From: Elusimicrobiota bacterium
GTDB taxonomy: Bacteria; Elusimicrobiota; Elusimicrobia; Elusimicrobiales; UBA9959
Assembly: GCA_019135865.1 (NCBI GenBank)
Contig: JAGVVD010000055.1
Location: forward strand, 1 to 56,336
Direction of reading: 5' to 3'
DNA length: 56,336 nucleotides
Shown: positions 1 through 56,336 of the stretch, in pieces
Numbering within the stretch: the first letter of the stretch is position 1
Layout: the number at the start of each line of letters is the position of its first letter
The notes under the pieces: generated by a model
The model's input: the letters and a program-made list of their open reading frames with translations, nothing else
Database searches by the model: none
What the model was told of the DNA's origin: nothing
Translations under genes and position numbers: made by a program

Positions 1-95
1 ACACGATGGTCAGGAGAGGGCAGCATTGGGACAGCGGGATGGCGGCGAAATGCCTTTGCGGGGCTTGAACCCGTGAAAATCCGCCTGTCAGACAT
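1..95 (-). CDS. Possible 5' end of a gene running off the left edge (partial, unidentified)
   Basis: An ATG at 95 on the minus strand opens a frame of 31 codons that stays open to the window edge; the peptide starts MSDRRIFTGSSPAKAF. A good Shine-Dalgarno GAGGAG sits at 104-109, eight bases upstream, and is the main support. Against it, third codon positions are only about half G/C, unlike the strongly GC3-biased genes nearby, so this may be a chance frame or a foreign gene. No family is recognisable from so short a piece. Confidence 0.3.
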   Translation of the reverse strand, partial: MSDRRIFTGSSPAKAFRRHPAVPMLPSPDHR

Positions 96-188
96 TACAG
101 TTGCTCCTCATGTGACTCGCCGCGTGTCCCCGGGGGGAGCCTGCCTGTTCATATCTCCGTAGGGAGACAGCCGGGGCTGCATGGTCTC

Positions 189-372
189 GCCCCCGCTTTC
201 ATCGGGAAACAATGGGGGTGGCGGCGGATCCGCGGAGAAAAACCGTCCGGAGCCGCGAGCTTGCGTAAGCGCGAGCGGCGAGGGCCGGAAGCGCGCGCAC
301 GGTGTGCGCGACGCTGTTTTTTCGGAGCGAACCGCCGACAGGCCCCCGAAAGTTGTTCGATAAAGCGGGGGC
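189..372. repeat. Structured intergenic repeat, copy 1 (184 bp, inverted-repeat ends)
   Basis: The ends form an imperfect inverted repeat: GCCCCCGCTTTCATCG at 189-204 against CGATAAAGCGGGGGC at 358-372. Inside are nested arms (GGGGG 214-218 with CCCCC 343-347; GGCGG 223-227 with CCGCC 332-336). Two inner hairpins follow: A at 252-278 and B at 290-315 (AGCGCGCGCAC, loop GGT, then the complement with one bulged A), the latter followed by a T run at 317-322. It is 96% identical (7 differences) to 31325-31508 and shares its core with about 11105-11285. A short open frame on the plus strand is not a credible gene. Bases 96-188 to its left hold nothing else I can name, except a GGAGACAGCCGGGG stretch that resembles the left arm of copy 2. 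Confidence 0.85.
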
Positions 373-406
373 GCGCTCGTAGTGCCTCGTGATCTTTTAT
401 TTGATC

Positions 407-2179
407 CTACCGGGAGAGGAGGCGGCGGGAGAGGTCCGGCCTTTTGACGAGGCGCAGGGCCTCGGCGACGAGGGGCCGGTTCTCCGGCTTGTAATACTGC
501 AGGAGCGCGCGCTGGAGGCGCCGCTCCTTCTCTTTTTTGGGGACATAGACCGGCTTCATGGTGAATGGGTCGAGGCCGGTGTGGTAGATGGCCGTGGAGA
601 GTTCCATCGGGGCGGGGAGAAAATCGTTTATCTGCTGCGGTCGGATGCCGCGCTCCTTGAGCCAGACGGCGAGCTCGGCCATGTCCTCCAGCGTCGAGCC
701 GGGATGCGCCGAGATGAAATAGTGGACCAGGTACTGTTCCTTGCCCGCGGCCTTCGAGGCCTTCATGAAGCCGGCGGTGAAATCCTCCAGCGCTTTACTG
801 CCCGGCTTGCGCATTATCGAAAGCACCCTGTCGGAGATATGCTCGGGCGCCACCTTCAACTGCCCGCCGGTATGTTCGCGCGCTATCTCGGCGATATAAT
901 CGGGGCAGAGCAGCGCCAGGTCCATCCTGATGCCGCTGGCGACGAAAGCCTTCTTGAGGCCTTTTACCTTGCGCGCCTCGCGCAGCAGGCCCAGCAATGC
1001 CTTGTGCGAGACGTCCAGGTTGGGGCAGACGGCCGGGTGCAGGCAGGAGCCGCGGCGGCATTTTCTGCACATTCCCATGTCCTTGCCGCGCATGCCGTAC
1101 ATATTGGCGCTGGGCGCGCCGAGATCGGAGATCCTGCCGTGATGGCCGGGGCGCGAGACCAGGGCCGACACCTCGGCTATCACGGAACCCGTGCTGCGCT
1201 CCTGTATGAACTTGCCCTGGTGCAGGCCCAGCGAGCAGAAGGCGCAGCCGCCGAAGCAGCCGCGGTGTATGACGACCGAATCCTTTACGGTCTCCAGCGC
1301 GGGCACCGGTTCCCGGTAGGACGGATGGGCCCGCCGCTCGAAAGGCAGCGAATATATCCGGTCCATCTCGGCCGTCGATAAGGGCGGGGCGGGGGGATTC
1401 TGCACCACGGCCATCTTCCCGGTCATTTCAAACAGAGGCCGCGCCAAGAAAGGGTTGGTCTCCTCGTGCATGAGGCGCGCGGCTTCGGCGAACTTGAAGC
1501 GGTCCGAGGCGGCTTCGCCGTAGGAAGGCAGGCGCAGCGCCGCGTCCGCCGGGAAGGCCTCCGCTTCCGACGCTCCCAGCGGGTAAAGCGTGCCGCGTAT
1601 GTCGCGCAGGGCCGACGGCTTCTCTCCCGCGTCCAGCCGCCGGGCGATCTCCAGTATCTGCGTCTCGCCCATGCCGTAGACCAGCAGGTCGGCCTTGGAG
1701 TCGAGCAGCACGCTGCGGCGCACTTTATCCGACCAGTAATCGTAATGGGCGAAGCGGCGCATCGAAGCCTCTATGCCGCCGATGATCACCGGCGCGCCGG
1801 GGTAAGCCTCGCGGCAGCGCTGGGCGTAGACGGTCGTCGCCCTGTCGGGGCGCAGGCCGGGGCGTCCGCCGGGGGAAAAATCGTCGGAGGAGCGTATCTT
1901 CCGGTTGTGGGTGTACTTGTTTATCATCGAGTCCATGTTGCCGGAGGAGACGCCGAAGAATAGCCGGGGTCTGCCGAAGCGGCGGAAGTCGGCGGGAGAG
2001 GTCCAGGCGGGCTGGGCCAGTATCGCCACCCGGTAGCCCGCGGCTTCAAGCAGCCGGCCCAGCAGTGCCATGCCGAAAGAGGGATGGTCCACGTAGGCGT
2101 CGCCGGTCACCAGGACTATGTCCGGGGCGTCCCAGGCGAGCTTTTTCAGCTCTTCCGCGGTGGCGGGCAGGAAAGACAT
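407..2179 (-). CDS. YgiQ family radical SAM protein
   Basis: 590 aa, a usual length for the YgiQ family (UPF0313), radical SAM proteins of unknown reaction. The N-terminal part has the family's phosphate/B12-like fold beginning DIVLVTGDAYVDHPSFG. The radical SAM cluster motif CFGGCAFC (CxxxCxxC) lies near residue 310. The family's second Cys-rich stretch, CRKCRRGSCLHPAVCPN, follows at roughly residue 370. The frame extends 35 codons further upstream, but I chose the ATG at 2179 (MSFLPATAEELKK) because that is where family similarity starts and the extension is Arg/Pro junk. It is transcribed alone and divergently from the gene at 2335. A structured repeat copy begins 35 bp past its stop codon and may act as its terminator. 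Family assignment is firm; the substrate is unknown. Confidence 0.93.
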   Translation of the reverse strand: MSFLPATAEELKKLAWDAPDIVLVTGDAYVDHPSFGMALLGRLLEAAGYRVAILAQPAWTSPADFRRFGRPRLFFGVSSGNMDSMINKYTHNRKIRSSDDFSPGGRPGLRPDRATTVYAQRCREAYPGAPVIIGGIEASMRRFAHYDYWSDKVRRSVLLDSKADLLVYGMGETQILEIARRLDAGEKPSALRDIRGTLYPLGASEAEAFPADAALRLPSYGEAASDRFKFAEAARLMHEETNPFLARPLFEMTGKMAVVQNPPAPPLSTAEMDRIYSLPFERRAHPSYREPVPALETVKDSVVIHRGCFGGCAFCSLGLHQGKFIQERSTGSVIAEVSALVSRPGHHGRISDLGAPSANMYGMRGKDMGMCRKCRRGSCLHPAVCPNLDVSHKALLGLLREARKVKGLKKAFVASGIRMDLALLCPDYIAEIAREHTGGQLKVAPEHISDRVLSIMRKPGSKALEDFTAGFMKASKAAGKEQYLVHYFISAHPGSTLEDMAELAVWLKERGIRPQQINDFLPAPMELSTAIYHTGLDPFTMKPVYVPKKEKERRLQRALLQYYKPENRPLVAEALRLVKRPDLSRRLLSR

Positions 2180-2277
2180 GGGAGAAATGATAGCAAAAGG
2201 GCGGATGGGGCGGGTGAAACCGCCGGGACGCGCTGCCCATAGGTCTAAAGTCCTATTGCGCAGTGGGCCTTGTGGGC

Positions 2278-2307
2278 TTGACAAGTCAACGGCTATAGGT
2301 GTAAACT
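2278..2307 (+). promoter_or_regulatory. Predicted sigma-70 promoter for the 2335 gene
   Basis: TTGACA at 2278-2283 is an exact -35 consensus. It is followed after 18 bases by TAAACT at 2302-2307 (four of six to TATAAT). This predicts a start near 2314 and a leader of about 20 nt. It is the clearest two-part promoter in the window. Confidence 0.6.
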
Positions 2308-2334
2308 ATCCACGGACAATGAATAGGTAAATAT

Positions 2335-4014
2335 ATGCGCACCGATGGTAAAGACCCGGTTTTCCTTCTCGCCCTGACCGTTACGGCTTTCGCCGTTCTC
2401 GGGTTCATCGGCATATCCCATGTAGGCAGGGTCTCCGGCCCCGCCGAACTCAGGCCCGGCTTCGGTTCCCGTTCCACACAGGAGGCTCCCGGCGCCCGGG
2501 CCGCGGCTTCGTCGCACCTGCAGAATTTCAAAAAGGGAAGCGAGGTGCTCAAAGCCAGGGCGGCCGCCTTCGCTTCGGGTCTCGGTTTCAGTTTCGGGGG
2601 GCCTTCGCGGCCCGGGAGCGCCGCTTCCGCCCGGGACATGAACGCGTGGCGCTCGGCCCCTTCCGCTTCCGCCGGCGCGTACGCCGGCGATGAAAAGCGC
2701 GACTGGGGCAGCATGTACTATAAGGGACCCAGGGGGCTTGCTCCCTCCGGTCCCGGTTCGTGGACCGCTTCTTCCGGCGGCGCCTCGATGACCGGCGCGG
2801 GCTCGGCGGCGCACTCGGAGGGCATGGTCCCTCCCGAGGAGGTCCCGGGCGGGGCTTCTCCGCAGGGTGAGGAGATGTCGTCGGCGGACAAGGAGGCGGT
2901 CCAGCGCTACGCCCGTCAGCAGGCCTCCCCCGCGGCGGCCGGCCAGGCGGCTTCCGCGATGTACGCGGCCCTTCCCAGGAACGGCGCGGCCGCCGGCGGT
3001 CCGTCCGACCCGGGTTCTTCTTCCCTGCCGCCCATACCTCCCGGGAGGTCGGGTTCCATTTCCGGTATGCGGGGCGGAGCTGCGGGAGCCGCGGATCTCA
3101 ACGGCGCCGCCGAAAGCATGAGCTCCGGTTCCGGCGGCAGTTACGGCGCGCAGATGGCCGGCGGCGCGGCCGATGTCGCCGCCAGAGCGGCCGCCGTGCC
3201 CGTGCCCTCCGCGGATTCGGCGAAAGCCGTGGACGGTTCGGGCTCCTCGGGCGAAGGGGCGGCCGGCGGCGGCTCTTCATCTTCCTCCGGGACCCCGTCC
3301 CCGAAGGAGGCCCCCGGAAAGGACAAGGACGCCTCCGAAAAGAGCAAGGACAAAACCGTTCCCACCACTCAGCCGAAAGAGACTCCGGTCCTGGTCGCCT
3401 CGGCCCATACCCCCGATATTTTCCAGGAGATAGCCTCGGAAAAGCTCAACGGCCGCGAAGAGCGCTACCTGGGCGACGCTCCGTCGCGGTCCAAGTCCGC
3501 GCCCGGCTCGCCCGACCCGTCGCTGCAGGTGCTGCTGAGGCCCCGGACCGTGCATCCGCCGGCCGCCGCTTCCGGCGAAAAGAGCGTCGCGCAGGAAGAG
3601 CCCCCGGACCCGGAGGACATCGAGGCCGTCCCCGTCAGGCGCAGGGAGTCCATAAAGACCGAAGTTCACCTTTTCCTTCGCCGCCTGGAATCCGGGTACG
3701 GCAGAATGACGGATATGCAGCGCACCAGCTGCATGGCGGACCGGCAGCTCTGCGGCGAACACGAACTGCGCGGGTCCTACCTGACCATGACGACCGCCGA
3801 GGGCGCCAGGCTCACGCTGGGCATGAAGCGCGCCGAAACCGAAGCCGCGCCCGGGATGAAGAGCCTCCGCGGCGCGGGAAGGAGCGGCGGGGCCCGCGGC
3901 CGCGGCAAGTGGAGCCTTTACACCATCGATTTCGTCGACCGGGACGGCCGCCGCCCCGGCGAGAACGACGAGGCCGCCGCCGACGAAGCCGACGAGGAGG
4001 AGGACGAAGAGTAG
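2335..4014 (+). CDS. Low-complexity membrane-anchored protein, unknown function
   Basis: 559 aa. One hydrophobic segment at residues 10-28 (FLLALTVTAFAVLGFIGI) looks like an uncleaved anchor or signal peptide. The next 300 or so residues are Ser/Gly/Ala/Pro-rich with little order. A charged linker (KDKDASEKSKDK) precedes a better-conserved-looking part around residues 430-540. This has EVHLFLRRLESGYGRM and two cysteines (TSCMADRQLCGEH) that could form a disulfide. The tail is a run of acidic residues. No SD precedes the ATG, although a strong promoter lies just upstream. I do not recognise a family. The strongly GC-biased third positions support real coding. A terminator follows. It may be a periplasmic or envelope protein. 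Confidence 0.75.
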   Translation: MRTDGKDPVFLLALTVTAFAVLGFIGISHVGRVSGPAELRPGFGSRSTQEAPGARAAASSHLQNFKKGSEVLKARAAAFASGLGFSFGGPSRPGSAASARDMNAWRSAPSASAGAYAGDEKRDWGSMYYKGPRGLAPSGPGSWTASSGGASMTGAGSAAHSEGMVPPEEVPGGASPQGEEMSSADKEAVQRYARQQASPAAAGQAASAMYAALPRNGAAAGGPSDPGSSSLPPIPPGRSGSISGMRGGAAGAADLNGAAESMSSGSGGSYGAQMAGGAADVAARAAAVPVPSADSAKAVDGSGSSGEGAAGGGSSSSSGTPSPKEAPGKDKDASEKSKDKTVPTTQPKETPVLVASAHTPDIFQEIASEKLNGREERYLGDAPSRSKSAPGSPDPSLQVLLRPRTVHPPAAASGEKSVAQEEPPDPEDIEAVPVRRRESIKTEVHLFLRRLESGYGRMTDMQRTSCMADRQLCGEHELRGSYLTMTTAEGARLTLGMKRAETEAAPGMKSLRGAGRSGGARGRGKWSLYTIDFVDRDGRRPGENDEAAADEADEEEDEE

Positions 4015-4053
4015 GCGAGGTTTCGGGGGCGGCGCGGACTATCTTTCCGATCG

Positions 4054-4084
4054 GGGAGGCCGGAGTACGGCCTCCCTTTCTTTA
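4054..4084 (+). terminator. Rho-independent terminator
   Basis: Stem GGGAGGCCG (4054-4062), loop GAGTA, complement CGGCCTCCC (4068-4076), then TTTCTTTA. It ends the 2335 gene and isolates the downstream aminotransferase. Confidence 0.8.
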
Positions 4085-4099
4085 TATACTTTTATTTGC

Positions 4100-4105
4100 G
4101 ATAAT
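4100..4105 (+). promoter_or_regulatory. Candidate -10 box for the aminotransferase gene
   Basis: GATAAT (five of six to consensus) in an AT-rich island between the terminator and the SD AGGAG at 4151. No convincing -35 is visible. The predicted leader is about 50 nt. Confidence 0.4.
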
Positions 4106-4162
4106 AGGGTGCCGCGCTTTTTTCCGTTCTTCCGTTCTTAATACACGACAAGGAGCTTGGAC

Positions 4163-5386
<1,224 letters not shown>

Positions 5387-5402
5387 GCCGCGCCGCAGCC
5401 GG

Positions 5403-5432
5403 GGGCGCCGGGGCCTGTAAAGCCCGGCGCCC
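5403..5432 (+). terminator. Probable terminator after the aminotransferase gene
   Basis: GGGCGCCGGG (5403-5412) pairs perfectly with CCCGGCGCCC (5423-5432) across a 10-nt loop. The following bases (TCTCATT) make only a weak T tract. Confidence 0.5.
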
Positions 5433-5459
5433 TCTCATTGGCCCCTCGTCCTTTCCCCT

Positions 5460-6413
5460 ATGCGTTTCTCCAAAGCTTCCCTCTATTTCCAGGTCAGTTT
5501 CGCCACCGTCATCTGGGGGGCCGCTTACCCGCTGACCAAGCACCTGCTGACCCAGGTCTCGCCGATAAGCGTGGTCTTCCTGCGGGCGCTCATCGGCGCG
5601 CTGGTACTGGTACTGATGACCGGGTCCCGGTTCACGGCGGCCGATTTCCGCTTTCCCGACCTCTGCCGCCTGGCCGTCCTTTCCGTGGTCGGGGTCACGC
5701 TGCAGCATTACCTGCAGGGCTACGCTCTGATGCACACCACCGCCGGCAACGCCGGCTGGCTGATAGGCACGGCGCCCATAATGGTGGCGCTCCTGATGAT
5801 AACCGTCGGGGAGACGCTGACCGCCGCCAAATCGCTGGCCTTCGCGCTCGGTTTCGCCGGAACGCTGATAGTGATCTTCTCCAAGGGCGGCGCGGGCGGT
5901 GTATTCGCGCTGCCGTCCACCACCGGCGACTTCATCTTCCTGGCCTCCTGCGTCTCCTGGGCCTTCTACGTCCTTTTCACGAAACGCTGGCTGACGGGCT
6001 GGCCCCAGGCCAAGGTCACGACGGCGACCATGGTCGTCGCGCTGTTCAGCGTGCTGCCGGTGTGGCTGGCGGCGGGCGGCCCGGCCGAGCTGGCGCGCCT
6101 CGACGCCAGGGGGGCCTCCTACGCGCTGTTCCTCGGCGTGGTCGCCTCGGGTCTCTGCTATTATTTCTGGAACAATTCCGTCGAGGGTCTGGGCGCGGTG
6201 AAGTCGTCGTATTTCATCTATCTCGAGCCTTTCGCCACGCTGGCTTCCGCCTATTATTTCATCGGCGAAAGGGTCGCCTGGGGCGCCATCCCCGGCGGCC
6301 TGGCCATACTGGCCGGCGTCTATTTCATAAACGCGAAGGACCAGTCGCTGGTGCGGCTCAGGGCCCGCGTTTCGTCGACATTGGGGATACAGAAACATGG
6401 CAGCCTGGCTTGA
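5460..6413 (+). CDS. DMT superfamily (EamA) transporter
   Basis: 317 aa, the usual size for the ten-helix drug/metabolite transporters of the inner membrane. Two EamA repeats are visible. The first opens with FATVIWGAAYPLTKHLL and the second with FIFLASCVSWAFYVLFTKRW near residue 155. Helices alternate with short polar loops throughout. Near residue 240 the typical GLCYYFWNNSVEGLGAVKSS of the second repeat is followed by the family's ... EPFATLAS ... stretch. Substrates in this family range from amino acids to purines and cannot be told here. No SD is obvious before the ATG. Its last 17 bases overlap murB, so the two genes are probably co-transcribed and murB translation may depend on it. Confidence 0.88.
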   Translation: MRFSKASLYFQVSFATVIWGAAYPLTKHLLTQVSPISVVFLRALIGALVLVLMTGSRFTAADFRFPDLCRLAVLSVVGVTLQHYLQGYALMHTTAGNAGWLIGTAPIMVALLMITVGETLTAAKSLAFALGFAGTLIVIFSKGGAGGVFALPSTTGDFIFLASCVSWAFYVLFTKRWLTGWPQAKVTTATMVVALFSVLPVWLAAGGPAELARLDARGASYALFLGVVASGLCYYFWNNSVEGLGAVKSSYFIYLEPFATLASAYYFIGERVAWGAIPGGLAILAGVYFINAKDQSLVRLRARVSSTLGIQKHGSLA

Positions 6414-7296
6414 GGAACTGAAAGAGGCGGCTCCGTGCCCGGTGCTGCCCGGCGAGCCTTCCGCCGCCAGGGCTTCCTACCGCGCCGGCGGACCTTTCGA
6501 GGCGCTCGCGCTGCCCGCTTCTTCCGCCGAACTTTCGCGCCTCATGTCCCTTTCCTCCTCTCTCGGGGTCCCGGTCACCGTGCTCGGCGCCATGACCAAT
6601 GTGCTGGTAGGCGACAAGGGCCTGCCCGGGCTGACCGTCTGTACCGCCGGGATGACCGGCCTGTCGCTGGACGGGACGTCGCTGCGCGCCGCGGCCGGCG
6701 AACCCTGGGATTCGGCGGTGCGCGCGGCCTGCGGCGCGGGCCTGTGCGGCCTGGAGCGGACCTCCGGCATTCCCGGCACCGTCGGCGGGGCCGCGAAGAT
6801 GAACGCGGGCGCCTACGGGCAGGAGACTTTCGACACGCTCTCGGAGATCGAGGCCGTCGACCGGCGGGGGGAGCGCCTGCTGCTGCAGCGCTCGGGCCTG
6901 CGCTGGTCCTACCGCGCCGTGGAGGGCCTGGACGGCCTGGCCGTGACGGCGGTCGTTTTCTCGCTGAAGAGGGGAAGTCCCCCGGCGCTGGAAGCCGAGC
7001 GGGAGCGGATACTGGCGGCCCGCGCGGCGAAACAGCCGCTGGACCTGCCGTCGGCCGGCAGCGTCTTCCGCCGCCCGCCGGGCGACTACGCCTCCCGCCT
7101 CATAGACGCCTGCGGGCTGAAAGGCCTGACCCGGGGCGGGGCCGCCGTCTCGGAAAAGCACGCCGGCTTCATCGTCAATACCGGCGGCGCCACCGCGGCC
7201 GACATAAGAGGCCTGATGGACGAGGTTAGGGAGCGGGTGAGGGAGCGGACCGGGGTGGAACTGCGCCTGGAGCAGGTACTGCTGGGGGATTTTTAG
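6397..7296 (+). CDS. murB: UDP-N-acetylenolpyruvoylglucosamine reductase
   Basis: 299 aa, matching the shorter MurB class. This FAD enzyme reduces UDP-GlcNAc-enolpyruvate with NADPH to UDP-MurNAc in the cytoplasmic part of peptidoglycan synthesis. The FAD-binding stretch VTVLGAMTNVLVGDKGLPG begins near residue 65. The substrate/FAD loop TSGIPGTVGGAAKMNAGAYG follows near residue 122. The catalytic Ser lies in SAGSVFRRP (about residue 226) and the conserved Glu in RLEQVLLG close to the C terminus. It overlaps the upstream transporter gene by 17 bases and its stop overlaps the convergent gene at 7293 by four. The other mur genes are not in the window. Confidence 0.93.
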   Translation: MAAWLEELKEAAPCPVLPGEPSAARASYRAGGPFEALALPASSAELSRLMSLSSSLGVPVTVLGAMTNVLVGDKGLPGLTVCTAGMTGLSLDGTSLRAAAGEPWDSAVRAACGAGLCGLERTSGIPGTVGGAAKMNAGAYGQETFDTLSEIEAVDRRGERLLLQRSGLRWSYRAVEGLDGLAVTAVVFSLKRGSPPALEAERERILAARAAKQPLDLPSAGSVFRRPPGDYASRLIDACGLKGLTRGGAAVSEKHAGFIVNTGGATAADIRGLMDEVRERVRERTGVELRLEQVLLGDF

Positions 7297-7628
7297 CGCC
7301 GGCGGAAGGTTTTCACGGCGAACCTGCCGGTCCCTATACTGATCCCGGCGAACAGGAGAGCGCCGCCGGCAAGTATTAGAGGCACTCCGATAACCGCGCC
7401 TATCAGGCTGGCGCTGAGCAGGATGCCGGGGACCAGCATGAGCAGGCCGGCCAGTATGAGGGCGGCGGAGGCCAGGAAGCGTATCCTCGCGAGCAGCGTC
7501 CCGCCGCGGGCGCGCGGTTCCCGCCGCCGCGTGAAGCCGTCGAACACCACTTCCGGTTCTATTCCTTCCCCGTGCTCCCCGGTCCCGCCGTTCTGTCCCG
7601 GCCGCGCGACAGTTTTTCTCATATTCAC
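7293..7628 (-). CDS. Small two-helix membrane protein, unknown
   Basis: 111 aa. The first 45 residues are polar and basic (TRRREPRARGG). Two hydrophobic segments follow: LLARIRFLASAALILAGLL and a second around VIGVPLILAGGALLFAGISI. A short basic C terminus, KTFRRR, suggests an in-out-in arrangement. The start is a GTG at 7628 that overlaps the upstream glycosyltransferase stop as GTGA; an ATG two codons on is the alternative. It is the last gene of the grx / FTR / glycosyltransferase operon. No family is recognised. Its end overlaps murB tail to tail, with no terminator visible between them. Confidence 0.65.
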   Translation of the reverse strand: MNMRKTVARPGQNGGTGEHGEGIEPEVVFDGFTRRREPRARGGTLLARIRFLASAALILAGLLMLVPGILLSASLIGAVIGVPLILAGGALLFAGISIGTGRFAVKTFRRR

Positions 7629-8815
7629 CGCGTTCCCGCGCCGGGCAGGGCCAGCGCCGCGAGCCAGGCCGCCCTGGTCCTGTCGGGAGCGAAGTCCGCG
7701 GCCCGGCCGGGACCCGCGGCCGCCAGGGCCTTTCGAAGTTCTTCATCGTCCAGGATGCCGGCGACGGCGGAGGCCCAGGCGGTTTCGGCCGCCGGACCGT
7801 CCAGCACGGGCAGGAGCAGGCCGAAAGGTCCCCTGTCCGGCCAAAGACCGGACGGCACGGAGCCAGGGGCCAGTATCTCGCGCGGGCCGGAGGCGCAGTC
7901 CGCCGCCGCGCAGGGCGCGCCGACGGCCAGGGCCTCCAGCAGGGAATTGGGGAAGCCTTCCCAGCGTGAGGGAAGGACGAAAAGGGAAGCGCGGGCGGCG
8001 TACTTATGGGGATTGTCCGTTTCGCCGGCGAAGAAGACGTCCGCGCCTTCGGCCCTCCTCGGGTCGCGCCAGGCGGCGGCCAGGCCCAGCGAAGCGCAGA
8101 GCCTGAAAAGTTCCTTCCGCAGTTCGCCGTCCCCGGCGATGAACAGGCCGGCCTCCGGCTTTTTCCGCTTGAGCAGGGCGAAGGCCCGCAGCAGGCCGTC
8201 GTAGGCCTTGGCCGCGGTCAGTCTGCCGCAGGCGGCGATGACGGTCCCGGCGAAGAACCCCTCCAGCGCACCTTCCAGCCCCTCGCCGGCGCGAAAACGC
8301 GCGGCGGCCGTATCCACTCCGTTGTGGACCACCGCCAGGCGTTCCGCGGCGACCCCGAAACCGGCGGTCAGGTCCGCCGCGACGCCCCCGGAGTTGGCTA
8401 TGACCAGCCGCGCTTCCGGATATAAGCGGCGGATGAGGGGGCGCATCAGGGCTCCGCGCGGCCCGGAGAACTCGCGGGAGGGGGTGGTCCTTTCGCAGAT
8501 GACGGCGCGGTGCCCGGAGGTCCGCGCGGCCAGGATGTTCACGAAATTGGACCGCTCCATGAAGGATACGACGGTGTCGCCGGGAGAGAGCCGTGAGGAA
8601 AGCAGCGAGGCGTAGCGCCTGAGGGCCAGGGTCTTGACCGCGGCCGGCAGCGCGGAGGCCGGGGTCAAAGCCGATACCGCGGCGACGCCCGGTTCTATCC
8701 GCTTCACGTCCTCCAGCAGGAGGAGCCCGTCGTTGGGGAGGAGCGACGCCAGCTGCAGCGCCTGCCTTTCGGCACCGCCGCTAGCCAGGGAATTAACCAG
8801 TATGTACAGGGCCAT
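7625..8815 (-). CDS. Glycosyltransferase, GT4 family
   Basis: 396 aa with a GT-B architecture. The N-terminal acceptor domain begins MALYILVNSLASGGAERQ, the usual GT4 opening with the GGAE loop. The C-terminal nucleotide-sugar domain carries LPSRWEGFPNSLLEALAVG near residue 285. This is the E-x7-E motif that contacts the sugar donor in retaining GT4 enzymes. Related proteins build lipopolysaccharide, capsule or glycoprotein glycans at the cytoplasmic face of the membrane. Nothing here tells donor or acceptor. It lies 24 bp downstream of the FTR-rubredoxin gene and overlaps the next gene by 4 bp, so it is part of the same operon, with no obvious functional link. Confidence 0.88.
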   Translation of the reverse strand: MALYILVNSLASGGAERQALQLASLLPNDGLLLLEDVKRIEPGVAAVSALTPASALPAAVKTLALRRYASLLSSRLSPGDTVVSFMERSNFVNILAARTSGHRAVICERTTPSREFSGPRGALMRPLIRRLYPEARLVIANSGGVAADLTAGFGVAAERLAVVHNGVDTAAARFRAGEGLEGALEGFFAGTVIAACGRLTAAKAYDGLLRAFALLKRKKPEAGLFIAGDGELRKELFRLCASLGLAAAWRDPRRAEGADVFFAGETDNPHKYAARASLFVLPSRWEGFPNSLLEALAVGAPCAAADCASGPREILAPGSVPSGLWPDRGPFGLLLPVLDGPAAETAWASAVAGILDDEELRKALAAAGPGRAADFAPDRTRAAWLAALALPGAGTR

Positions 8816-8839
8816 CGGCGGGCTCGCGGGGGGACGCCG

Positions 8840-9370
8840 CTAAAAAGCGAATTCCTCGAAGCGGTCCTTGTCCGCTTTGCAGACCGGGCATTTGAGAGGG
8901 GGCTCGGGCCTGGCGCAGAGATAGCCGCAGACCTTGCATCTCCAGACCTTCATGCCGCCGGCGCGCGGCGCCGGCGCGGCTTTTTCCGGGGAGGCGGCTG
9001 CGGCCGCCGCGCGCGAGGCGGCCCGCTCTTTTTCGTCGGGCCGGCGTTCCGGCACGCTGCGGGCCTCTTTTTTGCCGGAGGCGATGTCGGAGTCCACGTA
9101 AAGCGCGCAGAAGCAGGCCCCGTACTCGTTCAGGTCGGGGTCGCGGTAGTCGCAGGGACAGATGATGTCCAGGTCCTCCTCCCGCCTGCCGGAGGCCAGC
9201 CGGCAGGGGCAGGCCATGTAGCCGTAGCGCTCGATGTTGCGGACCAGCCCCTCGCAGAGGAAACCGGTCATGTCCGCGTCGGGGTTCAGTATGTACCCGC
9301 CCTCGCGGGCCTCGCGGTCGAGCTTGTCCCGCAGGGCGGAGGCTTTGACCTTGAGCTCTTCCTCGTTCAT
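8840..9370 (-). CDS. Ferredoxin:thioredoxin reductase catalytic-type protein fused to rubredoxin
   Basis: 176 aa. Residues 1-105 resemble the FTR catalytic (beta) subunit. This small 4Fe-4S protein passes electrons from ferredoxin to a thioredoxin-like disulfide. The cysteine pattern is CPC (near residue 51), CPC (near 68) and a final CFC in YGACFCALY, where the classical motif is CHC. A low-complexity Ala/Arg linker (about 110-138) joins it to a rubredoxin-like domain, WRCKVCGY ... LKCPVCKAD, with two CxxC knuckles for one iron. Its ATG overlaps the glutaredoxin stop as ATGA, so the two are translationally coupled. I infer a redox relay to that glutaredoxin. The missing active-site His is worth noting. 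Confidence 0.85.
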   Translation of the reverse strand: MNEEELKVKASALRDKLDREAREGGYILNPDADMTGFLCEGLVRNIERYGYMACPCRLASGRREEDLDIICPCDYRDPDLNEYGACFCALYVDSDIASGKKEARSVPERRPDEKERAASRAAAAAASPEKAAPAPRAGGMKVWRCKVCGYLCARPEPPLKCPVCKADKDRFEEFAF

Positions 9371-9633
9371 TTGAGCAGTTTCTCTTCCATGGCCGCCGGA
9401 TCGTAGCCCGTGATGACGCATTCGTCGCTGGCGTCGCAGATGACCACGGTGGGGAAGGTCAGCTTGCCGGCCTTGGCCCTGGCCTCGGCGGTGACCTTTT
9501 CCTTCTCGGCCGGGTCCTCTATCTTGTCGGTGTAGATCACCTCGGCCTTTATATCGTGCTGCTTGAGCCATTCGGTGGTCTTGCGGCACCAGCCGCAGGT
9601 GCTGAGAGCGTAAACCTTCACTTTTTTAGCCAT
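9367..9633 (-). CDS. Glutaredoxin-like protein
   Basis: 88 aa, the size of a single thioredoxin-fold glutaredoxin. It begins MAKKVKVYALSTCGWCRKT, with the active-site CGWC at residues 13-16 at the start of the first helix. The cis-Pro loop is TFPTVVI near residue 60. A CGWC rather than CPYC site occurs in small Grx/NrdH-like proteins of anaerobes. Immediately downstream, with a 4-base ATGA overlap, is an FTR-type reductase. I infer that this glutaredoxin is reduced by that protein rather than by glutathione. It is the first gene of the four-gene minus-strand operon. The -10 box lies only six bases before the ATG. Confidence 0.88.
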   Translation of the reverse strand: MAKKVKVYALSTCGWCRKTTEWLKQHDIKAEVIYTDKIEDPAEKEKVTAEARAKAGKLTFPTVVICDASDECVITGYDPAAMEEKLLK

Positions 9634-9639
9634 ACCCGT

Positions 9640-9645
9640 ATTTTA
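9640..9645 (-). promoter_or_regulatory. -10 box of the grx operon, probably leaderless
   Basis: On the minus strand TAAAAT is followed by exactly six bases (ACGGGT) and then the ATG at 9633. A start about seven bases past the -10 would fall on the A of the ATG, so the mRNA would have no leader and no SD. Confidence 0.5.
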
Positions 9646-9654
9646 GGAAAAAAT

Positions 9655-9698
9655 GGGGACACAATACCTGTTTCGGCCGAAATAGGTATTGTGTCCCC
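9655..9698. repeat. REP-like 44-nt palindrome
   Basis: GGGGACACAATACC(T/G)... on the left arm (9655-9676) is repeated in inverted form on the right arm (9677-9698). The arms are 22 bases and pair throughout, with a single G-T/G-U position. It lies in the divergent gap between grx and the nucleoside transporter gene. The GGGGACA...TGTCCCC type of palindrome resembles REP elements served by RAYT (Y1 single-strand) transposases. No such transposase is in the window. It has no T tract, so it is a poor terminator. Confidence 0.75.
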
Positions 9699-9719
9699 GG
9701 GCTGGCGTTCATGAAATTG

Positions 9720-9725
9720 TATAAT
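9720..9725 (+). promoter_or_regulatory. -10 box for the nucleoside transporter gene
   Basis: Exact TATAAT just right of the palindrome, with no recognisable -35. The predicted leader is about 27 nt and contains the SD AAGGGAGAG. Confidence 0.5.
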
Positions 9726-9758
9726 GGACTGATAAAATAAAGCCGCAAGGGAGAGCTA

Positions 9759-11006
9759 ATGGAAAGGTTCATCGGTTTGATAGGCATCGTCGTCCTGCTG
9801 GGTATAGCCTGGGCGTTCAGCAAGAACCGCAAGGCCATCAATTACAAGACCGTCGGGGCCGGCCTGGCGCTGCAGGCGGGCTTCGCCGTACTGGTGCTCA
9901 AGACGCCCTGGGGCCGCAAGTTCTTCGAGGTGATGAACAACGTCATCGTCAAGCTGCTCTCTTTTTCCGACGAGGGCGCGCGGTTCGTGTTCGGCTCGCT
10001 GGTGACCAACGACCCGCCGCTCGGCTTCATCTTCGCCGTCCGCGTGTTGCCCACCATAATCTTCGTCTCCTCCATCATGGGCGTGCTCTATTACTTCGGC
10101 ATCATGCAGAAAGTGGTGCTGGTCTTCGCCAAGATCATGGCGAAGCTGATGGGCACCTCCGGCGCCGAGTCGCTTTCGGCCAGCGCCAATATTTTCGTCG
10201 GCCAGACCGAGGCGCCGCTGGTGGTGCGGCCCTATGTGGTGAGCATGACCAATTCCGAGCTGATGGCCATCATGACCGGCGGCATGGCGACCATTTCCGG
10301 CGGCATCATGGCGGCCTACGTGGGCCTGCTGGTGCAGTATATGCCCAATATCGCCGGGCATCTGCTGGCGGCGTCCATCATGGCGGCCCCGGCCGGCCTG
10401 GTGATGGCCAAGATCCTGGTCCCCGAGACCGAGGAGCCCGTCACCAAGGGCATCGTCAAGCTGGAACTGGAGATAACCGACGCCAACGCCATCGACGCGG
10501 CGGCTAACGGTTCCAGCGTGGGCATGCAGCTGGCCATCAACGTGGCGGCCTGCCTCATCGCCTTCATGGCCATCCTGGCGATGGCGAACTTCCTCATCGG
10601 CTACGGCGCGGGCTTCTTCGGCATAGAGGGGCTTACGCTGGAAAAGATCTTCGGCTGGATCTTCTATCCGCTGGCCTGGGTGATGGGCGTGCCTTCGCAG
10701 GACGTGCAGCAGGTGGCGACCTGGATGGGCGAGAAGACCGTGCTCAACGAGTTCGTCGCCTTCCTGGACATGGCCACCTTCCTCAAGGACAATCCGGCCG
10801 GCGTCAGCGACAAGGCTTTGACCATCGCTTCCTACGCGGTCTGCGGCTTCGCCAACTTCCTGTCGATAGCGATACAGATAGGCGGTATCGGCGCGATGGC
10901 GCCGGAGCGGCGCCACGACCTGGCCAAACTGGGCCTCTACGCCCTGCTGGCGGCCTCGCTGGCCGGCTTCCTGTCGGCTACGATAGCGGGCATCCTCATC
11001 GGCTGA
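9759..11006 (+). CDS. Concentrative nucleoside transporter, NupC/CNT family
   Basis: 415 aa, the bacterial CNT length. These inner-membrane proteins import nucleosides with H+ or Na+. The family core is plain: ASANIFVGQTEAPLVVRPY near residue 145 forms the first hairpin loop that holds nucleoside, and MTGGMATISGGIMAAYVG near residue 172 follows it. The C-terminal half contains the second substrate hairpin and FANFLSIAIQIGGIGAMAPERR near residue 365. Hydrophobic helices fill the rest. The ATG follows a good SD (GGGAGAG). It is a single-gene unit with its own promoter and a strong terminator. The DeoB-like phosphopentomutase at 25386 could act on the imported nucleosides, although it is not adjacent. 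Confidence 0.92.
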   Translation: MERFIGLIGIVVLLGIAWAFSKNRKAINYKTVGAGLALQAGFAVLVLKTPWGRKFFEVMNNVIVKLLSFSDEGARFVFGSLVTNDPPLGFIFAVRVLPTIIFVSSIMGVLYYFGIMQKVVLVFAKIMAKLMGTSGAESLSASANIFVGQTEAPLVVRPYVVSMTNSELMAIMTGGMATISGGIMAAYVGLLVQYMPNIAGHLLAASIMAAPAGLVMAKILVPETEEPVTKGIVKLELEITDANAIDAAANGSSVGMQLAINVAACLIAFMAILAMANFLIGYGAGFFGIEGLTLEKIFGWIFYPLAWVMGVPSQDVQQVATWMGEKTVLNEFVAFLDMATFLKDNPAGVSDKALTIASYAVCGFANFLSIAIQIGGIGAMAPERRHDLAKLGLYALLAASLAGFLSATIAGILIG

Positions 11007-11029
11007 CCCGGGCTTCCCGCCAAATGAAA

Positions 11030-11061
11030 AGAGCCGCGCAACCGCGCGGCTCTTTTTGTTT
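11030..11061 (+). terminator. Rho-independent terminator
   Basis: Perfect 10-bp stem AGAGCCGCGC (11030-11039), loop AACC, GCGCGGCTCT (11044-11053), followed by TTTTGTTT. It ends the nucleoside transporter gene. Confidence 0.92.
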
Positions 11062-11104
11062 AAATGAGCAGTTATTTCGGGCCCGACGGGGGAGCCTCAT
11101 CCGT

Positions 11105-11285
11105 CAAGCGTTCTATAAGGAGACAGTCGGGGGAGGCGTGCCCTCACCGGAGCAAAACCCTTCGGAGCCGCGAGCTTGCGTAAGCGCGAGCAGCGAGAAC
11201 GGGAAGGGCGAGCACGGTGTGCGAGACCCTGTTTTTGCGAGGTGAGGGCATGCCATGCCCCCGGCATAGTTATTCCGAATCATGC
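11105..11285. repeat. Structured intergenic repeat, copy 2 (diverged)
   Basis: It shares the core GGAGCCGCGAGCTTGCGTAA (from 11164) and the GCACGGTGTGCGAGA hairpin region with copies 1 and 3. The outer arm is different in sequence but still paired: 14 bp at 11135-11148 against 11241-11254, with one G-T pair. Hairpin B keeps its lower stem with AGGG/CCCT (11205-11208 / 11227-11230) where the others have AGCG/CGCT. A T run follows at 11232-11236. The outer inverted repeat is not clear here, so the ends are approximate. It stops about 8 bp from the lepB stop codon. Confidence 0.75.
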
Positions 11286-11292
11286 AGATCGA

Positions 11293-11811
11293 TCAGAAAG
11301 CGCCGCGGACGAGGCCGGTGACTTCGGAGAGGGGGAGGAAGGGGTCGCGCTCGCCGGCCTCGTTCCGCCAGACGGAGGAGTCCAGCGAGTGGTCGCGGTT
11401 GTCGCCGAGAACGAAAAGATGGCCCTCGGGGACCGTGAGCGGGCCGAGATTGTCGCCGTCGAGCAGGACGTCCCCGCGCCGGTGCTCGGCGTATGACTCC
11501 ACCAGGGGCTCGCCGTTGAGCCGGACCTGCTTGGCGCGTATCTCCACTTCGTCGCCGCCTACGGCTATCACGCGCTTCACGGACTCGATCCCGCCGCCCT
11601 TGCGCGGCCTGAAGGAGATGACCTCCCCGCGGCGCGGCGCGCGGAAGCGTAAGGTGAGCTTGTCGAGGAAGAAACGCGTGCCTTCGGTGAGGGTCGGTTC
11701 CATGGACGCGCTGGCTATGTAGATGGGCTCGACGATATAGGCGCGGCTCAGCAGCGCCGCCGCCAGGGTCACGAGCGCGATAGTGACGGCGCGGAAGAGG
11801 GTCGTCTTCAT
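11293..11811 (-). CDS. lepB: Signal peptidase I
   Basis: 172 aa, at the short end for type I signal peptidases but complete. This membrane serine protease removes signal peptides from exported proteins. One N-terminal anchor helix (AVTIALVTLAAALLSRAYIV) leads to the nucleophile in ASASMEPTL near residue 37. The general-base Lys follows in SVKRVIAVGGDEV near residue 78. The closing family box GDNRDHSLDSSVWR (box E, usually GDNRxxSxDSR) lies near residue 140. Its ATG overlaps the upstream GH3 stop as ATGA, so it is the last gene of a three-gene operon. A structured repeat copy sits just beyond its stop. Confidence 0.93.
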   Translation of the reverse strand: MKTTLFRAVTIALVTLAAALLSRAYIVEPIYIASASMEPTLTEGTRFFLDKLTLRFRAPRRGEVISFRPRKGGGIESVKRVIAVGGDEVEIRAKQVRLNGEPLVESYAEHRRGDVLLDGDNLGPLTVPEGHLFVLGDNRDHSLDSSVWRNEAGERDPFLPLSEVTGLVRGAF

Positions 11812-13406
11812 CGGCGGCCGGAGACCTTGAGTCCCACCGGGGGCTTGCCCACCGGCTCGATGACGCCGGAGAGTATCTTGGCGGCCGCCGCCATCGACGT
11901 GCGGCTGATGCCGTAGGTGGCCATGACGGCGCCGGCCTCCGGGTAGAGCTCCGCGTCGTAGGGGTTCATCAGGCTGACCAGCACGGAGGGCTTGCCCAGA
12001 CCCAGCAGCGACCTGATCGCCGCGGTCTGGGCGCTGTTCTGCGCCTGCGCCCACTGGAAGCTGCCTATCACCAGCAGATCGGCCTCTCCGGCGTAGGCGA
12101 GTATCTTTTTGGCCTCCCGGGCCGAAGGGCTGATGCCGAAGGAATACTGGCGCGCGCCCTCGTAGCCGTAATGCAGGAGACCCTTGTAGAGCGGGAGGGC
12201 CTGGGCGCTGAACCGGGAAGGGCCGAAGAGGATGACCGCTATCCGCTTCTTTTTGTATTCCGCCGGCAGCGGGACCAGTCCGGCGCGGTCGGCCAGGAGC
12301 GTCACGGCCTTGGCCGAGAGTTCGCCCGAAACGCGCAGGTAGGCCCTGTCGAAGGGGCTCTCGTCCCCGCCGCGTTCCTCCGTCAGGGAGTAGTCCTTCT
12401 TGAGCTTCATTACCCGCGCCCAGGCTTCGTCTATCCGTGAGGAAGGGAGTTCGCCCGAGTCGGCGGCCGCCTCCAGGGCGTCCAGGGTGGCGGGGAAATC
12501 GCCGCGGCCTATCAGGAGCATGTCCGCTCCCGCCTTGAGCGCCAGCACGGCGGCCCGCGGGACGCTCCGGTAGGAAGTGATGGCCTTCATGTCCAGGCTG
12601 TCGGTGAGAACGGCCCCGCCGAAGCCTATGTCGCCGCGCAGCAGGCCCCCTATGACGGCGGACGAGAGCGTGGCGGGGGCGGACGGGTCCAGGGCGGGGT
12701 AGATTATGTGCGCGGTCATCGCGGCGGGTGCGGCGGCCGCCGAGGCCCTGAACGGGGCGATATGGTCGCGCTCCAGTTCCTCCAGTCCCAGGTCTATGGT
12801 CGGCAGCACCTTGTGCGAGTCCCTGCCCGCGTCGCCGTGGCCGGGGAAGTGCTTCATGACCGTCATGATCCCCGCCGCTTTGAACCCGTTCATCACGGCC
12901 CCGCCGACCCGCGCCACCAGCGCGGGATCGGAGCCTATGGAGCGGATGCCTATTATGGGGTTCTCGGGATTGGTGTTGACGTCGAGGACGGGGCCGAAGG
13001 TCATGTCCACGCCGGCGCGCTTGAGCTCCCGGCCCGCCAGGTAGAAGAGCGAGGCGGTGTTGTTCTCGTCGTCGGCGGCGCCCAGCATCATGTTGCTGGG
13101 CAGGTCCAGGAGGCCGAGGGTGAGGGGGATGTGGACGCTGCCGCCTTCGTAGTCCACGGCTATTATCGGGGGGATCTCGGCGGCCTCGCGGAGACCCTCG
13201 GTGAAGCCGCGGGTCTCCTCCAGCGAATAGGAACCCCACTGCAGCTGCAGGCCGCCGGCTCCCGCGCGGGCGAAGGCGAGGGCTTTCTCCTCCTCGCCCA
13301 CGTCGACGGCGGGCATTATCAGCTGGGCGAGCCGGCGCCTGTCAGCCGCCTCGGCCCCGCCGGCCGCGGATGCCGCCAGCAGGCAGGCGGCGAGGACCGT
13401 CCTCAT
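11808..13406 (-). CDS. GH3 family beta-N-acetylhexosaminidase-like protein, exported
   Basis: 532 aa with a signal peptide (MRTVLAACLLAASAAGGAEA). The N-terminal TIM barrel shows the NagZ-type signature KHFPGHGDAGRDSH near residue 187, whose Asp/His pair is the acid-base element of GH3 hexosaminidases. The nucleophile Asp is in VLTDSLDMKAI near residue 265. A C-terminal domain (about 370-530) resembles the extra alpha/beta domain of longer GH3 enzymes. Such enzymes cleave terminal GlcNAc from peptidoglycan fragments or chitin-like chains. The signal peptide places this one outside the cytoplasm, unlike E. coli NagZ. It overlaps its neighbours on both sides by ATGA and lies between the CsgG-VWA gene and lepB. 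Confidence 0.88.
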   Translation of the reverse strand: MRTVLAACLLAASAAGGAEAADRRRLAQLIMPAVDVGEEEKALAFARAGAGGLQLQWGSYSLEETRGFTEGLREAAEIPPIIAVDYEGGSVHIPLTLGLLDLPSNMMLGAADDENNTASLFYLAGRELKRAGVDMTFGPVLDVNTNPENPIIGIRSIGSDPALVARVGGAVMNGFKAAGIMTVMKHFPGHGDAGRDSHKVLPTIDLGLEELERDHIAPFRASAAAAPAAMTAHIIYPALDPSAPATLSSAVIGGLLRGDIGFGGAVLTDSLDMKAITSYRSVPRAAVLALKAGADMLLIGRGDFPATLDALEAAADSGELPSSRIDEAWARVMKLKKDYSLTEERGGDESPFDRAYLRVSGELSAKAVTLLADRAGLVPLPAEYKKKRIAVILFGPSRFSAQALPLYKGLLHYGYEGARQYSFGISPSAREAKKILAYAGEADLLVIGSFQWAQAQNSAQTAAIRSLLGLGKPSVLVSLMNPYDAELYPEAGAVMATYGISRTSMAAAAKILSGVIEPVGKPPVGLKVSGRR

Positions 13407-14986
13407 TGACCGGAGAACTTATAGCCTTTTTGCGAGGCCTGCGAACGTACCGTCTGCAGCATGGCCTTGTCGAGCGTCTCGGGCCCGCCCGCGGCCTGTT
13501 TCTCCTGCTCCTCGATATAGCGGCGGCGCTCGGCCTGGAGGAGGGTTATCTCTTCCTTGATCTTCCTGCGCTCCTCCAACTTGGCGTCGAGCGTCCTGTC
13601 GAGCTCCTTGTCGTCGAGCTTGCGGAGGTCCTCGGGCAGTTCTTCCTTCTTTATCTCGGAGCGCTTGAGACTGCCGCTCTCGAGGGCGGAGACCACGTCC
13701 CAGTCGGCGTCGGCCGCGGCGGACTGGGCGGCGGGGGCCATGGCCTTGAAGGCGGCGCGCTCGGCGAGAGCGGACTTGCCGCCGGAAGCCGCCATCTTGC
13801 TCTCCAGGGACTCCCGCTCGGCCCTGCGCGCGGAGCCGCGCACGCCGCGCACGACGGCGGTATTGCCCAGGCTGGCGCCCAGTTGCGCTATGCGCGCGTC
13901 CTGCGGGGCCTCTACATAGGTCCGCGTCACGGACTGGTCGATATTGGAGAAATCGCCGCCGGCCAGCAGCGCGCCTTCCTGCCAGCGCGTCGCTATGCCC
14001 TGCTGGCGGGGCCCGCAGAATATCGTGTTGACGAAGATCCCTTTGGCCTTGGCCAGACCCGCGGCCTCGCGGAAATCGACCGGGCCCTGGGTGAAAGGCT
14101 CGTTGCCGGCTATGAAGACGGCCTTGTAGACGTCGTCCTTTTTGCTCCAGCCCAGGTCCGTCACGGCGGACTTGATGGCCATGCCGGCGTACTCGTCGCC
14201 GCCGTTGGTGGTGAGCGCGAAGAGCTCCTGCGCCACCTTGTCCATGTCGCGGGTGAAGGGCAGCACCCGGCGCAGATAGCCGTTCCCGGCCGGAAGCCCG
14301 GAATTGCCGTACTCGTAGAGGGCGACCTCGATGACGGGCGAAGACCCGCTCTTCTCGGCGCCGACCAGTTCGTTGACTATCTTCCAGAGCTGGGAGCGGG
14401 CCTGGTTTATGAGACCGTCCATGCTGCCCGAGGTGTCGAGCAGTATCGCCAGCTGCACCAGGGGTTTCTTGCCGAAATCGACGGGGGTCGCCGCGGCGGA
14501 GCCGCCGTCCTTCCAGGTCTTCTCCACGACCGCGGAGGCGGCGGTGAGTATCCTGGCGGTCCCGGCGTCCACTACGCGGGCGTTTATCTCGGCGCGCCCC
14601 TCTTTGAGATCGTTGAGCGTGCCGGTCACTATCGCGTCGGCGCCCAGCAGTTTGCCCAGTTTCTTGGCCGTGTCCTCGTCGATGGAGCCCGAGGCCTGCA
14701 GCTTGAGCTCGCCCATCACCTTGGCCAGCAGGGCCCGCTCGATGAGGGATATTTTCTTATTGGCGGCCAGGGCCGTGGTGAGCCGTTCCTGCACCACCGC
14801 GGGGCCTTCGGAGGCTTTGCCGTCGGTGTAGGGGAATTCGAGCACCGCCAGGCGGGACCCGTCCTTGAGTCCCCTGGACAGTTTTTTGGATATCTTTTCC
14901 ATCGACTCCGCGCCGGCCGGGGCGGCGGCGAAAACGGGACCGGACTGCGCGACGACGAGCGCCAGGCTCACTATAAGGGTTTTCAT
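13403..14986 (-). CDS. Secreted CsgG/FlgO-like plus von Willebrand A domain protein
   Basis: 527 aa after a signal peptide (MKTLIVSLALVVAQSGPVFA). Residues about 30-175 look like the CsgG/FlgO/LpoB-type domain (LAVLEFPYTDG ... LIERALLAKVMGELKLQ ... LGADAIVTGTL). Residues about 190-370 are a VWA domain with the metal-site start LLDTSGSMDGLINQARS. The rest is charged and coiled-coil-like, ending in EEITLLQAERRRYIEEQEKQ. I chose ATG 14986 because it follows the SD GGAGAG and gives a clean signal peptide; an in-frame ATG 34 codons earlier does not. The protein probably binds others in the periplasm or at the outer membrane. No exact function is known. It is first in the operon with GH3 and lepB (ATGA overlap). 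Confidence 0.82.
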   Translation of the reverse strand: MKTLIVSLALVVAQSGPVFAAAPAGAESMEKISKKLSRGLKDGSRLAVLEFPYTDGKASEGPAVVQERLTTALAANKKISLIERALLAKVMGELKLQASGSIDEDTAKKLGKLLGADAIVTGTLNDLKEGRAEINARVVDAGTARILTAASAVVEKTWKDGGSAAATPVDFGKKPLVQLAILLDTSGSMDGLINQARSQLWKIVNELVGAEKSGSSPVIEVALYEYGNSGLPAGNGYLRRVLPFTRDMDKVAQELFALTTNGGDEYAGMAIKSAVTDLGWSKKDDVYKAVFIAGNEPFTQGPVDFREAAGLAKAKGIFVNTIFCGPRQQGIATRWQEGALLAGGDFSNIDQSVTRTYVEAPQDARIAQLGASLGNTAVVRGVRGSARRAERESLESKMAASGGKSALAERAAFKAMAPAAQSAAADADWDVVSALESGSLKRSEIKKEELPEDLRKLDDKELDRTLDAKLEERRKIKEEITLLQAERRRYIEEQEKQAAGGPETLDKAMLQTVRSQASQKGYKFSGQ

Positions 14987-15029
14987 GCGGTTCTCTCCGT
15001 TCGAACTGGCTGTTCTTGACGACGTTTTT

Positions 15030-15058
15030 AGGATACAAAAACGGCGACCCGCTGGCAA
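15030..15058 (-). promoter_or_regulatory. Predicted sigma-70 promoter for the CsgG-VWA / GH3 / lepB operon
   Basis: On the minus strand TTGCCA (15058-15053) and TATCCT (15035-15030) are 17 bases apart, five of six and four of six to consensus. The predicted leader is about 36 nt and contains GGAGAG. Confidence 0.5.
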
Positions 15059-15075
15059 GAAGATGTTCATATTTA

Positions 15076-15081
15076 TATAAT
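15076..15081 (+). promoter_or_regulatory. -10 box for the ApbE-like gene
   Basis: Exact TATAAT inside an AT-rich island (ATTTATATAATTA). The leader of about 30 nt holds the SD GGGGAG just before ATG 15118. No -35 is visible. Confidence 0.5.
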
Positions 15082-15117
15082 TAGCCATAACGCTGCCGGG
15101 GAAAGCAGGGGAGAAAC

Positions 15118-16140
15118 ATGAAATACAGGTTCCTGACGCTCGCTTTATGCGCCTCTCTGACGGCCTGCGGCTGTTCCGGAGGCGACGGCGATGCCTACGT
15201 CAAGACCGCCTTCATAATGGGCGTGCCGGCCCAGGTGAAGGTCTATACGGCCGACCGTCCCGCCGCGGAAAAACTGGCGGCGGACATCCTCAAGGAATGG
15301 GACCGCATAGCCAAGGAGTTCAGCTACAGCGAGCCCTACAGCTACACGGCTTTCCTCAACAAGAAAGCGTTCACCGAGTGGGTGAAACTGGACGAGGAAC
15401 TCTATTCCCTGCTCCAGACCTCCCTGGAGTATTACCATCTGACCGACGGGGCTTTCGACGTCACCTTCGCGCCGCTCTGGCCCGTCTGGAAGGAGGCCGC
15501 GGCCTCCAAGAAAATGCCCGCCAAGGAGGACATACAGCGCGCTTTGGCGGGCATAGGCTCCTCTCATATCAGGATAGACCATAGACGGCGTATGGCCAGG
15601 TTCGACGCGCCCGTGCAGGTCAACCTGGGCGGGATACTGCGGGGCTACTGCTTCGTGCGCGCCCACCGGATGCTCAAGGAGCGGGCCGGGGAGATAGCCT
15701 GGCCGGTGGAGCTGCAGCTGGGCGGCAATATGATGACCTACGGCTCCCGGAACTGGTCCTACGACGTCGTTAACCCTTTCGACGAGGACAAGGTCCTGGG
15801 CCGGTTCCGTTTCGACAAGGGGGTCGTCCTGGCCTCTTCGGGCCGGGCTCATTTCGTCCAGATAGAGGGCAAGCTCTATTCCCACATACTCGACCTCAAG
15901 ACCGGCTATCCGCTGCCGGACTTCTCCAACCTCGTCGTCTACTACCCGTCGATCGAGGACGAGAACTTCATCCCTTCGGCCGTGCTGTCGCTCATGGGGA
16001 GGGAAAAAGCCTTCGCCATGCTGGACAAGATGAAGGGGGCGGCGGGCGTCTGGATAGACGGCGCCGGCAGCCTGCATGTCCGCGTCAAGGAGGACAGCGA
16101 AGCTGAATGGGAGAAGACCAGGTGCCTTTTCTGTTTCTGA
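15118..16140 (+). CDS. ApbE-like FAD:protein FMN transferase lipoprotein, with altered motif
   Basis: 340 aa lipoprotein; the lipobox LTAC sets the lipidated Cys at residue 17. ApbE enzymes attach FMN from FAD to a Thr of Rnf/Nqr-type proteins outside the inner membrane. The fold is recognisable: GAFDVTFAPLWPVW near residue 114, QLGGNMMTYGS near residue 201, and YSHILDLKTGYPL near residue 255, with the Asp and Thr expected for the Mg/FAD site. The usual D-x-G-x-x-K-G element reads NLGGILRGY, and the ASSG segment continues RAH instead of the usual D/N-Y. It may therefore have changed activity. No Rnf/Nqr target gene is nearby. The C terminus CLFCF is also odd. Confidence 0.8.
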   Translation: MKYRFLTLALCASLTACGCSGGDGDAYVKTAFIMGVPAQVKVYTADRPAAEKLAADILKEWDRIAKEFSYSEPYSYTAFLNKKAFTEWVKLDEELYSLLQTSLEYYHLTDGAFDVTFAPLWPVWKEAAASKKMPAKEDIQRALAGIGSSHIRIDHRRRMARFDAPVQVNLGGILRGYCFVRAHRMLKERAGEIAWPVELQLGGNMMTYGSRNWSYDVVNPFDEDKVLGRFRFDKGVVLASSGRAHFVQIEGKLYSHILDLKTGYPLPDFSNLVVYYPSIEDENFIPSAVLSLMGREKAFAMLDKMKGAAGVWIDGAGSLHVRVKEDSEAEWEKTRCLFCF

Positions 16141-16171
16141 CTTCCAGCCGGTCCCCGTCCCGCGAAAAGAA

Positions 16172-16206
16172 AAGCCCCGCGCCGTAAGGCCGCGGGGCTT
16201 CTCTTT
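16172..16206. terminator. Bidirectional terminator between convergent genes
   Basis: AAGCCCCGCG (16172-16181) pairs with CGCGGGGCTT (16191-16200). CTCTTT follows on the plus strand, and TTCTTTTCG on the minus strand. It serves the ApbE-like and asparaginase genes. Confidence 0.8.
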
Positions 16207-16221
16207 GAGGGGGAGGAACGG

Positions 16222-16710
16222 TCAGGAGACCTCTTCGAACTCCCCGAGCCGCTTGTTCTTGCGCACATTGTACCAGTTGAAGTAGCGGCCGTTCATCGCG
16301 ATATAGACGCCCGGCGGCAGGGTCTGCGCGAGCGAAAGCGCGGAGCCCAGGTTGAACATCCCGTCGGAAGAGCCGAACTTGTAGGGGACCATGGCCCCGG
16401 TCAGGATCACGGTCTTGTTCTTTATCTTCGGCCCCAGCACCCGCGCGGTCTCCGGCATCGTGTCCGTGCCGTGGGTGACGACGATGTGGCTTTCACGGGA
16501 GGCCAGGCATTCCTTCAGGACGCGGCGGCGGTGCTCGCCGGTCATTTTCAGGCTGTCTATCATCATCAGCGGCTTCACGCGCACTTTGAGACGCGAGCGG
16601 CCCAGCGAGAGCATCTCCCGGATATGGGTCTCCTTGAAGAAGAGCCTGCCGGTCAGCTCGTCGTACTCCTTGTCGAAGGTTCCGCCGGTGACTATTATTT
16701 CTATGGTCAT
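16222..16710 (-). CDS. Single-domain asparaginase
   Basis: 162 aa, about half of a normal type I/II L-asparaginase (around 330 aa). It contains the first catalytic Thr region IVTGGTFDKEYDELTG near residue 7. It also has the second, HGTDTMPETAR, near residue 80, with the Thr and Asp that pair with it, followed by KTVILTGAMVPYKFGSSDG. The whole C-terminal domain of two-domain asparaginases is absent. The ORF ends cleanly at a stop before a terminator, so it does not look like a broken gene. Stand-alone domains of this length are seen in several bacteria. It starts 7 bp after the stop of the M18 aminopeptidase gene and is probably co-transcribed with it. Confidence 0.85.
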   Translation of the reverse strand: MTIEIIVTGGTFDKEYDELTGRLFFKETHIREMLSLGRSRLKVRVKPLMMIDSLKMTGEHRRRVLKECLASRESHIVVTHGTDTMPETARVLGPKIKNKTVILTGAMVPYKFGSSDGMFNLGSALSLAQTLPPGVYIAMNGRYFNWYNVRKNKRLGEFEEVS

Positions 16711-16717
16711 AACCGGG

Positions 16718-18154
16718 CTATTTCCTGCCGTCCTTGAGGAAGGCGAGGTAGCCCTTGTAGGCCATGTAGATGTCCAGCTTGCCGGCCAGTTCCATCGGCG
16801 CGTGCATCGAGAACAGCCCGACGCCGCAGTCCACGACCTGCATGCCGTAGCGGGCCATCAGGTAGGCGATGGTGCCGCCGCCGCCCTGGTCCACCTTGCC
16901 CAGCTCGCCGGTCTGCCAGACCACGCCGCCGCGGTCGAAGATGCGGCGGATATGGGCCATGAATTCGGCGCTGGCGTCGGAGGAGCCCGACTTGCCGCGG
17001 GCGCCGGTGTACTTGGTGACGCAGACGCCGTGGTTGAGGAGGGCGGAGTTGCGCTTCTCCATGACGGAGGGGAACATCGGGTCGAACAGCGCGTTCACGT
17101 CGGCCGAGAGCATCCAGGAGTTGTGGAGCATCCGCTTGAGCGTCAGCTCGCTGTAGGAGTCCGAGGTCAGGTTGAGCAGTTCCGACGCGGCGTTCTCGAA
17201 GAGGTTCGAGGCCATGCCGGTGGCGCCCATCGAGCCGACCTCCTCCTTGTCGCAGAGGAGCACGCAGGAGGTGTATTCCGGGACGTCCTTGAGGTCGAGC
17301 AGCGCCTTCAGGCCCGCCCAGGCGCAGACGCGGTCGTCGTGCCCGTAGGCCAGTATCATCGAGCGGTCGAGGCCCGCTTCGCGCGGCGCGGCGGCGGGCA
17401 CTATCTCGAGCTCCGCCGAGAGGAAGTCGGCCTCGGTGACGCCGTACTTTTTATTCAGCAGGGAGAGGATATTGTGCTTGACCTTCTCCTTCCGGTCCTT
17501 CTCGGAGGAGGGGATGGAGCCGGCTACCACGTCCAGACCCTCGCCCGGGATGGCCTCGCCTATCGTCTTCTTGTACTGGTCGGCCGCCAGGTGCGGCAGC
17601 AGGTCGGTGATGCAGAGCACCGGGTCGCCCGGGTCCTCGCCGATGTTCACCTTTATCTTTTTGCCGTCGGGCTTGACGAAGACGCCGTGCAGGGCGAGCG
17701 GGATGGTGACCCACTGGTACTTCTTGATGCCGCCGTAGTAATGGGTGTCGAGCAGCGCCAGCCCGGAGTTCTCGTAGAGCGGGTTCTGCTTGAGGTCGAT
17801 GCGGGGGGAGTCGGTATGGCCGCCGACTATGTGCATGCCCTGTTCAAGGGGCTTTTTGCCGACCACTATCGCCATCAGGGTCTTGCCTTCGGCCGAGCGG
17901 TAGACCTTGTCGCCGGGCTTGAGGCGGGCGCCGGACTTTTCGTTGATCCTCATGTCGGTGAAACCGGCCCCCTGCAGCAGCGCCACGGCCTCGTCGTGGG
18001 CCTCGCGCTCGGTCTTCGACCTGGAGATGTATTCCAGGTACGCCTTGCTGATCTCCTCGCAGCGCTTAAGCTCGGCGGGGGAGATCCCCTCGTAGCCGTT
18101 CTTGGGGTTATGGGCGAGCTGGGTCTTTTTCGCGGGCGACTTGGTCTTTTTCAT
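16718..18154 (-). CDS. M18 family metalloaminopeptidase
   Basis: 478 aa, the size of the aspartyl-aminopeptidase family. These are dodecameric cytosolic peptidases with two metal ions. Metal-ligand motifs are in order: VGGHTDSPRIDLKQ near residue 110, AYGHDDRVCAW near residue 272, the acid-base pair in CDKEEVGSMGA near residue 303, and the last His in LFSMHAPMELAGK near residue 450. The N terminus is Lys-rich (KKTKSPAKKTQ) and has no signal peptide. It releases N-terminal, often acidic, residues from peptides. The asparaginase downstream may handle part of the same amino-acid pool. That link is an inference from adjacency. Confidence 0.92.
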   Translation of the reverse strand: MKKTKSPAKKTQLAHNPKNGYEGISPAELKRCEEISKAYLEYISRSKTEREAHDEAVALLQGAGFTDMRINEKSGARLKPGDKVYRSAEGKTLMAIVVGKKPLEQGMHIVGGHTDSPRIDLKQNPLYENSGLALLDTHYYGGIKKYQWVTIPLALHGVFVKPDGKKIKVNIGEDPGDPVLCITDLLPHLAADQYKKTIGEAIPGEGLDVVAGSIPSSEKDRKEKVKHNILSLLNKKYGVTEADFLSAELEIVPAAAPREAGLDRSMILAYGHDDRVCAWAGLKALLDLKDVPEYTSCVLLCDKEEVGSMGATGMASNLFENAASELLNLTSDSYSELTLKRMLHNSWMLSADVNALFDPMFPSVMEKRNSALLNHGVCVTKYTGARGKSGSSDASAEFMAHIRRIFDRGGVVWQTGELGKVDQGGGGTIAYLMARYGMQVVDCGVGLFSMHAPMELAGKLDIYMAYKGYLAFLKDGRK

Positions 18155-18202
18155 CTGTCCTCCGGTGGGAAGTGGGTCGACATGAACATATTACAAAATT
18201 AG

Positions 18203-18208
18203 TATTAT
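18203..18208 (+). promoter_or_regulatory. -10 box of the MFS gene, nearly leaderless
   Basis: TATTAT (five of six) ends nine bases before ATG 18218, in an AT-rich patch (TTACAAAATTAG). The predicted 5' leader is about 0-3 nt and no SD is present. Confidence 0.4.
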
Positions 18209-18217
18209 TACCTCACT

Positions 18218-19441
18218 ATGGAGAGCAAGTCCTACTCCCGCCGGGTGCTGCTGCTGGTCTTCTCCATCAGCCTGTTCAATTATATCGACAGGCAGATCCT
18301 CTACGCCGTTTTTCCGCTCATCAAGGAGGACCTGCGGCTGACCGACACGGAGCTGGGCTTCCTGGCCTCCTCGTTCATGATAGTCTATACCCTTTTCGCG
18401 CCTTTCGCCGGCTGGTTCGGCGACCGGGTCCGCAGGCCGCTGGTCATAGGAGCCAGCGCCATCTTCTGGAGCGCGGCCACCTTTTTCTCCGGGCTCATAA
18501 AGTCCTACCCGCAGCTGATACTTTCCCGCTCGCTGGTGGGCGTGGGCGAGGCCGGCTACGGCACGGTATCCCCTTCCTACCTGGCCGAATGGTTCGGGCC
18601 TTCCGTGCGCGCCCGGGTCATGGCCTTCTATTCGCTGGCCATACCCGTCGGCTCGGCGATAGGCTATCTGCTGGGCGGCTGGCTGGGGCACCATTTCGGC
18701 TGGCGCAACGCCTTCTTCATGGTCGCCGTGCCCGGCGCGCTGCTGGGGACGGCCGCGCTGTTCCTGCGGGAGAACCCGCAGAAGAAGGACAACGGCGCGA
18801 TCGGCCTGGCCGATTACCGCGAACTGCTGCGGAACAAGACCTATCTCCTGATCGCCTTCTCTATGGCGATAGCGACCTTCTCCGTGGGAGGACTGGCGGC
18901 CTGGATGCCGACCTACTTCGTGCGCACCTACGGCCTCAACGTCGCGAAGGCCGGCTTCGTCTTCGGCGCGGTCACGGTCTCCGCCGGCATCCTGGGCAAC
19001 TCCGCCGGCGGTCTGCTGGCCGACTGGCTCAAAAAGCGGACGCCGCGCGGCTACTTCATAGTCGGCTACCTGACCTTCTTCGCCAGCATTCCCTTCGGCC
19101 TCTGGGCGGTGCTCACGGACGATTTCGCCACGGCCATAGCGATGATCTTCATGGCGGAGACCCTCATCTTCATGCACTCGGGGCCCTACCACGCCGCCAT
19201 CGTCGAGGTGACGCCGCTCAAGATACGCTCTATGGCCTTCGCCGCGGCCATCTTCATCTTCCACGCCTTCGGCGACGCGGTCTCTCCGACGATAATCGGG
19301 GCGGTCTCCGACGCTTCCGGGCTGGCCGTGGCCATCTTCCTGGCCATGCTGTTCCTGGCCCTGGGCGGCGTCACCTCCGCCCTGGCGGGGCATTTCTATA
19401 TGAAAGAGCATGCGGGGAAAAACGCGGATGCCGCTGCCTGA
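18218..19441 (+). CDS. MFS transporter, spinster-like
   Basis: 407 aa with the twelve-helix major facilitator layout. Helix 1 has the spinster-type FNYIDRQILYAVFPLIKEDL. The loop 2-3 signature GWFGDRVRRPLVIG (MFS motif A, GxxxDRxxRR) is near residue 67, and the helix 4-5 stretch SRSLVGVGEAGYGTVSPSYL follows near residue 107. Spinster and related proteins move lipids or organic acids; the substrate is not predictable here. Its last 32 bases overlap the RluA-type gene, which implies co-transcription. The start is fixed by the absence of other ATGs upstream and by the close -10 box. Confidence 0.9.
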   Translation: MESKSYSRRVLLLVFSISLFNYIDRQILYAVFPLIKEDLRLTDTELGFLASSFMIVYTLFAPFAGWFGDRVRRPLVIGASAIFWSAATFFSGLIKSYPQLILSRSLVGVGEAGYGTVSPSYLAEWFGPSVRARVMAFYSLAIPVGSAIGYLLGGWLGHHFGWRNAFFMVAVPGALLGTAALFLRENPQKKDNGAIGLADYRELLRNKTYLLIAFSMAIATFSVGGLAAWMPTYFVRTYGLNVAKAGFVFGAVTVSAGILGNSAGGLLADWLKKRTPRGYFIVGYLTFFASIPFGLWAVLTDDFATAIAMIFMAETLIFMHSGPYHAAIVEVTPLKIRSMAFAAAIFIFHAFGDAVSPTIIGAVSDASGLAVAIFLAMLFLALGGVTSALAGHFYMKEHAGKNADAAA

Positions 19442-20072
19442 GCTGCTCTATATAGACGACGACTTCCTGGTGGCCGCCAAGCCGGCGGGCATGCTCACCA
19501 TCCCGGCCCGGGGCACGCTCGCCGAGAGCCGCGGCCTGCTGGAGCTGCTGCGCGAGGAGCACGGCGAGGTCTTCACGGTGCACCGCCTGGACCGCGAGGT
19601 GAGCGGGGCGGCGGTCTTCGCGCGCAGCCGCGAGGCTCACGCCTGGCTCTGCGGTCAGTTCGAGCGGCGCGAGGTCTCCAAGCTCTACCTCGCCGCCGCG
19701 CACGGCCGCGTGGAGGACTGCGAAGGGGAGATAGACAAGCCGGTGCAGGAATACGGTTCCGGCAGGATGGGGGTCGGTTTCGACGGCAAGCCTTCGCTGA
19801 CCTGCTACAAGGTCATGGGCCGCCTCAAGACCGCGACCCTGCTGGAGGTGGACCTCAAGACGGGCCGGCGTCACCAGATACGCGTCCACTTCTACTATAT
19901 CGGCCATCCGCTGGTCGGAGACCCGCTCTACGGCGACAGGGAACTCCAGTGCAAGTATCCCCGCCTGATGCTCCACTCCTGGAAACTCAGCTTTGTATCC
20001 CGATCGGGCAAGAAGATAAGCGCCGAGGCCGAGCCGGGCCCCGATTTCACGGGGGTCCTGGACTGCCTGTGA
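19410..20072 (+). CDS. RluA family pseudouridine synthase
   Basis: 220 aa, a catalytic domain without the S4 RNA-binding domain. It converts uridine to pseudouridine in rRNA or tRNA. The start of the family fold is LLYIDDDFLVAAKPAGMLTIP. The catalytic Asp lies in VHRLDREVSGAAVFARS near residue 57 (consensus HRLDxxTSG). The late motif KTGRRHQIRVHF is near residue 153, followed by GHPLVGDPLYGD. The ATG at 19410 gives the longest frame; one at 19428 (MPLPELL) fits the family start slightly better. Both overlap the MFS gene. The RNA target cannot be told from the sequence. Confidence 0.9.
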   Translation: MRGKTRMPLPELLYIDDDFLVAAKPAGMLTIPARGTLAESRGLLELLREEHGEVFTVHRLDREVSGAAVFARSREAHAWLCGQFERREVSKLYLAAAHGRVEDCEGEIDKPVQEYGSGRMGVGFDGKPSLTCYKVMGRLKTATLLEVDLKTGRRHQIRVHFYYIGHPLVGDPLYGDRELQCKYPRLMLHSWKLSFVSRSGKKISAEAEPGPDFTGVLDCL

Positions 20073-20131
20073 CCTGAAACTTTTCGTCCTTTAAGGCATC
20101 TAAACTGGAGGGGGAACGGAGGAGGTGCCCT

Positions 20132-20788
20132 ATGATAATAGACGCGGCTACGGCCGAGGAACTCAAAAAAACTTTAGCCGGGCTCGACGCCCCGGTAAAG
20201 CTGGTCCTTTTCAAGGAGAACCTGCTCTGCCAGACCTGCGGGCCGGCGGAGGACCTGCTGCGCGAGACCGCCGCGCTTTCGGACAAGGTGACGCTGGAGG
20301 TGCATAACCGCGTCACCGAGGAGGCTCTGGCGGCCGAGTACGGCGTGACCCTCTCTCCCGCCCTGTTCATAGAATCGCCGGCCTCGGGCAGACGTGTGCG
20401 CTTCTTCGGCGTGCCGGCCGGCTACGAGTTCGTCTCGCTGATCGAGGCGATACAGGCGGCCTCGGCCGGGAAGGCCGACCTGCAGCCCGAGACGCTGGCG
20501 GCCCTGGAAGGGCTCAAGGGCGAGGTGAATATCAAGGTGTTCGTGACGCCGGGCTGTCCCTATTGCCCTTCCGCCGTAATGCTCGCCCATAAGTTCGCCA
20601 TCGCCTCGCCCAGGGTGACGGCCGAGATGATAGAGGTGGAGGAGTTCCGGGACCTGGGTGCGAAATACGAGGTGCAGGGCGTGCCGAAGATAGTCATTAA
20701 CGGGAAGACCGGGCTCGTCGGCGCCCAGCCGGAGTCCATGCTTTTGAAAGCCGTGATCGATACCGACGCGGCGGGGGAGGGAAAATGA
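20132..20788 (+). CDS. Protein disulfide oxidoreductase with two thioredoxin folds
   Basis: 218 aa with two fused Trx/Grx units, like the PDO proteins of thermophiles and anaerobes. Unit one (about 1-110) has the site LLCQTCGPAEDLL with CQTC at residue 33. Unit two (about 118-215) has VTPGCPYCPSAVM with CPYC near residue 147 and the cis-Pro loop GVPKIVINGKTG. The canonical CPYC and the unusual CQTC suggest that only the second site is a general thiol-exchange centre. It has no signal peptide, so it acts in the cytoplasm. The ATG follows GGAGG, and its stop overlaps the next ATG as ATGA. It could be another partner of the reductase at 8840. Confidence 0.87.
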   Translation: MIIDAATAEELKKTLAGLDAPVKLVLFKENLLCQTCGPAEDLLRETAALSDKVTLEVHNRVTEEALAAEYGVTLSPALFIESPASGRRVRFFGVPAGYEFVSLIEAIQAASAGKADLQPETLAALEGLKGEVNIKVFVTPGCPYCPSAVMLAHKFAIASPRVTAEMIEVEEFRDLGAKYEVQGVPKIVINGKTGLVGAQPESMLLKAVIDTDAAGEGK

Positions 20789-21000
20789 TAACGAAGAACG
20801 TCGGGGGAGCGGACAGGATCATCAGGATAATAGCGGGCCTGGCGCTGCTGGGCTTCGCGCTGGCCGGTATGGCGGGCGAGGGCCTGGTGACCGCCATCGT
20901 GGGCGCGGCGGGAGCCGCGGCCCTGTTCACGGGCCTGGTCGGCTGGTGCGGGCTCTATAAGCTGCTCGGCATAAACACCTGCAAGGTGGACAAGCCTTAG
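20785..21000 (+). CDS. DUF2892 (YgaP-like) small membrane protein
   Basis: 71 aa. It starts MITKNVGGADRIIRIIAGL, the standard DUF2892 opening. Two short hydrophobic segments separated by a Gly follow (LALLGFALAGMAGEGLVTAI, then ALFTGLVGWCGLYKLLG). The end, NTCKVDKP, has the family's Cys close to the C terminus. Such proteins sit in the inner membrane and are often fused to or beside rhodanese or thiol proteins. Here the partner is the disulfide oxidoreductase, with a 4-base overlap. The function is not known. Its stop overlaps the convergent gene by four bases. Confidence 0.85.
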   Translation: MITKNVGGADRIIRIIAGLALLGFALAGMAGEGLVTAIVGAAGAAALFTGLVGWCGLYKLLGINTCKVDKP

Positions 21001-22076
21001 GGGTAGAGCCAGTCCCTGTTGAAAGAGACCAGCACGGGCTGGTAGACTGAAGGGTCCATGTAGATGACATGGACCCTTTTTTCGTCCCGCCATATCTCCT
21101 TGGCGGAGTAGAAGAGCTGGCCCGGCTTGGCCGGGGGGGAGTAGACGGTCTTTGCCGCCGCGCCGCGCGGGAGACGCTCGAAATCCGTGAAGGTCATCAT
21201 CTTGACCGACTGTTCGCGCGAGCTCATGTAGAAGACGGTGTATTCTTTGCGGGCGGGATCCCAGGTCAGGGAGACTTCCCCTCCCATATCGTCGAAGAAA
21301 AGGGCGGGCTCGCCCCGGCCCCATTTCCCCGACGGCAGCAGGCGCTGGTAGGCCGAGGCGTCCTCCACGCGGCTCTTTTTGACCCGCAGGAAGCAGAGGG
21401 CGTCGAAGTTCCCGTCGCCGGCCCGGGCCGCCCGGGAGGCGAGGTAGAGATATCCTTTCCGTTCGACGACGCCGTCCCCGGCGATGAAGCCGGGCAGGTT
21501 GAAGCCTTTTACCCGTTCGAAAACGATATCGGTCGGGGGAAAATCCCTGTCTATTCGCGCTTTGGCCAGGCCGGTCCCCAGCGGCCGGAACGCCATCGGC
21601 CCTTTTTCGCGCTCCAGGTCTATGTCCATGAAATAGATATAGAGATCTTTTTTGACCTGCGCGCCTCCGGCGGCCCAGAGGCGCTTCACGAAAGGGTTCT
21701 CGCCGTCGAGGTAGGGGACGGGCTGGGAGACCTTGCCGTCCTTCATGAAGAAGTTGAACCTGAGCGCGGCCAGGGGCGCGGCGGAAGACGGGACGAAGGT
21801 CCAGGCGGCGGTATTTGGCGGCATGGCCTTCATATCGGCCGCGTCGGAGAAGTTGACCGTGGCCGTCGTGACCACCGGGCCTTTCCAGTCGCCCAGTATG
21901 GTGTCGCCGAAGGTCCAGAAGAGGAACTTCCGCCCGTCGGGAGTCCGCACCGGTATCGGAGTTACGCCGTCCTGCCCCAGCACCGCCTCCATGCGGGAGG
22001 GGGCGAAGACGCCCAGGTTCTCCGGCTCCGCCGAAGCGGGGACGGCCAGAAGAACCGCCAGCACAAGTACCTTCAT
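20997..22076 (-). CDS. Exported protein, possible DUF4185-type beta-propeller
   Basis: 359 aa with a short signal peptide (MKVLVLAVLLAVPASA). The phrase RKFLFWTFGDTILGDWKG near residue 48 is close to the FGDT signature of DUF4185 and related five-bladed-propeller glycosidase-like proteins. Repeating patterns such as DLYIYFMDIDLE, GYLYLASRAARAG and EYTVFYMSSREQ would be strands of successive blades. I see no catalytic residues I can assign. ATG 22076 is chosen because of the SD GAGAGGTG and the signal peptide. It lies 2 bp after the stop of the large peptidase, so it belongs to that operon and may act on the same extracellular polymers. Confidence 0.72.
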   Translation of the reverse strand: MKVLVLAVLLAVPASAEPENLGVFAPSRMEAVLGQDGVTPIPVRTPDGRKFLFWTFGDTILGDWKGPVVTTATVNFSDAADMKAMPPNTAAWTFVPSSAAPLAALRFNFFMKDGKVSQPVPYLDGENPFVKRLWAAGGAQVKKDLYIYFMDIDLEREKGPMAFRPLGTGLAKARIDRDFPPTDIVFERVKGFNLPGFIAGDGVVERKGYLYLASRAARAGDGNFDALCFLRVKKSRVEDASAYQRLLPSGKWGRGEPALFFDDMGGEVSLTWDPARKEYTVFYMSSREQSVKMMTFTDFERLPRGAAAKTVYSPPAKPGQLFYSAKEIWRDEKRVHVIYMDPSVYQPVLVSFNRDWLYP

Positions 22077-22078
22077 GT

Positions 22079-25000
22079 TCACCTCTCCGAGAACTTTATT
22101 TTTACTTCGCGGGAGCCGGCGTCCCCCTCTATCGTGATGGAGGCCATGTCGCCGGGACTGAAGGCGGAAATGGCCGCGGAATAGTCGCGCAGGCCTTTGA
22201 CGGCCTTTCCGTCCACGGCTTTGACCGTCTCGCCGGGCTTTACTCCCGCCGCGGCCAGCGGCGAACCGGGGGTTATATCGGCGGCGCGCACTCCCTCCCC
22301 CTGCCAGGCGAAGTCGGGCACCAGCCCGGTGGAAACCCTGCGGGAGCCGGGGGCCGGGGAGGCCGCGGGTTCCCCGGTTCCCGACGGACGGGTTATGAAA
22401 GGCGCCGTGCCCGCCAGGTAGTCGACCGTCTCGCGGACGAACTCCGCGGCGCGGGCCATCCCCATGTAGTCGAGCTTCTCCGGCGTGTCCGTCGGCTTGT
22501 GATAATCGGGGTCGGCCCCGGAGAAGAGCTGTATCGCCGGCACGCCCGCTTCGATGAAAGAGACCTGGTCGCTGGAATCCAGTTCCTCCTTGACGACGCG
22601 GTGGGGCAGGCCGGTGACGAAAGAGCAGCCGCGCAGTATATGCGGCCATTTGTCGGACGAGGCGGTTCCCAGGGCCAGCGGGCCTTCTTTTCCGCTCTTG
22701 CCGACGGTGTCGAGGTTGACGGCGGCGTTGAACTTCGCCAGCCGCTCCGCTCCGAGGTCTTTCACGAAAGCCTTCGAGCCCAGGCGTCCCTCTTCCTCCC
22801 CGTCGAAAGCGATGAAGAGCAGGCTGCGCTCGGGAGGGTTGGCCGCGTAATGGCGGGCCAGCTCCAGCATGACGGCTAGTCCCGAGGCATTGTCGTTGGC
22901 GCCCGGGAAGCTCCGGCCGTCGGCGGGCGCGAGATGGTCGTAATGCGCGGAGAGGACGACCAGTTCTCCCGGGCGGGCCGAGCCGGGAACAACACCGGCT
23001 ATATTGACCAGCGCCCGTCCTTTATTTTCCGCCGGGCGGCGGAAAGAGCCTTCGAAAGGCGCGAGGCCGGCTTTTTTGAACTCCCTTTCGAGCAGGGCCG
23101 CCGTATCCCGCAGTCCCGCGGAGCCGGGGCCGCGCCCGCCTTCGAACGAGGCTATCTCGTCGACGGACGTTTTGAGAGCCGCCGGGCTGAACAGCGGGGC
23201 GGGTTCGCCCAGGGGGGCGCGCGAGGACGGGAGGAGCGCGGGGCCGGCCCCTTTCTTCAGCGCTTTGACCAGCGGGGAGCCGGCCGGCCGCCAGGTCCCC
23301 GTCTTGACGGCGTTCATTTCCCCGTCGAAGACCAGCCAGGAGTATTTGCCGTAATGCGGCAGTTTGGCGGCCAGGCGGTCGAGCCCCGCGGCCGCGCGCG
23401 AAAGTATCAGCGCGGACGGCGGTTCTCCGGGGCGCGTCAGTACGAAGGTGTGCCCCTCCAGCGGGAATTCATCGCCTCCGATGCGGATGCGGTCCCGCGC
23501 CCGCTCCACCCCCTGGTCCTTCAGGCCGGAAAAGAAGTTCCGGGCCGTTCTTTCGCCGGGGGAGGAGGCCAGGAACCAGGCGGGGGCGGCCGGGAGAGGT
23601 CCCGAAGGCAGCTCCATGATCACGGGCCTGTTGGAAGGGTCCTTGTCCCAGGCCGCGGTCAGGGGCGCCCAGTCACCGCCTCCGGCGGGAACGAGTATGA
23701 CGGGGGAGGAGGCTCCGAGGACGCGGGAGAGGGACGCCGGGGTCTCCTCGGGGGAGACCTTGCGGAAAACGTCGAACTCCGGATCTATCTCGACGGCCAA
23801 AGGCTCCGCGGGATAGTCGAAGGAGAAGACCGCGGCGGCGGAATCCAGACGCACTGTCTCCAGCGCCGCTTCACCGCCCTTCAGCGTCACGCGCAGCGGG
23901 AGATCGAGCTCGTAAACCTCGCCGGGGCCGGACTGGACCAGCCGCAGCCGCAGGCTCCAGGTCTTTCCCTTGCGTCGGGCCGAGACGCTCTCCAGGCCTA
24001 TCTCCGGCGCCCCGGCCCGTTCCGTCCACTGCGCGAAGAAGCGCCCCAGGTCCGAGGCGGAAGCTCTTTCGAAGGCCGCGCGCAGGTCGCCGAAGGCGGC
24101 GGTCCCGAACTTGTTCGCCGAGTAGAACCCGCGCAGGCCGGCGAGGAAGGCCGCGTCGCCCAGTTTCAGCCGGAGCATGTGGTACATCATCATCGCCTTG
24201 CCGTAGCCGACGGCCTCCGAGGCCGAGGAGTGGCGGGAGCGGAATTCCGTCAGGGGGAAATCCTTCCCGTCCCTGACGTAGTCGGCGTATTTCTGCAGGG
24301 CCGTCCGCCGGTATTCGGTCCCGCGGCCGTTGCGTTCCGCTATCAGGTGGTCCGCGAGGTAGGCGGTCAGGCCCTCGCACCAGTTGCCCCTGCCGTAATC
24401 CACGAAGACCCCGTTGCCCCACCAGTTGTGCAGCACCTCGTGCGGGTAGGAGGAATTGAGAATGAAAGGCAGCCGTATCACTTTCGGGCCGAGGAGGGTG
24501 AAGGACGGCATGCCGTAGCCGGTCTCCCAGAAATTCTCGACGAGCGCGAACTTGGCGTAGGGATAGGGCCCTATCATCTCCGAATACATGGCGGAATACG
24601 AAGCGGCGGTCTCCAGGTACTTGCGCGCCAGGCCGGGGTCCGGCTCCCGCAGGAAGGCCTGCCAGGTCACGCCGTCCTTTTTCATGGCGTATTCGGTGAA
24701 GCGGCCGCAGACCAGGGTGATATCGTCCTGCGGGTTCTCCTCGGTCCAGACGGAAACGGAGCGGGAGCCTCCGGGCATATGCGAGGTCCTGGCCCCGCCG
24801 GAGACCGACGACCAGCCGGGAGGCAGGGAGACGCGCAGCGAATAGGAGACGGTCTCCTCCGCGGAGCGGGGATAGAACCCCGAAGCGCCGGAGAGATAGC
24901 AGCCGGAGGAGGATATTACTCCCGCCGTCTCCGAGAAGGAGCGCGCGTATTCCTGCGCCTGTTCGCGCAGGCCGTGCGAGATCCCGCCCCCGTAGGCGAG

Positions 25001-25324
25001 GCGGAAAGAGTTCGTACCGGGGGGGAGGGACAGGCGGAAGCGTTCCAGCGGGGCGCCTCCCGCTTCGCCGTTGATAGCGGAACCGCCGGGCCCTCCGCCG
25101 CCCGGGACCTTTTCCAGGGCGTAGCCGTCGGGCGAGACGGGGGCGAGCCCCGCGTGCAGCGAGAACTCGAAATGCCCGGCCGGGGCTGGGAGCTTTACGG
25201 TGTCCTCGGCGCGGAACGTCCCGGTTACCGGGGAGAGCTCCAGCCTCAGGTCGTGGCGCACGGGGTCCGCGGCCAGCGCGGAAGCGGGGAGCAGGATGGC
25301 GAGAGCGGCGGCATTCAGTTTCAT
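22079..25324 (-). CDS. Exported M1-like / M28 / PDZ peptidase fusion
   Basis: 1081 aa with a signal peptide. Residues about 20-520 are M1-like: the zinc site HEVLH is at 295-299 and WCEGLTAY supplies the third ligand (Glu) 18 residues after the second His. The usual GAMEN substrate loop reads GYGMPSF. About 520-720 is an unassigned alpha/beta region. About 720-950 is an M28 aminopeptidase domain with all five zinc ligands: SAHYDHL, GANDNASG, DGEEEG, VNLDTVG and DYHKPTDT. A PDZ domain (about 995-1078, with AAGVKPGETVKAVDGKAVKG) ends the protein. It should trim peptides in the periplasm or outside the cell. The ATG follows a good SD GGAGG and a near -10 box shared with the divergent deoB-like gene. 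Confidence 0.88.
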   Translation of the reverse strand: MKLNAAALAILLPASALAADPVRHDLRLELSPVTGTFRAEDTVKLPAPAGHFEFSLHAGLAPVSPDGYALEKVPGGGGPGGSAINGEAGGAPLERFRLSLPPGTNSFRLAYGGGISHGLREQAQEYARSFSETAGVISSSGCYLSGASGFYPRSAEETVSYSLRVSLPPGWSSVSGGARTSHMPGGSRSVSVWTEENPQDDITLVCGRFTEYAMKKDGVTWQAFLREPDPGLARKYLETAASYSAMYSEMIGPYPYAKFALVENFWETGYGMPSFTLLGPKVIRLPFILNSSYPHEVLHNWWGNGVFVDYGRGNWCEGLTAYLADHLIAERNGRGTEYRRTALQKYADYVRDGKDFPLTEFRSRHSSASEAVGYGKAMMMYHMLRLKLGDAAFLAGLRGFYSANKFGTAAFGDLRAAFERASASDLGRFFAQWTERAGAPEIGLESVSARRKGKTWSLRLRLVQSGPGEVYELDLPLRVTLKGGEAALETVRLDSAAAVFSFDYPAEPLAVEIDPEFDVFRKVSPEETPASLSRVLGASSPVILVPAGGGDWAPLTAAWDKDPSNRPVIMELPSGPLPAAPAWFLASSPGERTARNFFSGLKDQGVERARDRIRIGGDEFPLEGHTFVLTRPGEPPSALILSRAAAGLDRLAAKLPHYGKYSWLVFDGEMNAVKTGTWRPAGSPLVKALKKGAGPALLPSSRAPLGEPAPLFSPAALKTSVDEIASFEGGRGPGSAGLRDTAALLEREFKKAGLAPFEGSFRRPAENKGRALVNIAGVVPGSARPGELVVLSAHYDHLAPADGRSFPGANDNASGLAVMLELARHYAANPPERSLLFIAFDGEEEGRLGSKAFVKDLGAERLAKFNAAVNLDTVGKSGKEGPLALGTASSDKWPHILRGCSFVTGLPHRVVKEELDSSDQVSFIEAGVPAIQLFSGADPDYHKPTDTPEKLDYMGMARAAEFVRETVDYLAGTAPFITRPSGTGEPAASPAPGSRRVSTGLVPDFAWQGEGVRAADITPGSPLAAAGVKPGETVKAVDGKAVKGLRDYSAAISAFSPGDMASITIEGDAGSREVKIKFSER

Positions 25325-25342
25325 CGTTCCTCCGGGATATAT

Positions 25343-25350
25343 ATTATAAT
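25343..25350. promoter_or_regulatory. Symmetric -10 octamer serving two divergent genes
   Basis: ATTATAAT is its own reverse complement and reads TATAAT on both strands. The plus-strand gene starts at 25386 with SD GGAGG, and the minus-strand peptidase gene at 25324. Confidence 0.5.
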
Positions 25351-25385
25351 TTTATACCTGAGAAGCGACTTCGCCGGAGGAAGAC

Positions 25386-26621
25386 ATGGCAAAGAGATCC
25401 CCTGTGGCCCTGGTGGTGGTGCTCGACGCGGTCGGGCTGTCCACGCTCGAATATCTCCTGGATAATTACAAAGGCAAACCGAAATTCCCCAACCTGGTCC
25501 GGCTGGGCCTGGCCGGCATAATGCCGGAGCGGCTGCGTTCCCGGCTGGGCGGCCGCCGCGGCGCCGGCGCCTACGCGGCGCGCGTGACCCAGGTCTCGGC
25601 CACGGCCGACAGCCTGGTCGGCCATCGCGAGATGATGGGCGTCCTCGACGACCGCACCTACGACCTTTTCGAGAACGGTTTCGCGGCGGATTACCTGGCG
25701 GAACTCGAACGCCGCATCGGCCGCAAGACCTTCTACAATAAAATGGCCGGCGGCATGGAGGCCATAGAGCTCAACGCCGACGAGCACGAGCGCACGGGCA
25801 GCCCCATCGCCTACGCCAGTAAATGCGACCCGCTGATACAGCTGGCGATGAACGAGAAGGTCATTCCCGTCGCCGAGCAGCACAAGATAGCCGACACGGC
25901 CTTCGCGCTGGCGATGGAGATGGGCATACCGATCACGCGCGCCATAGCGCGCAGCTACGTGCGCGGCGCCGGCGGCGAGATCGTCCGCACCTCCAACCGC
26001 CACGACGCCGTGCTGCCCATAGGCCGGAAGACGCTGGTGGAACTGCTGCAGGAGAACGACGTCTGGACCTGCGCCGTGGGCAAGACCAGCGATCTGGTGA
26101 ACGTCAGTTACAATGAGAAGATAAAGCTCAACCGCTCGGCCTTCCTGGACCCGCGGCTCGGACTGCGCTTCGTCCACCCGAAGAAAAAGGACACCAACCT
26201 CTACTCGGTGCAGGGAACGGTCAACGCCCTCGACGCGGCGAAGGCGGTTTACCGTCCGAAGGGGACCTTCATATTCGCCAACCTCGTCGATACCGACAGC
26301 GTCTACGGCCACACCCGAGACATCGCCGGTGCGGTCAGATGCGTGGAGGAGTTCGACCGGACCCTGCCGCTGCTGGAGAAGCGCCTCGAGAAAGGGGACC
26401 TGCTGGTCATAACCGCCGACCACGGGATGGAGCACAGGGACGATTACGGCTACCATTCCAACGAGCCGCTGCCGTTGCTGGCGGAGCGCAAGGGCTTCGC
26501 CAAAGCCCTGGGCCTGAGGACCGGCGGCTCGCCGGGCCTGACCGAGGTCGGGCACCTGGTCTCCCAGGTGTTCGGAGTGGAGAAGCAGTTCCTGGCGATG
26601 GTCGCGGAACAGAAGAAATAG
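25386..26621 (+). CDS. deoB: Phosphopentomutase-like metalloenzyme
   Basis: 411 aa, within the DeoB range. It belongs to the alkaline phosphatase superfamily with two metal ions and interconverts ribose/deoxyribose 1- and 5-phosphates in nucleoside breakdown. It begins PVALVVVLDAVGLSTLEYL with the first metal Asp. The phospho-acceptor segment is TADSLVGHREMMG near residue 77, where DeoB has DTxTGHxE; the acceptor Thr is replaced by Ser. The cap domain follows. Metal ligands return in FANLVDTDSVYGHTRDI near residue 297 and VITADHGMEHRDDYGYHSNEPLP near residue 340. It has its own promoter, SD and terminator. It would complement the nucleoside transporter at 9759. Confidence 0.85.
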   Translation: MAKRSPVALVVVLDAVGLSTLEYLLDNYKGKPKFPNLVRLGLAGIMPERLRSRLGGRRGAGAYAARVTQVSATADSLVGHREMMGVLDDRTYDLFENGFAADYLAELERRIGRKTFYNKMAGGMEAIELNADEHERTGSPIAYASKCDPLIQLAMNEKVIPVAEQHKIADTAFALAMEMGIPITRAIARSYVRGAGGEIVRTSNRHDAVLPIGRKTLVELLQENDVWTCAVGKTSDLVNVSYNEKIKLNRSAFLDPRLGLRFVHPKKKDTNLYSVQGTVNALDAAKAVYRPKGTFIFANLVDTDSVYGHTRDIAGAVRCVEEFDRTLPLLEKRLEKGDLLVITADHGMEHRDDYGYHSNEPLPLLAERKGFAKALGLRTGGSPGLTEVGHLVSQVFGVEKQFLAMVAEQKK

Positions 26622-26641
26622 CCCGCGGACCCGGTAAAGAA

Positions 26642-26677
26642 AGAGCCCCGCCGGCGGTACCCGGCGGGGCTCTTTTT
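26642..26677. terminator. Bidirectional rho-independent terminator
   Basis: A 13-bp stem, AGAGCCCCGCCGG (26642-26654) with CCGGCGGGGCTCT (26661-26673). TTTT follows on the plus strand, and TTCTTTAC on the minus strand. It lies between the convergent deoB-like gene and the putative glycosidase gene. Confidence 0.9.
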
Positions 26678-26690
26678 GCCGAGGCGTGAC

Positions 26691-27842
26691 TTACCTGGCG
26701 CGCCTCTTCTCCTCGGCCGGGTCCCCGTGTTCATACCCGGGGTCCACGAAAGCGCGGTATACGAGCGGGGTCAGGGCGGACCAGGTGTAGCGGTTGGAGG
26801 GGTTCCAGAGTATCCAGCTGCCGACATAATTGCGCCTGGCGGCGATCAGCTGGGCGCGCACTTCGGCGGGTCCGTAATCGTGGCGCAGCGAGAAATCCTG
26901 CAGGTAAGGCCTGACCTTGTCGAAATCGAATCCCAGTCGTTCCCTGGCGTCGCGCAGGCCCCTGTCTATGACCTTGAAAGGCTCGGCGTCCGGATTCCTG
27001 ATCCTGTATTCGCCCGGATTATAATGCGACGGGTACATCATCGGGTAAATGTAGTCCGCGCTTTCGGCCAGCGAATGTATGCTCTGGCCTATCCCCATAT
27101 CGCCTTTGGAGGAGGTGGTCAGGCCGAAGATGGCGGCCGAGAGTTTCACTTTTTTCGGGAGCTTCTTCCGGGCGTAGGAGAGGAAGTCCGCGAGATTGGC
27201 CACGGCCGAGGCCGGGCTGTGGGGTCTGGAATAGCGGCAGAGCGAGGTGTCCCCTTCGGTCGGATAGCGGATATAGTCGAACTGTATCTCGTCGAAGCCC
27301 AGCTCCGCCGCGCGGAGGGCCACGCCGACGACATAGTCGCGCACTTCCCTGTTATAGGGGTCCACCCAGGTGGCGCCGTTGCCGGCCCGCCAGGGAGCGC
27401 CCGACGGCGTCTTCACGGCCAGGTCCGGACGCGACGCGGGCAGCAGGCGGTCATGGAAAGCCACTACGCGGGCTATGGTATAGATCCCCGCTTCCCGGAA
27501 ATCGGCGAGCATCTCCTCCGGCCTGGGGATGGCCGGCGTATAGGTGCCGTACTTGTGCGCCAGCGGCACGCCGGGTATATAGACCTTGCCGTCGGTCTCC
27601 TTCACGGCCACGGCGACGGCGTTTATGACGGAGCCGCGGATCCTGGCGATCGTCTGTCCGCGCAGTTTCTTCGAGCCCGCGCCCCAGGAGGTGAGGTGTA
27701 TCCCGCGTATATGCCCGGGGGAAGCGAGAAGCGCCGCGTAATGCGAGGTGGCGGGGGGCTCGAGGGGGTTCCCGCGGACCTGGGCGGCCAGCGGGGCCGG
27801 GAACAGGACCAGAACGGCGGAGCAGAGGGCTTTCAGGCTCAT
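26691..27842 (-). CDS. Exported putative glycoside hydrolase (DUF4015 type)
   Basis: 383 aa with a signal peptide (MSLKALCSAVLVLFPAPLAA). The body looks like the TIM-barrel 'putative glycosyl hydrolase' family: HIRGIHLTSWGAGSKK near residue 43, then GTYTPAIPRPEEMLADFREAG. The strand-4/6-like segment LGFDEIQFDYIRYPTEGD near residue 188 holds paired acidic residues (DEIQFDYIRYP) that are the best catalytic candidates. ADYIYPMMYPSHYNPGEY follows near residue 258. Its substrate is unknown. It is divergent from the pullulanase gene with only 24 bp between start codons, so the two are likely controlled together and may work on related glucans. ATG 27842 is set by the signal peptide. Confidence 0.82.
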   Translation of the reverse strand: MSLKALCSAVLVLFPAPLAAQVRGNPLEPPATSHYAALLASPGHIRGIHLTSWGAGSKKLRGQTIARIRGSVINAVAVAVKETDGKVYIPGVPLAHKYGTYTPAIPRPEEMLADFREAGIYTIARVVAFHDRLLPASRPDLAVKTPSGAPWRAGNGATWVDPYNREVRDYVVGVALRAAELGFDEIQFDYIRYPTEGDTSLCRYSRPHSPASAVANLADFLSYARKKLPKKVKLSAAIFGLTTSSKGDMGIGQSIHSLAESADYIYPMMYPSHYNPGEYRIRNPDAEPFKVIDRGLRDARERLGFDFDKVRPYLQDFSLRHDYGPAEVRAQLIAARRNYVGSWILWNPSNRYTWSALTPLVYRAFVDPGYEHGDPAEEKRRAR

Positions 27843-27866
27843 ACGTATATATTTTACAATTTCGCC
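27843..27866. promoter_or_regulatory. 24-bp divergent promoter, leaderless on at least the plus strand
   Basis: The whole gap between two ATGs is 24 bp. Plus strand: TACAAT (27855-27860), six bases, ATG 27867. Minus strand: TAAAAT (27856-27851), eight bases, ATG 27842. The two -10 boxes share bases, and any -35 must lie in the opposite reading frame. No SD fits. Confidence 0.6.
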
Positions 27867-30350
27867 ATGAACAAAAGAGCGGGCTTCTTCCTGGCGGGGG
27901 TTATCACTATGGCTTTCAACGTTCACGCATTTGAAAAGACATCGGTGCACTATTCGCGCCTCTCCGGCGACTACGACGGCTGGCAGCTCTGGGTCTGGGA
28001 CGCGCAGGATAATAAGCCGGGTTTCTCCGTCGAGCCTTCCGGCCGCGACTCTTTCGGCCTGGTCTTCGAACTGGACCTGGCCTCCTCCGGCCTGGCCGGG
28101 AAAAAGACCGGCCTGCTGCCGCGCCTGCGCGAGTGGGAGGACAAGGACTCCCCCGACCGTTTCGTCATCGCCGGCGAGGAACCAGACATGTTCATCCGCC
28201 AGGGCGTCCCGGAGGTCTTCGACGAACTCCCGGCGTTCACCACCGCTTTCGTCCACGCGCGCTTCACCGGCGACTCCTCCGTGACGGCGGCTTTCAATAC
28301 CCCGGTGGACGAGGCTTTCGTGCGCGCCCAGGAGTTCGTTCTGGCGGGGGCCGGGACGAAGTACCGCCCGGCGGCAGTTCACCTGCCCTCCCGCTATTCC
28401 CCGTCGGCCAGGCTGGACTTCGGGCCCGGGTTCGCCGTGCCGGCCGAAGCCAGGGTGATGGGGACTTTCACGCTGGCGGGAAAGATCGGCTCGCGGCCCG
28501 TGGACCCGGGCGCCGCCCTCGACGCGCCCCCTTTCCGCCACGAGGGTTTCCTGGGGGCGCAAACTTCCCCGAAAGGTTCCCGTTTCGCGGCCTTCGCTCC
28601 GGGAGCCGAATCGGTGACGGCCCTGATCTACCGCGGACCGAAAGGGGGCCATCAGGCCGAGATACGCATGGCGCACAGGGGGGGAGGCCTCTGGGAAGCC
28701 CGTTCCGACGAGGACCTCACCGGCAGGTACTATAAGTACGGGGTCAGCCGCGACGGCGGTTACGCCGAGGTGCTCGATCCCTACGCCGGCAGCGTCACCG
28801 CCCACGACGGCCGCGCGCTGCTCCACGGCCCGCTGCCCCCGCCCACGGAAGGCCCTTCCTTCCCGCTGGAGGACACGGTCCTTTATGAAGTGCATATCCG
28901 CGACCTGACCATAGACGAATTCTCCGGCGTGAAGGCGAAAGGCAAGTACCTCGGGTTCGCCGAGGGAGGGACGCGCCATCCCTCGTATCCCGACCTGAGG
29001 ACGGCGCTCGACCACCTGGAGGAGCTCGGCGTCAACGCCGTGCATATCCTGCCCTTCCAGGATTTCGAGAACGACGAGGCGGACCCCCGCTACGACTGGG
29101 GCTATATGCCAGTCAACTTCAATTCGCCCGAGGGCTGGTACGCCGGCCGCACCGACGACGATTCCCGCCGCCGCGAGGCGAAGGCGATGATAGACGCCGT
29201 CCACGCCAGGGGGATGAAGGTGATCATGGACGTGGTCTATAACCACACGGCCGAGACCGGGGGGAAGAAGTTCAATTTCGCCGGTCTCGCCGGTAATTAT
29301 TTCTACCGGATGAAGGACGACGGGACCTTCTACAACGGCTCGGGCTGCGGCAACGAGTTCCGCAGCGAGTCGCCGATGGGCCGCCGCTTCATCCTCGACA
29401 GCCTGAAGCGCTGGGTCACCGAATACGGCGTGGACGGCTTCCGTTTCGACCTGATGGGGCTCATCGACCTGGAGACCGCGGAGCTGATAGCCGCCGAGCT
29501 GAAGAAGCTGAAACCGTCGATACTCGTCTACGGCGAACCCTGGAAGGCGGGGGACAGTCCCGTCGACGGCGTGAAGAAGGGCAGTCAGCGCGGCAAGGGC
29601 TACGCGGTCTTCAACGACGACCTGCGGGACGCGCTAAAGGGCAGCGTCTTCGAGGTGACGGACCTGGGCTATGTGCAGGCCGGCAATTACCGCGACAAGG
29701 TCATGCGCGGCATAAAGGGTTCGATAGACGATTTCGCCGACGGGCCGCTGGAGACGCTCAATTATGTCAGCTGCCACGATAATCACACGCTCTGGGACCG
29801 CATCGACCTGTCGGCGAAGGACGCTTCCGCCGACGAGAAGGTCCGCATGGACAAACTGGCGCAGGCCGTGGTCTTCACCTCGCAGGGGATCCCCTTCCTG
29901 CACGCCGGGGAGGAGTTCCTGCGCACCAAAAAGGGCGAGCATAATTCCTACAACCTCCCCGACGACATCAACGGGCTGGACTGGACGGCCAAGAAGAAGA
30001 ACCACGGCGTCTTCCGGTTCTACCGCGACCTGATAGCGATGCGCAAGGCGCACCCCGCTTTCCGGCTGCGCACGGCGGCGGAAGTGCGCGAGAACCTCCG
30101 CTTCTTCGAGGAACAGGGAGCCAAGGCCCCGCCGCCGGCCATCGCCTATACCCTCGACGGGGAGGCCGCCGGGGACGGCTGGAAGAAGATCACCGTGCTG
30201 ATAAATCCCTCGCGGAAACCGGCCAGGATAAAACTCCCTCCCGGCCGGCACGCGCTGGTCTTCGACGGGGCGGGACTCGTCGCCGACCCGCCGGAGCACA
30301 AGGACCATATCTCGGTGCCGCCGATAACCCTGCTTGTCCTCCGTCAGTAG
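27867..30350 (+). CDS. pulA: Exported type I pullulanase (GH13)
   Basis: 827 aa with a signal peptide ending near VHAFE. An N-terminal CBM41-like starch-binding domain is shown by VHYSRLSGDYDGWQLWVWD. A CBM48 domain follows around residue 230 (FAAFAPGAESVTALIYRG). The GH13 barrel has the pullulanase landmark YDWGYMPVNFNSPEG near residue 411, then VIMDVVYNHTAETG (452), the nucleophile in VDGFRFDLMG (525), the acid-base in VYGEPWKAG (556) and SCHDNHTLWDR (636). It cuts alpha-1,6 branches of pullulan, starch or glycogen. The start is the first ATG, with the -10 box six bases away. It is divergent from a putative glycosidase. A few small insertions aside, length and order are normal. Confidence 0.9.
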   Translation: MNKRAGFFLAGVITMAFNVHAFEKTSVHYSRLSGDYDGWQLWVWDAQDNKPGFSVEPSGRDSFGLVFELDLASSGLAGKKTGLLPRLREWEDKDSPDRFVIAGEEPDMFIRQGVPEVFDELPAFTTAFVHARFTGDSSVTAAFNTPVDEAFVRAQEFVLAGAGTKYRPAAVHLPSRYSPSARLDFGPGFAVPAEARVMGTFTLAGKIGSRPVDPGAALDAPPFRHEGFLGAQTSPKGSRFAAFAPGAESVTALIYRGPKGGHQAEIRMAHRGGGLWEARSDEDLTGRYYKYGVSRDGGYAEVLDPYAGSVTAHDGRALLHGPLPPPTEGPSFPLEDTVLYEVHIRDLTIDEFSGVKAKGKYLGFAEGGTRHPSYPDLRTALDHLEELGVNAVHILPFQDFENDEADPRYDWGYMPVNFNSPEGWYAGRTDDDSRRREAKAMIDAVHARGMKVIMDVVYNHTAETGGKKFNFAGLAGNYFYRMKDDGTFYNGSGCGNEFRSESPMGRRFILDSLKRWVTEYGVDGFRFDLMGLIDLETAELIAAELKKLKPSILVYGEPWKAGDSPVDGVKKGSQRGKGYAVFNDDLRDALKGSVFEVTDLGYVQAGNYRDKVMRGIKGSIDDFADGPLETLNYVSCHDNHTLWDRIDLSAKDASADEKVRMDKLAQAVVFTSQGIPFLHAGEEFLRTKKGEHNSYNLPDDINGLDWTAKKKNHGVFRFYRDLIAMRKAHPAFRLRTAAEVRENLRFFEEQGAKAPPPAIAYTLDGEAAGDGWKKITVLINPSRKPARIKLPPGRHALVFDGAGLVADPPEHKDHISVPPITLLVLRQ

Positions 30351-30369
30351 GTGAGGACCGCCCTTTGGA

Positions 30370-30541
30370 GCGGCCTCCGGCGGAGGCCGCGTGCGGGCCG
30401 CAAGACCGGAGGCGTTTTTTCAGCGAAAAACGCCGAGGTGGGGCCGCGCAAGCCCGCTATGCGGGCTATGCGTGGCTTGTATGGGTCCTTCGACCCACTA
30501 CGGCCCGGGACCTTCGCCGCTTACGGCGGAGTTCCCGGGCC
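30370..30541. repeat. Block of five consecutive hairpins
   Basis: Five stems follow one another. (1) GCGGCCTCC/GGAGGCCGC at 30370-30390. (2) GGCGTTTTT/AAAAACGCC at 30411-30434. (3) GCCGCGCA/TGCGTGGC enclosing AGCCCGC/GCGGGCT at 30443-30476. (4) TGGGTC/GACCCA with a CTTC loop at 30482-30497. (5) GGCCCGGGA/TCCCGGGCC enclosing CGCCG/CGGCG at 30502-30541. It fills the space between pulA and the next gene and abuts the latter's -10 box. No hairpin has a proper T tract after it. Its origin is unknown. Confidence 0.75.
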
Positions 30542-30543
30542 GC

Positions 30544-30549
30544 TATAAT
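30544..30549 (+). promoter_or_regulatory. -10 box for the coiled-coil protein gene
   Basis: Exact TATAAT three bases after the last hairpin. The leader of about 30 nt holds the SD AGGAGGG (30573-30579). Confidence 0.5.
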
Positions 30550-30585
30550 TTACTTAAGGGTAAAAAATCCGCAGGAGGGTCATTG

Positions 30586-31251
30586 ATGAGAAAAGTTCTC
30601 TTCGCAGTACCGTTGCTGGCGGCGGTCACGGCCGGCGCGGCCGATAATCCGACGATAGAAAACCTGAGAGGCGCCGCTTTCGCCATTCCCGCGGCCGAAG
30701 CCGTCGTTCCCGCGGTCCCGGCCCCGGTGGCCGTGGGGCAGCCGGTCCAGGTCCCGCAGGACCTTCTCTACAGGTTCCAGCAGTTCCGCAACGAGCTCTC
30801 CCGCATCGATAACGACACGACCTGGCTGCGCAACGATATCAACCGCCTGGAGTCCGAGGCGAGGCGTATCGAGCAGGGCTCTTCCGCGGCCTTCTTCTCG
30901 AACGACCTGCGCCGCATGAAGTACGATATGGACCGCCGCCGCAACGACCTGCAGAGGCTGGCTTCCGATATCAGGGACCTGCTGAACCGGGCCGTAAAGG
31001 ACGACGGTCTCAACCGGCTCGCCCGTGATATCGAGTGGGACGCCCGCGACCTGGACAACCGCTTCCAGTTCGACGTGCTCAACGCCGCGCAGAGCCTGGA
31101 GTCGACCGTGCGGCGCATCGACCCCAAGGTCATCGGTTACGACGCGCAGTGGAACGCCTCGGACCTGACCCGCGCCTGCCGCGACATACAGTGGAAGACG
31201 CGGGACCTGCGCTGGGACGCGCAGGAACTGGTCCGCAAGACGCAGCCCTGA
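30586..31251 (+). CDS. Exported coiled-coil protein, unknown
   Basis: 221 aa with a signal peptide (MRKVLFAVPLLAAVTAGAA). Residues 20-60 are Ala/Val/Pro-rich. From about 65 on the protein is helical and highly charged with heptad spacing (FRNELSRIDNDTTWLRNDIN, then DMDRRRNDLQRLASDIRDLL). An 'RxIxWxxRDL' theme recurs: LARDIEWDARDLDNRF, CRDIQWKTRDLRWDAQEL. No enzyme motif or known family is seen. It is presumably a periplasmic structural or scaffolding protein. The start is set by a strong SD (AGGAGGG) seven bases before the ATG. It is transcribed alone and ended by a good terminator. Confidence 0.8.
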   Translation: MRKVLFAVPLLAAVTAGAADNPTIENLRGAAFAIPAAEAVVPAVPAPVAVGQPVQVPQDLLYRFQQFRNELSRIDNDTTWLRNDINRLESEARRIEQGSSAAFFSNDLRRMKYDMDRRRNDLQRLASDIRDLLNRAVKDDGLNRLARDIEWDARDLDNRFQFDVLNAAQSLESTVRRIDPKVIGYDAQWNASDLTRACRDIQWKTRDLRWDAQELVRKTQP

Positions 31252-31277
31252 GCGCCTGAGCCGCAAGAATGAAAAAG

Positions 31278-31301
31278 CCCCGGCACCCGCCGGGGTTTTT
31301 T
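31278..31301 (+). terminator. Rho-independent terminator
   Basis: CCCCGGC (31278-31284), loop ACCC, GCCGGGG (31289-31295), then TTTTTT. It is flanked by AAAAAG on the left and could also serve the minus strand. Confidence 0.88.
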
Positions 31302-31324
31302 CATTTCCGGGCCGGAGCGGTATC

Positions 31325-31508
31325 GCCTCCGCTTTCATCTGGAGACAATGGGGGTGGCGGCGGATTCGCGGAGAAAAACCGTCCGGAGCCGCGAGCTTGC
31401 GTAAGCGCGAGCGGCGAGGGCCGGAAGCGCGCGCACGGTGTGCGCGACGCTGTTTTTTCGGAGCGAACCGCCGACAGGACCCCGATAGTTGTTCGATAAA
31501 GCGGTGGC
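31325..31508. repeat. Structured intergenic repeat, copy 3 (184 bp)
   Basis: Same length as copy 1 and 177 of 184 bases identical. The ends again form an inverted repeat (GCCTCCGCTTT against AAAGCGGTGGC, one T-T mismatch). The arm GGCGG-A-TTCGC pairs fully with GCGAACCGCC here, where copy 1 has one mismatch. Hairpins A and B and the T run are unchanged. It ends 12 bp from the stop codon of the LUD-domain gene and follows the terminator of the plus-strand gene. The short frame across it changes amino acids at nearly every difference, so it is not coding. Confidence 0.85.
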
Positions 31509-31519
31509 GACTGCGGGCG

Positions 31520-32152
31520 TCAATACCCCAGGTCTTCGTTGACGAGCAGGACCTCGATATCGCTGGCCAGCGGGCGCTTCCAGAGCAGAGTCACCGCGTT
31601 GCAGATGCGCGAGGGGGAGGCGCAGTCGACGCAGCGCCCGGTCTTCACGCAGGGGTTGTCCTTCTTGAGACGGATATTGTTGGCCACCGCCGCGATGTCC
31701 CGCGCGCGGCGCAGGCCCGCGGCCTCGTCGGCGGAGAGCTTGTTGACGCCGGCGGTAAGGACGATCTTCTTCGGGCCGTAGATGACGGCCGCTCCCCGGT
31801 TGCCGTAGGCGTCCAGGAAGATCAGCTTGCCGTCCATGGTCACGGCCTGGGGGGAGGCGAAATAGAGATCGGAGGCCTGGGCCCGCAGCCAGACGGCCCG
31901 GCGTTCCTCCGGCGTCATGCCGGGGGCGTGCGTCACGATCTCTTTGCCCGCCGCGCGCAGTTTTTCAGCCAGCCCCAGGTCGCGGGCGGTCATGCTGCCT
32001 CCCATGCCGGCGGAAACCCCGGGCAGGGCGGCGGCGTAGGCCGCGGCTTCCTCCCCGGTGCCGAATACCCTGGCCCCGAACCCGTTGGCCGAGAGGGCGG
32101 CCGCCGCCTTCTCCAGTTTTATCCCGTTCATCGCTCTCATATTCGCGTCCAT
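31520..32152 (-). CDS. LUD-domain (LutC-type) protein
   Basis: 210 aa, a stand-alone LUD domain (formerly DUF162). LutC in lactate utilisation has this domain, but here the LutA and LutB partners are missing, so the role is open. Family features are GMGGSMTARDLGLAEKL near residue 50, AVTMDGKLIFLDAYGNRGAA near residue 103, and KKIVLTAGVNKLSADEAAGL. A late Cys-rich piece, NPCVKTGRCVDCASPSRICN, is common in anaerobe members and might bind metal. I chose ATG 32152, five bases after the SD GGAGG; an ATG nine codons upstream (32179) lacks one. It is divergent from the surface-protein run. Confidence 0.87.
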   Translation of the reverse strand: MDANMRAMNGIKLEKAAAALSANGFGARVFGTGEEAAAYAAALPGVSAGMGGSMTARDLGLAEKLRAAGKEIVTHAPGMTPEERRAVWLRAQASDLYFASPQAVTMDGKLIFLDAYGNRGAAVIYGPKKIVLTAGVNKLSADEAAGLRRARDIAAVANNIRLKKDNPCVKTGRCVDCASPSRICNAVTLLWKRPLASDIEVLLVNEDLGY

Positions 32153-32216
32153 GTCCGCCTCCGGTGTATCCAATATCACAGGGGATGTATCCGGCCGTCG
32201 ATTGCCGGGCGTCCTA

Positions 32217-35200
32217 ATGATTCATTATAATATCAATCGTGAGCGTCCTGGAAGACCGGGACGTTCCTTTTATGCGTTTTGCGGGGGCCATATAAAAGCA
32301 GCGGCGAGGTATTTCATCCTGACGGCGGCCGCGGTATCCCTCTCCGGGGGACCGCTCAGCGCCGCCATGCCCTCCAACCCCCGCTTCGTGACTGCGTATT
32401 CTGATCAGCTCGACGTGGCCTGGGACCTGGCCTCGCCGACGGATTCCCCGTGGGTCGCCATCTCCGCCGACCCGTCGTTCGCGGTCTGGCACTCCTCCGC
32501 GTCTTATGTCGCGGGGACGGAAGGTGTCTCCTTCAGCGCTCTCGATCCCGGCACCACCTATTATTTCAAGGTCAAGAACGCGGCCGAGCCCGATACGGAA
32601 TACACCGTCCCCGTCAGTTCCGCCACGGACCCGGTCCCGCCGTCGGCGGTCTCCGTGGCGGCGGTGTATCCCTCCAGCGTCGCGATATCCTGGGACAACG
32701 CCGGGAATTCGGCCGGCATCCTCTATTTCATAGAGGCCGCCCGCGATTCCGGCTACAGCCTGGACCTCGTCGCGGCCACTGCCGCGTGGCCCGGCGCCGG
32801 CGCATCCTTCGAACTGCCGGACCTCGGCCCGGATTCGACCTATTACATGCGCATCAGGGCGCTGGGCTTCGGTCTCACGGATTCGGCTTTCACCGCTATC
32901 GGAACGACCGTCACGCTGGCCGTGCCGCCGGCCTACCCGAACTACGACGCCGTATACTCGACCCGCGCCGCGCTCTCCTGGTCCCCCGAGGAGAATCCCT
33001 GGTGGACCGTTTACGAGACGCAGGTCTCCACGGATAACTTCGCGACCATCAATTACTCCACGCGCGCGGCCGCGGACTACTCCTATCCCTATTCGCTTAC
33101 CCCTAATACCACCCATTATTTCAAGGTCGCGGCCGTCAACGGCTACGGCCGCTATTCGGAGTTCATGACCTTCCCGTCCACGCTGACCTTTTCGGCCGCT
33201 CCCGCGCCGCACGCGGCGCCGCTTACGCTGCTGGGGGACGAGTTCAACTCGGTTTCGGCGCAATGGGCCTATAACGGCAACCCCGGTCATACCGAGTATT
33301 ATGTGCAGGCCTCTACGGCGGCGGACTTCACCGGTATGGACGCCGGCAACCCGCGCGACTGGGCCGCCGGCCTTTCGGCCGCGGTGACCCCGCTGGACCC
33401 CTCCACGCAGTATTATTTCCGCGTACGCTCGCGCGACCTCTACGGCCGGGTGAGTTCCTGGCTGGACCTGGGCTCCGTGACCACCGGCGCGGGCTCCGAC
33501 GTCTCGCCCCCGCTGATCTACGACGATCAGTCCGGGGACGCTACCTGGCGCGGGTCCTCGGGCGGGGTCTACCAGGTCTATTTCGCCGACCTGGTCTCCG
33601 GCCTGGCGGGTTTCGACGTGAAGGCGACCACGGGGCCGGACATGAACAGCCAGGAGATCGCTCCCTGGACCGCGGCCGCTTCTTTCGCCGGGGAGAACGA
33701 GTATTTCACGCCCTGGACGCTGCCGGACGCGGTATTTTCGGCCATACCGGAGAACACTACGGCGTATATCTCGGTGCGGGTCTACGACATGGAGGGCCAT
33801 GTCGCCTATTCCACCGCCCCCTTCTACGTGCGCCGCGACCTCACGCCCCCGGCGGCCGGCGCCCCTTCCGGCGCGCCGGCCGGCTGGCTCGACGCCGATC
33901 CCGGCGCCGTCTTCGTCCTGCCCTTCACGGACCCGCTTTCGGGCCTTTCCCTGGTGCAGTACAGCGCCAGCGGCAGCCAGGGGACCGGCAACGCGAACAT
34001 GATAGGCTGGACGACGATAGACGCTTTCGTCTCCTCGGCGGCCTGGTCGGGTAACTGGGGACTCAATTTCGCCGCGCTGCAGGACGCGGTCACCAGCTAC
34101 ATAAGCGTGCGGGCCTACGACGCGGCGGGGAATTACGCGCAGGTCACCGACGCCTTCCGGGTGCTCAAGAACACTATAGGACCTTCCGCCGGCGTCACCT
34201 GGCCTTCGGCCCTTTTCACCTCTTCGGCGGCGGCCATAACGGGCACCGCCGTCCCGAGCGACGGAGTTTCCGAGGTCGCGGCCGTCGAGGTGGCGCTCAG
34301 AGAGGAGAGCTCGGGCCTTTACTGGAACGGGGACGCGGCCTTCTCCTCCGCCGTTCACGCCTGGCTTTCGCCGGCCGGGCTGGGTTCCTGGTCGCTGGAC
34401 GTCTCGACGCTGCCGCTGGTCAGCCCGTCCTCCTATACCGCGGTCGTCAGGGCCATGGACGACCTGGCCCGCTGGTCGGCGGGCTATTCCACCTTCACCT
34501 TCACGCTGGACACGGACGCGCCGGCCGTATACGTCTCCACTCCGCTCCCCGACAGCCAGGTCTATTACTTCGACGAGATCTCCGGCACGGCCGCCGAGCC
34601 GGCGGGCGGGGCCGGCCTGGACCGCGTCGAGATAGCCGTGCGCCGCGCGGCCGACGGGCGCTGGTGGAACCCTTTCACCCGGTCCTGGACCTCCGCTTTC
34701 GTCTCCAGCGCCGCCGCCGGGGGAGCCTCCTGGACCTTCTCTCCCGACGCCAGGCTGCGCGGGGAACTGCTGCACGAGCTGACCTATTACGTGACGGCCT
34801 CCGCCTATGACCTGGCCTATCCGCCCAATTCCACCGGCTTCAGCGTCGAAGGTGCTACTTTCACTTATCACGACCCGACCGCGCCGGCGGCCCCCTATTC
34901 CGTTCAGGGCGCCAGCGGCACGCTGCCGGGCCGCATGGAGGTCAGCTGGGTCTTCGCCGGCGACGACGGCTCCGCCGGCTATCTGCCGCAGGGCGGCTTC
35001 GCGGTGCATTACGCGAGCTGGACCGGCTTTTCGCCCAGTACGACAGCCGCGCAGGTGCAGATCTCGACCGCGGCCCTGGAGCCGGGTACCACCGTCTCCT
35101 GCCTGGTCGCCGATCTCCGGTCGAACACCACCTACTATTTCAGGGTCTGGGCGCGCGACGACGCGGGACTCTGGTCGCCGGTCTCGGCCGAGGGACAGGG

Positions 35201-36053
35201 CGTCTCGGGTGACGAACTGGACCGCCGCATAGCCGGACATGTGCGGCTGCCCTCGGGGGCCGGCGTCACGGGGGTGCTGCTGGAGGCCGTCTCCTCCTCG
35301 GGCGAGACCGTGTCGACGGCCTATACTGTGGACGACGGCAGCGGCAGTTTCACGCTCGACGACGTGGACGACGGCATATACAGGGTGCAGGCGACCTGGG
35401 TGAGCGACGACATAGTCAGCGCCGTCTCCAAGGACGGCATACCGATGGGCTACGCGGACGCCGATTTCGTGCTCGCCACCGAGTTCCTGCTGTCCAGCGT
35501 CTCCGGGGTCATACCGGCCGGCCTGCGCACCTCCGCCCTGCGACCCTCCTCGGCCGGAGGCGCCCTCGTCACCCTGCTGCAGCTGGGCAGGCCGGTCGCC
35601 TCCGCCGCACCCGACCCCTCCGGAGGATACCGCTTTTCGGGACTGCTGCCCGGCACTTATACGCTGCGCTTCGGGAGCGGCGGCGGGTCCTCCGACTACC
35701 GGGTGACGCTGACGCCCGGTATGGAGCTTTTCTTCACCCCGCTGGCCGAACTCCTGCGCGCGGGGTCCGCTTATCTCTATCCCAATCCGGCGCGCGCCGG
35801 CGTCACTTTCCGTTTCCTTACGGACGCGGCCTCCGTGCGGCGCCAGGTCTCGGTCTTCACGCTGGACGGCCGGCTGGTGAAACGGATAACCGACGCCGAC
35901 CCCTGGACCGTCAACGGCGGGGAGCACGAGCATAAGTGGGATTTCTCCGGGGAAAGGCTGGCCCCCGGCGTCTATTTCTGTTCCCTGAAAGTGCAGGACG
36001 CCGTTTCGGGCGGGACGCGCACGAAAGTGATGAAACTGGCGGTACTACGGTGA
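32217..36053 (+). CDS. Exported FN3-repeat protein with Por/FlgD-type C-terminal tail
   Basis: About 1278 aa in this frame. Residues about 60-430 hold four FN3 domains ('PSSVAISWD', 'PDSTYYMRIRALG', 'NPGHTEYYVQAST'). Then come Ig-like blocks (about 430-930) ending DAFRVLKNTIGPS, and another FN3. A carboxypeptidase-regulatory-type domain starts near 1002 (RIAGHVRLPSGAGVTG). The C-terminal tail starts near 1185 (LYPNPARAGVTFRF) and ends APGVYFCSLKVQD ... MKLAVLR, as in FlgD-like and type IX sorting tails. The start is uncertain. ATG 32217 lies upstream of the predicted transcript, while ATG 32272 opens a signal-peptide-like start in another frame. One extra base in the G run 32283-32287 would join them. 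Confidence 0.82.
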   Translation: MIHYNINRERPGRPGRSFYAFCGGHIKAAARYFILTAAAVSLSGGPLSAAMPSNPRFVTAYSDQLDVAWDLASPTDSPWVAISADPSFAVWHSSASYVAGTEGVSFSALDPGTTYYFKVKNAAEPDTEYTVPVSSATDPVPPSAVSVAAVYPSSVAISWDNAGNSAGILYFIEAARDSGYSLDLVAATAAWPGAGASFELPDLGPDSTYYMRIRALGFGLTDSAFTAIGTTVTLAVPPAYPNYDAVYSTRAALSWSPEENPWWTVYETQVSTDNFATINYSTRAAADYSYPYSLTPNTTHYFKVAAVNGYGRYSEFMTFPSTLTFSAAPAPHAAPLTLLGDEFNSVSAQWAYNGNPGHTEYYVQASTAADFTGMDAGNPRDWAAGLSAAVTPLDPSTQYYFRVRSRDLYGRVSSWLDLGSVTTGAGSDVSPPLIYDDQSGDATWRGSSGGVYQVYFADLVSGLAGFDVKATTGPDMNSQEIAPWTAAASFAGENEYFTPWTLPDAVFSAIPENTTAYISVRVYDMEGHVAYSTAPFYVRRDLTPPAAGAPSGAPAGWLDADPGAVFVLPFTDPLSGLSLVQYSASGSQGTGNANMIGWTTIDAFVSSAAWSGNWGLNFAALQDAVTSYISVRAYDAAGNYAQVTDAFRVLKNTIGPSAGVTWPSALFTSSAAAITGTAVPSDGVSEVAAVEVALREESSGLYWNGDAAFSSAVHAWLSPAGLGSWSLDVSTLPLVSPSSYTAVVRAMDDLARWSAGYSTFTFTLDTDAPAVYVSTPLPDSQVYYFDEISGTAAEPAGGAGLDRVEIAVRRAADGRWWNPFTRSWTSAFVSSAAAGGASWTFSPDARLRGELLHELTYYVTASAYDLAYPPNSTGFSVEGATFTYHDPTAPAAPYSVQGASGTLPGRMEVSWVFAGDDGSAGYLPQGGFAVHYASWTGFSPSTTAAQVQISTAALEPGTTVSCLVADLRSNTTYYFRVWARDDAGLWSPVSAEGQGVSGDELDRRIAGHVRLPSGAGVTGVLLEAVSSSGETVSTAYTVDDGSGSFTLDDVDDGIYRVQATWVSDDIVSAVSKDGIPMGYADADFVLATEFLLSSVSGVIPAGLRTSALRPSSAGGALVTLLQLGRPVASAAPDPSGGYRFSGLLPGTYTLRFGSGGGSSDYRVTLTPGMELFFTPLAELLRAGSAYLYPNPARAGVTFRFLTDAASVRRQVSVFTLDGRLVKRITDADPWTVNGGEHEHKWDFSGERLAPGVYFCSLKVQDAVSGGTRTKVMKLAVLR
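32224..32231. promoter_or_regulatory. Symmetric -10 octamer between LUD and FN3 genes
   Basis: Second occurrence of the self-complementary ATTATAAT. On the plus strand TATAAT ends at 32231 and predicts a start at about 32238, which is downstream of ATG 32217. A plus-strand mRNA from it could begin on the GTG at 32239. Confidence 0.5.
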
Positions 36054-36072
36054 GAGAGACGGAGGAGATAAA

Positions 36073-37776
36073 ATGCGGTCAATGAAGATACTGGCGACTA
36101 TCCTTTTCTGGGCGGGCCCCGCCGCGGCGGCCCTGTCCGACATGACGGTCTCGGTGCGCGACAATGCCGGCGCGTTGCGCGCCACTTTCTCCAATACCGA
36201 GTCGATAACCCTGCATCAGCGGGTGCGCAACGACACCGACGAGAGCCCGGCCCAGGTGGTTTTCACCTTCTATATCAAGGACGCGGCCGGCTCGATACTC
36301 TTCAAGCACGAGGGCAACGCCGCCCCCGGCACTCCCGGGCTGGCCCAGACCCAGCTCTCGGGTCTCCAGATCTCGCGCTTCTACACGGTCCCGGGCAAAT
36401 ATTACTTCGCCGGCAAGGCCGTCCTCGGCGCCGCGACGCTGGAATCCTCCCCGTCCGAATTCACCGTCGCGTCGCCCAACATCACTCTCATCTATCCTCC
36501 CTCGGGCTCGCGCGACCTCTCCGACAGCCCGCTGACCTTCCGCTGGAGCTCCAGCGGCGCCGCGCGCTACCGCGTGACGGTGGCGGACAATCCCGGCATG
36601 AACATCCCGGTGCATACGGGCACCAATGCCGGGGAGTCGTTCTATTCCTACCCGGTCGCGCCCACCGAGCCGCGCGAACAACTGGTGGGGGGACAGCTCT
36701 ATTACTGGAAAGTGGAGGGGCTCGACGCCGCGGGCGGCAGGATCTCCGAAAGCCTCACTTACAACTTCTCCATGCGCTCCGAATCCTCCTCCCAGTCCCG
36801 CAACGTCATGGTGAAGAACGTCGCCATGACCACCGCGGTCCCGGACTGGGAGAAACCCATCTCCTTCAAGGCGGCCGTCTATAACGGCGGCGGTACCGGC
36901 GAGAGCAATATCTCGCTGCGCTTCTCGCTGGGCGGCGTGCAGGCCGGGGATTCGCCCAGGCAGATAGAGACGCTGCTGCCCGGTCAGACCGCGGAATACT
37001 CCTTCACGGCCTATGCCCCGGCCGACCAGGACCAGAGCCTGGCCGTGGCCTGCGTGGATATCTTCGACGATAATATCCCCGACAACTGCAAGACGCTGCT
37101 GGTCTCCCGTACGCAGGCCCCTTCGGGAGGGACCTCCTCCTCCCGCCAGCTCACCTACGAGGAGATGTGGCAGGCCATACTGCGGCGCCTGGGTCCGGAG
37201 GCGGCGGCGGAACTGAGAGACTACACTTTCTCCGCCATAAGCTGCCCCAGCTGCACGGGCGACGAACTGCAGGAACTCTTCCGGCAGCTCCTCAGCGGCG
37301 AGGCCGAACTGGTCTCGGCCGGCCTGACGGGCGGCGAGGACGCCGGGGCCGCCGCTTCGGCGGCGCTGTCCCCGGCGGAGGATACGACGGGCCCGCAGGA
37401 CATGCCGGGCCTGGAGCTCGCCGATTTCAGCGAGTGGAGCGGCCACGGCGACGCTTTAGGAGGCGACAAGCCGCTGATGTACGCCGTGCGCGGCCGCCGG
37501 GAATGGAAGAAGGTCTGGGAGGCGGTCGCCGCGGGGGACGTTCCCGAGATCAATTTCTCCCGCAGGATGGTGCTGGTCATGGTGGCCGGACCCCGCGACG
37601 ACGCCGAGGCTATACGCCTGCTCGGTTCGCGCAGGACCGAGAAGGGGCTTTATTTCGACTATTATCTGATCGCGGCGCCCAAAGGCCGCAGACCGGCCGG
37701 ACGCGCGGTGCTGTTCAAGGCGGTGGACCGGTCCGACGAGCAGGTGCTGTTCAACCGGATAGACGTGGGCCGGTGA
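36073..37776 (+). CDS. Exported protein with CARDB-like and PrcB_C-like domains
   Basis: 567 aa with a signal peptide (LATILFWAGPAAAA). It contains Ig-like strands at about 20-130 and an FN3-like segment at about 135-240 (LTFRWSSSGAARYRVTVADN ... LYYWKVEGLDAAG). A CARDB-like domain at about 250-350 shows typical 'VYNGGGTGESNISLRFSL'. Two cysteine pairs (VACVDIFDDNIPDNCK and ISCPSCTGDEL) suggest an oxidising compartment. The C-terminal 110 residues (REWKKVWEAV ... INFSRRMVLVMVAGPR) resemble the PrcB C-terminal domain. An SD GGAGG precedes the ATG by eight bases. It lies 19 bp after the FN3 protein gene in the same run. The role is unknown, probably assembly or binding at the surface. Confidence 0.75.
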   Translation: MRSMKILATILFWAGPAAAALSDMTVSVRDNAGALRATFSNTESITLHQRVRNDTDESPAQVVFTFYIKDAAGSILFKHEGNAAPGTPGLAQTQLSGLQISRFYTVPGKYYFAGKAVLGAATLESSPSEFTVASPNITLIYPPSGSRDLSDSPLTFRWSSSGAARYRVTVADNPGMNIPVHTGTNAGESFYSYPVAPTEPREQLVGGQLYYWKVEGLDAAGGRISESLTYNFSMRSESSSQSRNVMVKNVAMTTAVPDWEKPISFKAAVYNGGGTGESNISLRFSLGGVQAGDSPRQIETLLPGQTAEYSFTAYAPADQDQSLAVACVDIFDDNIPDNCKTLLVSRTQAPSGGTSSSRQLTYEEMWQAILRRLGPEAAAELRDYTFSAISCPSCTGDELQELFRQLLSGEAELVSAGLTGGEDAGAAASAALSPAEDTTGPQDMPGLELADFSEWSGHGDALGGDKPLMYAVRGRREWKKVWEAVAAGDVPEINFSRRMVLVMVAGPRDDAEAIRLLGSRRTEKGLYFDYYLIAAPKGRRPAGRAVLFKAVDRSDEQVLFNRIDVGR

Positions 37777-37809
37777 TTTTCGGTAATCGAGAGTAAGAAC
37801 GGAGGCTGT

Positions 37810-38526
37810 ATGAAAACCATGAGCGTAGTGATGGCGGCGGGGATGTTCTTCGTCCTGTCGCTCGGCGTATCGGCCGGCGAGCTGAGCGCCATAGCGGTGT
37901 ATGCCAAGGGGAAGGTCGAACTGCGGCGGGCCGGCGACAAGGAGTTCCGCAAGCTCAAGATCAACGACATGATCTACACGGGGGACACCATAAAGACCGG
38001 GCGGCGCTCCCGCGCCTCGCTGGTGATGAAAGGCGGAGCCGAGGTGCGGCTCAACCAGAGCTCGGAGTTCGAGGTGGAGTCCACCGGCCAGGTCCGCGAG
38101 GTCCTTAAGCTCTCGGCCGGGCAGCTCTGGAGCAGGATGCTGCACAAGATGGCCAAGATAAACGTGCGCACGCCCTCGGCCGTCTGCGCGGTGCGCGGAA
38201 CCGAGGCGGACATCGAGCAGCGCAGCCTGCTGACAGTCAAGGTCTACGAAGGACACGTCGACGTGCAGAACGCGGCGGGCATCACCTCGCTGAAGGCCGG
38301 CCAGATGAGCACCGTCGCCGGCGCCGACTCCGCCCCGTCGGCCGCGTCCGAGATGGGCAAGGGGGACGCCGGCACCTGGCAGGACGGCATCAAGGTGAAG
38401 AACATGGACGACTTCGTCAAGCGCCTCATGGACGCCGCCGAGTCGGGCAAGTCCTTCGAGGGCAAGATAAAGACGAAGGACGGCGAGGTCAAGGAAATCA
38501 AGGTGGAAGGGCTGCAGAAGAAGTGA
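37810..38526 (+). CDS. FecR-domain exported protein
   Basis: 238 aa with a signal peptide (MKTMSVVMAAGMFFVLSLGVSA). The FecR beta-roll is clear: VYAKGKVELRRAG near residue 30, then GDTIKTGRRSRASLVMKGGAEVRL. The family's RTPSAVCAVRGTEADIE follows near residue 120, and VKVYEGHVDVQNAAG near residue 146. The C terminus is Lys-rich and helical. In FecA-FecR systems such domains signal to an ECF sigma factor across the membrane. Here there is no transmembrane segment apart from the signal peptide and no sigma factor gene nearby, so it is more likely a periplasmic or surface scaffold. The start follows GGAGG, and 4 bp separate it from the PorV-like gene. Confidence 0.87.
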   Translation: MKTMSVVMAAGMFFVLSLGVSAGELSAIAVYAKGKVELRRAGDKEFRKLKINDMIYTGDTIKTGRRSRASLVMKGGAEVRLNQSSEFEVESTGQVREVLKLSAGQLWSRMLHKMAKINVRTPSAVCAVRGTEADIEQRSLLTVKVYEGHVDVQNAAGITSLKAGQMSTVAGADSAPSAASEMGKGDAGTWQDGIKVKNMDDFVKRLMDAAESGKSFEGKIKTKDGEVKEIKVEGLQKK

Positions 38527-38530
38527 CAGT

Positions 38531-39466
38531 ATGCTGAAGATACTGGCATTACTGCCGCTGCTGGCCGCTCTCGGCGGGCCGGCCGCGGCGGCCGACACTT
38601 CGGCCGCGCAGTTCCTGCGGCTGGGCGCGGGCGCGCGGGCGCTGGGCATGGCCGGCGCCTGCGCGGCCGTGGGAGAGGGCGCGGAGGCGGCCTATTACAA
38701 CCCCGCCTCCTACGCCCAGGCCTCGCCGCGGGGCGAACTCTCCCTCTCCCATTCCTGGCACGTGCAGGATACGGGCCTCACGCACGGCGCCTACGCCAGG
38801 CGCGGCTGGGGGGCCTCGTTCACCTGGTTCTCGGCCGGGGACCTGGAAGGGCGGGACGACTCGGGTAACCCCACCGGCAGCTTCACGGCGGAGGACGCGG
38901 CCCTTTCGGCCGGCGCCGCTTTCCGCTGGCGGGGCGCGGCGGCGGGCTTCTCGCTGAAAGGGATAAGGCAGAGGATACAGGAGCGGGGCGCCACGGCGGC
39001 GGCGGCCGACCTGGGCCTGCTCTACCCGGCGGAGCCCGACGTGCCGCTGCGGCTGGGCCTGTCGGTCTCCAATCTCGGCTCGAAGATAAAGTTCGAGACC
39101 GAGGCTTACCCGCTGCCCGTGACCTGGCGCGCGGCCCTGGCCATGCGGCCGGGCCACGGCGACACTCTGCTGGCGCTGCAGGCGGACGTCCACAATGACG
39201 GCGGTTCCTCGCTCGGGGTAGGCGCGGAGGTCCGGCCCGTCGCGGAACTGGCGCTGCGCGGGGGGTACAGGACGTCGTCCTCGGAGCAGCGCGACGCGAT
39301 CCTGGGCGCGGACCTGGGGGATTCCGCGTCGGGTATGGACGGGCTCTACGGTTTCTACATGGGCCTGGGGTTCGAGATACGGGGCGTCATGCTCGACTAC
39401 GCCCTGCTCCCCTACGGCGACCTGGGCAGTTCGCACAGGTTCGCGGTGGGCATGAAGTTCGAGTGA
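38531..39466 (+). CDS. PorV/UPF0164-type outer-membrane protein
   Basis: 311 aa with a signal peptide. The mature part opens AAQFLRLGAGARALGMAGA followed by GAEAAYYNPASYA. This is the hallmark start of the PorV/PorQ/UPF0164 family of FadL-like barrels. Alternating hydrophobic strands continue to the end, and the last residues are RFAVGMKFE. In type IX secretion PorV binds the C-terminal sorting domains of cargo and carries them to the surface attachment complex. The neighbours at 32217 and 46606 carry tails of that general kind, which makes a similar role plausible but unproven. It starts 4 bp after the FecR gene. No PorK/L/M/N, PorT or Sov gene is in the window. Confidence 0.83.
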   Translation: MLKILALLPLLAALGGPAAAADTSAAQFLRLGAGARALGMAGACAAVGEGAEAAYYNPASYAQASPRGELSLSHSWHVQDTGLTHGAYARRGWGASFTWFSAGDLEGRDDSGNPTGSFTAEDAALSAGAAFRWRGAAAGFSLKGIRQRIQERGATAAAADLGLLYPAEPDVPLRLGLSVSNLGSKIKFETEAYPLPVTWRAALAMRPGHGDTLLALQADVHNDGGSSLGVGAEVRPVAELALRGGYRTSSSEQRDAILGADLGDSASGMDGLYGFYMGLGFEIRGVMLDYALLPYGDLGSSHRFAVGMKFE

Positions 39467-39535
39467 GGGACGTCCTCTTCCGGGACGTCCCTCGCCATGG
39501 ACCAGCGGCCGGATACGCCGGCCATTGATCCATGG
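39465..39535 (+). promoter_or_regulatory. Two tandem hairpins in the PorV-fibre gap
   Basis: Hairpin 1: GAGGGACGTCC (39465-39475) with GGACGTCCCTC (39483-39493). Hairpin 2: CCATGGA/TCCATGG (39495-39501, 39529-39535) enclosing GGCCGG/CCGGCC (39507-39523). There is no T tract, so they are not classic terminators. They may stabilise mRNA ends or tune expression of the fibre gene, whose SD (39553) follows at once. Confidence 0.6.
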
Positions 39536-39561
39536 GTTCTATTCGGAAGCACGGAGGATGC

Positions 39562-42500
39562 ATGAAGCGCTTCATCATGGGCGTTATCGCCTATTTCATT
39601 TTCGCCGGGGCGGCCTTCGCCGCCGGACCCCAGGTCATGACCTACCAGGGCCGCCTCAAGGAGAGCGGTCTGCCCGTCACCGGCGACCGGGATATCATCA
39701 TAACCCTGTGCGACGCTCCGTCCGCCGGCAGCTGCTATCCGGCCGTCCCTACGGCCCAGACGGTTTATGTCTCCACCGGCCTTTTCAAGTCCACCTTCAC
39801 GCTGCCCTCCGGGGCGGACCTTTCCACGGGGGAGTGGTATCTGCAGGTGAACGTCGATACCGTCGATCTCCTTCCGCGCGAGAAGCTCACCGCCGTGCCT
39901 TACGCCCTTTATTCCTCCTCCTCCGCCTACGCGGAGAACGCCGCCTCCGCCGTCCTGCGCACCGGAGACACCATGACCGGGCAGCTGACCACCGCCTCGA
40001 CCATAACGGTCAGCGGAGGGGCTTTCAGCGTCGGTGTTTCGACTTTCGTGGTGGAGGGCGGGATAGTAGGTATAAGGACCGCGTCCCCGCAGGCGGCGCT
40101 CGACGTCGTTTCCACCGGCGCGGCGGCGGGCGTGATGGCGCAGCTCTGGCGCGATTCCGGCGGGGTCATCGTCGGCTCGATGAGCGCGACCGGCGACATG
40201 CAGGCCGCGCGGTTCGTCGGCGACGGCTCGGGACTGACGGGCGTCACCGGCGCCACCGGCGACGACCCTAATGCGCTCAAGCTCGCCGGCGGCAATATGA
40301 CCGGGCAGCTGACCACCGCCTCGACCATAACGGTGCAGGGCGCCGCCTTCAGCGTCGGCGGCTCGACGCTGGTGGTGTCCGGCGGCGCGGTAGGCATAGG
40401 GGTTGCCGTCCCCACGGCCGCTTTCCAGGTGAACGGAGACTGGATAATGGGCTCCGATTCCGATTTTCCCGGCGGCGGCGTGGCCGGCTGGCTTCATTCG
40501 CCCAGCGGCGTGCTTTACGAGGGCGGCGGGGTGGCCTGGTCCCACCATTTCGCCGCCTACGGGGGCGGGGATATAGCCAGGTTCGGCGTTTCCGCCGCCA
40601 GCGGCGATACTCCGGACACAAGAGCCGTTATAACGAACGCCGGCTGGTTAGGGGTCGGCACCGGTTCTCCCGCCGCGCTGCTGCACGTCTCCAGCGCCGC
40701 CGGTGAAAGTGGCACGCTCATGGCCGTTTCCACCGGGGCGACGAATCTTTTCTGGGTGACGGGCGGCGGCGCGCACGCCTCCCGGTTCGTCGGCGACGGG
40801 TCCGGTCTTACCAATCTCCCCGTCGGCGCCATCGGCGGCGTCATCCCGGTCGCGCAGGGCGGCACCGGGCTTGCCTCGATAGCCCCGGACAATCTGATAT
40901 ACGCCTCCGCCGCCGATACTTTCGCCGCCGCTCCGCTCAGTCCTTTCGCGAGGACCTTGCTTGACGACGGGACCGTCGGAGAGGCTCGTACCACGCTGGG
41001 CCTGACGATAGGCGCCGACGTGCAGGCTTACGACGCCGACCTCGACGACCTGGCCGACGGTTCGCTGACCGGTTCCAAGGTCGGGCCCGGCGTGCCGGCC
41101 GCCAATATAGCGGACGGGGCCCTGGGCGCGAATGTCGTAGTTTCCTCTCTGGCCGTCGCCTCGGTTCACGAAGGAGCGCTCCTCAATCCCAAGCTCAACA
41201 GCAACGGGGACCAGATGGACGGCTATCTCTGGGTGCAGGGAGGGACCTTCCGGGTGCTCGCGCCCGATTCGCAGCCTTATTCCCTGGCCGCGGGCACCGG
41301 CACGGTCCCCTCGCACCTCCATGTCTCGACCATGGGCGGGGTGGGTCTCGGCACCGTAGTTCCGGAGGCCGTTCTCGACGTGCGCGGGGACATCCTGGCC
41401 CGGACCGACGGTCCCCTGGCCTATCGGTTCCTCAACGCGGCCGGGACGGACGGCGTGGTCATAGACACGTCGAACGGGGCGTTCCGGACGGCCGCGGCGG
41501 CCAGTTACTCGCTCGGCTCCCTGGCCCAGCCCTGGAAGCAGCTCGTCATCGGCGGCGGGGCGGTCTCGTCCATCGACGGCAGTCTCGGTATAGGAACATC
41601 CTCCCCGGCCACCAGGTTCCAGGTGGAGAACGGTTCCATAAGCATAACGGGCTCGGAGCCCGCGCTCCTTTTCGGGTCGGGAGAGACCCGTGTCATATCC
41701 CAGGACACCGACGCCGCCACCGGCGCCGGTATAGAGTTCTCCACCAACGTCTACATAGTGGGCTTCAGTTCGGCCGCGCGCTATTTCGGCGACGGTTCCG
41801 CGCTTACGGGCGTGCTGGGCACGGACCCCGACGCGCTGCCGCTGGCCGGCGGCGTGATGGCCGGCACCCTGGATATGGGCGGGAATTCTCTCGCCGGAGT
41901 GTCCACGATAACCGTGCTCAACGGCAGCGTAGCCATTGTTCCGCCCGGCACGGGGGGGAGCAATTACGGCTACGGCGTATCCATAGGCTCCAATGCCTAC
42001 AATAATTACGGTTCCGGCATAGGGATAGGCTATGGCGCGTACAGCAATTACGACGGCGGCGTGGGCCTGGGATCCGGCGCGTCGAATAATTACATGTACG
42101 GGGTCGGAGTAGGACTGAGCGCCGGGTTCAATTACACCTACGGCACGGGCGTGGGCCGGGACGCGACCAATAATAACAACTACGGCGTCGGCGTCGGCTA
42201 TTACGCCAGGGATAATTACACCTACGGCGTGGGGCTCGGGAACGATGCCAGCTCCAACTACAGTTATGGAGTAGGCGTGGGCAAGCAGGCAAAAAACAAC
42301 AAGTTCTACGCCGTAGGCGTGGGCGCCTATTCGCAGGATAACCAGCCTTACGGCGCGGCGCTGGGCGCTTATTCCTACGCGGCTTCTTCGTCGGTGGCGC
42401 TGGGCTACGGCGCCAGGGCGAACGCCTGGAACAGCGTGGCCATCGGCTCGGGCACGGTGAACAACTCCACCGGCACGGCCAGCTTCGGCATCCTCGGCGT

Positions 42501-45500
42501 CTACACCTCCAGCGGGGTTTACGCCGCCGAGTTCGTCGGCAACGGCTCCGGCCTGACGGGTGTAAGCTCCTCGGATAACACCAAACTTCCGCTCGCGGGC
42601 GGTACGCTGACGGGGAACCTGGCCCTGTCCGCCTCCACTATGTCCATCAACGCCACCGGGTCTTTCGCCAATTTGATCACAGCCGGTCTGACGGGCGGAG
42701 CGACGATGATCATGTACGCCGACCTGTCCTCCGCCGGGCTGTTCACGGTTAACGCCACGGATCGCCTGAAGATCGGCGCCGGTATGACCGAGACCCTTAC
42801 CGTTGCCAACGGCAGGGTCGGCATCAACAACCAGCCCTCGCCGGTGGCCGCGCTCCAGGTCAGCGGCACCACTAAGCTCCTCGCCGATCCCGCCACCGGA
42901 TACCTGCTGGTCGCGGGTTCCGCGGCGCGTCCCGACATGTTCTTTATCTCCAGCAGCGGCGTGGTGGGTGTGGGCGATTTCAGTTCTTCTCCCGCCTCCA
43001 CCGATACCCTGGTGAACATCTCGCCTGTACTCCGGTCCGGCGGCGAGATGGCGGTCGGGCTGCAGGTATACGCGCGCAGCGAGGGCGGCGGGATAGTCGC
43101 CGTCGGAGAGGAGACGGGGATCGTCGCCGCCAACTTCGAAGCGGCGGCCGACGGCGAAGATGCTATGGAGAACCTGGCAGGCCTGCGGGCGCAGATCCGC
43201 CGCGAAGGCGCGGGGAGCGGCGTCGTACAGCAGGCCGCGGCCATCTGGGTGGACGATTTCCACCATGAGGGCGGCGGCACGACGGTCAATACCTACGGTC
43301 TTCGTATCTCCAGCCTGACGGTCGCGGGACAGACCAACGCGCCTTACGCCATATACTCCGAGGACCCCGGCGCGCGCGTATACTTCGCGGGCAATGTCGG
43401 CATCAGTTCCGTGCCGGCTTACGCGCTGGCGGTCTCCAGCGCTACCGGCGACATCCTCTGGGTCTCCAGCCACGCGGTCCACGGTATGAAGTTCATCGGC
43501 GACGGTTCGGAGCTGGCGAATCTGCCGGTCCCGTCGGGCGCGGTGCAGAAGAGCGGCGACTTCATGGGCGGCCAGCTCACCACCGCCTCCACGATCACGG
43601 TGCAGGGCGACGCTTTCAGCGTCGGAGGTCCGGCTTCCTTCGCCATCAAGGGCGGCTCGGTGGCCATCGGCGTAGAGCCGGGATGGGCGCGCCTCCATCT
43701 GCTGGGCGACAATTCCGATAACGGGACTTTCGTGATGGAACAGGTCGGCGACGGCGTGGCGTCGAGGATAATGGCCAGCCGCACCAGGGGGACCCTGGGT
43801 GGAATGACCGCCGTCCAGAACGGCGATGCCATATTCGATATCAGGTACGATGGTCACGACGGCGGCAATAATGTCGATACCGATTGGATAGAGAACGCCA
43901 TTTTCCGCGGCGTGGTCGACGGGGCGGTCTCCGACGGGGTTGTCCCGATAGGTTTCGAGTTCCATACCTCCTCCGCGACCGATTCCGACCTGCACACGCG
44001 CCTGGCCATACGCAGCGACGGCCGGGTGCAGATAGGGACGACGTCCGTTTTCCCTGCCCTGTTGGAGGTCCGGGATTACGCCTCACAGTATCCCTACCTG
44101 CTGGCGCTGGGCACCGGGCCGGTCTCGAGCCAGGTCCTGGTCTCGACCTCGGGGTCCGTCGGCATAGGGGTATCCCCTTCTACCGAGTCGGTGTTCTACG
44201 CGCATAAATCCCACGGGTTCACCGCAGGCGGCGAAGAGGTGGCGCTGGGCATCCAGGCCTCCGCTTACGGCTGGGGTTCCGGGGATATGGGAGAGGAGGG
44301 CGACGCTGTAGCCGGCGCCGACTTCCACGCCAGTGTTCACAGCGACGCTTCCCTGGCTTACCTGGTCGGCATCCATACCGAAATGCGGCGGGAAGATTCG
44401 GACGGAGGCACCGGCGCCGGCACGATAGGCAAGGCCATAGGTCTCTATCTCGAAGAACTGGAAAACAAGGACGTCGGCGCCGGCGCGATAACCGACACCT
44501 ACGGCATCTATATCAGCAGCCTGACGGTCGGCAGGCAGACCAATGCTCCCTACGCGATTTATTCCGAGGACGCCGGCGCGCGCACTTACCTGGCCGGCAA
44601 CCTGGGTATCAGTTCGGCCACGCCTACGGCCGCTCTGGTGGTGTCCAGCGCGGCCGGCAGCTCGGACCTGATGCTGGTCGTTTCCACGGGCTCCTCCATC
44701 GTCTTCGGGGTCAAGGGCAACGGCGAGGTCTATACCGCCGGCAGGTTCATCGGCGACGGTTCGGGTCTGAGCAATATCAACGTTACCGGCGACGGGCTGG
44801 GGTCTCACATCGCGACTACCACGCTGCTGATGGGCCCCTATGGAATAAACACTTCCAGCAGTATCACCGCCGGCGTCTACCAGATAGCCGGCAGCACGGT
44901 GCTGGCTATGCCGCCCGGCCCGGCCAATATCGCGGTGGGCGAGGGAGCGGGCTACGCCAATGCGTCCGGCGGTTACAATCTCTTCGCCGGGGGCGATTCC
45001 GGTCGTTTCACCAGGACGGGCTCCGCCAACACACTCCTGGGCTATCGCGCCGGGTACGGCACGGACGGGGGTTCCTTCTCCAGCTCGACCGTCGTAGGCT
45101 ACGAGGCCGGCTATTTCATGGGGGCCGGGGCGGAAGGCAATACCCTGCTGGGCTGGCGTGCCGGATACGGCATCATCTCCGGCACCGGCAACATCGTCAT
45201 CGGCTACGGCCAGGGTCTGCAGTCGGGGTCCGACAACAACAAGCTGAACATCGGCGGCGTTCTCTTCGGGGACCTGGCCAGGCGGACCATCGGCATCTCC
45301 ACGAGGACCCCCAACGCCGCGCTCGACATCAATTCCTCCACCGAGTCGCCTTTCGCGCTGCTGGTCTCCACGGCTCCGGACAGGCCTATCCTGGCCGTTT
45401 CCACCGCCGGCTATGTCTACGTGGGAGGCGTCCACGATTCCACCATAACGCTCATGTCCGTCGAGGCCCGTCTCGGCGATCCTTTTCCCGGTCAGGAGGA

Positions 45501-46560
45501 TATCAGGGTGGCTTTGAGCGCCCGCGTGGATACCGACGGCAGCGGCTTCGAGGATATCGCGGCCGCCGGGAATTTCGAGGTGGAGATCAGGGAGAACGAC
45601 CTTCTGAATGCCGCGGTAGCCCTGCGCACCGCCGTAGACGCGGAGGATCTCTCCCAGGTAGGGAGAGTGATAGGGCTGCTCGTGGAACGGCCGGAGAATT
45701 CAGGGACGATCCAGCGGACCTTCGGCGTCTACATCGCCACCCAGACGGCCCTGACCGGTACCCAGAGCCAGGTCTACGGACTCTATTCCGAGGACCCCGC
45801 CGCCTATAACTACTTCGGCGGGCGGGTCGGCATAGGCACAAGTTCTCCCCAGGAAGCCCTCCAGATCGCCGAGGGCAATGTCCTGCTGGACGATGACAGG
45901 ACCATCAACTGGGGCCTTCCTCCTGCCCCCTATATAACGGGCAATGATTCCTCCGGACTCCTGGCATTCGGCCTGGCCGGGACGGAGAAGTTCAAGATAC
46001 AGGAGCCGGCGGTGACCGTGCTGAACGCCGACCTCGTCATCTCCACCAACTCCGGAAGCCGCGGCATAGTGTTCCAGGATAAGACGGTACAGACCTCGGC
46101 CCCGCCTAAAACCGTCCTCATCTACAAGCCCGCGGACACCAATATAACAAGCGACGACGTGCCGGATCTCGATCCGGACCTGCAATTCAATGTCGGCCCC
46201 GACGAAAAGTGGCAGTTCGAGGCGGTCCTTTACGCTCATACGAACGATACCGGGTTCAATACGGACTTCCGCGCCGGGCTTATCGGACCCGCCGAGAATC
46301 TGCTGCGCTGGGATTATTCCTTCTACGCGGCGGACGGTGTGGCTCAGACCTCCGGCGGCGTCCTTAACGGATATGGCGTCCGGCCGGTGGACTGGACGGC
46401 CGGCGTGATAGCCTCCGGGACCCGTCTCGTCATCCGCGGCACGATAGATTGCGCCGCCGCCGGGGGCCCCTTCGGTATTACATGGTCCCAGAATCTCGCG
46501 GGACCTTTCACTACCACGGTACTGGCCGGCAGTTATCTTAAGGCGCAGAGAGTGCGGTAA
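39562..46560 (+). CDS. Giant exported fibre-like protein with YadA-type roll
   Basis: 2332 aa. Signal peptide to about residue 21, then an N-terminal module starting PQVMTYQGRLKESGLPV and closing with EKLTAVPYALYSSS. The long stalk reuses short units. 'GDGSGLTGV'-type turns occur six times, 'TTASTITVQG.AFSVGGS' four times, and 'VGIGTASPQAAL'-type strands many times. A 12 x 14-residue roll spans 801-968. About 1787-1897 is a second Gly-rich section (NTLLGYRAGYG). Three related modules of about 100 residues end QTNAPYAIYSEDPGAR-like. A globular C terminus (about 2190-2332) follows GIVFQDKTVQTSA. All this is typical of trimeric surface or tail fibres. ATG 39562 is chosen for its SD GGAGG and signal peptide. 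Confidence 0.85.
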   Translation: MKRFIMGVIAYFIFAGAAFAAGPQVMTYQGRLKESGLPVTGDRDIIITLCDAPSAGSCYPAVPTAQTVYVSTGLFKSTFTLPSGADLSTGEWYLQVNVDTVDLLPREKLTAVPYALYSSSSAYAENAASAVLRTGDTMTGQLTTASTITVSGGAFSVGVSTFVVEGGIVGIRTASPQAALDVVSTGAAAGVMAQLWRDSGGVIVGSMSATGDMQAARFVGDGSGLTGVTGATGDDPNALKLAGGNMTGQLTTASTITVQGAAFSVGGSTLVVSGGAVGIGVAVPTAAFQVNGDWIMGSDSDFPGGGVAGWLHSPSGVLYEGGGVAWSHHFAAYGGGDIARFGVSAASGDTPDTRAVITNAGWLGVGTGSPAALLHVSSAAGESGTLMAVSTGATNLFWVTGGGAHASRFVGDGSGLTNLPVGAIGGVIPVAQGGTGLASIAPDNLIYASAADTFAAAPLSPFARTLLDDGTVGEARTTLGLTIGADVQAYDADLDDLADGSLTGSKVGPGVPAANIADGALGANVVVSSLAVASVHEGALLNPKLNSNGDQMDGYLWVQGGTFRVLAPDSQPYSLAAGTGTVPSHLHVSTMGGVGLGTVVPEAVLDVRGDILARTDGPLAYRFLNAAGTDGVVIDTSNGAFRTAAAASYSLGSLAQPWKQLVIGGGAVSSIDGSLGIGTSSPATRFQVENGSISITGSEPALLFGSGETRVISQDTDAATGAGIEFSTNVYIVGFSSAARYFGDGSALTGVLGTDPDALPLAGGVMAGTLDMGGNSLAGVSTITVLNGSVAIVPPGTGGSNYGYGVSIGSNAYNNYGSGIGIGYGAYSNYDGGVGLGSGASNNYMYGVGVGLSAGFNYTYGTGVGRDATNNNNYGVGVGYYARDNYTYGVGLGNDASSNYSYGVGVGKQAKNNKFYAVGVGAYSQDNQPYGAALGAYSYAASSSVALGYGARANAWNSVAIGSGTVNNSTGTASFGILGVYTSSGVYAAEFVGNGSGLTGVSSSDNTKLPLAGGTLTGNLALSASTMSINATGSFANLITAGLTGGATMIMYADLSSAGLFTVNATDRLKIGAGMTETLTVANGRVGINNQPSPVAALQVSGTTKLLADPATGYLLVAGSAARPDMFFISSSGVVGVGDFSSSPASTDTLVNISPVLRSGGEMAVGLQVYARSEGGGIVAVGEETGIVAANFEAAADGEDAMENLAGLRAQIRREGAGSGVVQQAAAIWVDDFHHEGGGTTVNTYGLRISSLTVAGQTNAPYAIYSEDPGARVYFAGNVGISSVPAYALAVSSATGDILWVSSHAVHGMKFIGDGSELANLPVPSGAVQKSGDFMGGQLTTASTITVQGDAFSVGGPASFAIKGGSVAIGVEPGWARLHLLGDNSDNGTFVMEQVGDGVASRIMASRTRGTLGGMTAVQNGDAIFDIRYDGHDGGNNVDTDWIENAIFRGVVDGAVSDGVVPIGFEFHTSSATDSDLHTRLAIRSDGRVQIGTTSVFPALLEVRDYASQYPYLLALGTGPVSSQVLVSTSGSVGIGVSPSTESVFYAHKSHGFTAGGEEVALGIQASAYGWGSGDMGEEGDAVAGADFHASVHSDASLAYLVGIHTEMRREDSDGGTGAGTIGKAIGLYLEELENKDVGAGAITDTYGIYISSLTVGRQTNAPYAIYSEDAGARTYLAGNLGISSATPTAALVVSSAAGSSDLMLVVSTGSSIVFGVKGNGEVYTAGRFIGDGSGLSNINVTGDGLGSHIATTTLLMGPYGINTSSSITAGVYQIAGSTVLAMPPGPANIAVGEGAGYANASGGYNLFAGGDSGRFTRTGSANTLLGYRAGYGTDGGSFSSSTVVGYEAGYFMGAGAEGNTLLGWRAGYGIISGTGNIVIGYGQGLQSGSDNNKLNIGGVLFGDLARRTIGISTRTPNAALDINSSTESPFALLVSTAPDRPILAVSTAGYVYVGGVHDSTITLMSVEARLGDPFPGQEDIRVALSARVDTDGSGFEDIAAAGNFEVEIRENDLLNAAVALRTAVDAEDLSQVGRVIGLLVERPENSGTIQRTFGVYIATQTALTGTQSQVYGLYSEDPAAYNYFGGRVGIGTSSPQEALQIAEGNVLLDDDRTINWGLPPAPYITGNDSSGLLAFGLAGTEKFKIQEPAVTVLNADLVISTNSGSRGIVFQDKTVQTSAPPKTVLIYKPADTNITSDDVPDLDPDLQFNVGPDEKWQFEAVLYAHTNDTGFNTDFRAGLIGPAENLLRWDYSFYAADGVAQTSGGVLNGYGVRPVDWTAGVIASGTRLVIRGTIDCAAAGGPFGITWSQNLAGPFTTTVLAGSYLKAQRVR
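41962..42465 (+). repeat. Twelve 14-residue repeats inside the fibre gene
   Basis: The encoded units read NYGYGVSIGSNAYN, NYGSGIGIGYGAYS, NYDGGVGLGSGASN and so on, to AWNSVAIGSGTVNN, with no gap or insertion. The pattern NY-x-Y-G-V-G-V-G-x-x-A matches the 14-residue left-handed roll of YadA heads (NSVAIG type). DNA-level identity is only moderate, so it is an old array. Confidence 0.85.
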
Positions 46561-46566
46561 GCGCGG

Positions 46567-46592
46567 CCCCGCCTCGCACGGGAGCGGCGGGG
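46567..46592 (+). terminator. Terminator-like hairpin between fibre and kelch genes
   Basis: CCCCGCC (46567-46573), 12-nt loop, GGCGGGG (46586-46592), then TCCGGTTTTT ahead of ATG 46606. It may stop part of the transcripts after the fibre gene. Confidence 0.5.
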
Positions 46593-46605
46593 TCCGGTTT
46601 TTGGA

Positions 46606-49600
46606 ATGAGAAGGAACGCAACGATAGATGCTTTGTCCGCCGGCGCGCTTTTCTGCGCGCTGGCCGCAGCATGGGCCGTTCCCGTCGCCGCCGGGCAGAA
46701 GGCCGGGGGGATATATACCATCGTGGACGACGCGGTGGGGGGGCTGGCCGCGACGGAGCTGGCAGGGGGGGTCTATTCCGGCGACGGCTTCATCGGCAAC
46801 CTGGCCTCCGAGAAACTGTCGGGCGGGGCTTTCGAGGCGCAGTCCGGTTTTCATTCCCACGCCGTTTCCACTCCCTCGGCCTTCGCTTATGTCTCGGTGT
46901 CCAGCGACGCTTTCGACCTTTCCTGGCTGTACCTGCACGATCCGGGCATGGCCGACTACCTGGTACTGGTCTCCACGACGGGGACGGCGGCCGGGCACTC
47001 CTTCTCCTCCGCCACCTACGCCCTGGGTGCGGGGTTCGCCGGCCTTACCCCCAACACCACCTATTTCGCCTTCCTGCGCGCCGGCTACCTGGAAAGCGAT
47101 TTTTCGGAGTACGTGACCACCTCGGCCGTGACCACGCTGAGCATGCCGGTCTCGTCGGACACCTTCGTCTTCGGCAACGTCGGCCCGTTCTCGGCCAATC
47201 TCAAGTTCTCGGCCTTCGGCAATCCCGGGCCTTCGCAGAGCGCGGCCTGGACCGCCGCCGCGCCGCTGCCGGCGGCGCTCTACGGCCACGCTTCGGCCGT
47301 CATCTCCAGCAGGTCCTTCGTCAGCGGCGGTTACGACGGGACGCGTTTCAGCAGCGCGGTATACATGTCGGAACTGGAGCCCGACGGCGGCGGAGGCGGG
47401 TGGACGCCGGCCGGCTGGCTCCCCGAGGGCCGCTACGGCCACGCCATGGCGGCCGCCGGGGGCAGGCTCTACGTCATAGGCGGCTACGACGAAGGCGGTA
47501 CGGCGCTGGAGGTGTGGTCGGCCGACGCGAGCACTCCTTCGCATCTTTCCGAATGGCGGGCGGAGACCTCTTTCCCCTACGGAGTCTATCTGCACGCCGC
47601 GGTATCCCATAACGGTTCCATATACGTGCTGGGCGGTTTCGACGGCACCGCCCCGGTCTCCTCCGTCTATACCGCGCGTCCGGGCCCGGACGGCGCCATC
47701 GCCTCCTGGGAGCAGGAGCCGGCGGGGCTTCCCGCTCCGCTTTACGCCTTCGGCGCGGCCGAACTGGGCGGACGGCTCTACATAAGCGGCGGCAAGGACG
47801 GAGGCTCGGCCAGGTCGTGGGTCTGGAGCTCCGCTATCGACGCGGACGGGACTCTCGACGACGGGGGCTGGACCGCCGCCGGGTCGCTGCCGGCGCCGCG
47901 CTTCGCCCATACGATGACCGCTCTGGGCGACAGGCTGGTGGTGGCCGGCGGCAGCAACGGCTTCGCCGCCCAGCCCGCGGTGCTCGCGTCCGCGGCGGAC
48001 GGCGCCGGGGCCCTTTCCGCCTGGGGCCTGGCCTATGCGCTTCCCGAGGGCAGGCAGTACCACGCCGCGGTCAAGGCCGGGGGCAGGCTTTACCTGCACG
48101 GCGGGAACAACGGCGCCGCCGCTTCGGCGCTTTCCTGGTCCGCCTCTTTTTCCGGTACCGAGTACCAGGCGCGGGTCTGCGACGTCACGGGCTGCGCGGG
48201 GAGCTTCGAATATTCTTCGCCGTGGACGAGCGATTTCGCCTGGGAATTCCCGGCGCTGCTGCCCGACGGGGACTGGTTCTTCCAGGTGCGTTCGCGCAAC
48301 TGGCTCGGACAGGAAACGGCCTGGTCGGCCGAGGTCTCCACCCATACCTACGCCGCGCAGCCCTCCTCCGCGCCGTGGAGCGCGGTCGGCGTCTCCAGCC
48401 TTACCGCCAACTGGGATACCCTCGGCAATCCCGCCTCCGTCGATTATTACTGCGAGATCTCCAGTCACCCGGACTTCTCCTGGCCGGCCGGCAGCATGAC
48501 CACCGACAAGAGTTCGGCGGCTTTCGCCGGCCTGCTGCCCAGCGTGACCTATTACGCCCGCGTCAGGGCGGTGGACGGCCTGGGCCGCTATACGGGCTTC
48601 TCCGCGATAGGTCCGGGCAAGACCCTTTTCGACCCGGCCCTGGACGTGAACGATCCTTATTTCGAGGACCATCAGCCGGACGATCTTGTCTGGCGCAGCA
48701 GCAATACCTTCGCCTACGACGTGGATATTTTCGACGACGGCGGCTCCATGCTCTCGTTCTTCGAAGTGCGCGTGGCCACCGATACCGGCGGGGCGGGGGA
48801 TATGAGCGGCTGGGTGACCGCGGTCAGCGCCATAAACGCCAATGAATACACCGGGGACTGGTCCCTGCCCTGGGACGTCTGGGACGCGCTGCCGGAAGGC
48901 GCGACCGGCTACGTCTCGGCGCGGGCTTACGACGGTGTCGCCCGTTCCAGTACCGCCGTCGATCTCTTCGCGGTCCTCAAGGACACCACGGCCCCGGCCA
49001 TCGCGCTGCTGCACGGCTCCACGCCTGCCTGGCAGGACCAGTACCCGGGCGATCCTTCGGCCGATTTCTCCGACTATGTCTCCGGCCTGTCTAAATTGCA
49101 GTACAGCGTCAGCCCGCTGGCCCTTTCCGGCGACGCTTCGGCCGTACCGTGGACCGATATCGGGGCCTTCTCCCAGGGGGACAAGGAGGCCCTCGCCGTC
49201 TCCTGGACCTACGATTTCACGAAGCTCTCCAACGCGACCACCAACTACTTCAGCCTCAGGGCCGTGGACGTGGCGGGCGGCACCCGCACCGTTACCGACG
49301 CCTTCTACGTGCTCAAGAACGTGGCGGGTCCGGTGGTCACCATCAGCACGCCGACGGGGGTGTACCTTTCCAGTTTCACCCTGGTGCGCGGCTACAATAC
49401 CGAGACGGACGGCAGGACCGTCATGCAGACGCAGGTCTTCGTCCGCGACAGGACTACGGGACTCTACTGGGACGGTTCCGCTTTCATCTCCGCTTCCCGC
49501 TTCTGGCACGTGGCCTCCGGGACCTATCCTTTCGTTTTCGAGCCGGCCAATATGAGCCTCGCGCAGGGGCATCAGTACGAGGCCGTCGCCCGCTCCTCCG

Positions 49601-51213
49601 ATTCGCTGGGGGATTTCTCTCAGGCCTTGGCGACGGCCGCCTTTACCTACGACGGGCTGCCCCCGGCGGCGGGCGTCATCTTCCCGGCGGACGGGTCCGC
49701 GGCCGATTCGCCGCTCCGCATCAACGGCACGGCCTCCGACTCCGTCTCCAGCGTCAGTTCAGTGCGCCTGGCGCTCAAGCGCGTTTCGGACGGCCTCTGG
49801 TGGGACGGGGTCTCCTGGCAGGCCGCCCCGACGGAACTGACGGCGGGGACCACCGCCGAATGGAGCTTCTCCTTCAACTCCATACTCCGGGCCAATCTGG
49901 CGCACCAGGCCAGCTACTACGCCACCGTCCTGGCGCATGACTCCGCTTACCCCAAGAACGAGGGGAAGTTCTTCGTTCACGGGTCCACTTTCGTCTACCG
50001 CGACGTGACCGCGCCGGGCGCCGTCGCCGACCTGGCCGCTTCGCGGGGGAGCCTGCCGGGAACTATACGCCTGGAATGGACCTCGCCTGGCGACGACGGA
50101 GCGGCGGGCCTGTTCCCCGCGGGTTCGTACGCCGTGCACAGGGCCACCTGGGCGGGAGCCTCCTTCTCCACCGCTTCGGCGCAGATCTCCTTCTCCACTT
50201 CCGGGGTCGCCGCGGGTTCGGCCGCCGGCTGGACGGCGGCGGGCCTGCTGCCCTCGGCCTCCTACTATTTCTCGGTCTGGGCGCGCGACGACGCCGGGAA
50301 CTGGTCTGCCGCCTCCAATGTCGCCGGAGCCGAGACCTCCCAGGCCAGTCCCGGTTTTATAAGCGGCGCGGTGCGGCAGTCCGACGGCTCCGCCATACAG
50401 GGAGTACTGGTGGACGTCTTCGGCGCCGACGGACTGCTCAAAGCCGGCGACAGCACCGACGCTTTCGGCGCCTACGAGGTCACCGGGCTGGACATAGGTG
50501 ACTTCACCGTGCGCGCCACCTGGTCGGCCGACGACATAGTCAGTTATGTTTCCAAGGACGCCATCCCATCGGGCACGCTGGGCGTGGATTTCGCGCTGAG
50601 CATCTCCTACCAGCTGGCCTCGGTCTCCGGCACGATACCGGCGGCCGCCGGCGCGCTCTCCGCGAAAGGCGGCATCCGGCCGGCGGACGCCGGCGGCACG
50701 GGCCTCTGGGTGGAAATTTACAAGCTGGGCCGGCTGGTGGCCCGCGCCGAAGCGGACTCCGCCGGGCGTTTCTCGGTCTCCAACCTGCTGCCCGGCACCT
50801 ATTCGCTGCGCGCTTATAACGGCAGCGAGTACACCGACCCGGTGACCGTCAAGCTGGCGCAGGGACAGGACTATTTCTTCCGCCCGGCCTGGGCCGCCCT
50901 GGCGAGGGACAGCGTATTCGCCTATCCCAATCCGGCCCGCACCCAGGCCTATATACATTTCCACACCGGCCTGGGACTGGCGGGAATACGCGCCGACATA
51001 GCGGTATTCGACCTGACGGGCCGGCTGGTCAAACGCTTCACCGCCGCCGACGCGGAGCCCGATCCCGCCTACGCGGGCGGCGGCTACAGGGTGACCTGGG
51101 ACCTGGAACGGGACCGGGTCGCGCCCGGCGTATACTTCTATTCGGTGGAAGCGGAGGGCGTGGCGGGAGAGAAGGCCGAGAAAGTCGTGAGGAAATTGGC
51201 GGTAATAAGATAA
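46606..51213 (+). CDS. Exported FN3 protein with inserted kelch propeller and Por/FlgD-type tail
   Basis: 1535 aa with a signal peptide. It starts with FN3 at about 85-185. A second FN3 begins near 187 and breaks off at SAFGNPGPSQ. Six kelch repeats follow (about 215-510; for example GRYGHAMAAAGGRLYVIGGY). The FN3 then resumes with TEYQARVCDVTGCAGS and ends VRSRNWLGQETAWS. More FN3 and Ig-like blocks run to about 1240. A carboxypeptidase-regulatory-type domain starts near 1250 and a sorting-type tail near 1439 (FAYPNPARTQAYIHF ... APGVYFYSVEAEG). The ends and domain order match the protein at 32217, so the two are paralogues; the kelch part is extra. The ATG has no good SD. It is probably surface-exposed and ligand-binding. 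Confidence 0.85.
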   Translation: MRRNATIDALSAGALFCALAAAWAVPVAAGQKAGGIYTIVDDAVGGLAATELAGGVYSGDGFIGNLASEKLSGGAFEAQSGFHSHAVSTPSAFAYVSVSSDAFDLSWLYLHDPGMADYLVLVSTTGTAAGHSFSSATYALGAGFAGLTPNTTYFAFLRAGYLESDFSEYVTTSAVTTLSMPVSSDTFVFGNVGPFSANLKFSAFGNPGPSQSAAWTAAAPLPAALYGHASAVISSRSFVSGGYDGTRFSSAVYMSELEPDGGGGGWTPAGWLPEGRYGHAMAAAGGRLYVIGGYDEGGTALEVWSADASTPSHLSEWRAETSFPYGVYLHAAVSHNGSIYVLGGFDGTAPVSSVYTARPGPDGAIASWEQEPAGLPAPLYAFGAAELGGRLYISGGKDGGSARSWVWSSAIDADGTLDDGGWTAAGSLPAPRFAHTMTALGDRLVVAGGSNGFAAQPAVLASAADGAGALSAWGLAYALPEGRQYHAAVKAGGRLYLHGGNNGAAASALSWSASFSGTEYQARVCDVTGCAGSFEYSSPWTSDFAWEFPALLPDGDWFFQVRSRNWLGQETAWSAEVSTHTYAAQPSSAPWSAVGVSSLTANWDTLGNPASVDYYCEISSHPDFSWPAGSMTTDKSSAAFAGLLPSVTYYARVRAVDGLGRYTGFSAIGPGKTLFDPALDVNDPYFEDHQPDDLVWRSSNTFAYDVDIFDDGGSMLSFFEVRVATDTGGAGDMSGWVTAVSAINANEYTGDWSLPWDVWDALPEGATGYVSARAYDGVARSSTAVDLFAVLKDTTAPAIALLHGSTPAWQDQYPGDPSADFSDYVSGLSKLQYSVSPLALSGDASAVPWTDIGAFSQGDKEALAVSWTYDFTKLSNATTNYFSLRAVDVAGGTRTVTDAFYVLKNVAGPVVTISTPTGVYLSSFTLVRGYNTETDGRTVMQTQVFVRDRTTGLYWDGSAFISASRFWHVASGTYPFVFEPANMSLAQGHQYEAVARSSDSLGDFSQALATAAFTYDGLPPAAGVIFPADGSAADSPLRINGTASDSVSSVSSVRLALKRVSDGLWWDGVSWQAAPTELTAGTTAEWSFSFNSILRANLAHQASYYATVLAHDSAYPKNEGKFFVHGSTFVYRDVTAPGAVADLAASRGSLPGTIRLEWTSPGDDGAAGLFPAGSYAVHRATWAGASFSTASAQISFSTSGVAAGSAAGWTAAGLLPSASYYFSVWARDDAGNWSAASNVAGAETSQASPGFISGAVRQSDGSAIQGVLVDVFGADGLLKAGDSTDAFGAYEVTGLDIGDFTVRATWSADDIVSYVSKDAIPSGTLGVDFALSISYQLASVSGTIPAAAGALSAKGGIRPADAGGTGLWVEIYKLGRLVARAEADSAGRFSVSNLLPGTYSLRAYNGSEYTDPVTVKLAQGQDYFFRPAWAALARDSVFAYPNPARTQAYIHFHTGLGLAGIRADIAVFDLTGRLVKRFTAADAEPDPAYAGGGYRVTWDLERDRVAPGVYFYSVEAEGVAGEKAEKVVRKLAVIR

Positions 51214-51243
51214 ATTGCTAGACTTGATGCCTCTTAGCGCCTG

Positions 51244-53151
51244 ATGAAAAGGATACACGTTATATTCGGATTGCTGCTGGCGGCCTCCGCGCCGGCCCTG
51301 GCCAACCAGGCCGTCAGCCTGCAGTTCACGGTGGCGGCCCCGGACCCCGTCATGGCCGGGGACGAGGTCGTGTTCCAGACCCTGGTCGTCAATACCGGCG
51401 CGGCTCCCTGGCGCGGGGGGAACTACTACTGGGTGGCCGAAGTTTACGCGCTCGACGGCGGCGAGCGGCGCTTCATGGCCAAGACGGATACCCTGACCCC
51501 TCCGGAGGACGTGCCGGCCGGCGGCGCGGCCGGCGCCAGGCTGCCCTTCACGGTGCCCGACAATCTCAAGAACACCCGCCTGCTCTACCGCGTCTTCCTG
51601 ATACTCGACGGGCGCCGCATACTCGAGACCGACTATAAGGGCTTCGCCGTCATCGAGAAGGAGTTCCGGCCGCCGCCGCCGGAAGATTTCAAGGTCGGCG
51701 GCGACGTCACCTTCAGCTACCGCAATTCCAGCTCCGACGGCTGGGACAATCACCAGGGCATCACCTCGGCCAACATCGTCGGGAAGGTGAAGAGCTCCTC
51801 GTTCCTTTTCAACAGTTATGTGGTCCACACCCGGCGCCGTCCGCTGGACCCCACGGTCCTTCTGCTCAATTTCTACGCGCCCTGGGGGACGCTCGGGGTG
51901 GGCGATATCTCGCCCTCGCTGACCCCGCTGAGCATGGAGGGCCAGGGTATGCGCGGCGTCTCCTTCGAACGGCAGCGCGAGCGCCTCTCCCTGACCGCCC
52001 TGGCCGGCCGCACCGTGGAGGCCGAGGACCCCGACGGGCTGAGCGCGGGCCGCTTCGCCCGCTACAGCGGCGGAGGCAAGGTCTCCTATGAGCTGACCGA
52101 CGACCTCAAACTGACCGCGGACGCGGTGATAACCCGCGACGACCGGTATTCCATCAGCCCCTCCACTTCCGCCGCGCTGACGCCCGAAGGGAACATGGTC
52201 TACGGCGGCGCCGCCGAGTGGACCTTCGCCGAAGGCTTCACCTACGCCGGCGAAATGCAGTTCGCGTCCTACAAGCCGGACGCCTCCTCCTCCGCCGGGG
52301 CCACCAGCGGTTCCGCCCTGCGCAACGAACTGCGCTACCGGGGTTCCCTGCTCTCGGCGCGCGCCGCCTTCAGCCGGATAGCGGCGGGCTTCGCCTCGCT
52401 GTCGAGCCCCGCCGTCATCCCCGACCGGCAGAACCAGGACGCCGAACTGACGGTCTACGCCTCGGACAGGCTCACGCTCTCCGGCTCCTATAACAGTTAC
52501 ACGGACAACCTGGAGAACGACCCGGCCAAGACCAGGACGACCCAGACCCAGACGGGCCTCTCCGGCGCGCTGAAACTTTTCAGGGCCACGCTGGTCAATC
52601 TCTCGCTGATGAACAACTCGAGCGTGGGCGAGCCCAGCACCGTGCAGGACAACCAGACCACGACGATGAACCTGACCGTCACGCAGCCGCTCCGGGACCA
52701 TACGCTCAACTTCGGGATGCAGACCAGCGAGTTCACCGACAATACCGGCCTCTCGCACGACCTGTCCTCTTCCCTGCTCTCGCTGAGCGGGGCCTTCCGG
52801 CTGAGCTCGCGGCTCTCGGCCTCGGCCGGCTTCGTCAGTTCGGGTTCGGAGGACCAGGTGGACTCCTCGAAGACGGAGAACACCTCGCTGACCGCCAATC
52901 TCACCTACGCGCTGCCCGCCAGGGCGCTGGCTTTCCAGCTCTGGGGCACCATGAACTCGGGGGAGAGCGATTCCCCGGTCTCCCCGTCGGAAACCTCCAC
53001 GCTGACCGTGAACCTGGAGACGATCTGGCTCAAGAGCAGGGTCTCCAAGTTCGTTTTCGGCCTGGGCGTTTCGTCGCGCACCGACAAGCTCGAACCCGCC
53101 AACGACCTCAGCCAGCTGACCGTGCTGACCCGCTATAATTACTCGTTCTGA
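51244..53151 (+). CDS. Outer-membrane beta-barrel protein
   Basis: 635 aa with a signal peptide (IFGLLLAASAPALA). Residues 20-150 form an Ig-like periplasmic domain (FTVAAPDPVMAGDEVVFQTL ... RLLYRVFLILDGRRILE). From about 155 to the end, short amphipathic strands alternate with polar loops (KVSYELTDDLKLTADAVITR). The C terminus TVLTRYNYSF ends in Phe after aromatic residues at alternate positions, the usual BAM insertion signal. No substrate is indicated. It is the last gene of the surface run, 30 bp after the kelch protein, and a terminator follows. It may be an export channel or anchor for the neighbouring giant proteins; that is inference only. Confidence 0.8.
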   Translation: MKRIHVIFGLLLAASAPALANQAVSLQFTVAAPDPVMAGDEVVFQTLVVNTGAAPWRGGNYYWVAEVYALDGGERRFMAKTDTLTPPEDVPAGGAAGARLPFTVPDNLKNTRLLYRVFLILDGRRILETDYKGFAVIEKEFRPPPPEDFKVGGDVTFSYRNSSSDGWDNHQGITSANIVGKVKSSSFLFNSYVVHTRRRPLDPTVLLLNFYAPWGTLGVGDISPSLTPLSMEGQGMRGVSFERQRERLSLTALAGRTVEAEDPDGLSAGRFARYSGGGKVSYELTDDLKLTADAVITRDDRYSISPSTSAALTPEGNMVYGGAAEWTFAEGFTYAGEMQFASYKPDASSSAGATSGSALRNELRYRGSLLSARAAFSRIAAGFASLSSPAVIPDRQNQDAELTVYASDRLTLSGSYNSYTDNLENDPAKTRTTQTQTGLSGALKLFRATLVNLSLMNNSSVGEPSTVQDNQTTTMNLTVTQPLRDHTLNFGMQTSEFTDNTGLSHDLSSSLLSLSGAFRLSSRLSASAGFVSSGSEDQVDSSKTENTSLTANLTYALPARALAFQLWGTMNSGESDSPVSPSETSTLTVNLETIWLKSRVSKFVFGLGVSSRTDKLEPANDLSQLTVLTRYNYSF

Positions 53152-53159
53152 GCGAAAAG

Positions 53160-53193
53160 AAGCCCCGCCCTCCGTCGCCGGAGGGCGGGGCTT
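53160..53193. terminator. Strong hairpin terminator between convergent operons
   Basis: Perfect 14-bp stem AAGCCCCGCCCTCC (53160-53173) with GGAGGGCGGGGCTT (53180-53193), loop GTCGCC. The better T tract (TTCTTTTCG) is on the minus strand, after the TPR gene; the plus side has little. Confidence 0.8.
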
Positions 53194-53209
53194 CCGTTAG
53201 CCGGCGGCT

Positions 53210-54097
53210 TCAGTTCCCGGCCTGCCCGCGGGCGGCGGGAACTTTCTCGATCTCGTCGAGGGCCGCGAGGTATTCCCCGAGCTGTTCGTCGCCGGGAGAG
53301 GCTTTGAGGGCCTGCTGCCAGGCCCGGCGGGCTTTGCGGTAGTCCTTCAGCTGGAGGTAGGTGGAGCCCAGCCGCTTGAGGGAGAGGGCGTCCCCCGGTT
53401 CGAGCATGAGTATATACTCCAGTTCGCGTACCGCCAGGTTGAACTTGGCGTCGTAGATATACTGCAGGGCGGTCTCGCGCTTATGGTCGAGTATCGGCAC
53501 CCCGGGAAGACGCGTGTCGCGCAGCTTGTAGTCCGGGTGAAGTTTCTCCATCGCCGACACCAGCGCGGCCAGCCGCTTGTCCGACGGGGCCAGTTCGGCC
53601 GCGTAGCGCAGCGCGTCGTAGGCGAAGGGATGGTCCTCCTCCTCCCCGGCGTAATAGACCAGGCCCAGCGCCGCGGCGTTCCAGGCCCTGTTCGAGTAAG
53701 GCTTCTCCCTGACGGCCAGCAGGATGTCCCTGAGCCGTTCCTGCAGGCGCAGGAAGAGCGGGTTCTTCGGGTCGGTGGCCAGCAGTTTCTCGACGGTGAG
53801 CAGCGCGTCGCCCCACTTGCCGGCGGTCAGCTGCCGGGCATAGGCTTTCTTCTCCTTCTCCCAGATCTCACCCATGCGGCGGCGCGCCTCGCCTATCATG
53901 TTCTTTGCCGTGACCTGGTCGGGGTCCAGGCGCAGCACCAGGTTCCAGTTCTCTATGGCCTTGACCAGGTCCCCGGCCACGTAGTACTCGAAGGCCTTGT
54001 CGTAATACTTTTTCAGCTGCTCGGGGTCGGGAGGCGTCTGGGCGAAAACGGACGAGGCCGGCAGGAGGAGGGCGAAAGCGAGCTGCTTCAGTTTCAT
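53210..54097 (-). CDS. Exported TPR protein
   Basis: 295 aa with a signal peptide (MKLKQLAFALLLPASSVFAQ). TPR-like helical pairs are at about 30-65 (YYDKAFEYYVAGDLVKAIENWNLVLRLDP), about 85-115 and about 225-285 (LKRLGSTYLQLKDYRKARRAWQQALKASP). The middle has a less regular segment with NAAALGLVYYAGEEEDHPFAYDALRYA. TPR repeats bind other proteins. Its ATG overlaps the MotB-like stop as ATGA, so it is the last gene of the MotA/MotB operon and a likely periplasmic partner of that motor, comparable in position to TPR proteins beside Tol/Bat-type systems. Confidence 0.85.
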   Translation of the reverse strand: MKLKQLAFALLLPASSVFAQTPPDPEQLKKYYDKAFEYYVAGDLVKAIENWNLVLRLDPDQVTAKNMIGEARRRMGEIWEKEKKAYARQLTAGKWGDALLTVEKLLATDPKNPLFLRLQERLRDILLAVREKPYSNRAWNAAALGLVYYAGEEEDHPFAYDALRYAAELAPSDKRLAALVSAMEKLHPDYKLRDTRLPGVPILDHKRETALQYIYDAKFNLAVRELEYILMLEPGDALSLKRLGSTYLQLKDYRKARRAWQQALKASPGDEQLGEYLAALDEIEKVPAARGQAGN

Positions 54098-54738
54098 GAG
54101 GTCTTCTCCACGGTCTGCTCTTCCCGGAGGACGGTTATCTCTATCCGGCGGTTGAGCGCGCGGCCTTCCTCCGTGTCGTTGGGGGCGGCCGGGCGGTACT
54201 CCCCGTAACCGAAGGCTCCGAAACGCTCCGGCGGCACTCCCTCGGACGCGAGGAACTCGATGACGGAAAAGGCGCGCATCAGGGAGAGTTCCCTGTTCGA
54301 GGCGAATCTGCCGCCTATGACGCGCGCGGCGTCGGTGTGGCCGTCCACCAGTATCTGGTTGGCCATGGCCTTGAGCCCGGCGGCCACCGGGGCCAGCGTT
54401 TCGCGGGCCCCGGGGCGGAGCTTCGCCGAGCCGGAATCGAAAAGGATCGGGGCGGGGAAGGTAAGTTTTATCATGGAGGTGGTCATCTCCATCTTCAGCG
54501 TACCTTCCTCGATCTGCTTCTTGAGCTCGCGTTCCATGCGGCCCGCGGCCTCGGCGCGGCGGAACTTCTCCTCGGCCTCCGCGACGCCGAGTTCCTCCTG
54601 CATGATGGCCACGGCCTTCTCCATCTCTATGTTCATGGCGTAGGAGAAGCCGTAGAGCGCGAGGAACAGGATGACCAGGCAGGTCATCAGGTCCGCGAAA
54701 GGGATCATCCAGAGCTGGGTCTTCTTGGTGTCTATCAT
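54094..54738 (-). CDS. MotB-like OmpA-domain protein, second copy
   Basis: 214 aa. One N-terminal helix has the proton-channel Asp, LWMIPFADLMTCLVILFLAL (Asp 16), followed by a coiled-coil linker (EKFRRAEAAGRMERELKKQI). An OmpA/MotB peptidoglycan-binding domain ends the protein: ILFDSGSAKLRPGARETL, ILVDGHTDAARVIG and GRALNRRIEITV. With a MotA partner such proteins form ion-driven stators anchored to the cell wall. It differs strongly from the neighbouring MotB-like protein, so the pair may form a heterodimer. ATGA overlaps join it to both neighbours. No flagellar genes are present. Confidence 0.87.
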   Translation of the reverse strand: MIDTKKTQLWMIPFADLMTCLVILFLALYGFSYAMNIEMEKAVAIMQEELGVAEAEEKFRRAEAAGRMERELKKQIEEGTLKMEMTTSMIKLTFPAPILFDSGSAKLRPGARETLAPVAAGLKAMANQILVDGHTDAARVIGGRFASNRELSLMRAFSVIEFLASEGVPPERFGAFGYGEYRPAAPNDTEEGRALNRRIEITVLREEQTVEKTS

Positions 54739-55409
54739 TCGCGCTTCACCACGATCTCTATGCGCCTGTTGAGGGCGCGGCCCTCGCGGGTGGAATTGTC
54801 GGCGACGGGCCTGTGCTCGCCGTAGGCGGCCGCCACCAGCCGGTCCTCGGGGAGGTAGCCCCTGCCGGCTATGTAATCGAGCACGGCGCTGGCCCGGGCG
54901 GCCGAGAGCTCCCAGTTGCTGGCGTGCTCCCCGCTCTTTATCGGCACGCTGTCGGTATGCCCTTCCACGACGACGTCGTTCTTTTTCAGTTCGGAGAGCA
55001 GGCGGCCCACGGCGTCGAGGGTCTCGCGGGCGCCGGGGCTGAGCCGCGCTCCTCCCGACGGGAAGAGTATCGGGGCCGCGATATTGATGCGTATCTTGGT
55101 GTCGGTGACCTGGACTTCGGCCATGTCCTTGAGGCCGGACCTCTCCAGTTCCCGTTTCAGTTCGTTGGCGATGTCGGTCTCCAGTATCCGCTGTATGACC
55201 TCCTCGGCCTTTTTCTCCTTTTCCCGCGTCTCGTCCAGTTCCTGGTTGAACCCCTCTATGAAACCCGCCTGCACTTCGGGGTTCAGCGTGAAGACGTAGA
55301 GTATCAGGAAGAACAGCATCAGGTTGGTCATGATGTCCGAGAGCACCACCAGCCAGAGGGGGTTGTCCTGGGTCCTGGTGCTGGAATAGCGCTTGATGAA
55401 GGACTTCAT
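54735..55409 (-). CDS. MotB-like OmpA-domain protein, first copy
   Basis: 224 aa. The single helix NPLWLVVLSDIMTNLMLFFL carries the channel Asp at residue 25. The linker is charged and helical (TREKEKKAEEVIQRILETDI). The OmpA/MotB domain shows ILFPSGGARLSPGARETLDA, DVVVEGHTDSVPIKSGEH, NWELSAARASAVLDYI and GRALNRRIEIVVKRE. I chose ATG 55409 (MKSFIKRYSS), which overlaps the MotA stop as ATGA; the frame extends 27 codons upstream but that part is inside the MotA gene. Together with MotA it should form a peptidoglycan-anchored stator or a related force-transducing complex. Confidence 0.88.
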   Translation of the reverse strand: MKSFIKRYSSTRTQDNPLWLVVLSDIMTNLMLFFLILYVFTLNPEVQAGFIEGFNQELDETREKEKKAEEVIQRILETDIANELKRELERSGLKDMAEVQVTDTKIRINIAAPILFPSGGARLSPGARETLDAVGRLLSELKKNDVVVEGHTDSVPIKSGEHASNWELSAARASAVLDYIAGRGYLPEDRLVAAAYGEHRPVADNSTREGRALNRRIEIVVKRE

Positions 55410-56191
55410 TTCTTGCCGGCGGCGGCCAGGCGCGCCTTGCGGCGCAGGGCCAGGGAGAGATAGCCCTCGAGCTTCTTGGAGACCAGCCACGGCACGTCGC
55501 CGCTATAGACGGCCAGCACGCCCTTGGCGATGATCTCGCGGCTGAGTATGTCCTCGTCGGAGTAGTAGTTGAGCTTGTTGGAGATGGGCAGGAAAATGAA
55601 GTTGGCCGAGAAGATGCCGTAGAACGACGCGGTCATGGCTATGGCCATGGAGGAGCCCATCATCTGCGGGTTCTGGATGTTGCGCAGCACCTGCACGACG
55701 CCGACCAGCGTGCCCAGCAGGCCGAAGATGGGCGCGAAGGTGCCGGCCGCCGAGAAGATATTGGACTGCTGCTGGTGGCGCAGGCGGGTGGTGTTGATGT
55801 CGTGCTCCATGCGCTCGCGCAGCACCTCGGCGTCCACGCCGTCGAGCATCATCTGGCAGGAATCCGCCAGGAAGGGATGGGGGAGCCTGGGCACTTCCGG
55901 CGAGAGCGCCTCCAGGCCGTTGCGCCGCGCGAGCTCCGCCATCCTGACGATGGAGGCGATCAGGACGCTTATCGGGGGACGCTTGGGGGGGAAGACCACC
56001 AGTTTCATCGAGGACCAGCTGAACTTGAGCGCCTCCCAGGGATAGGCGATCATGATGGACCCCAGCGTGCCGCCGAAGATCAGGATTATGGCCTCGGGGT
56101 TCAGCAGGAACCTGAGCATGCCCGCCATGAAGAGGACCGTGAAGATGACCCCGGTGCCCAGCAGGGCGCCCATCACTGTCATTAAGTCCAT
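55406..56191 (-). CDS. MotA-type proton channel subunit
   Basis: 261 aa, the size of MotA and larger than TolQ/ExbB. It begins MDLMTVMGALLGTGVIFTVLFM with helices 1 and 2 (about 5-55). A cytoplasmic loop follows, with MAELARRNGLEALSPE and the family's ERMEHDINTTRLRHQQQ. Helices 3 and 4 are about 145-205, with TFAPIFGLLGTLVGVVQVL and AIAMTASFYGIFSANFIFLP, the MotA/TolQ signature. It forms the ring around MotB-like helices and couples ion flow to movement. First of a four-gene set (MotA, MotB-like, MotB-like, TPR). An AGGAG lies 12 bases before the ATG, rather far, so the exact start may be a few codons off. Confidence 0.9.
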   Translation of the reverse strand: MDLMTVMGALLGTGVIFTVLFMAGMLRFLLNPEAIILIFGGTLGSIMIAYPWEALKFSWSSMKLVVFPPKRPPISVLIASIVRMAELARRNGLEALSPEVPRLPHPFLADSCQMMLDGVDAEVLRERMEHDINTTRLRHQQQSNIFSAAGTFAPIFGLLGTLVGVVQVLRNIQNPQMMGSSMAIAMTASFYGIFSANFIFLPISNKLNYYSDEDILSREIIAKGVLAVYSGDVPWLVSKKLEGYLSLALRRKARLAAAGKK

Positions 56192-56215
56192 AGTCGGTGA
56201 GGTCTCCTGTTATGC

Positions 56216-56336
56216 TCAGGGTTTCGGCGCTCCGGCCGGTTTGCCCGCCGGAGACGGAGCGGCGGCGGCCGGCTTCGGCGCCGGCGCGGGTGCGGTCCCC
56301 GGGCGGGCCGCTCCCGGCGCCGGGCGGGGGGCGGCC
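56216..56336 (-). CDS. C-terminal end of a Pro/Ala-rich protein (partial)
   Basis: The minus-strand frame is open from the right edge to a TGA at 56216-56218, 24 bp before the MotA start. The tail is almost only Pro, Ala, Gly and Lys (ending SPAGKPAGAPKP). Position and spacing suggest the gene upstream of MotA in the same operon. The body lies outside the window, so no function can be given. Such tails are common in envelope proteins, but a run of GC-rich DNA can also stay open by chance. Confidence 0.45.
   Translation of the reverse strand, partial: AAPRPAPGAARPGTAPAPAPKPAAAAPSPAGKPAGAPKP

Follow-up and report, generated by a model that had tools for sequence, protein, structure and literature searches.

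The exported protein P0001 of an Elusimicrobiota bacterium very probably carries a whole kelch propeller inside one FN3 domain, which is split between strands B and C. Strand counts in a predicted structure and a profile alignment are the basis of this reading, which we hold to be the best explanation of the observations as a whole. P0001 would be a clear example from nature of an FN3 domain that takes up an entire propeller in one loop, long kept across families. The gene lies in the window, by which we mean the whole stretch of 56,336 nucleotides that was analysed. The window lies on a contig of a 2.95-Mb genome, and the relatives named below are Elusimicrobiota metagenome assemblies. The protein is ordered as a signal-peptide-like start, a first FN3, the split FN3, a third FN3, further beta domains, a carboxypeptidase-regulatory-like domain and a tail (Table 1). 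P0001 is 39-75% identical to relatives with the same gene order across most of its length.

The kelch insert and its FN3 host

The FN3 chain of P0001 breaks off at SAFGNPGPS (residue 210, base 47235) and restarts at GTEYQARVCDVTGC (residue 517, base 48154). Both points had been named in an earlier sequence-only reading, and both are found within the single open frame of the gene. The flanks of the kelch region match Pfam fn3 neither separately nor when joined. Because this model is too insensitive on the P0001 flanks, a profile specific to the clade was derived from 192 intact FN3 domains found in these proteins. Homologues of the first FN3 match the FN3 profile at about positions 2-86 with 56-74 bits. 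When the 32 upstream residues are joined to the C-terminal part of the split domain, the match extends to positions 3-87 and the score rises by 11.5 bits to 43.2 bits. Shuffling the N-terminal part as a control gave a mean of 33.8 and a maximum of 36.8 bits. In 29 homologues, the insert is found at the same place with a length of 300-307 where measured. In nearly all of them, the FN3 breaks at the same profile position and the downstream part is without positions 1-24. The gain from joining is clear in P0001, its closest relative and the giant homologues, and lies within the shuffled range in several others. In one giant homologue (L043), Pfam fn3 gives no match to the N-terminal part, 20.8 bits to the C-terminal part and 29.4 bits to the two joined (positions 2-83 of 84), the cut-off being 25 bits.

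Residues 85-672 of P0001 were modelled with AlphaFold2 together with 12 relatives, and the P0001 model has a mean pLDDT of 83.8 and a pTM of 0.79. Two of its strands separate the first FN3 from the kelch region and five separate the latter from the third FN3; together these make up the seven strands of one FN3. The sequence-only reading had likewise placed the propeller inside one FN3, and two complete FN3 domains flanking the propeller, the finding that would have spoken against it, are not seen. That the propeller merely lies in line between two complete FN3 domains, the split being a boundary artefact, is barely credible and already contradicted: the missing Pfam fn3 matches on both P0001 flanks would leave room for other folds there, but no more than 32 residues and two strands stand before the kelch, compared with five strands after it, the downstream part starts at profile position 25 in nearly all of the 29 homologues, and the joined halves of L043 exceed the Pfam cut-off whereas neither half alone does. 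The B-C loop, where a single split FN3 would hold the insert, shares its end of the FN3 domain with the D-E and F-G loops, the binding loops of engineered FN3 scaffolds.

The insert consists of six blades of 44-54 residues apiece with a W at every start. The blades are four-stranded, measure about 50 residues each and carry GG and W motifs, as expected of a six-bladed kelch propeller. Pfam kelch models score 71-89 bits on this stretch; Kelch_1, Kelch_2, Kelch_6 and PF24681 all exceed their Pfam cut-offs. Model residues 126-433 resemble the solved kelch domains of NS1-BP, LZTR1, KLHL12 and Keap1 with Z-scores of 30-32 over 256-288 residues, far beyond chance, the best being NS1-BP (Z 32.4, rmsd 2.3, 274 residues). 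As modelled, the insert is a complete closed six-bladed kelch propeller. Pfam, AlphaFold2 and the PDB comparison agree here with the six repeats of a complete propeller that had been read from the sequence, and the earlier coordinates (47230-48200) enclose the true insert. The insert opens with strand d, the W-bearing outermost strand of the last blade, and closes after strand c of blade six, so that the last blade would be closed by the first strand of the insert. Since the propeller ends are strands d and c of the last blade, known kelch topology would put both ends on the same face.

Table 1. Features of the kelch gene P0001 and two further genes in the window (window positions; aa, amino acid residues of P0001)
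Feature	Window positions	Strand	Residues	Evidence or remark
Kelch-free paralogue P0002, four intact FN3	32058-36053 (start may be ATG near 32217)	+
P0001 gene, 1535-aa exported multidomain protein	46606-51213	+		Single open frame
Probable Sec signal peptide	46606-46695	+	about 1-30	Hydrophobic ALFCALAAAWAVPVAAG, by eye from sequence
First FN3, intact	46858-47139	+	85-178	AlphaFold strands at model residues 7-77
Split FN3, N-terminal part, predicted strands A and B	47140-47235	+	179-210	Two model strands (104-108, 113-116)
Kelch propeller insert, six blades	47236-48153	+	211-516	Pfam kelch models, blade coordinates, PDB comparison Z 32.4
Kelch blades 1-3	47248-47400, 47401-47553, 47554-47706	+	215-265, 266-316, 317-367
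Kelch blades 4-6	47707-47868, 47869-48021, 48022-48153	+	368-421, 422-472, 473-516
Split FN3, C-terminal part, predicted strands C to G	48154-48354	+	517-583	FN3 profile 25-87 only, 31.7 bits; five model strands (435-496)
Third FN3, intact	48355-48627	+	584-674	Pfam fn3 46.9 bits, residues 591-662
Carboxypeptidase-regulatory-like domain	50359-50598	+	1252-1331	PF13620 42.6 bits
C-terminal tail resembling type IX secretion type A sorting domain	50923-51210	+		TIGR04183 27.1 bits, cut-off 23
635-aa neighbour, no Pfam family	51244-53151	+		Beside kelch gene in relatives of the 1.5-kaa type whose contig reaches it

Gene neighbourhood and age of the insertion

The gene order around P0001 is kept in relatives and comprises the kelch-free paralogue, CARDB and FecR proteins, a PorV-like protein, a 2342-aa repeat protein, the kelch gene and the 635-aa gene. 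The PorV/UPF0164-like protein (38531-39466) scores slightly under the cut-off. The fibre-like 2342-aa protein (39532-46560) contains many GDGSGLTGV-type and YGVGVG-type repeats; it is variable among relatives and constant in its place in the gene order. The 635-aa neighbour is 55-60% identical among relatives, compared with about 43% for the kelch protein, and is perhaps the outer-membrane partner of the latter. By TIGR04183, the tail of P0001 resembles a type A sorting domain as carried by type IX cargo, and sorting-type tails occur at 16 places in the window's genome. SprA (PF14349) and the PorU/C25 peptidase (PF01364) gave no match in this genome, nor did they in control genomes. The PorU model was matched in the window's genome by its C-terminal tail only. 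The same sorting-type tail is also found on an open frame of 16,223 codons near position 24880 of G000:C54, in the window's own genome.

The search covered 341 genomes of the phylum. Of the 59 genomes of the window's family, 33 have the whole kelch-in-FN3 arrangement; five more genomes with it belong to two other families of this class, f13 and f14, in which a junction reads, for example, VGPNSASLSWSANGARSGE / kelch / LGTLYSVERASD. The insertion, for which a look at relatives had been proposed as a check, is thus found in three families. Its presence is patchy, and two complete genomes of the window's genus are without it. The occurrence in three families suggests that the insertion into FN3 was probably a single and old event, not a recent one. 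In the insert, third-position GC amounts to 0.859; elsewhere in the gene, where measured, it is 0.846-0.865, and this likeness to the flanks gives no sign of recent transfer. Direct repeats at the insert junctions are at most 9 bases long, GC-rich and not meaningful.

The paralogue had been described from the sequence as having intact FN3 domains, and four of them are matched by the profile in P0002 (positions 2-86, 2-87, 3-87 and 11-87), with no kelch. The same holds for all 12 kelch-free paralogues (12/12), which have four intact FN3 and no propeller; one of them shows a single stray match to a blade model. A tree of the shared C-terminal part, with kelch-bearing copies of three families, is unrooted and has no outgroup; it places kelch-free and kelch-bearing copies on opposite sides with support of 99/98. 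This fits one kelch insertion, later than the duplication and earlier than the split of the families. The earlier claim that the propeller was "inserted later" agrees with the tree in the sense of after the duplication, but does not hold in the sense of recently: at least three families had yet to diverge when the propeller was inserted, and third-position GC is unchanged.

The opposite course, in which the kelch-free paralogue lost a propeller instead of the other copy gaining one, is improbable. It draws on the tree being unrooted and on the strong f13/f14 matches, which are of the kelch-bearing type as far as they are placed on the tree. However, kelch-free copies are not nested within kelch-bearing ones (99/98), and the general state of the FN3 fold is uninterrupted, both of which favour a gain. 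A P0001 copy without kelch was sought in genomes that lack a kelch match, and the matches there resemble the paralogue or giant-repeat proteins in frame length and identity. A search with 17 diverse rows yielded no stretch conserved enough to serve as query; a closer set worked. L002:288-2606 (G000:C19) encodes a free-standing kelch protein (772 aa, six blades) whose tail is of the same type. In its kelch part it falls together with the nested class I propellers (see below) and could reflect their source.

Giant homologues and a second kelch lineage

A high propensity for huge proteins has been reported for several bacterial phyla, Elusimicrobia among them (PMC11573180). Homologues of 2,200-12,133 aa contain the same split FN3. 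In L043, where the C-terminus was read, about 1,400 residues separate it from the split FN3, which has thousands of other residues in front of it. The idea that the propeller sits at the tip of a fibre suits the 1535-aa P0001, with its insert near the free N-terminus and a sorting-type tail at the C-terminus, but does not extend to the giant homologues, given the position in L043. P0001 offers a first handle on these unannotated giant surface proteins of Elusimicrobiota.

Upstream of the split FN3, some giants carry many propellers of another kelch lineage. This lineage (class II) is separated from that of the nested propellers (class I) at 100/100. An 8,490-aa frame of G044 contains at least eleven class II propellers plus one. 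Class II tandem giants include L044, L045 (G044:C52:113000-140000), L048-L055, L057 and L059, with about 470 residues per unit. After each class II propeller comes just the second half of an FN3 (profile about 47-87), a sign that these propellers may be nested as well, at another FN3 loop. Joining their flanks changes the FN3 score by a mean of -0.9 bits, compared with -1.6 for shuffled flanks. A model of a class II unit (L033, three rows) has a mean pLDDT of 61.7 and is poor outside the kelch, with most FN3 parts below 50. It is conceivable, and we propose it tentatively, that Elusimicrobiota FN3 loops are recurrent docking sites, with class I (in the B-C loop) and class II propellers each nested in FN3. 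If this is true, chains of at least 12 propellers would be mounted on a load-bearing FN3 string, giving a modular multi-receptor display. A further tandem arrangement is seen in L076 and L080 of families f11 and f12. There, a beta domain and a CFGPYYPQDN...PP linker stand between successive six-bladed kelch units, of which a partial frame of 2,404 aa contains up to six.

Possible function and comparison with known systems

In the proposed mechanism, P0001 would be an exported surface protein of Elusimicrobiota with one FN3, ordinary in other respects, whose B-C loop accommodates the propeller. Two short linkers would hold it on the FN3, whose sandwich would close underneath. The FN3 string would serve as stalk and load path, and the C-terminal tail would anchor or export the protein. 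The propeller would then form a side branch with its opposite face, made of the D-A and B-C loops, free to bind a ligand. P0001 would show in this way how a candidate binding head can join a fibre while the load-carrying chain is unbroken. This is relevant to adhesin evolution and to engineered FN3 scaffolds that use the B-C loop for binding. We infer surface display, the choice of the free face, and binding of a peptide or glycan ligand for adhesion or capture. Conservation is higher in the D-A and B-C loops than in the A-B and C-D loops (P = 1.5e-4), a difference to which the kelch consensus itself contributes in part. Binding of glycans or peptides for attachment or capture is the likeliest use of the propeller, and one we consider fairly probable; the ligand binding proposed in the sequence-only reading is a reasonable suggestion.

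The propeller may instead have no ligand and act as a spacer, or stiffen or shield the stalk as a bulky side branch. This is unlikely but retains some weight, since identity over the propeller is about 40% between genera, which leaves much of the surface variable, and giant homologues contain many propellers in tandem. Against such a purely structural role, the D-A and B-C loops retain charged and polar residues, such as Q in 27/28, D in 28/28, and R or K in 28/28 at one site. An enzymatic propeller, either a NanM-like sialic-acid mutarotase or a galactose-oxidase-like kelch, is very unlikely. The similarity to NanM-type models (26 bits for PF24996 and 19.5 bits for TIGR03548) is far under the curated cut-offs (45 and 243, respectively), which P0001 does not reach for membership in the NanM or cyclically permuted mutarotase families. 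Moreover, the best structural matches are protein-binding kelch domains, though these dominate the PDB. The preferred reading of the propeller is that of a binding module.

Several known proteins share parts of this architecture. The kelch domains of NS1-BP, LZTR1, KLHL12 and Keap1 belong to eukaryotic intracellular proteins. They are six-bladed propellers like that of P0001 but are only about 20-25% identical to it, and the propeller of P0001 is set into a loop of an FN3 domain in a bacterial protein that is exported. The extracellular domains of ROS1 and Sevenless, which are among the Foldseek matches, combine propellers and FN3 in one chain as P0001 does, but their whole-chain TM-scores are low (0.2-0.28). 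No precedent of a published kelch propeller nested in FN3 was found in the open-licence papers searched, and a solved one could have been missed because the fold searches were filled by kelch domains.

Insertion of a binding domain into a stalk domain is seen elsewhere with other folds. The pilus tip adhesin RrgA of Streptococcus pneumoniae has its adhesive domain set into the Ig-like domains of the stalk, close to the tip. Unlike in P0001, this domain has a VWA fold and is part of a sortase-anchored Gram-positive pilus. In the integrin beta subunit, the beta-I domain is inserted in the hybrid domain (PMC4779853). As in P0001, with its candidate binding head, a ligand-binding domain is held in a beta-sandwich stalk domain by two linkers, but the inserted domain has a VWA fold, not a propeller, and there is no relation by descent. 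The integrin alpha-I domain likewise created a new binding head through one domain inserted in another (PMC10518620). The nesting is the reverse of that in P0001, since the integrin propeller is the host and the VWA domain the insert. Propellers, FN3 domains and the nesting of domains in beta-sandwich stalks are thus known from other systems, and the combination of a kelch propeller within an FN3 domain appears, from the papers searched, to be new.

Follow-up and report, generated by a model that had tools for sequence, protein, structure and literature searches.

The locus belongs to the Elusimicrobiota, a little-studied bacterial phylum mostly without flagella, and raises the question of what a flagellar-type MotA with two dissimilar MotB partners would drive in such a cell. 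The window analysed here is the whole 56,336-nucleotide stretch of DNA, which is an entire contig (C8). The machine encoded by the operon probably works at the cell surface without turning a flagellum.

A five-gene operon, probably divided between two contigs

Four genes of the operon lie complete on the reverse strand of the window. The motA gene (55406..56191; 261 aa) encodes a flagellar-type stator A subunit with a match to Pfam PF01618 (MotA_ExbB) of 86.7 bits, and a PDB search with the MotA family alignment gave flagellar MotA as the top match (E 2.6e-74). The motB1 gene (54735..55409; 224 aa) encodes a protein with the channel Asp and an OmpA-type peptidoglycan (PG)-binding domain. The second MotB paralogue, motB2 (54094..54738; 214 aa), has a channel Asp here that is gone in other lineages. 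The last gene (53210..54097; 295 aa) encodes a periplasmic TPR protein with a signal-like N-terminus and Pfam TPR matches. A 4-base ATGA overlap joins motA to motB1, motB1 to motB2, and motB2 to the TPR gene. Pfam scores for motB1 and motB2 were 28.3 and 31.9 bits for MotB_plug and 71.9 and 63.5 bits for OmpA, and the channel Asp residues stand in the contexts LSDIMT and FADLMT. The first-pass annotation had described four genes with ATGA overlaps and two MotB proteins that keep both the channel Asp and the PG-binding domain; this was right but incomplete, with a fifth gene lying upstream.

Because the window is the entire contig, the operon is cut on its 5' side. Only the 3' end of the first gene, fliFG (a FliF-RBM3/FliG fusion; 56216..56335, reverse strand), is present, and the FliG-type rotor was invisible to the first-pass annotation because the contig ends there. 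The remainder of fliFG is on contig C52 (L015:1-1422, reverse strand), whose first 22 bases are identical to the last 22 of C8. A FliG-type frame crosses the junction, with its stop at 56218-56216, 24 bases before motA. The 22-base overlap and the relatives in which these genes are contiguous suggest that C52 and C8 adjoin.

In FliFG a single chain joins the RBM3 ring domain of FliF, via a membrane helix, to the middle and C-terminal domains of FliG. Its predicted topology runs from a signal-like N-terminus through a periplasmic domain and a long membrane helix to a cytoplasmic part. The AlphaFold model (21 relatives, L051 sequence; pLDDT 75.5, pTM 0.39) matched FliF RBM3 (6scn_K; Z 11.4, rmsd 2.2, 98 aligned), Salmonella C-ring FliG (8umx_B; Z 14.9, rmsd 8.8, 214 aligned) and a single FliG C-terminal domain (8ucs_H; Z 11.6, rmsd 1.9, 85 aligned). 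The high rmsd of the full-length FliG matches probably reflects domain arrangement. Sequence comparison of the FliFG family gave E 1.3e-47 for FliG and E 3.8e-4 for FliF. The structural matches of the model did not extend to the N-terminal domain of FliG or to RBM1/2 of FliF.

The gene order FliFG-MotA-MotB1-MotB2-TPR was conserved across Elusimicrobiota and some genomes labelled Nitrospirota. A scan of named records with the MotA alignment confirmed 105 stretches, of which the best 80 were used; these loci were chosen by MotA and are hence a non-random set, although their neighbouring genes played no part in the choice. The best 80 of 105 were mostly Elusimicrobia and Endomicrobia MAGs and included four loci labelled Nitrospirae, Nitrospirota or Thermodesulfovibrio (L153, L163, L165 and L167), Bacterium BMS3Bbin05 (L170), Clostridia (L147 and L148) and several plain "bacterium" entries; the taxon labels of such MAGs may be wrong. 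Within these 80, FliFG was immediately upstream of motA at 63 of the 63 loci with enough sequence, and two MotB genes followed motA at 66 of 67, the sole exception being a run of N. A TPR-type gene lay downstream at 53 of 62 loci with enough sequence and was not found at the other nine. Pooling named and unnamed loci and removing duplicates left 91 loci. The order recurs in these 91 non-redundant loci, so the operon is more than a chance grouping. An apparent single-chain fusion of MotB1 and MotB2 in L076 (and in L143, the same record) was discounted because the two are joined only by a run of N.

The MotB pair and the rotor-stator contact

Exactly two MotB domains were found in 84 of the 91 loci, and the remaining seven (L057, L077, L081, L103, L139, L162 and L166) reach a contig end. 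On a FastTree phylogeny, 79 of 84 second MotBs formed one clade (support 0.976) with no first MotB within it; the second MotBs outside this clade were those of L151, L152, L158, L160 and L169. The first-pass reading of two dissimilar MotBs is supported.

The channel residue was scored in 82 pairs, with L152 and L160 left out. The residues of the first and second MotB, respectively, were D and D in 59 pairs, D and N in 12, D and T in six, D and A in two, C and D in two, and G and D in one. Exactly one Asp was therefore lost in 23 of 82 pairs, 20 times in MotB2 and three times in MotB1, and no pair had lost both. Mapped by parsimony onto the MotA tree, the 20 MotB2 and three MotB1 losses correspond to four and two changes. 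The PG-binding motif was matched in 19 of the 23 Asp-less MotBs, and the L163 protein, one of the four without a match, is truncated to 151 aa. The absence of double losses is by itself a weak argument because there were so few MotB1 losses; independent loss predicts fewer than one. The force of the argument for pairing comes from the retention of an Asp-less MotB beside an Asp-bearing partner. From this pattern MotB1 and MotB2 seem to act as one heterodimeric pair, and the heterodimer suggested by the first-pass annotation gains support from the one-sided loss.

PMC12505986 gives R90/D288-D289 and E98/R281 as MotA-FliG contacts. At the MotA R90 position, R or K was present in 87 of 90 sequences, and the FliG D289 position was acidic (E) in 73 of 79 FliFGs. 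The D288 position was Q in 66 FliFGs and E in 13. The R281 position was never R in the 79 FliFGs (G in 74, A in four, V in one), and the MotA E98 position was E in only seven of 90. In the alignments, the R90/D289 contact is broadly kept and the E98/R281 pair is lost, so torque transfer must differ. Among the controls, the single flagellar FliG found in flagellated members of the phylum retains R281, and two flagellar MotAs of the phylum have Q at position 98. Because of the latter, the joint disappearance of E98 and R281 is weaker evidence that rotor and stator changed together.

Flagellar genes and neighbouring surface genes

Profile searches of the genome that carries the window gave no match to the FliF family (PF01514), FlhA (PF00771) or FliM/N (PF01052), with positive controls in each case. 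The absence of FliM/N means that there is no known switch. The same genome encodes two FliG_C proteins, one of which is the first gene of the operon, and a second MotA and MotB set. The first-pass description of the operon as being without flagellar genes thus holds for FlhA, the FliF family and FliM/N, and fails for FliG_C and for the additional stator set.

Across the phylum, FlhA was found in five of 340 genomes, and FliFG-type proteins were found in 146 of 340 (E 1e-5, both paralogue classes pooled). None of the 73 genomes classed as having the short FliFG contained FlhA; this class is a rough E-value cut at about 1e-32 or better that leaves out G187 and the operon-bearing genomes of family f19 (L079-L081). 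G187 has FlhA, a partial FliFG match and the barrel gene described below. Six genomes were reached through loci with the labels Nitrospirae/Nitrospirota, Clostridia or Bacterium BMS3Bbin05, and FlhA was found in one of them (G341).

Two genes on the forward strand lead up to the operon. The nearer, at 51244..53151, encodes an Ig-like N-terminus followed by a predicted 26-strand outer-membrane barrel; it converges on the operon and is assigned to the system by linkage. The other, at 46606..51213, encodes a large kelch/Fn3 surface protein with a T9SS-like C-terminal domain, a probable cargo or adhesin, relatives of which occur near the operon at other loci. The barrel model (pLDDT 86.4) had MtrB as its top structural match (6r2q_B; Z 22.7, rmsd 4.0, 450 aligned). 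A haem conduit was considered for this MtrB-like barrel, which contains no CxxCH; the motif was also absent from the TPR protein, MotB1, the 1535-aa surface protein and a 567-aa protein.

The barrel gene was present in 71 of 340 genomes, 67 with the short FliFG and four without, and six of the 73 short-FliFG genomes lacked the barrel (Fisher p 1e-58, a value that ignores kinship). In 43 of the 67 genomes with both, barrel and short FliFG were at most 10 kb apart on one contig. Their relative orientation varies among lineages, which favours functional linkage over one inherited arrangement. The link to neighbouring surface genes that the first-pass annotation had drawn from position is strengthened by this co-occurrence. 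Contig C54 of this genome encodes a PorV-TPR fusion, and its TPR half is similar to the TPR proteins of relatives (22-32% identity), a hint that the TPR protein works toward the outer membrane.

A proposed surface motor and its competitors

The operon is best read as a flagellum-independent, ion-driven rotary motor that powers a surface process, with a probability of roughly 0.6. This proposal builds on the observed gene content, conservation, domain folds and pattern of channel Asp loss. The rotor ring would be formed by the FliF-RBM3/TM/FliG chimera, with its FliG part in the cytoplasm and its RBM3 part forming an S-ring-like periplasmic ring. The stator would consist of five MotA subunits around a MotB1-MotB2 heterodimer, anchored to peptidoglycan by its two OmpA domains. 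Ion passage via the channel Asp would rotate MotA, and the turning MotA would drive the FliG face of the FliFG ring. Motion may then be relayed to surface proteins by the RBM3 ring in the periplasm together with the TPR protein and the outer-membrane barrel. The likely output would be the movement or presentation of adhesins (gliding, surface adhesion), and energising type IX-like export is a possible further one. Open PMC papers yielded no motility or biochemical work on these bacteria.

A different possibility, though a doubtful one, is that the motor energises type IX-like secretion in the stead of GldLM, with surface movement secondary or absent. Several parts of such a pathway are present. 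The window encodes a PorV/PorQ family protein (38531-39463; 140.6 bits, cut-off 90) and a protein with the CTD sorting domain TIGR04183 at its tail (32061-36050; 36.3 bits, cut-off 23), PorV-like genes adjoin the operon in family f1, and an SprA-like protein is encoded in the same genome (TIGR04189; 118.9 bits, E 1.2e-34). The SprA-like score is, however, below the curated cut-off of 200, and its gene is on a different contig (C43). PF14349 (SprA) was silent in this genome and is uninformative because it was silent in the controls as well. In addition, no T9SS motor is known to need a FliG ring, which counts against secretion as the main output. The outer-membrane barrel, the periplasmic TPR protein and the OmpA domains would also suit force transfer across the envelope by a Tol/Exb-like energiser that pulls on outer-membrane proteins and leaves the FliG ring unturned. 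That arrangement is decidedly unlikely: MotA is of the flagellar type, a separate ExbB/TolQ-like set is present on contig C18, and the FliG domain is retained with its acidic D289 position.

The two MotBs could instead belong to alternative stators, in which MotA5 would surround either a MotB1 or a MotB2 homodimer, depending on conditions. Retention of both Asp residues in 59 of 82 scored pairs, the window included, agrees with this arrangement, which is nonetheless unlikely given that the Asp-less partner stays in the operon in 23 of 82 pairs, mostly with its PG-binding motif intact, and that a homodimer of an Asp-less MotB should not conduct. It is very improbable that the operon is the remnant of a lost flagellum or supplies stators for an unseen one. 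Its parts are flagellar homologues, and PMC12199754 gives 11% of non-motile species as having a rotor protein without filament proteins. Against decay, the operon is ordered and open in 91 non-redundant loci, and a conserved FliFG fusion would be unlike it; the negative PF01514, FlhA and FliM/N searches of this genome likewise disfavour a hidden flagellum.

The proposed surface motor resembles three known systems in different respects. With the bacterial flagellar motor it shares a flagellar-type MotA, the MotB plug and OmpA domain, and the FliG M-C and FliF RBM3 folds. It differs in its reduced and fused FliF and FliG, in having two MotBs per MotA, in its linkage to an outer-membrane barrel and surface proteins, and in the lack of a FliM/N or FlhA match in its genome; with no FliF family match either, the operon does not qualify as a flagellum. 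Like Myxococcus AglRQS, to which the first-pass annotation had compared it, the operon has one MotA-type and two MotB-type proteins and no flagellum. AglR is classed with TolQ (CCD3) in PMC12505986, AglQ/S carry TolR-like PG-binding domains according to PMC9389320, and a text search of PMC9120999 gave no mention of FliG. Unlike AglRQS, which is of the TolQ/TolR type (GIT), the operon has a flagellar-type MotA, OmpA-type MotBs and a FliG rotor. The likeness therefore stands as a functional one, and the operon is not an AglRQS member. A third resemblance is to GldLM and the type IX system of Bacteroidota, with which it may share a cargo pathway of CTD proteins, the PorV family and an SprA-like translocon. 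GldLM is described in PMC13104615 as non-homologous to MotAB, and the motor of the operon is of the MotAB/FliG type. It may work as AglRQS and GldLM do, by applying ion-driven force at the cell surface.

No published description of the FliFG-MotA-MotB1-MotB2-TPR operon was found in searches confined to open PMC papers. Whether AglQ and AglS act as a heterodimer is stated to be unknown in PMC9389320, and the one-partner Asp loss offers a natural test of heterodimer formation between two MotB-type proteins that share one MotA. It also bears on whether a single ion site suffices for a 5:2 motor. The operon suggests that surface motility or secretion has gone unrecognised in uncultured phyla. On a bolder and less probable reading, a flagellar rotor and stator core working alone would be a new class of rotary machine, with an asymmetric MotB heterodimer and single-Asp conduction in some lineages, which would drive an outer-membrane/adhesin system and take the place of GldLM in a type IX-like pathway. 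Such a motor may preserve, or re-create, a motor module that predates its joining to the export apparatus.

A second cluster in the same genome, on C54, shares the FliFG fusion, MotA and MotB with the operon of the window. It differs in having a single MotB, a coiled-coil protein, a FliFG with a C-terminal TPR, and the PorV-TPR fusion.

Predicted surface proteins and outer-membrane barrel

Within the window, a predicted surface protein of 2342 aa (39532-46560) matched the Chlorovirus glycoprotein repeat and had no match to the families of the T9SS-like C-terminal sorting domain (CTD). A FecR-domain protein (37810-38526) showed similarity to the Leptospira adhesin families Lsa33/Lsa19, and its gene was adjoined by a PorV/PorQ family gene. 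A 26-strand barrel with an MtrB-like fold was predicted by modeling at 51244-53151; no CxxCH motif was found in the barrel or in the neighbors checked (TPR, MotB1, the 1535-aa surface protein, and the 567-aa protein).

SprA/Sov-like protein

Contig C43 of the same genome encoded a 1794-aa SprA/Sov-like protein (positions 5643-11027 of stretch L179, minus strand; G000:C43:6000-25000), adjoined by two genes that we take to resemble LptF/LptG. This arrangement suggests a type IX-like translocon in Elusimicrobiota.

FlhA and a second FliG-based cluster

FlhA was present in 5 of the 340 genomes of the phylum, which is mostly without flagella, and in some of these genomes the stretches around FlhA (among L171, L172, L180-L187) contained flagellar-type FliG or MotAB. 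Besides the window operon, the genome carried a further FliG-based gene cluster on contig C54 (positions 7784-17999 of stretch L011, G000:C54:8000-26000), comprised of a CTD-like protein, a PorV-TPR fusion, FliFG with C-terminal TPR, a 787-aa coiled coil, MotA, a single MotB, and a lipoprotein.
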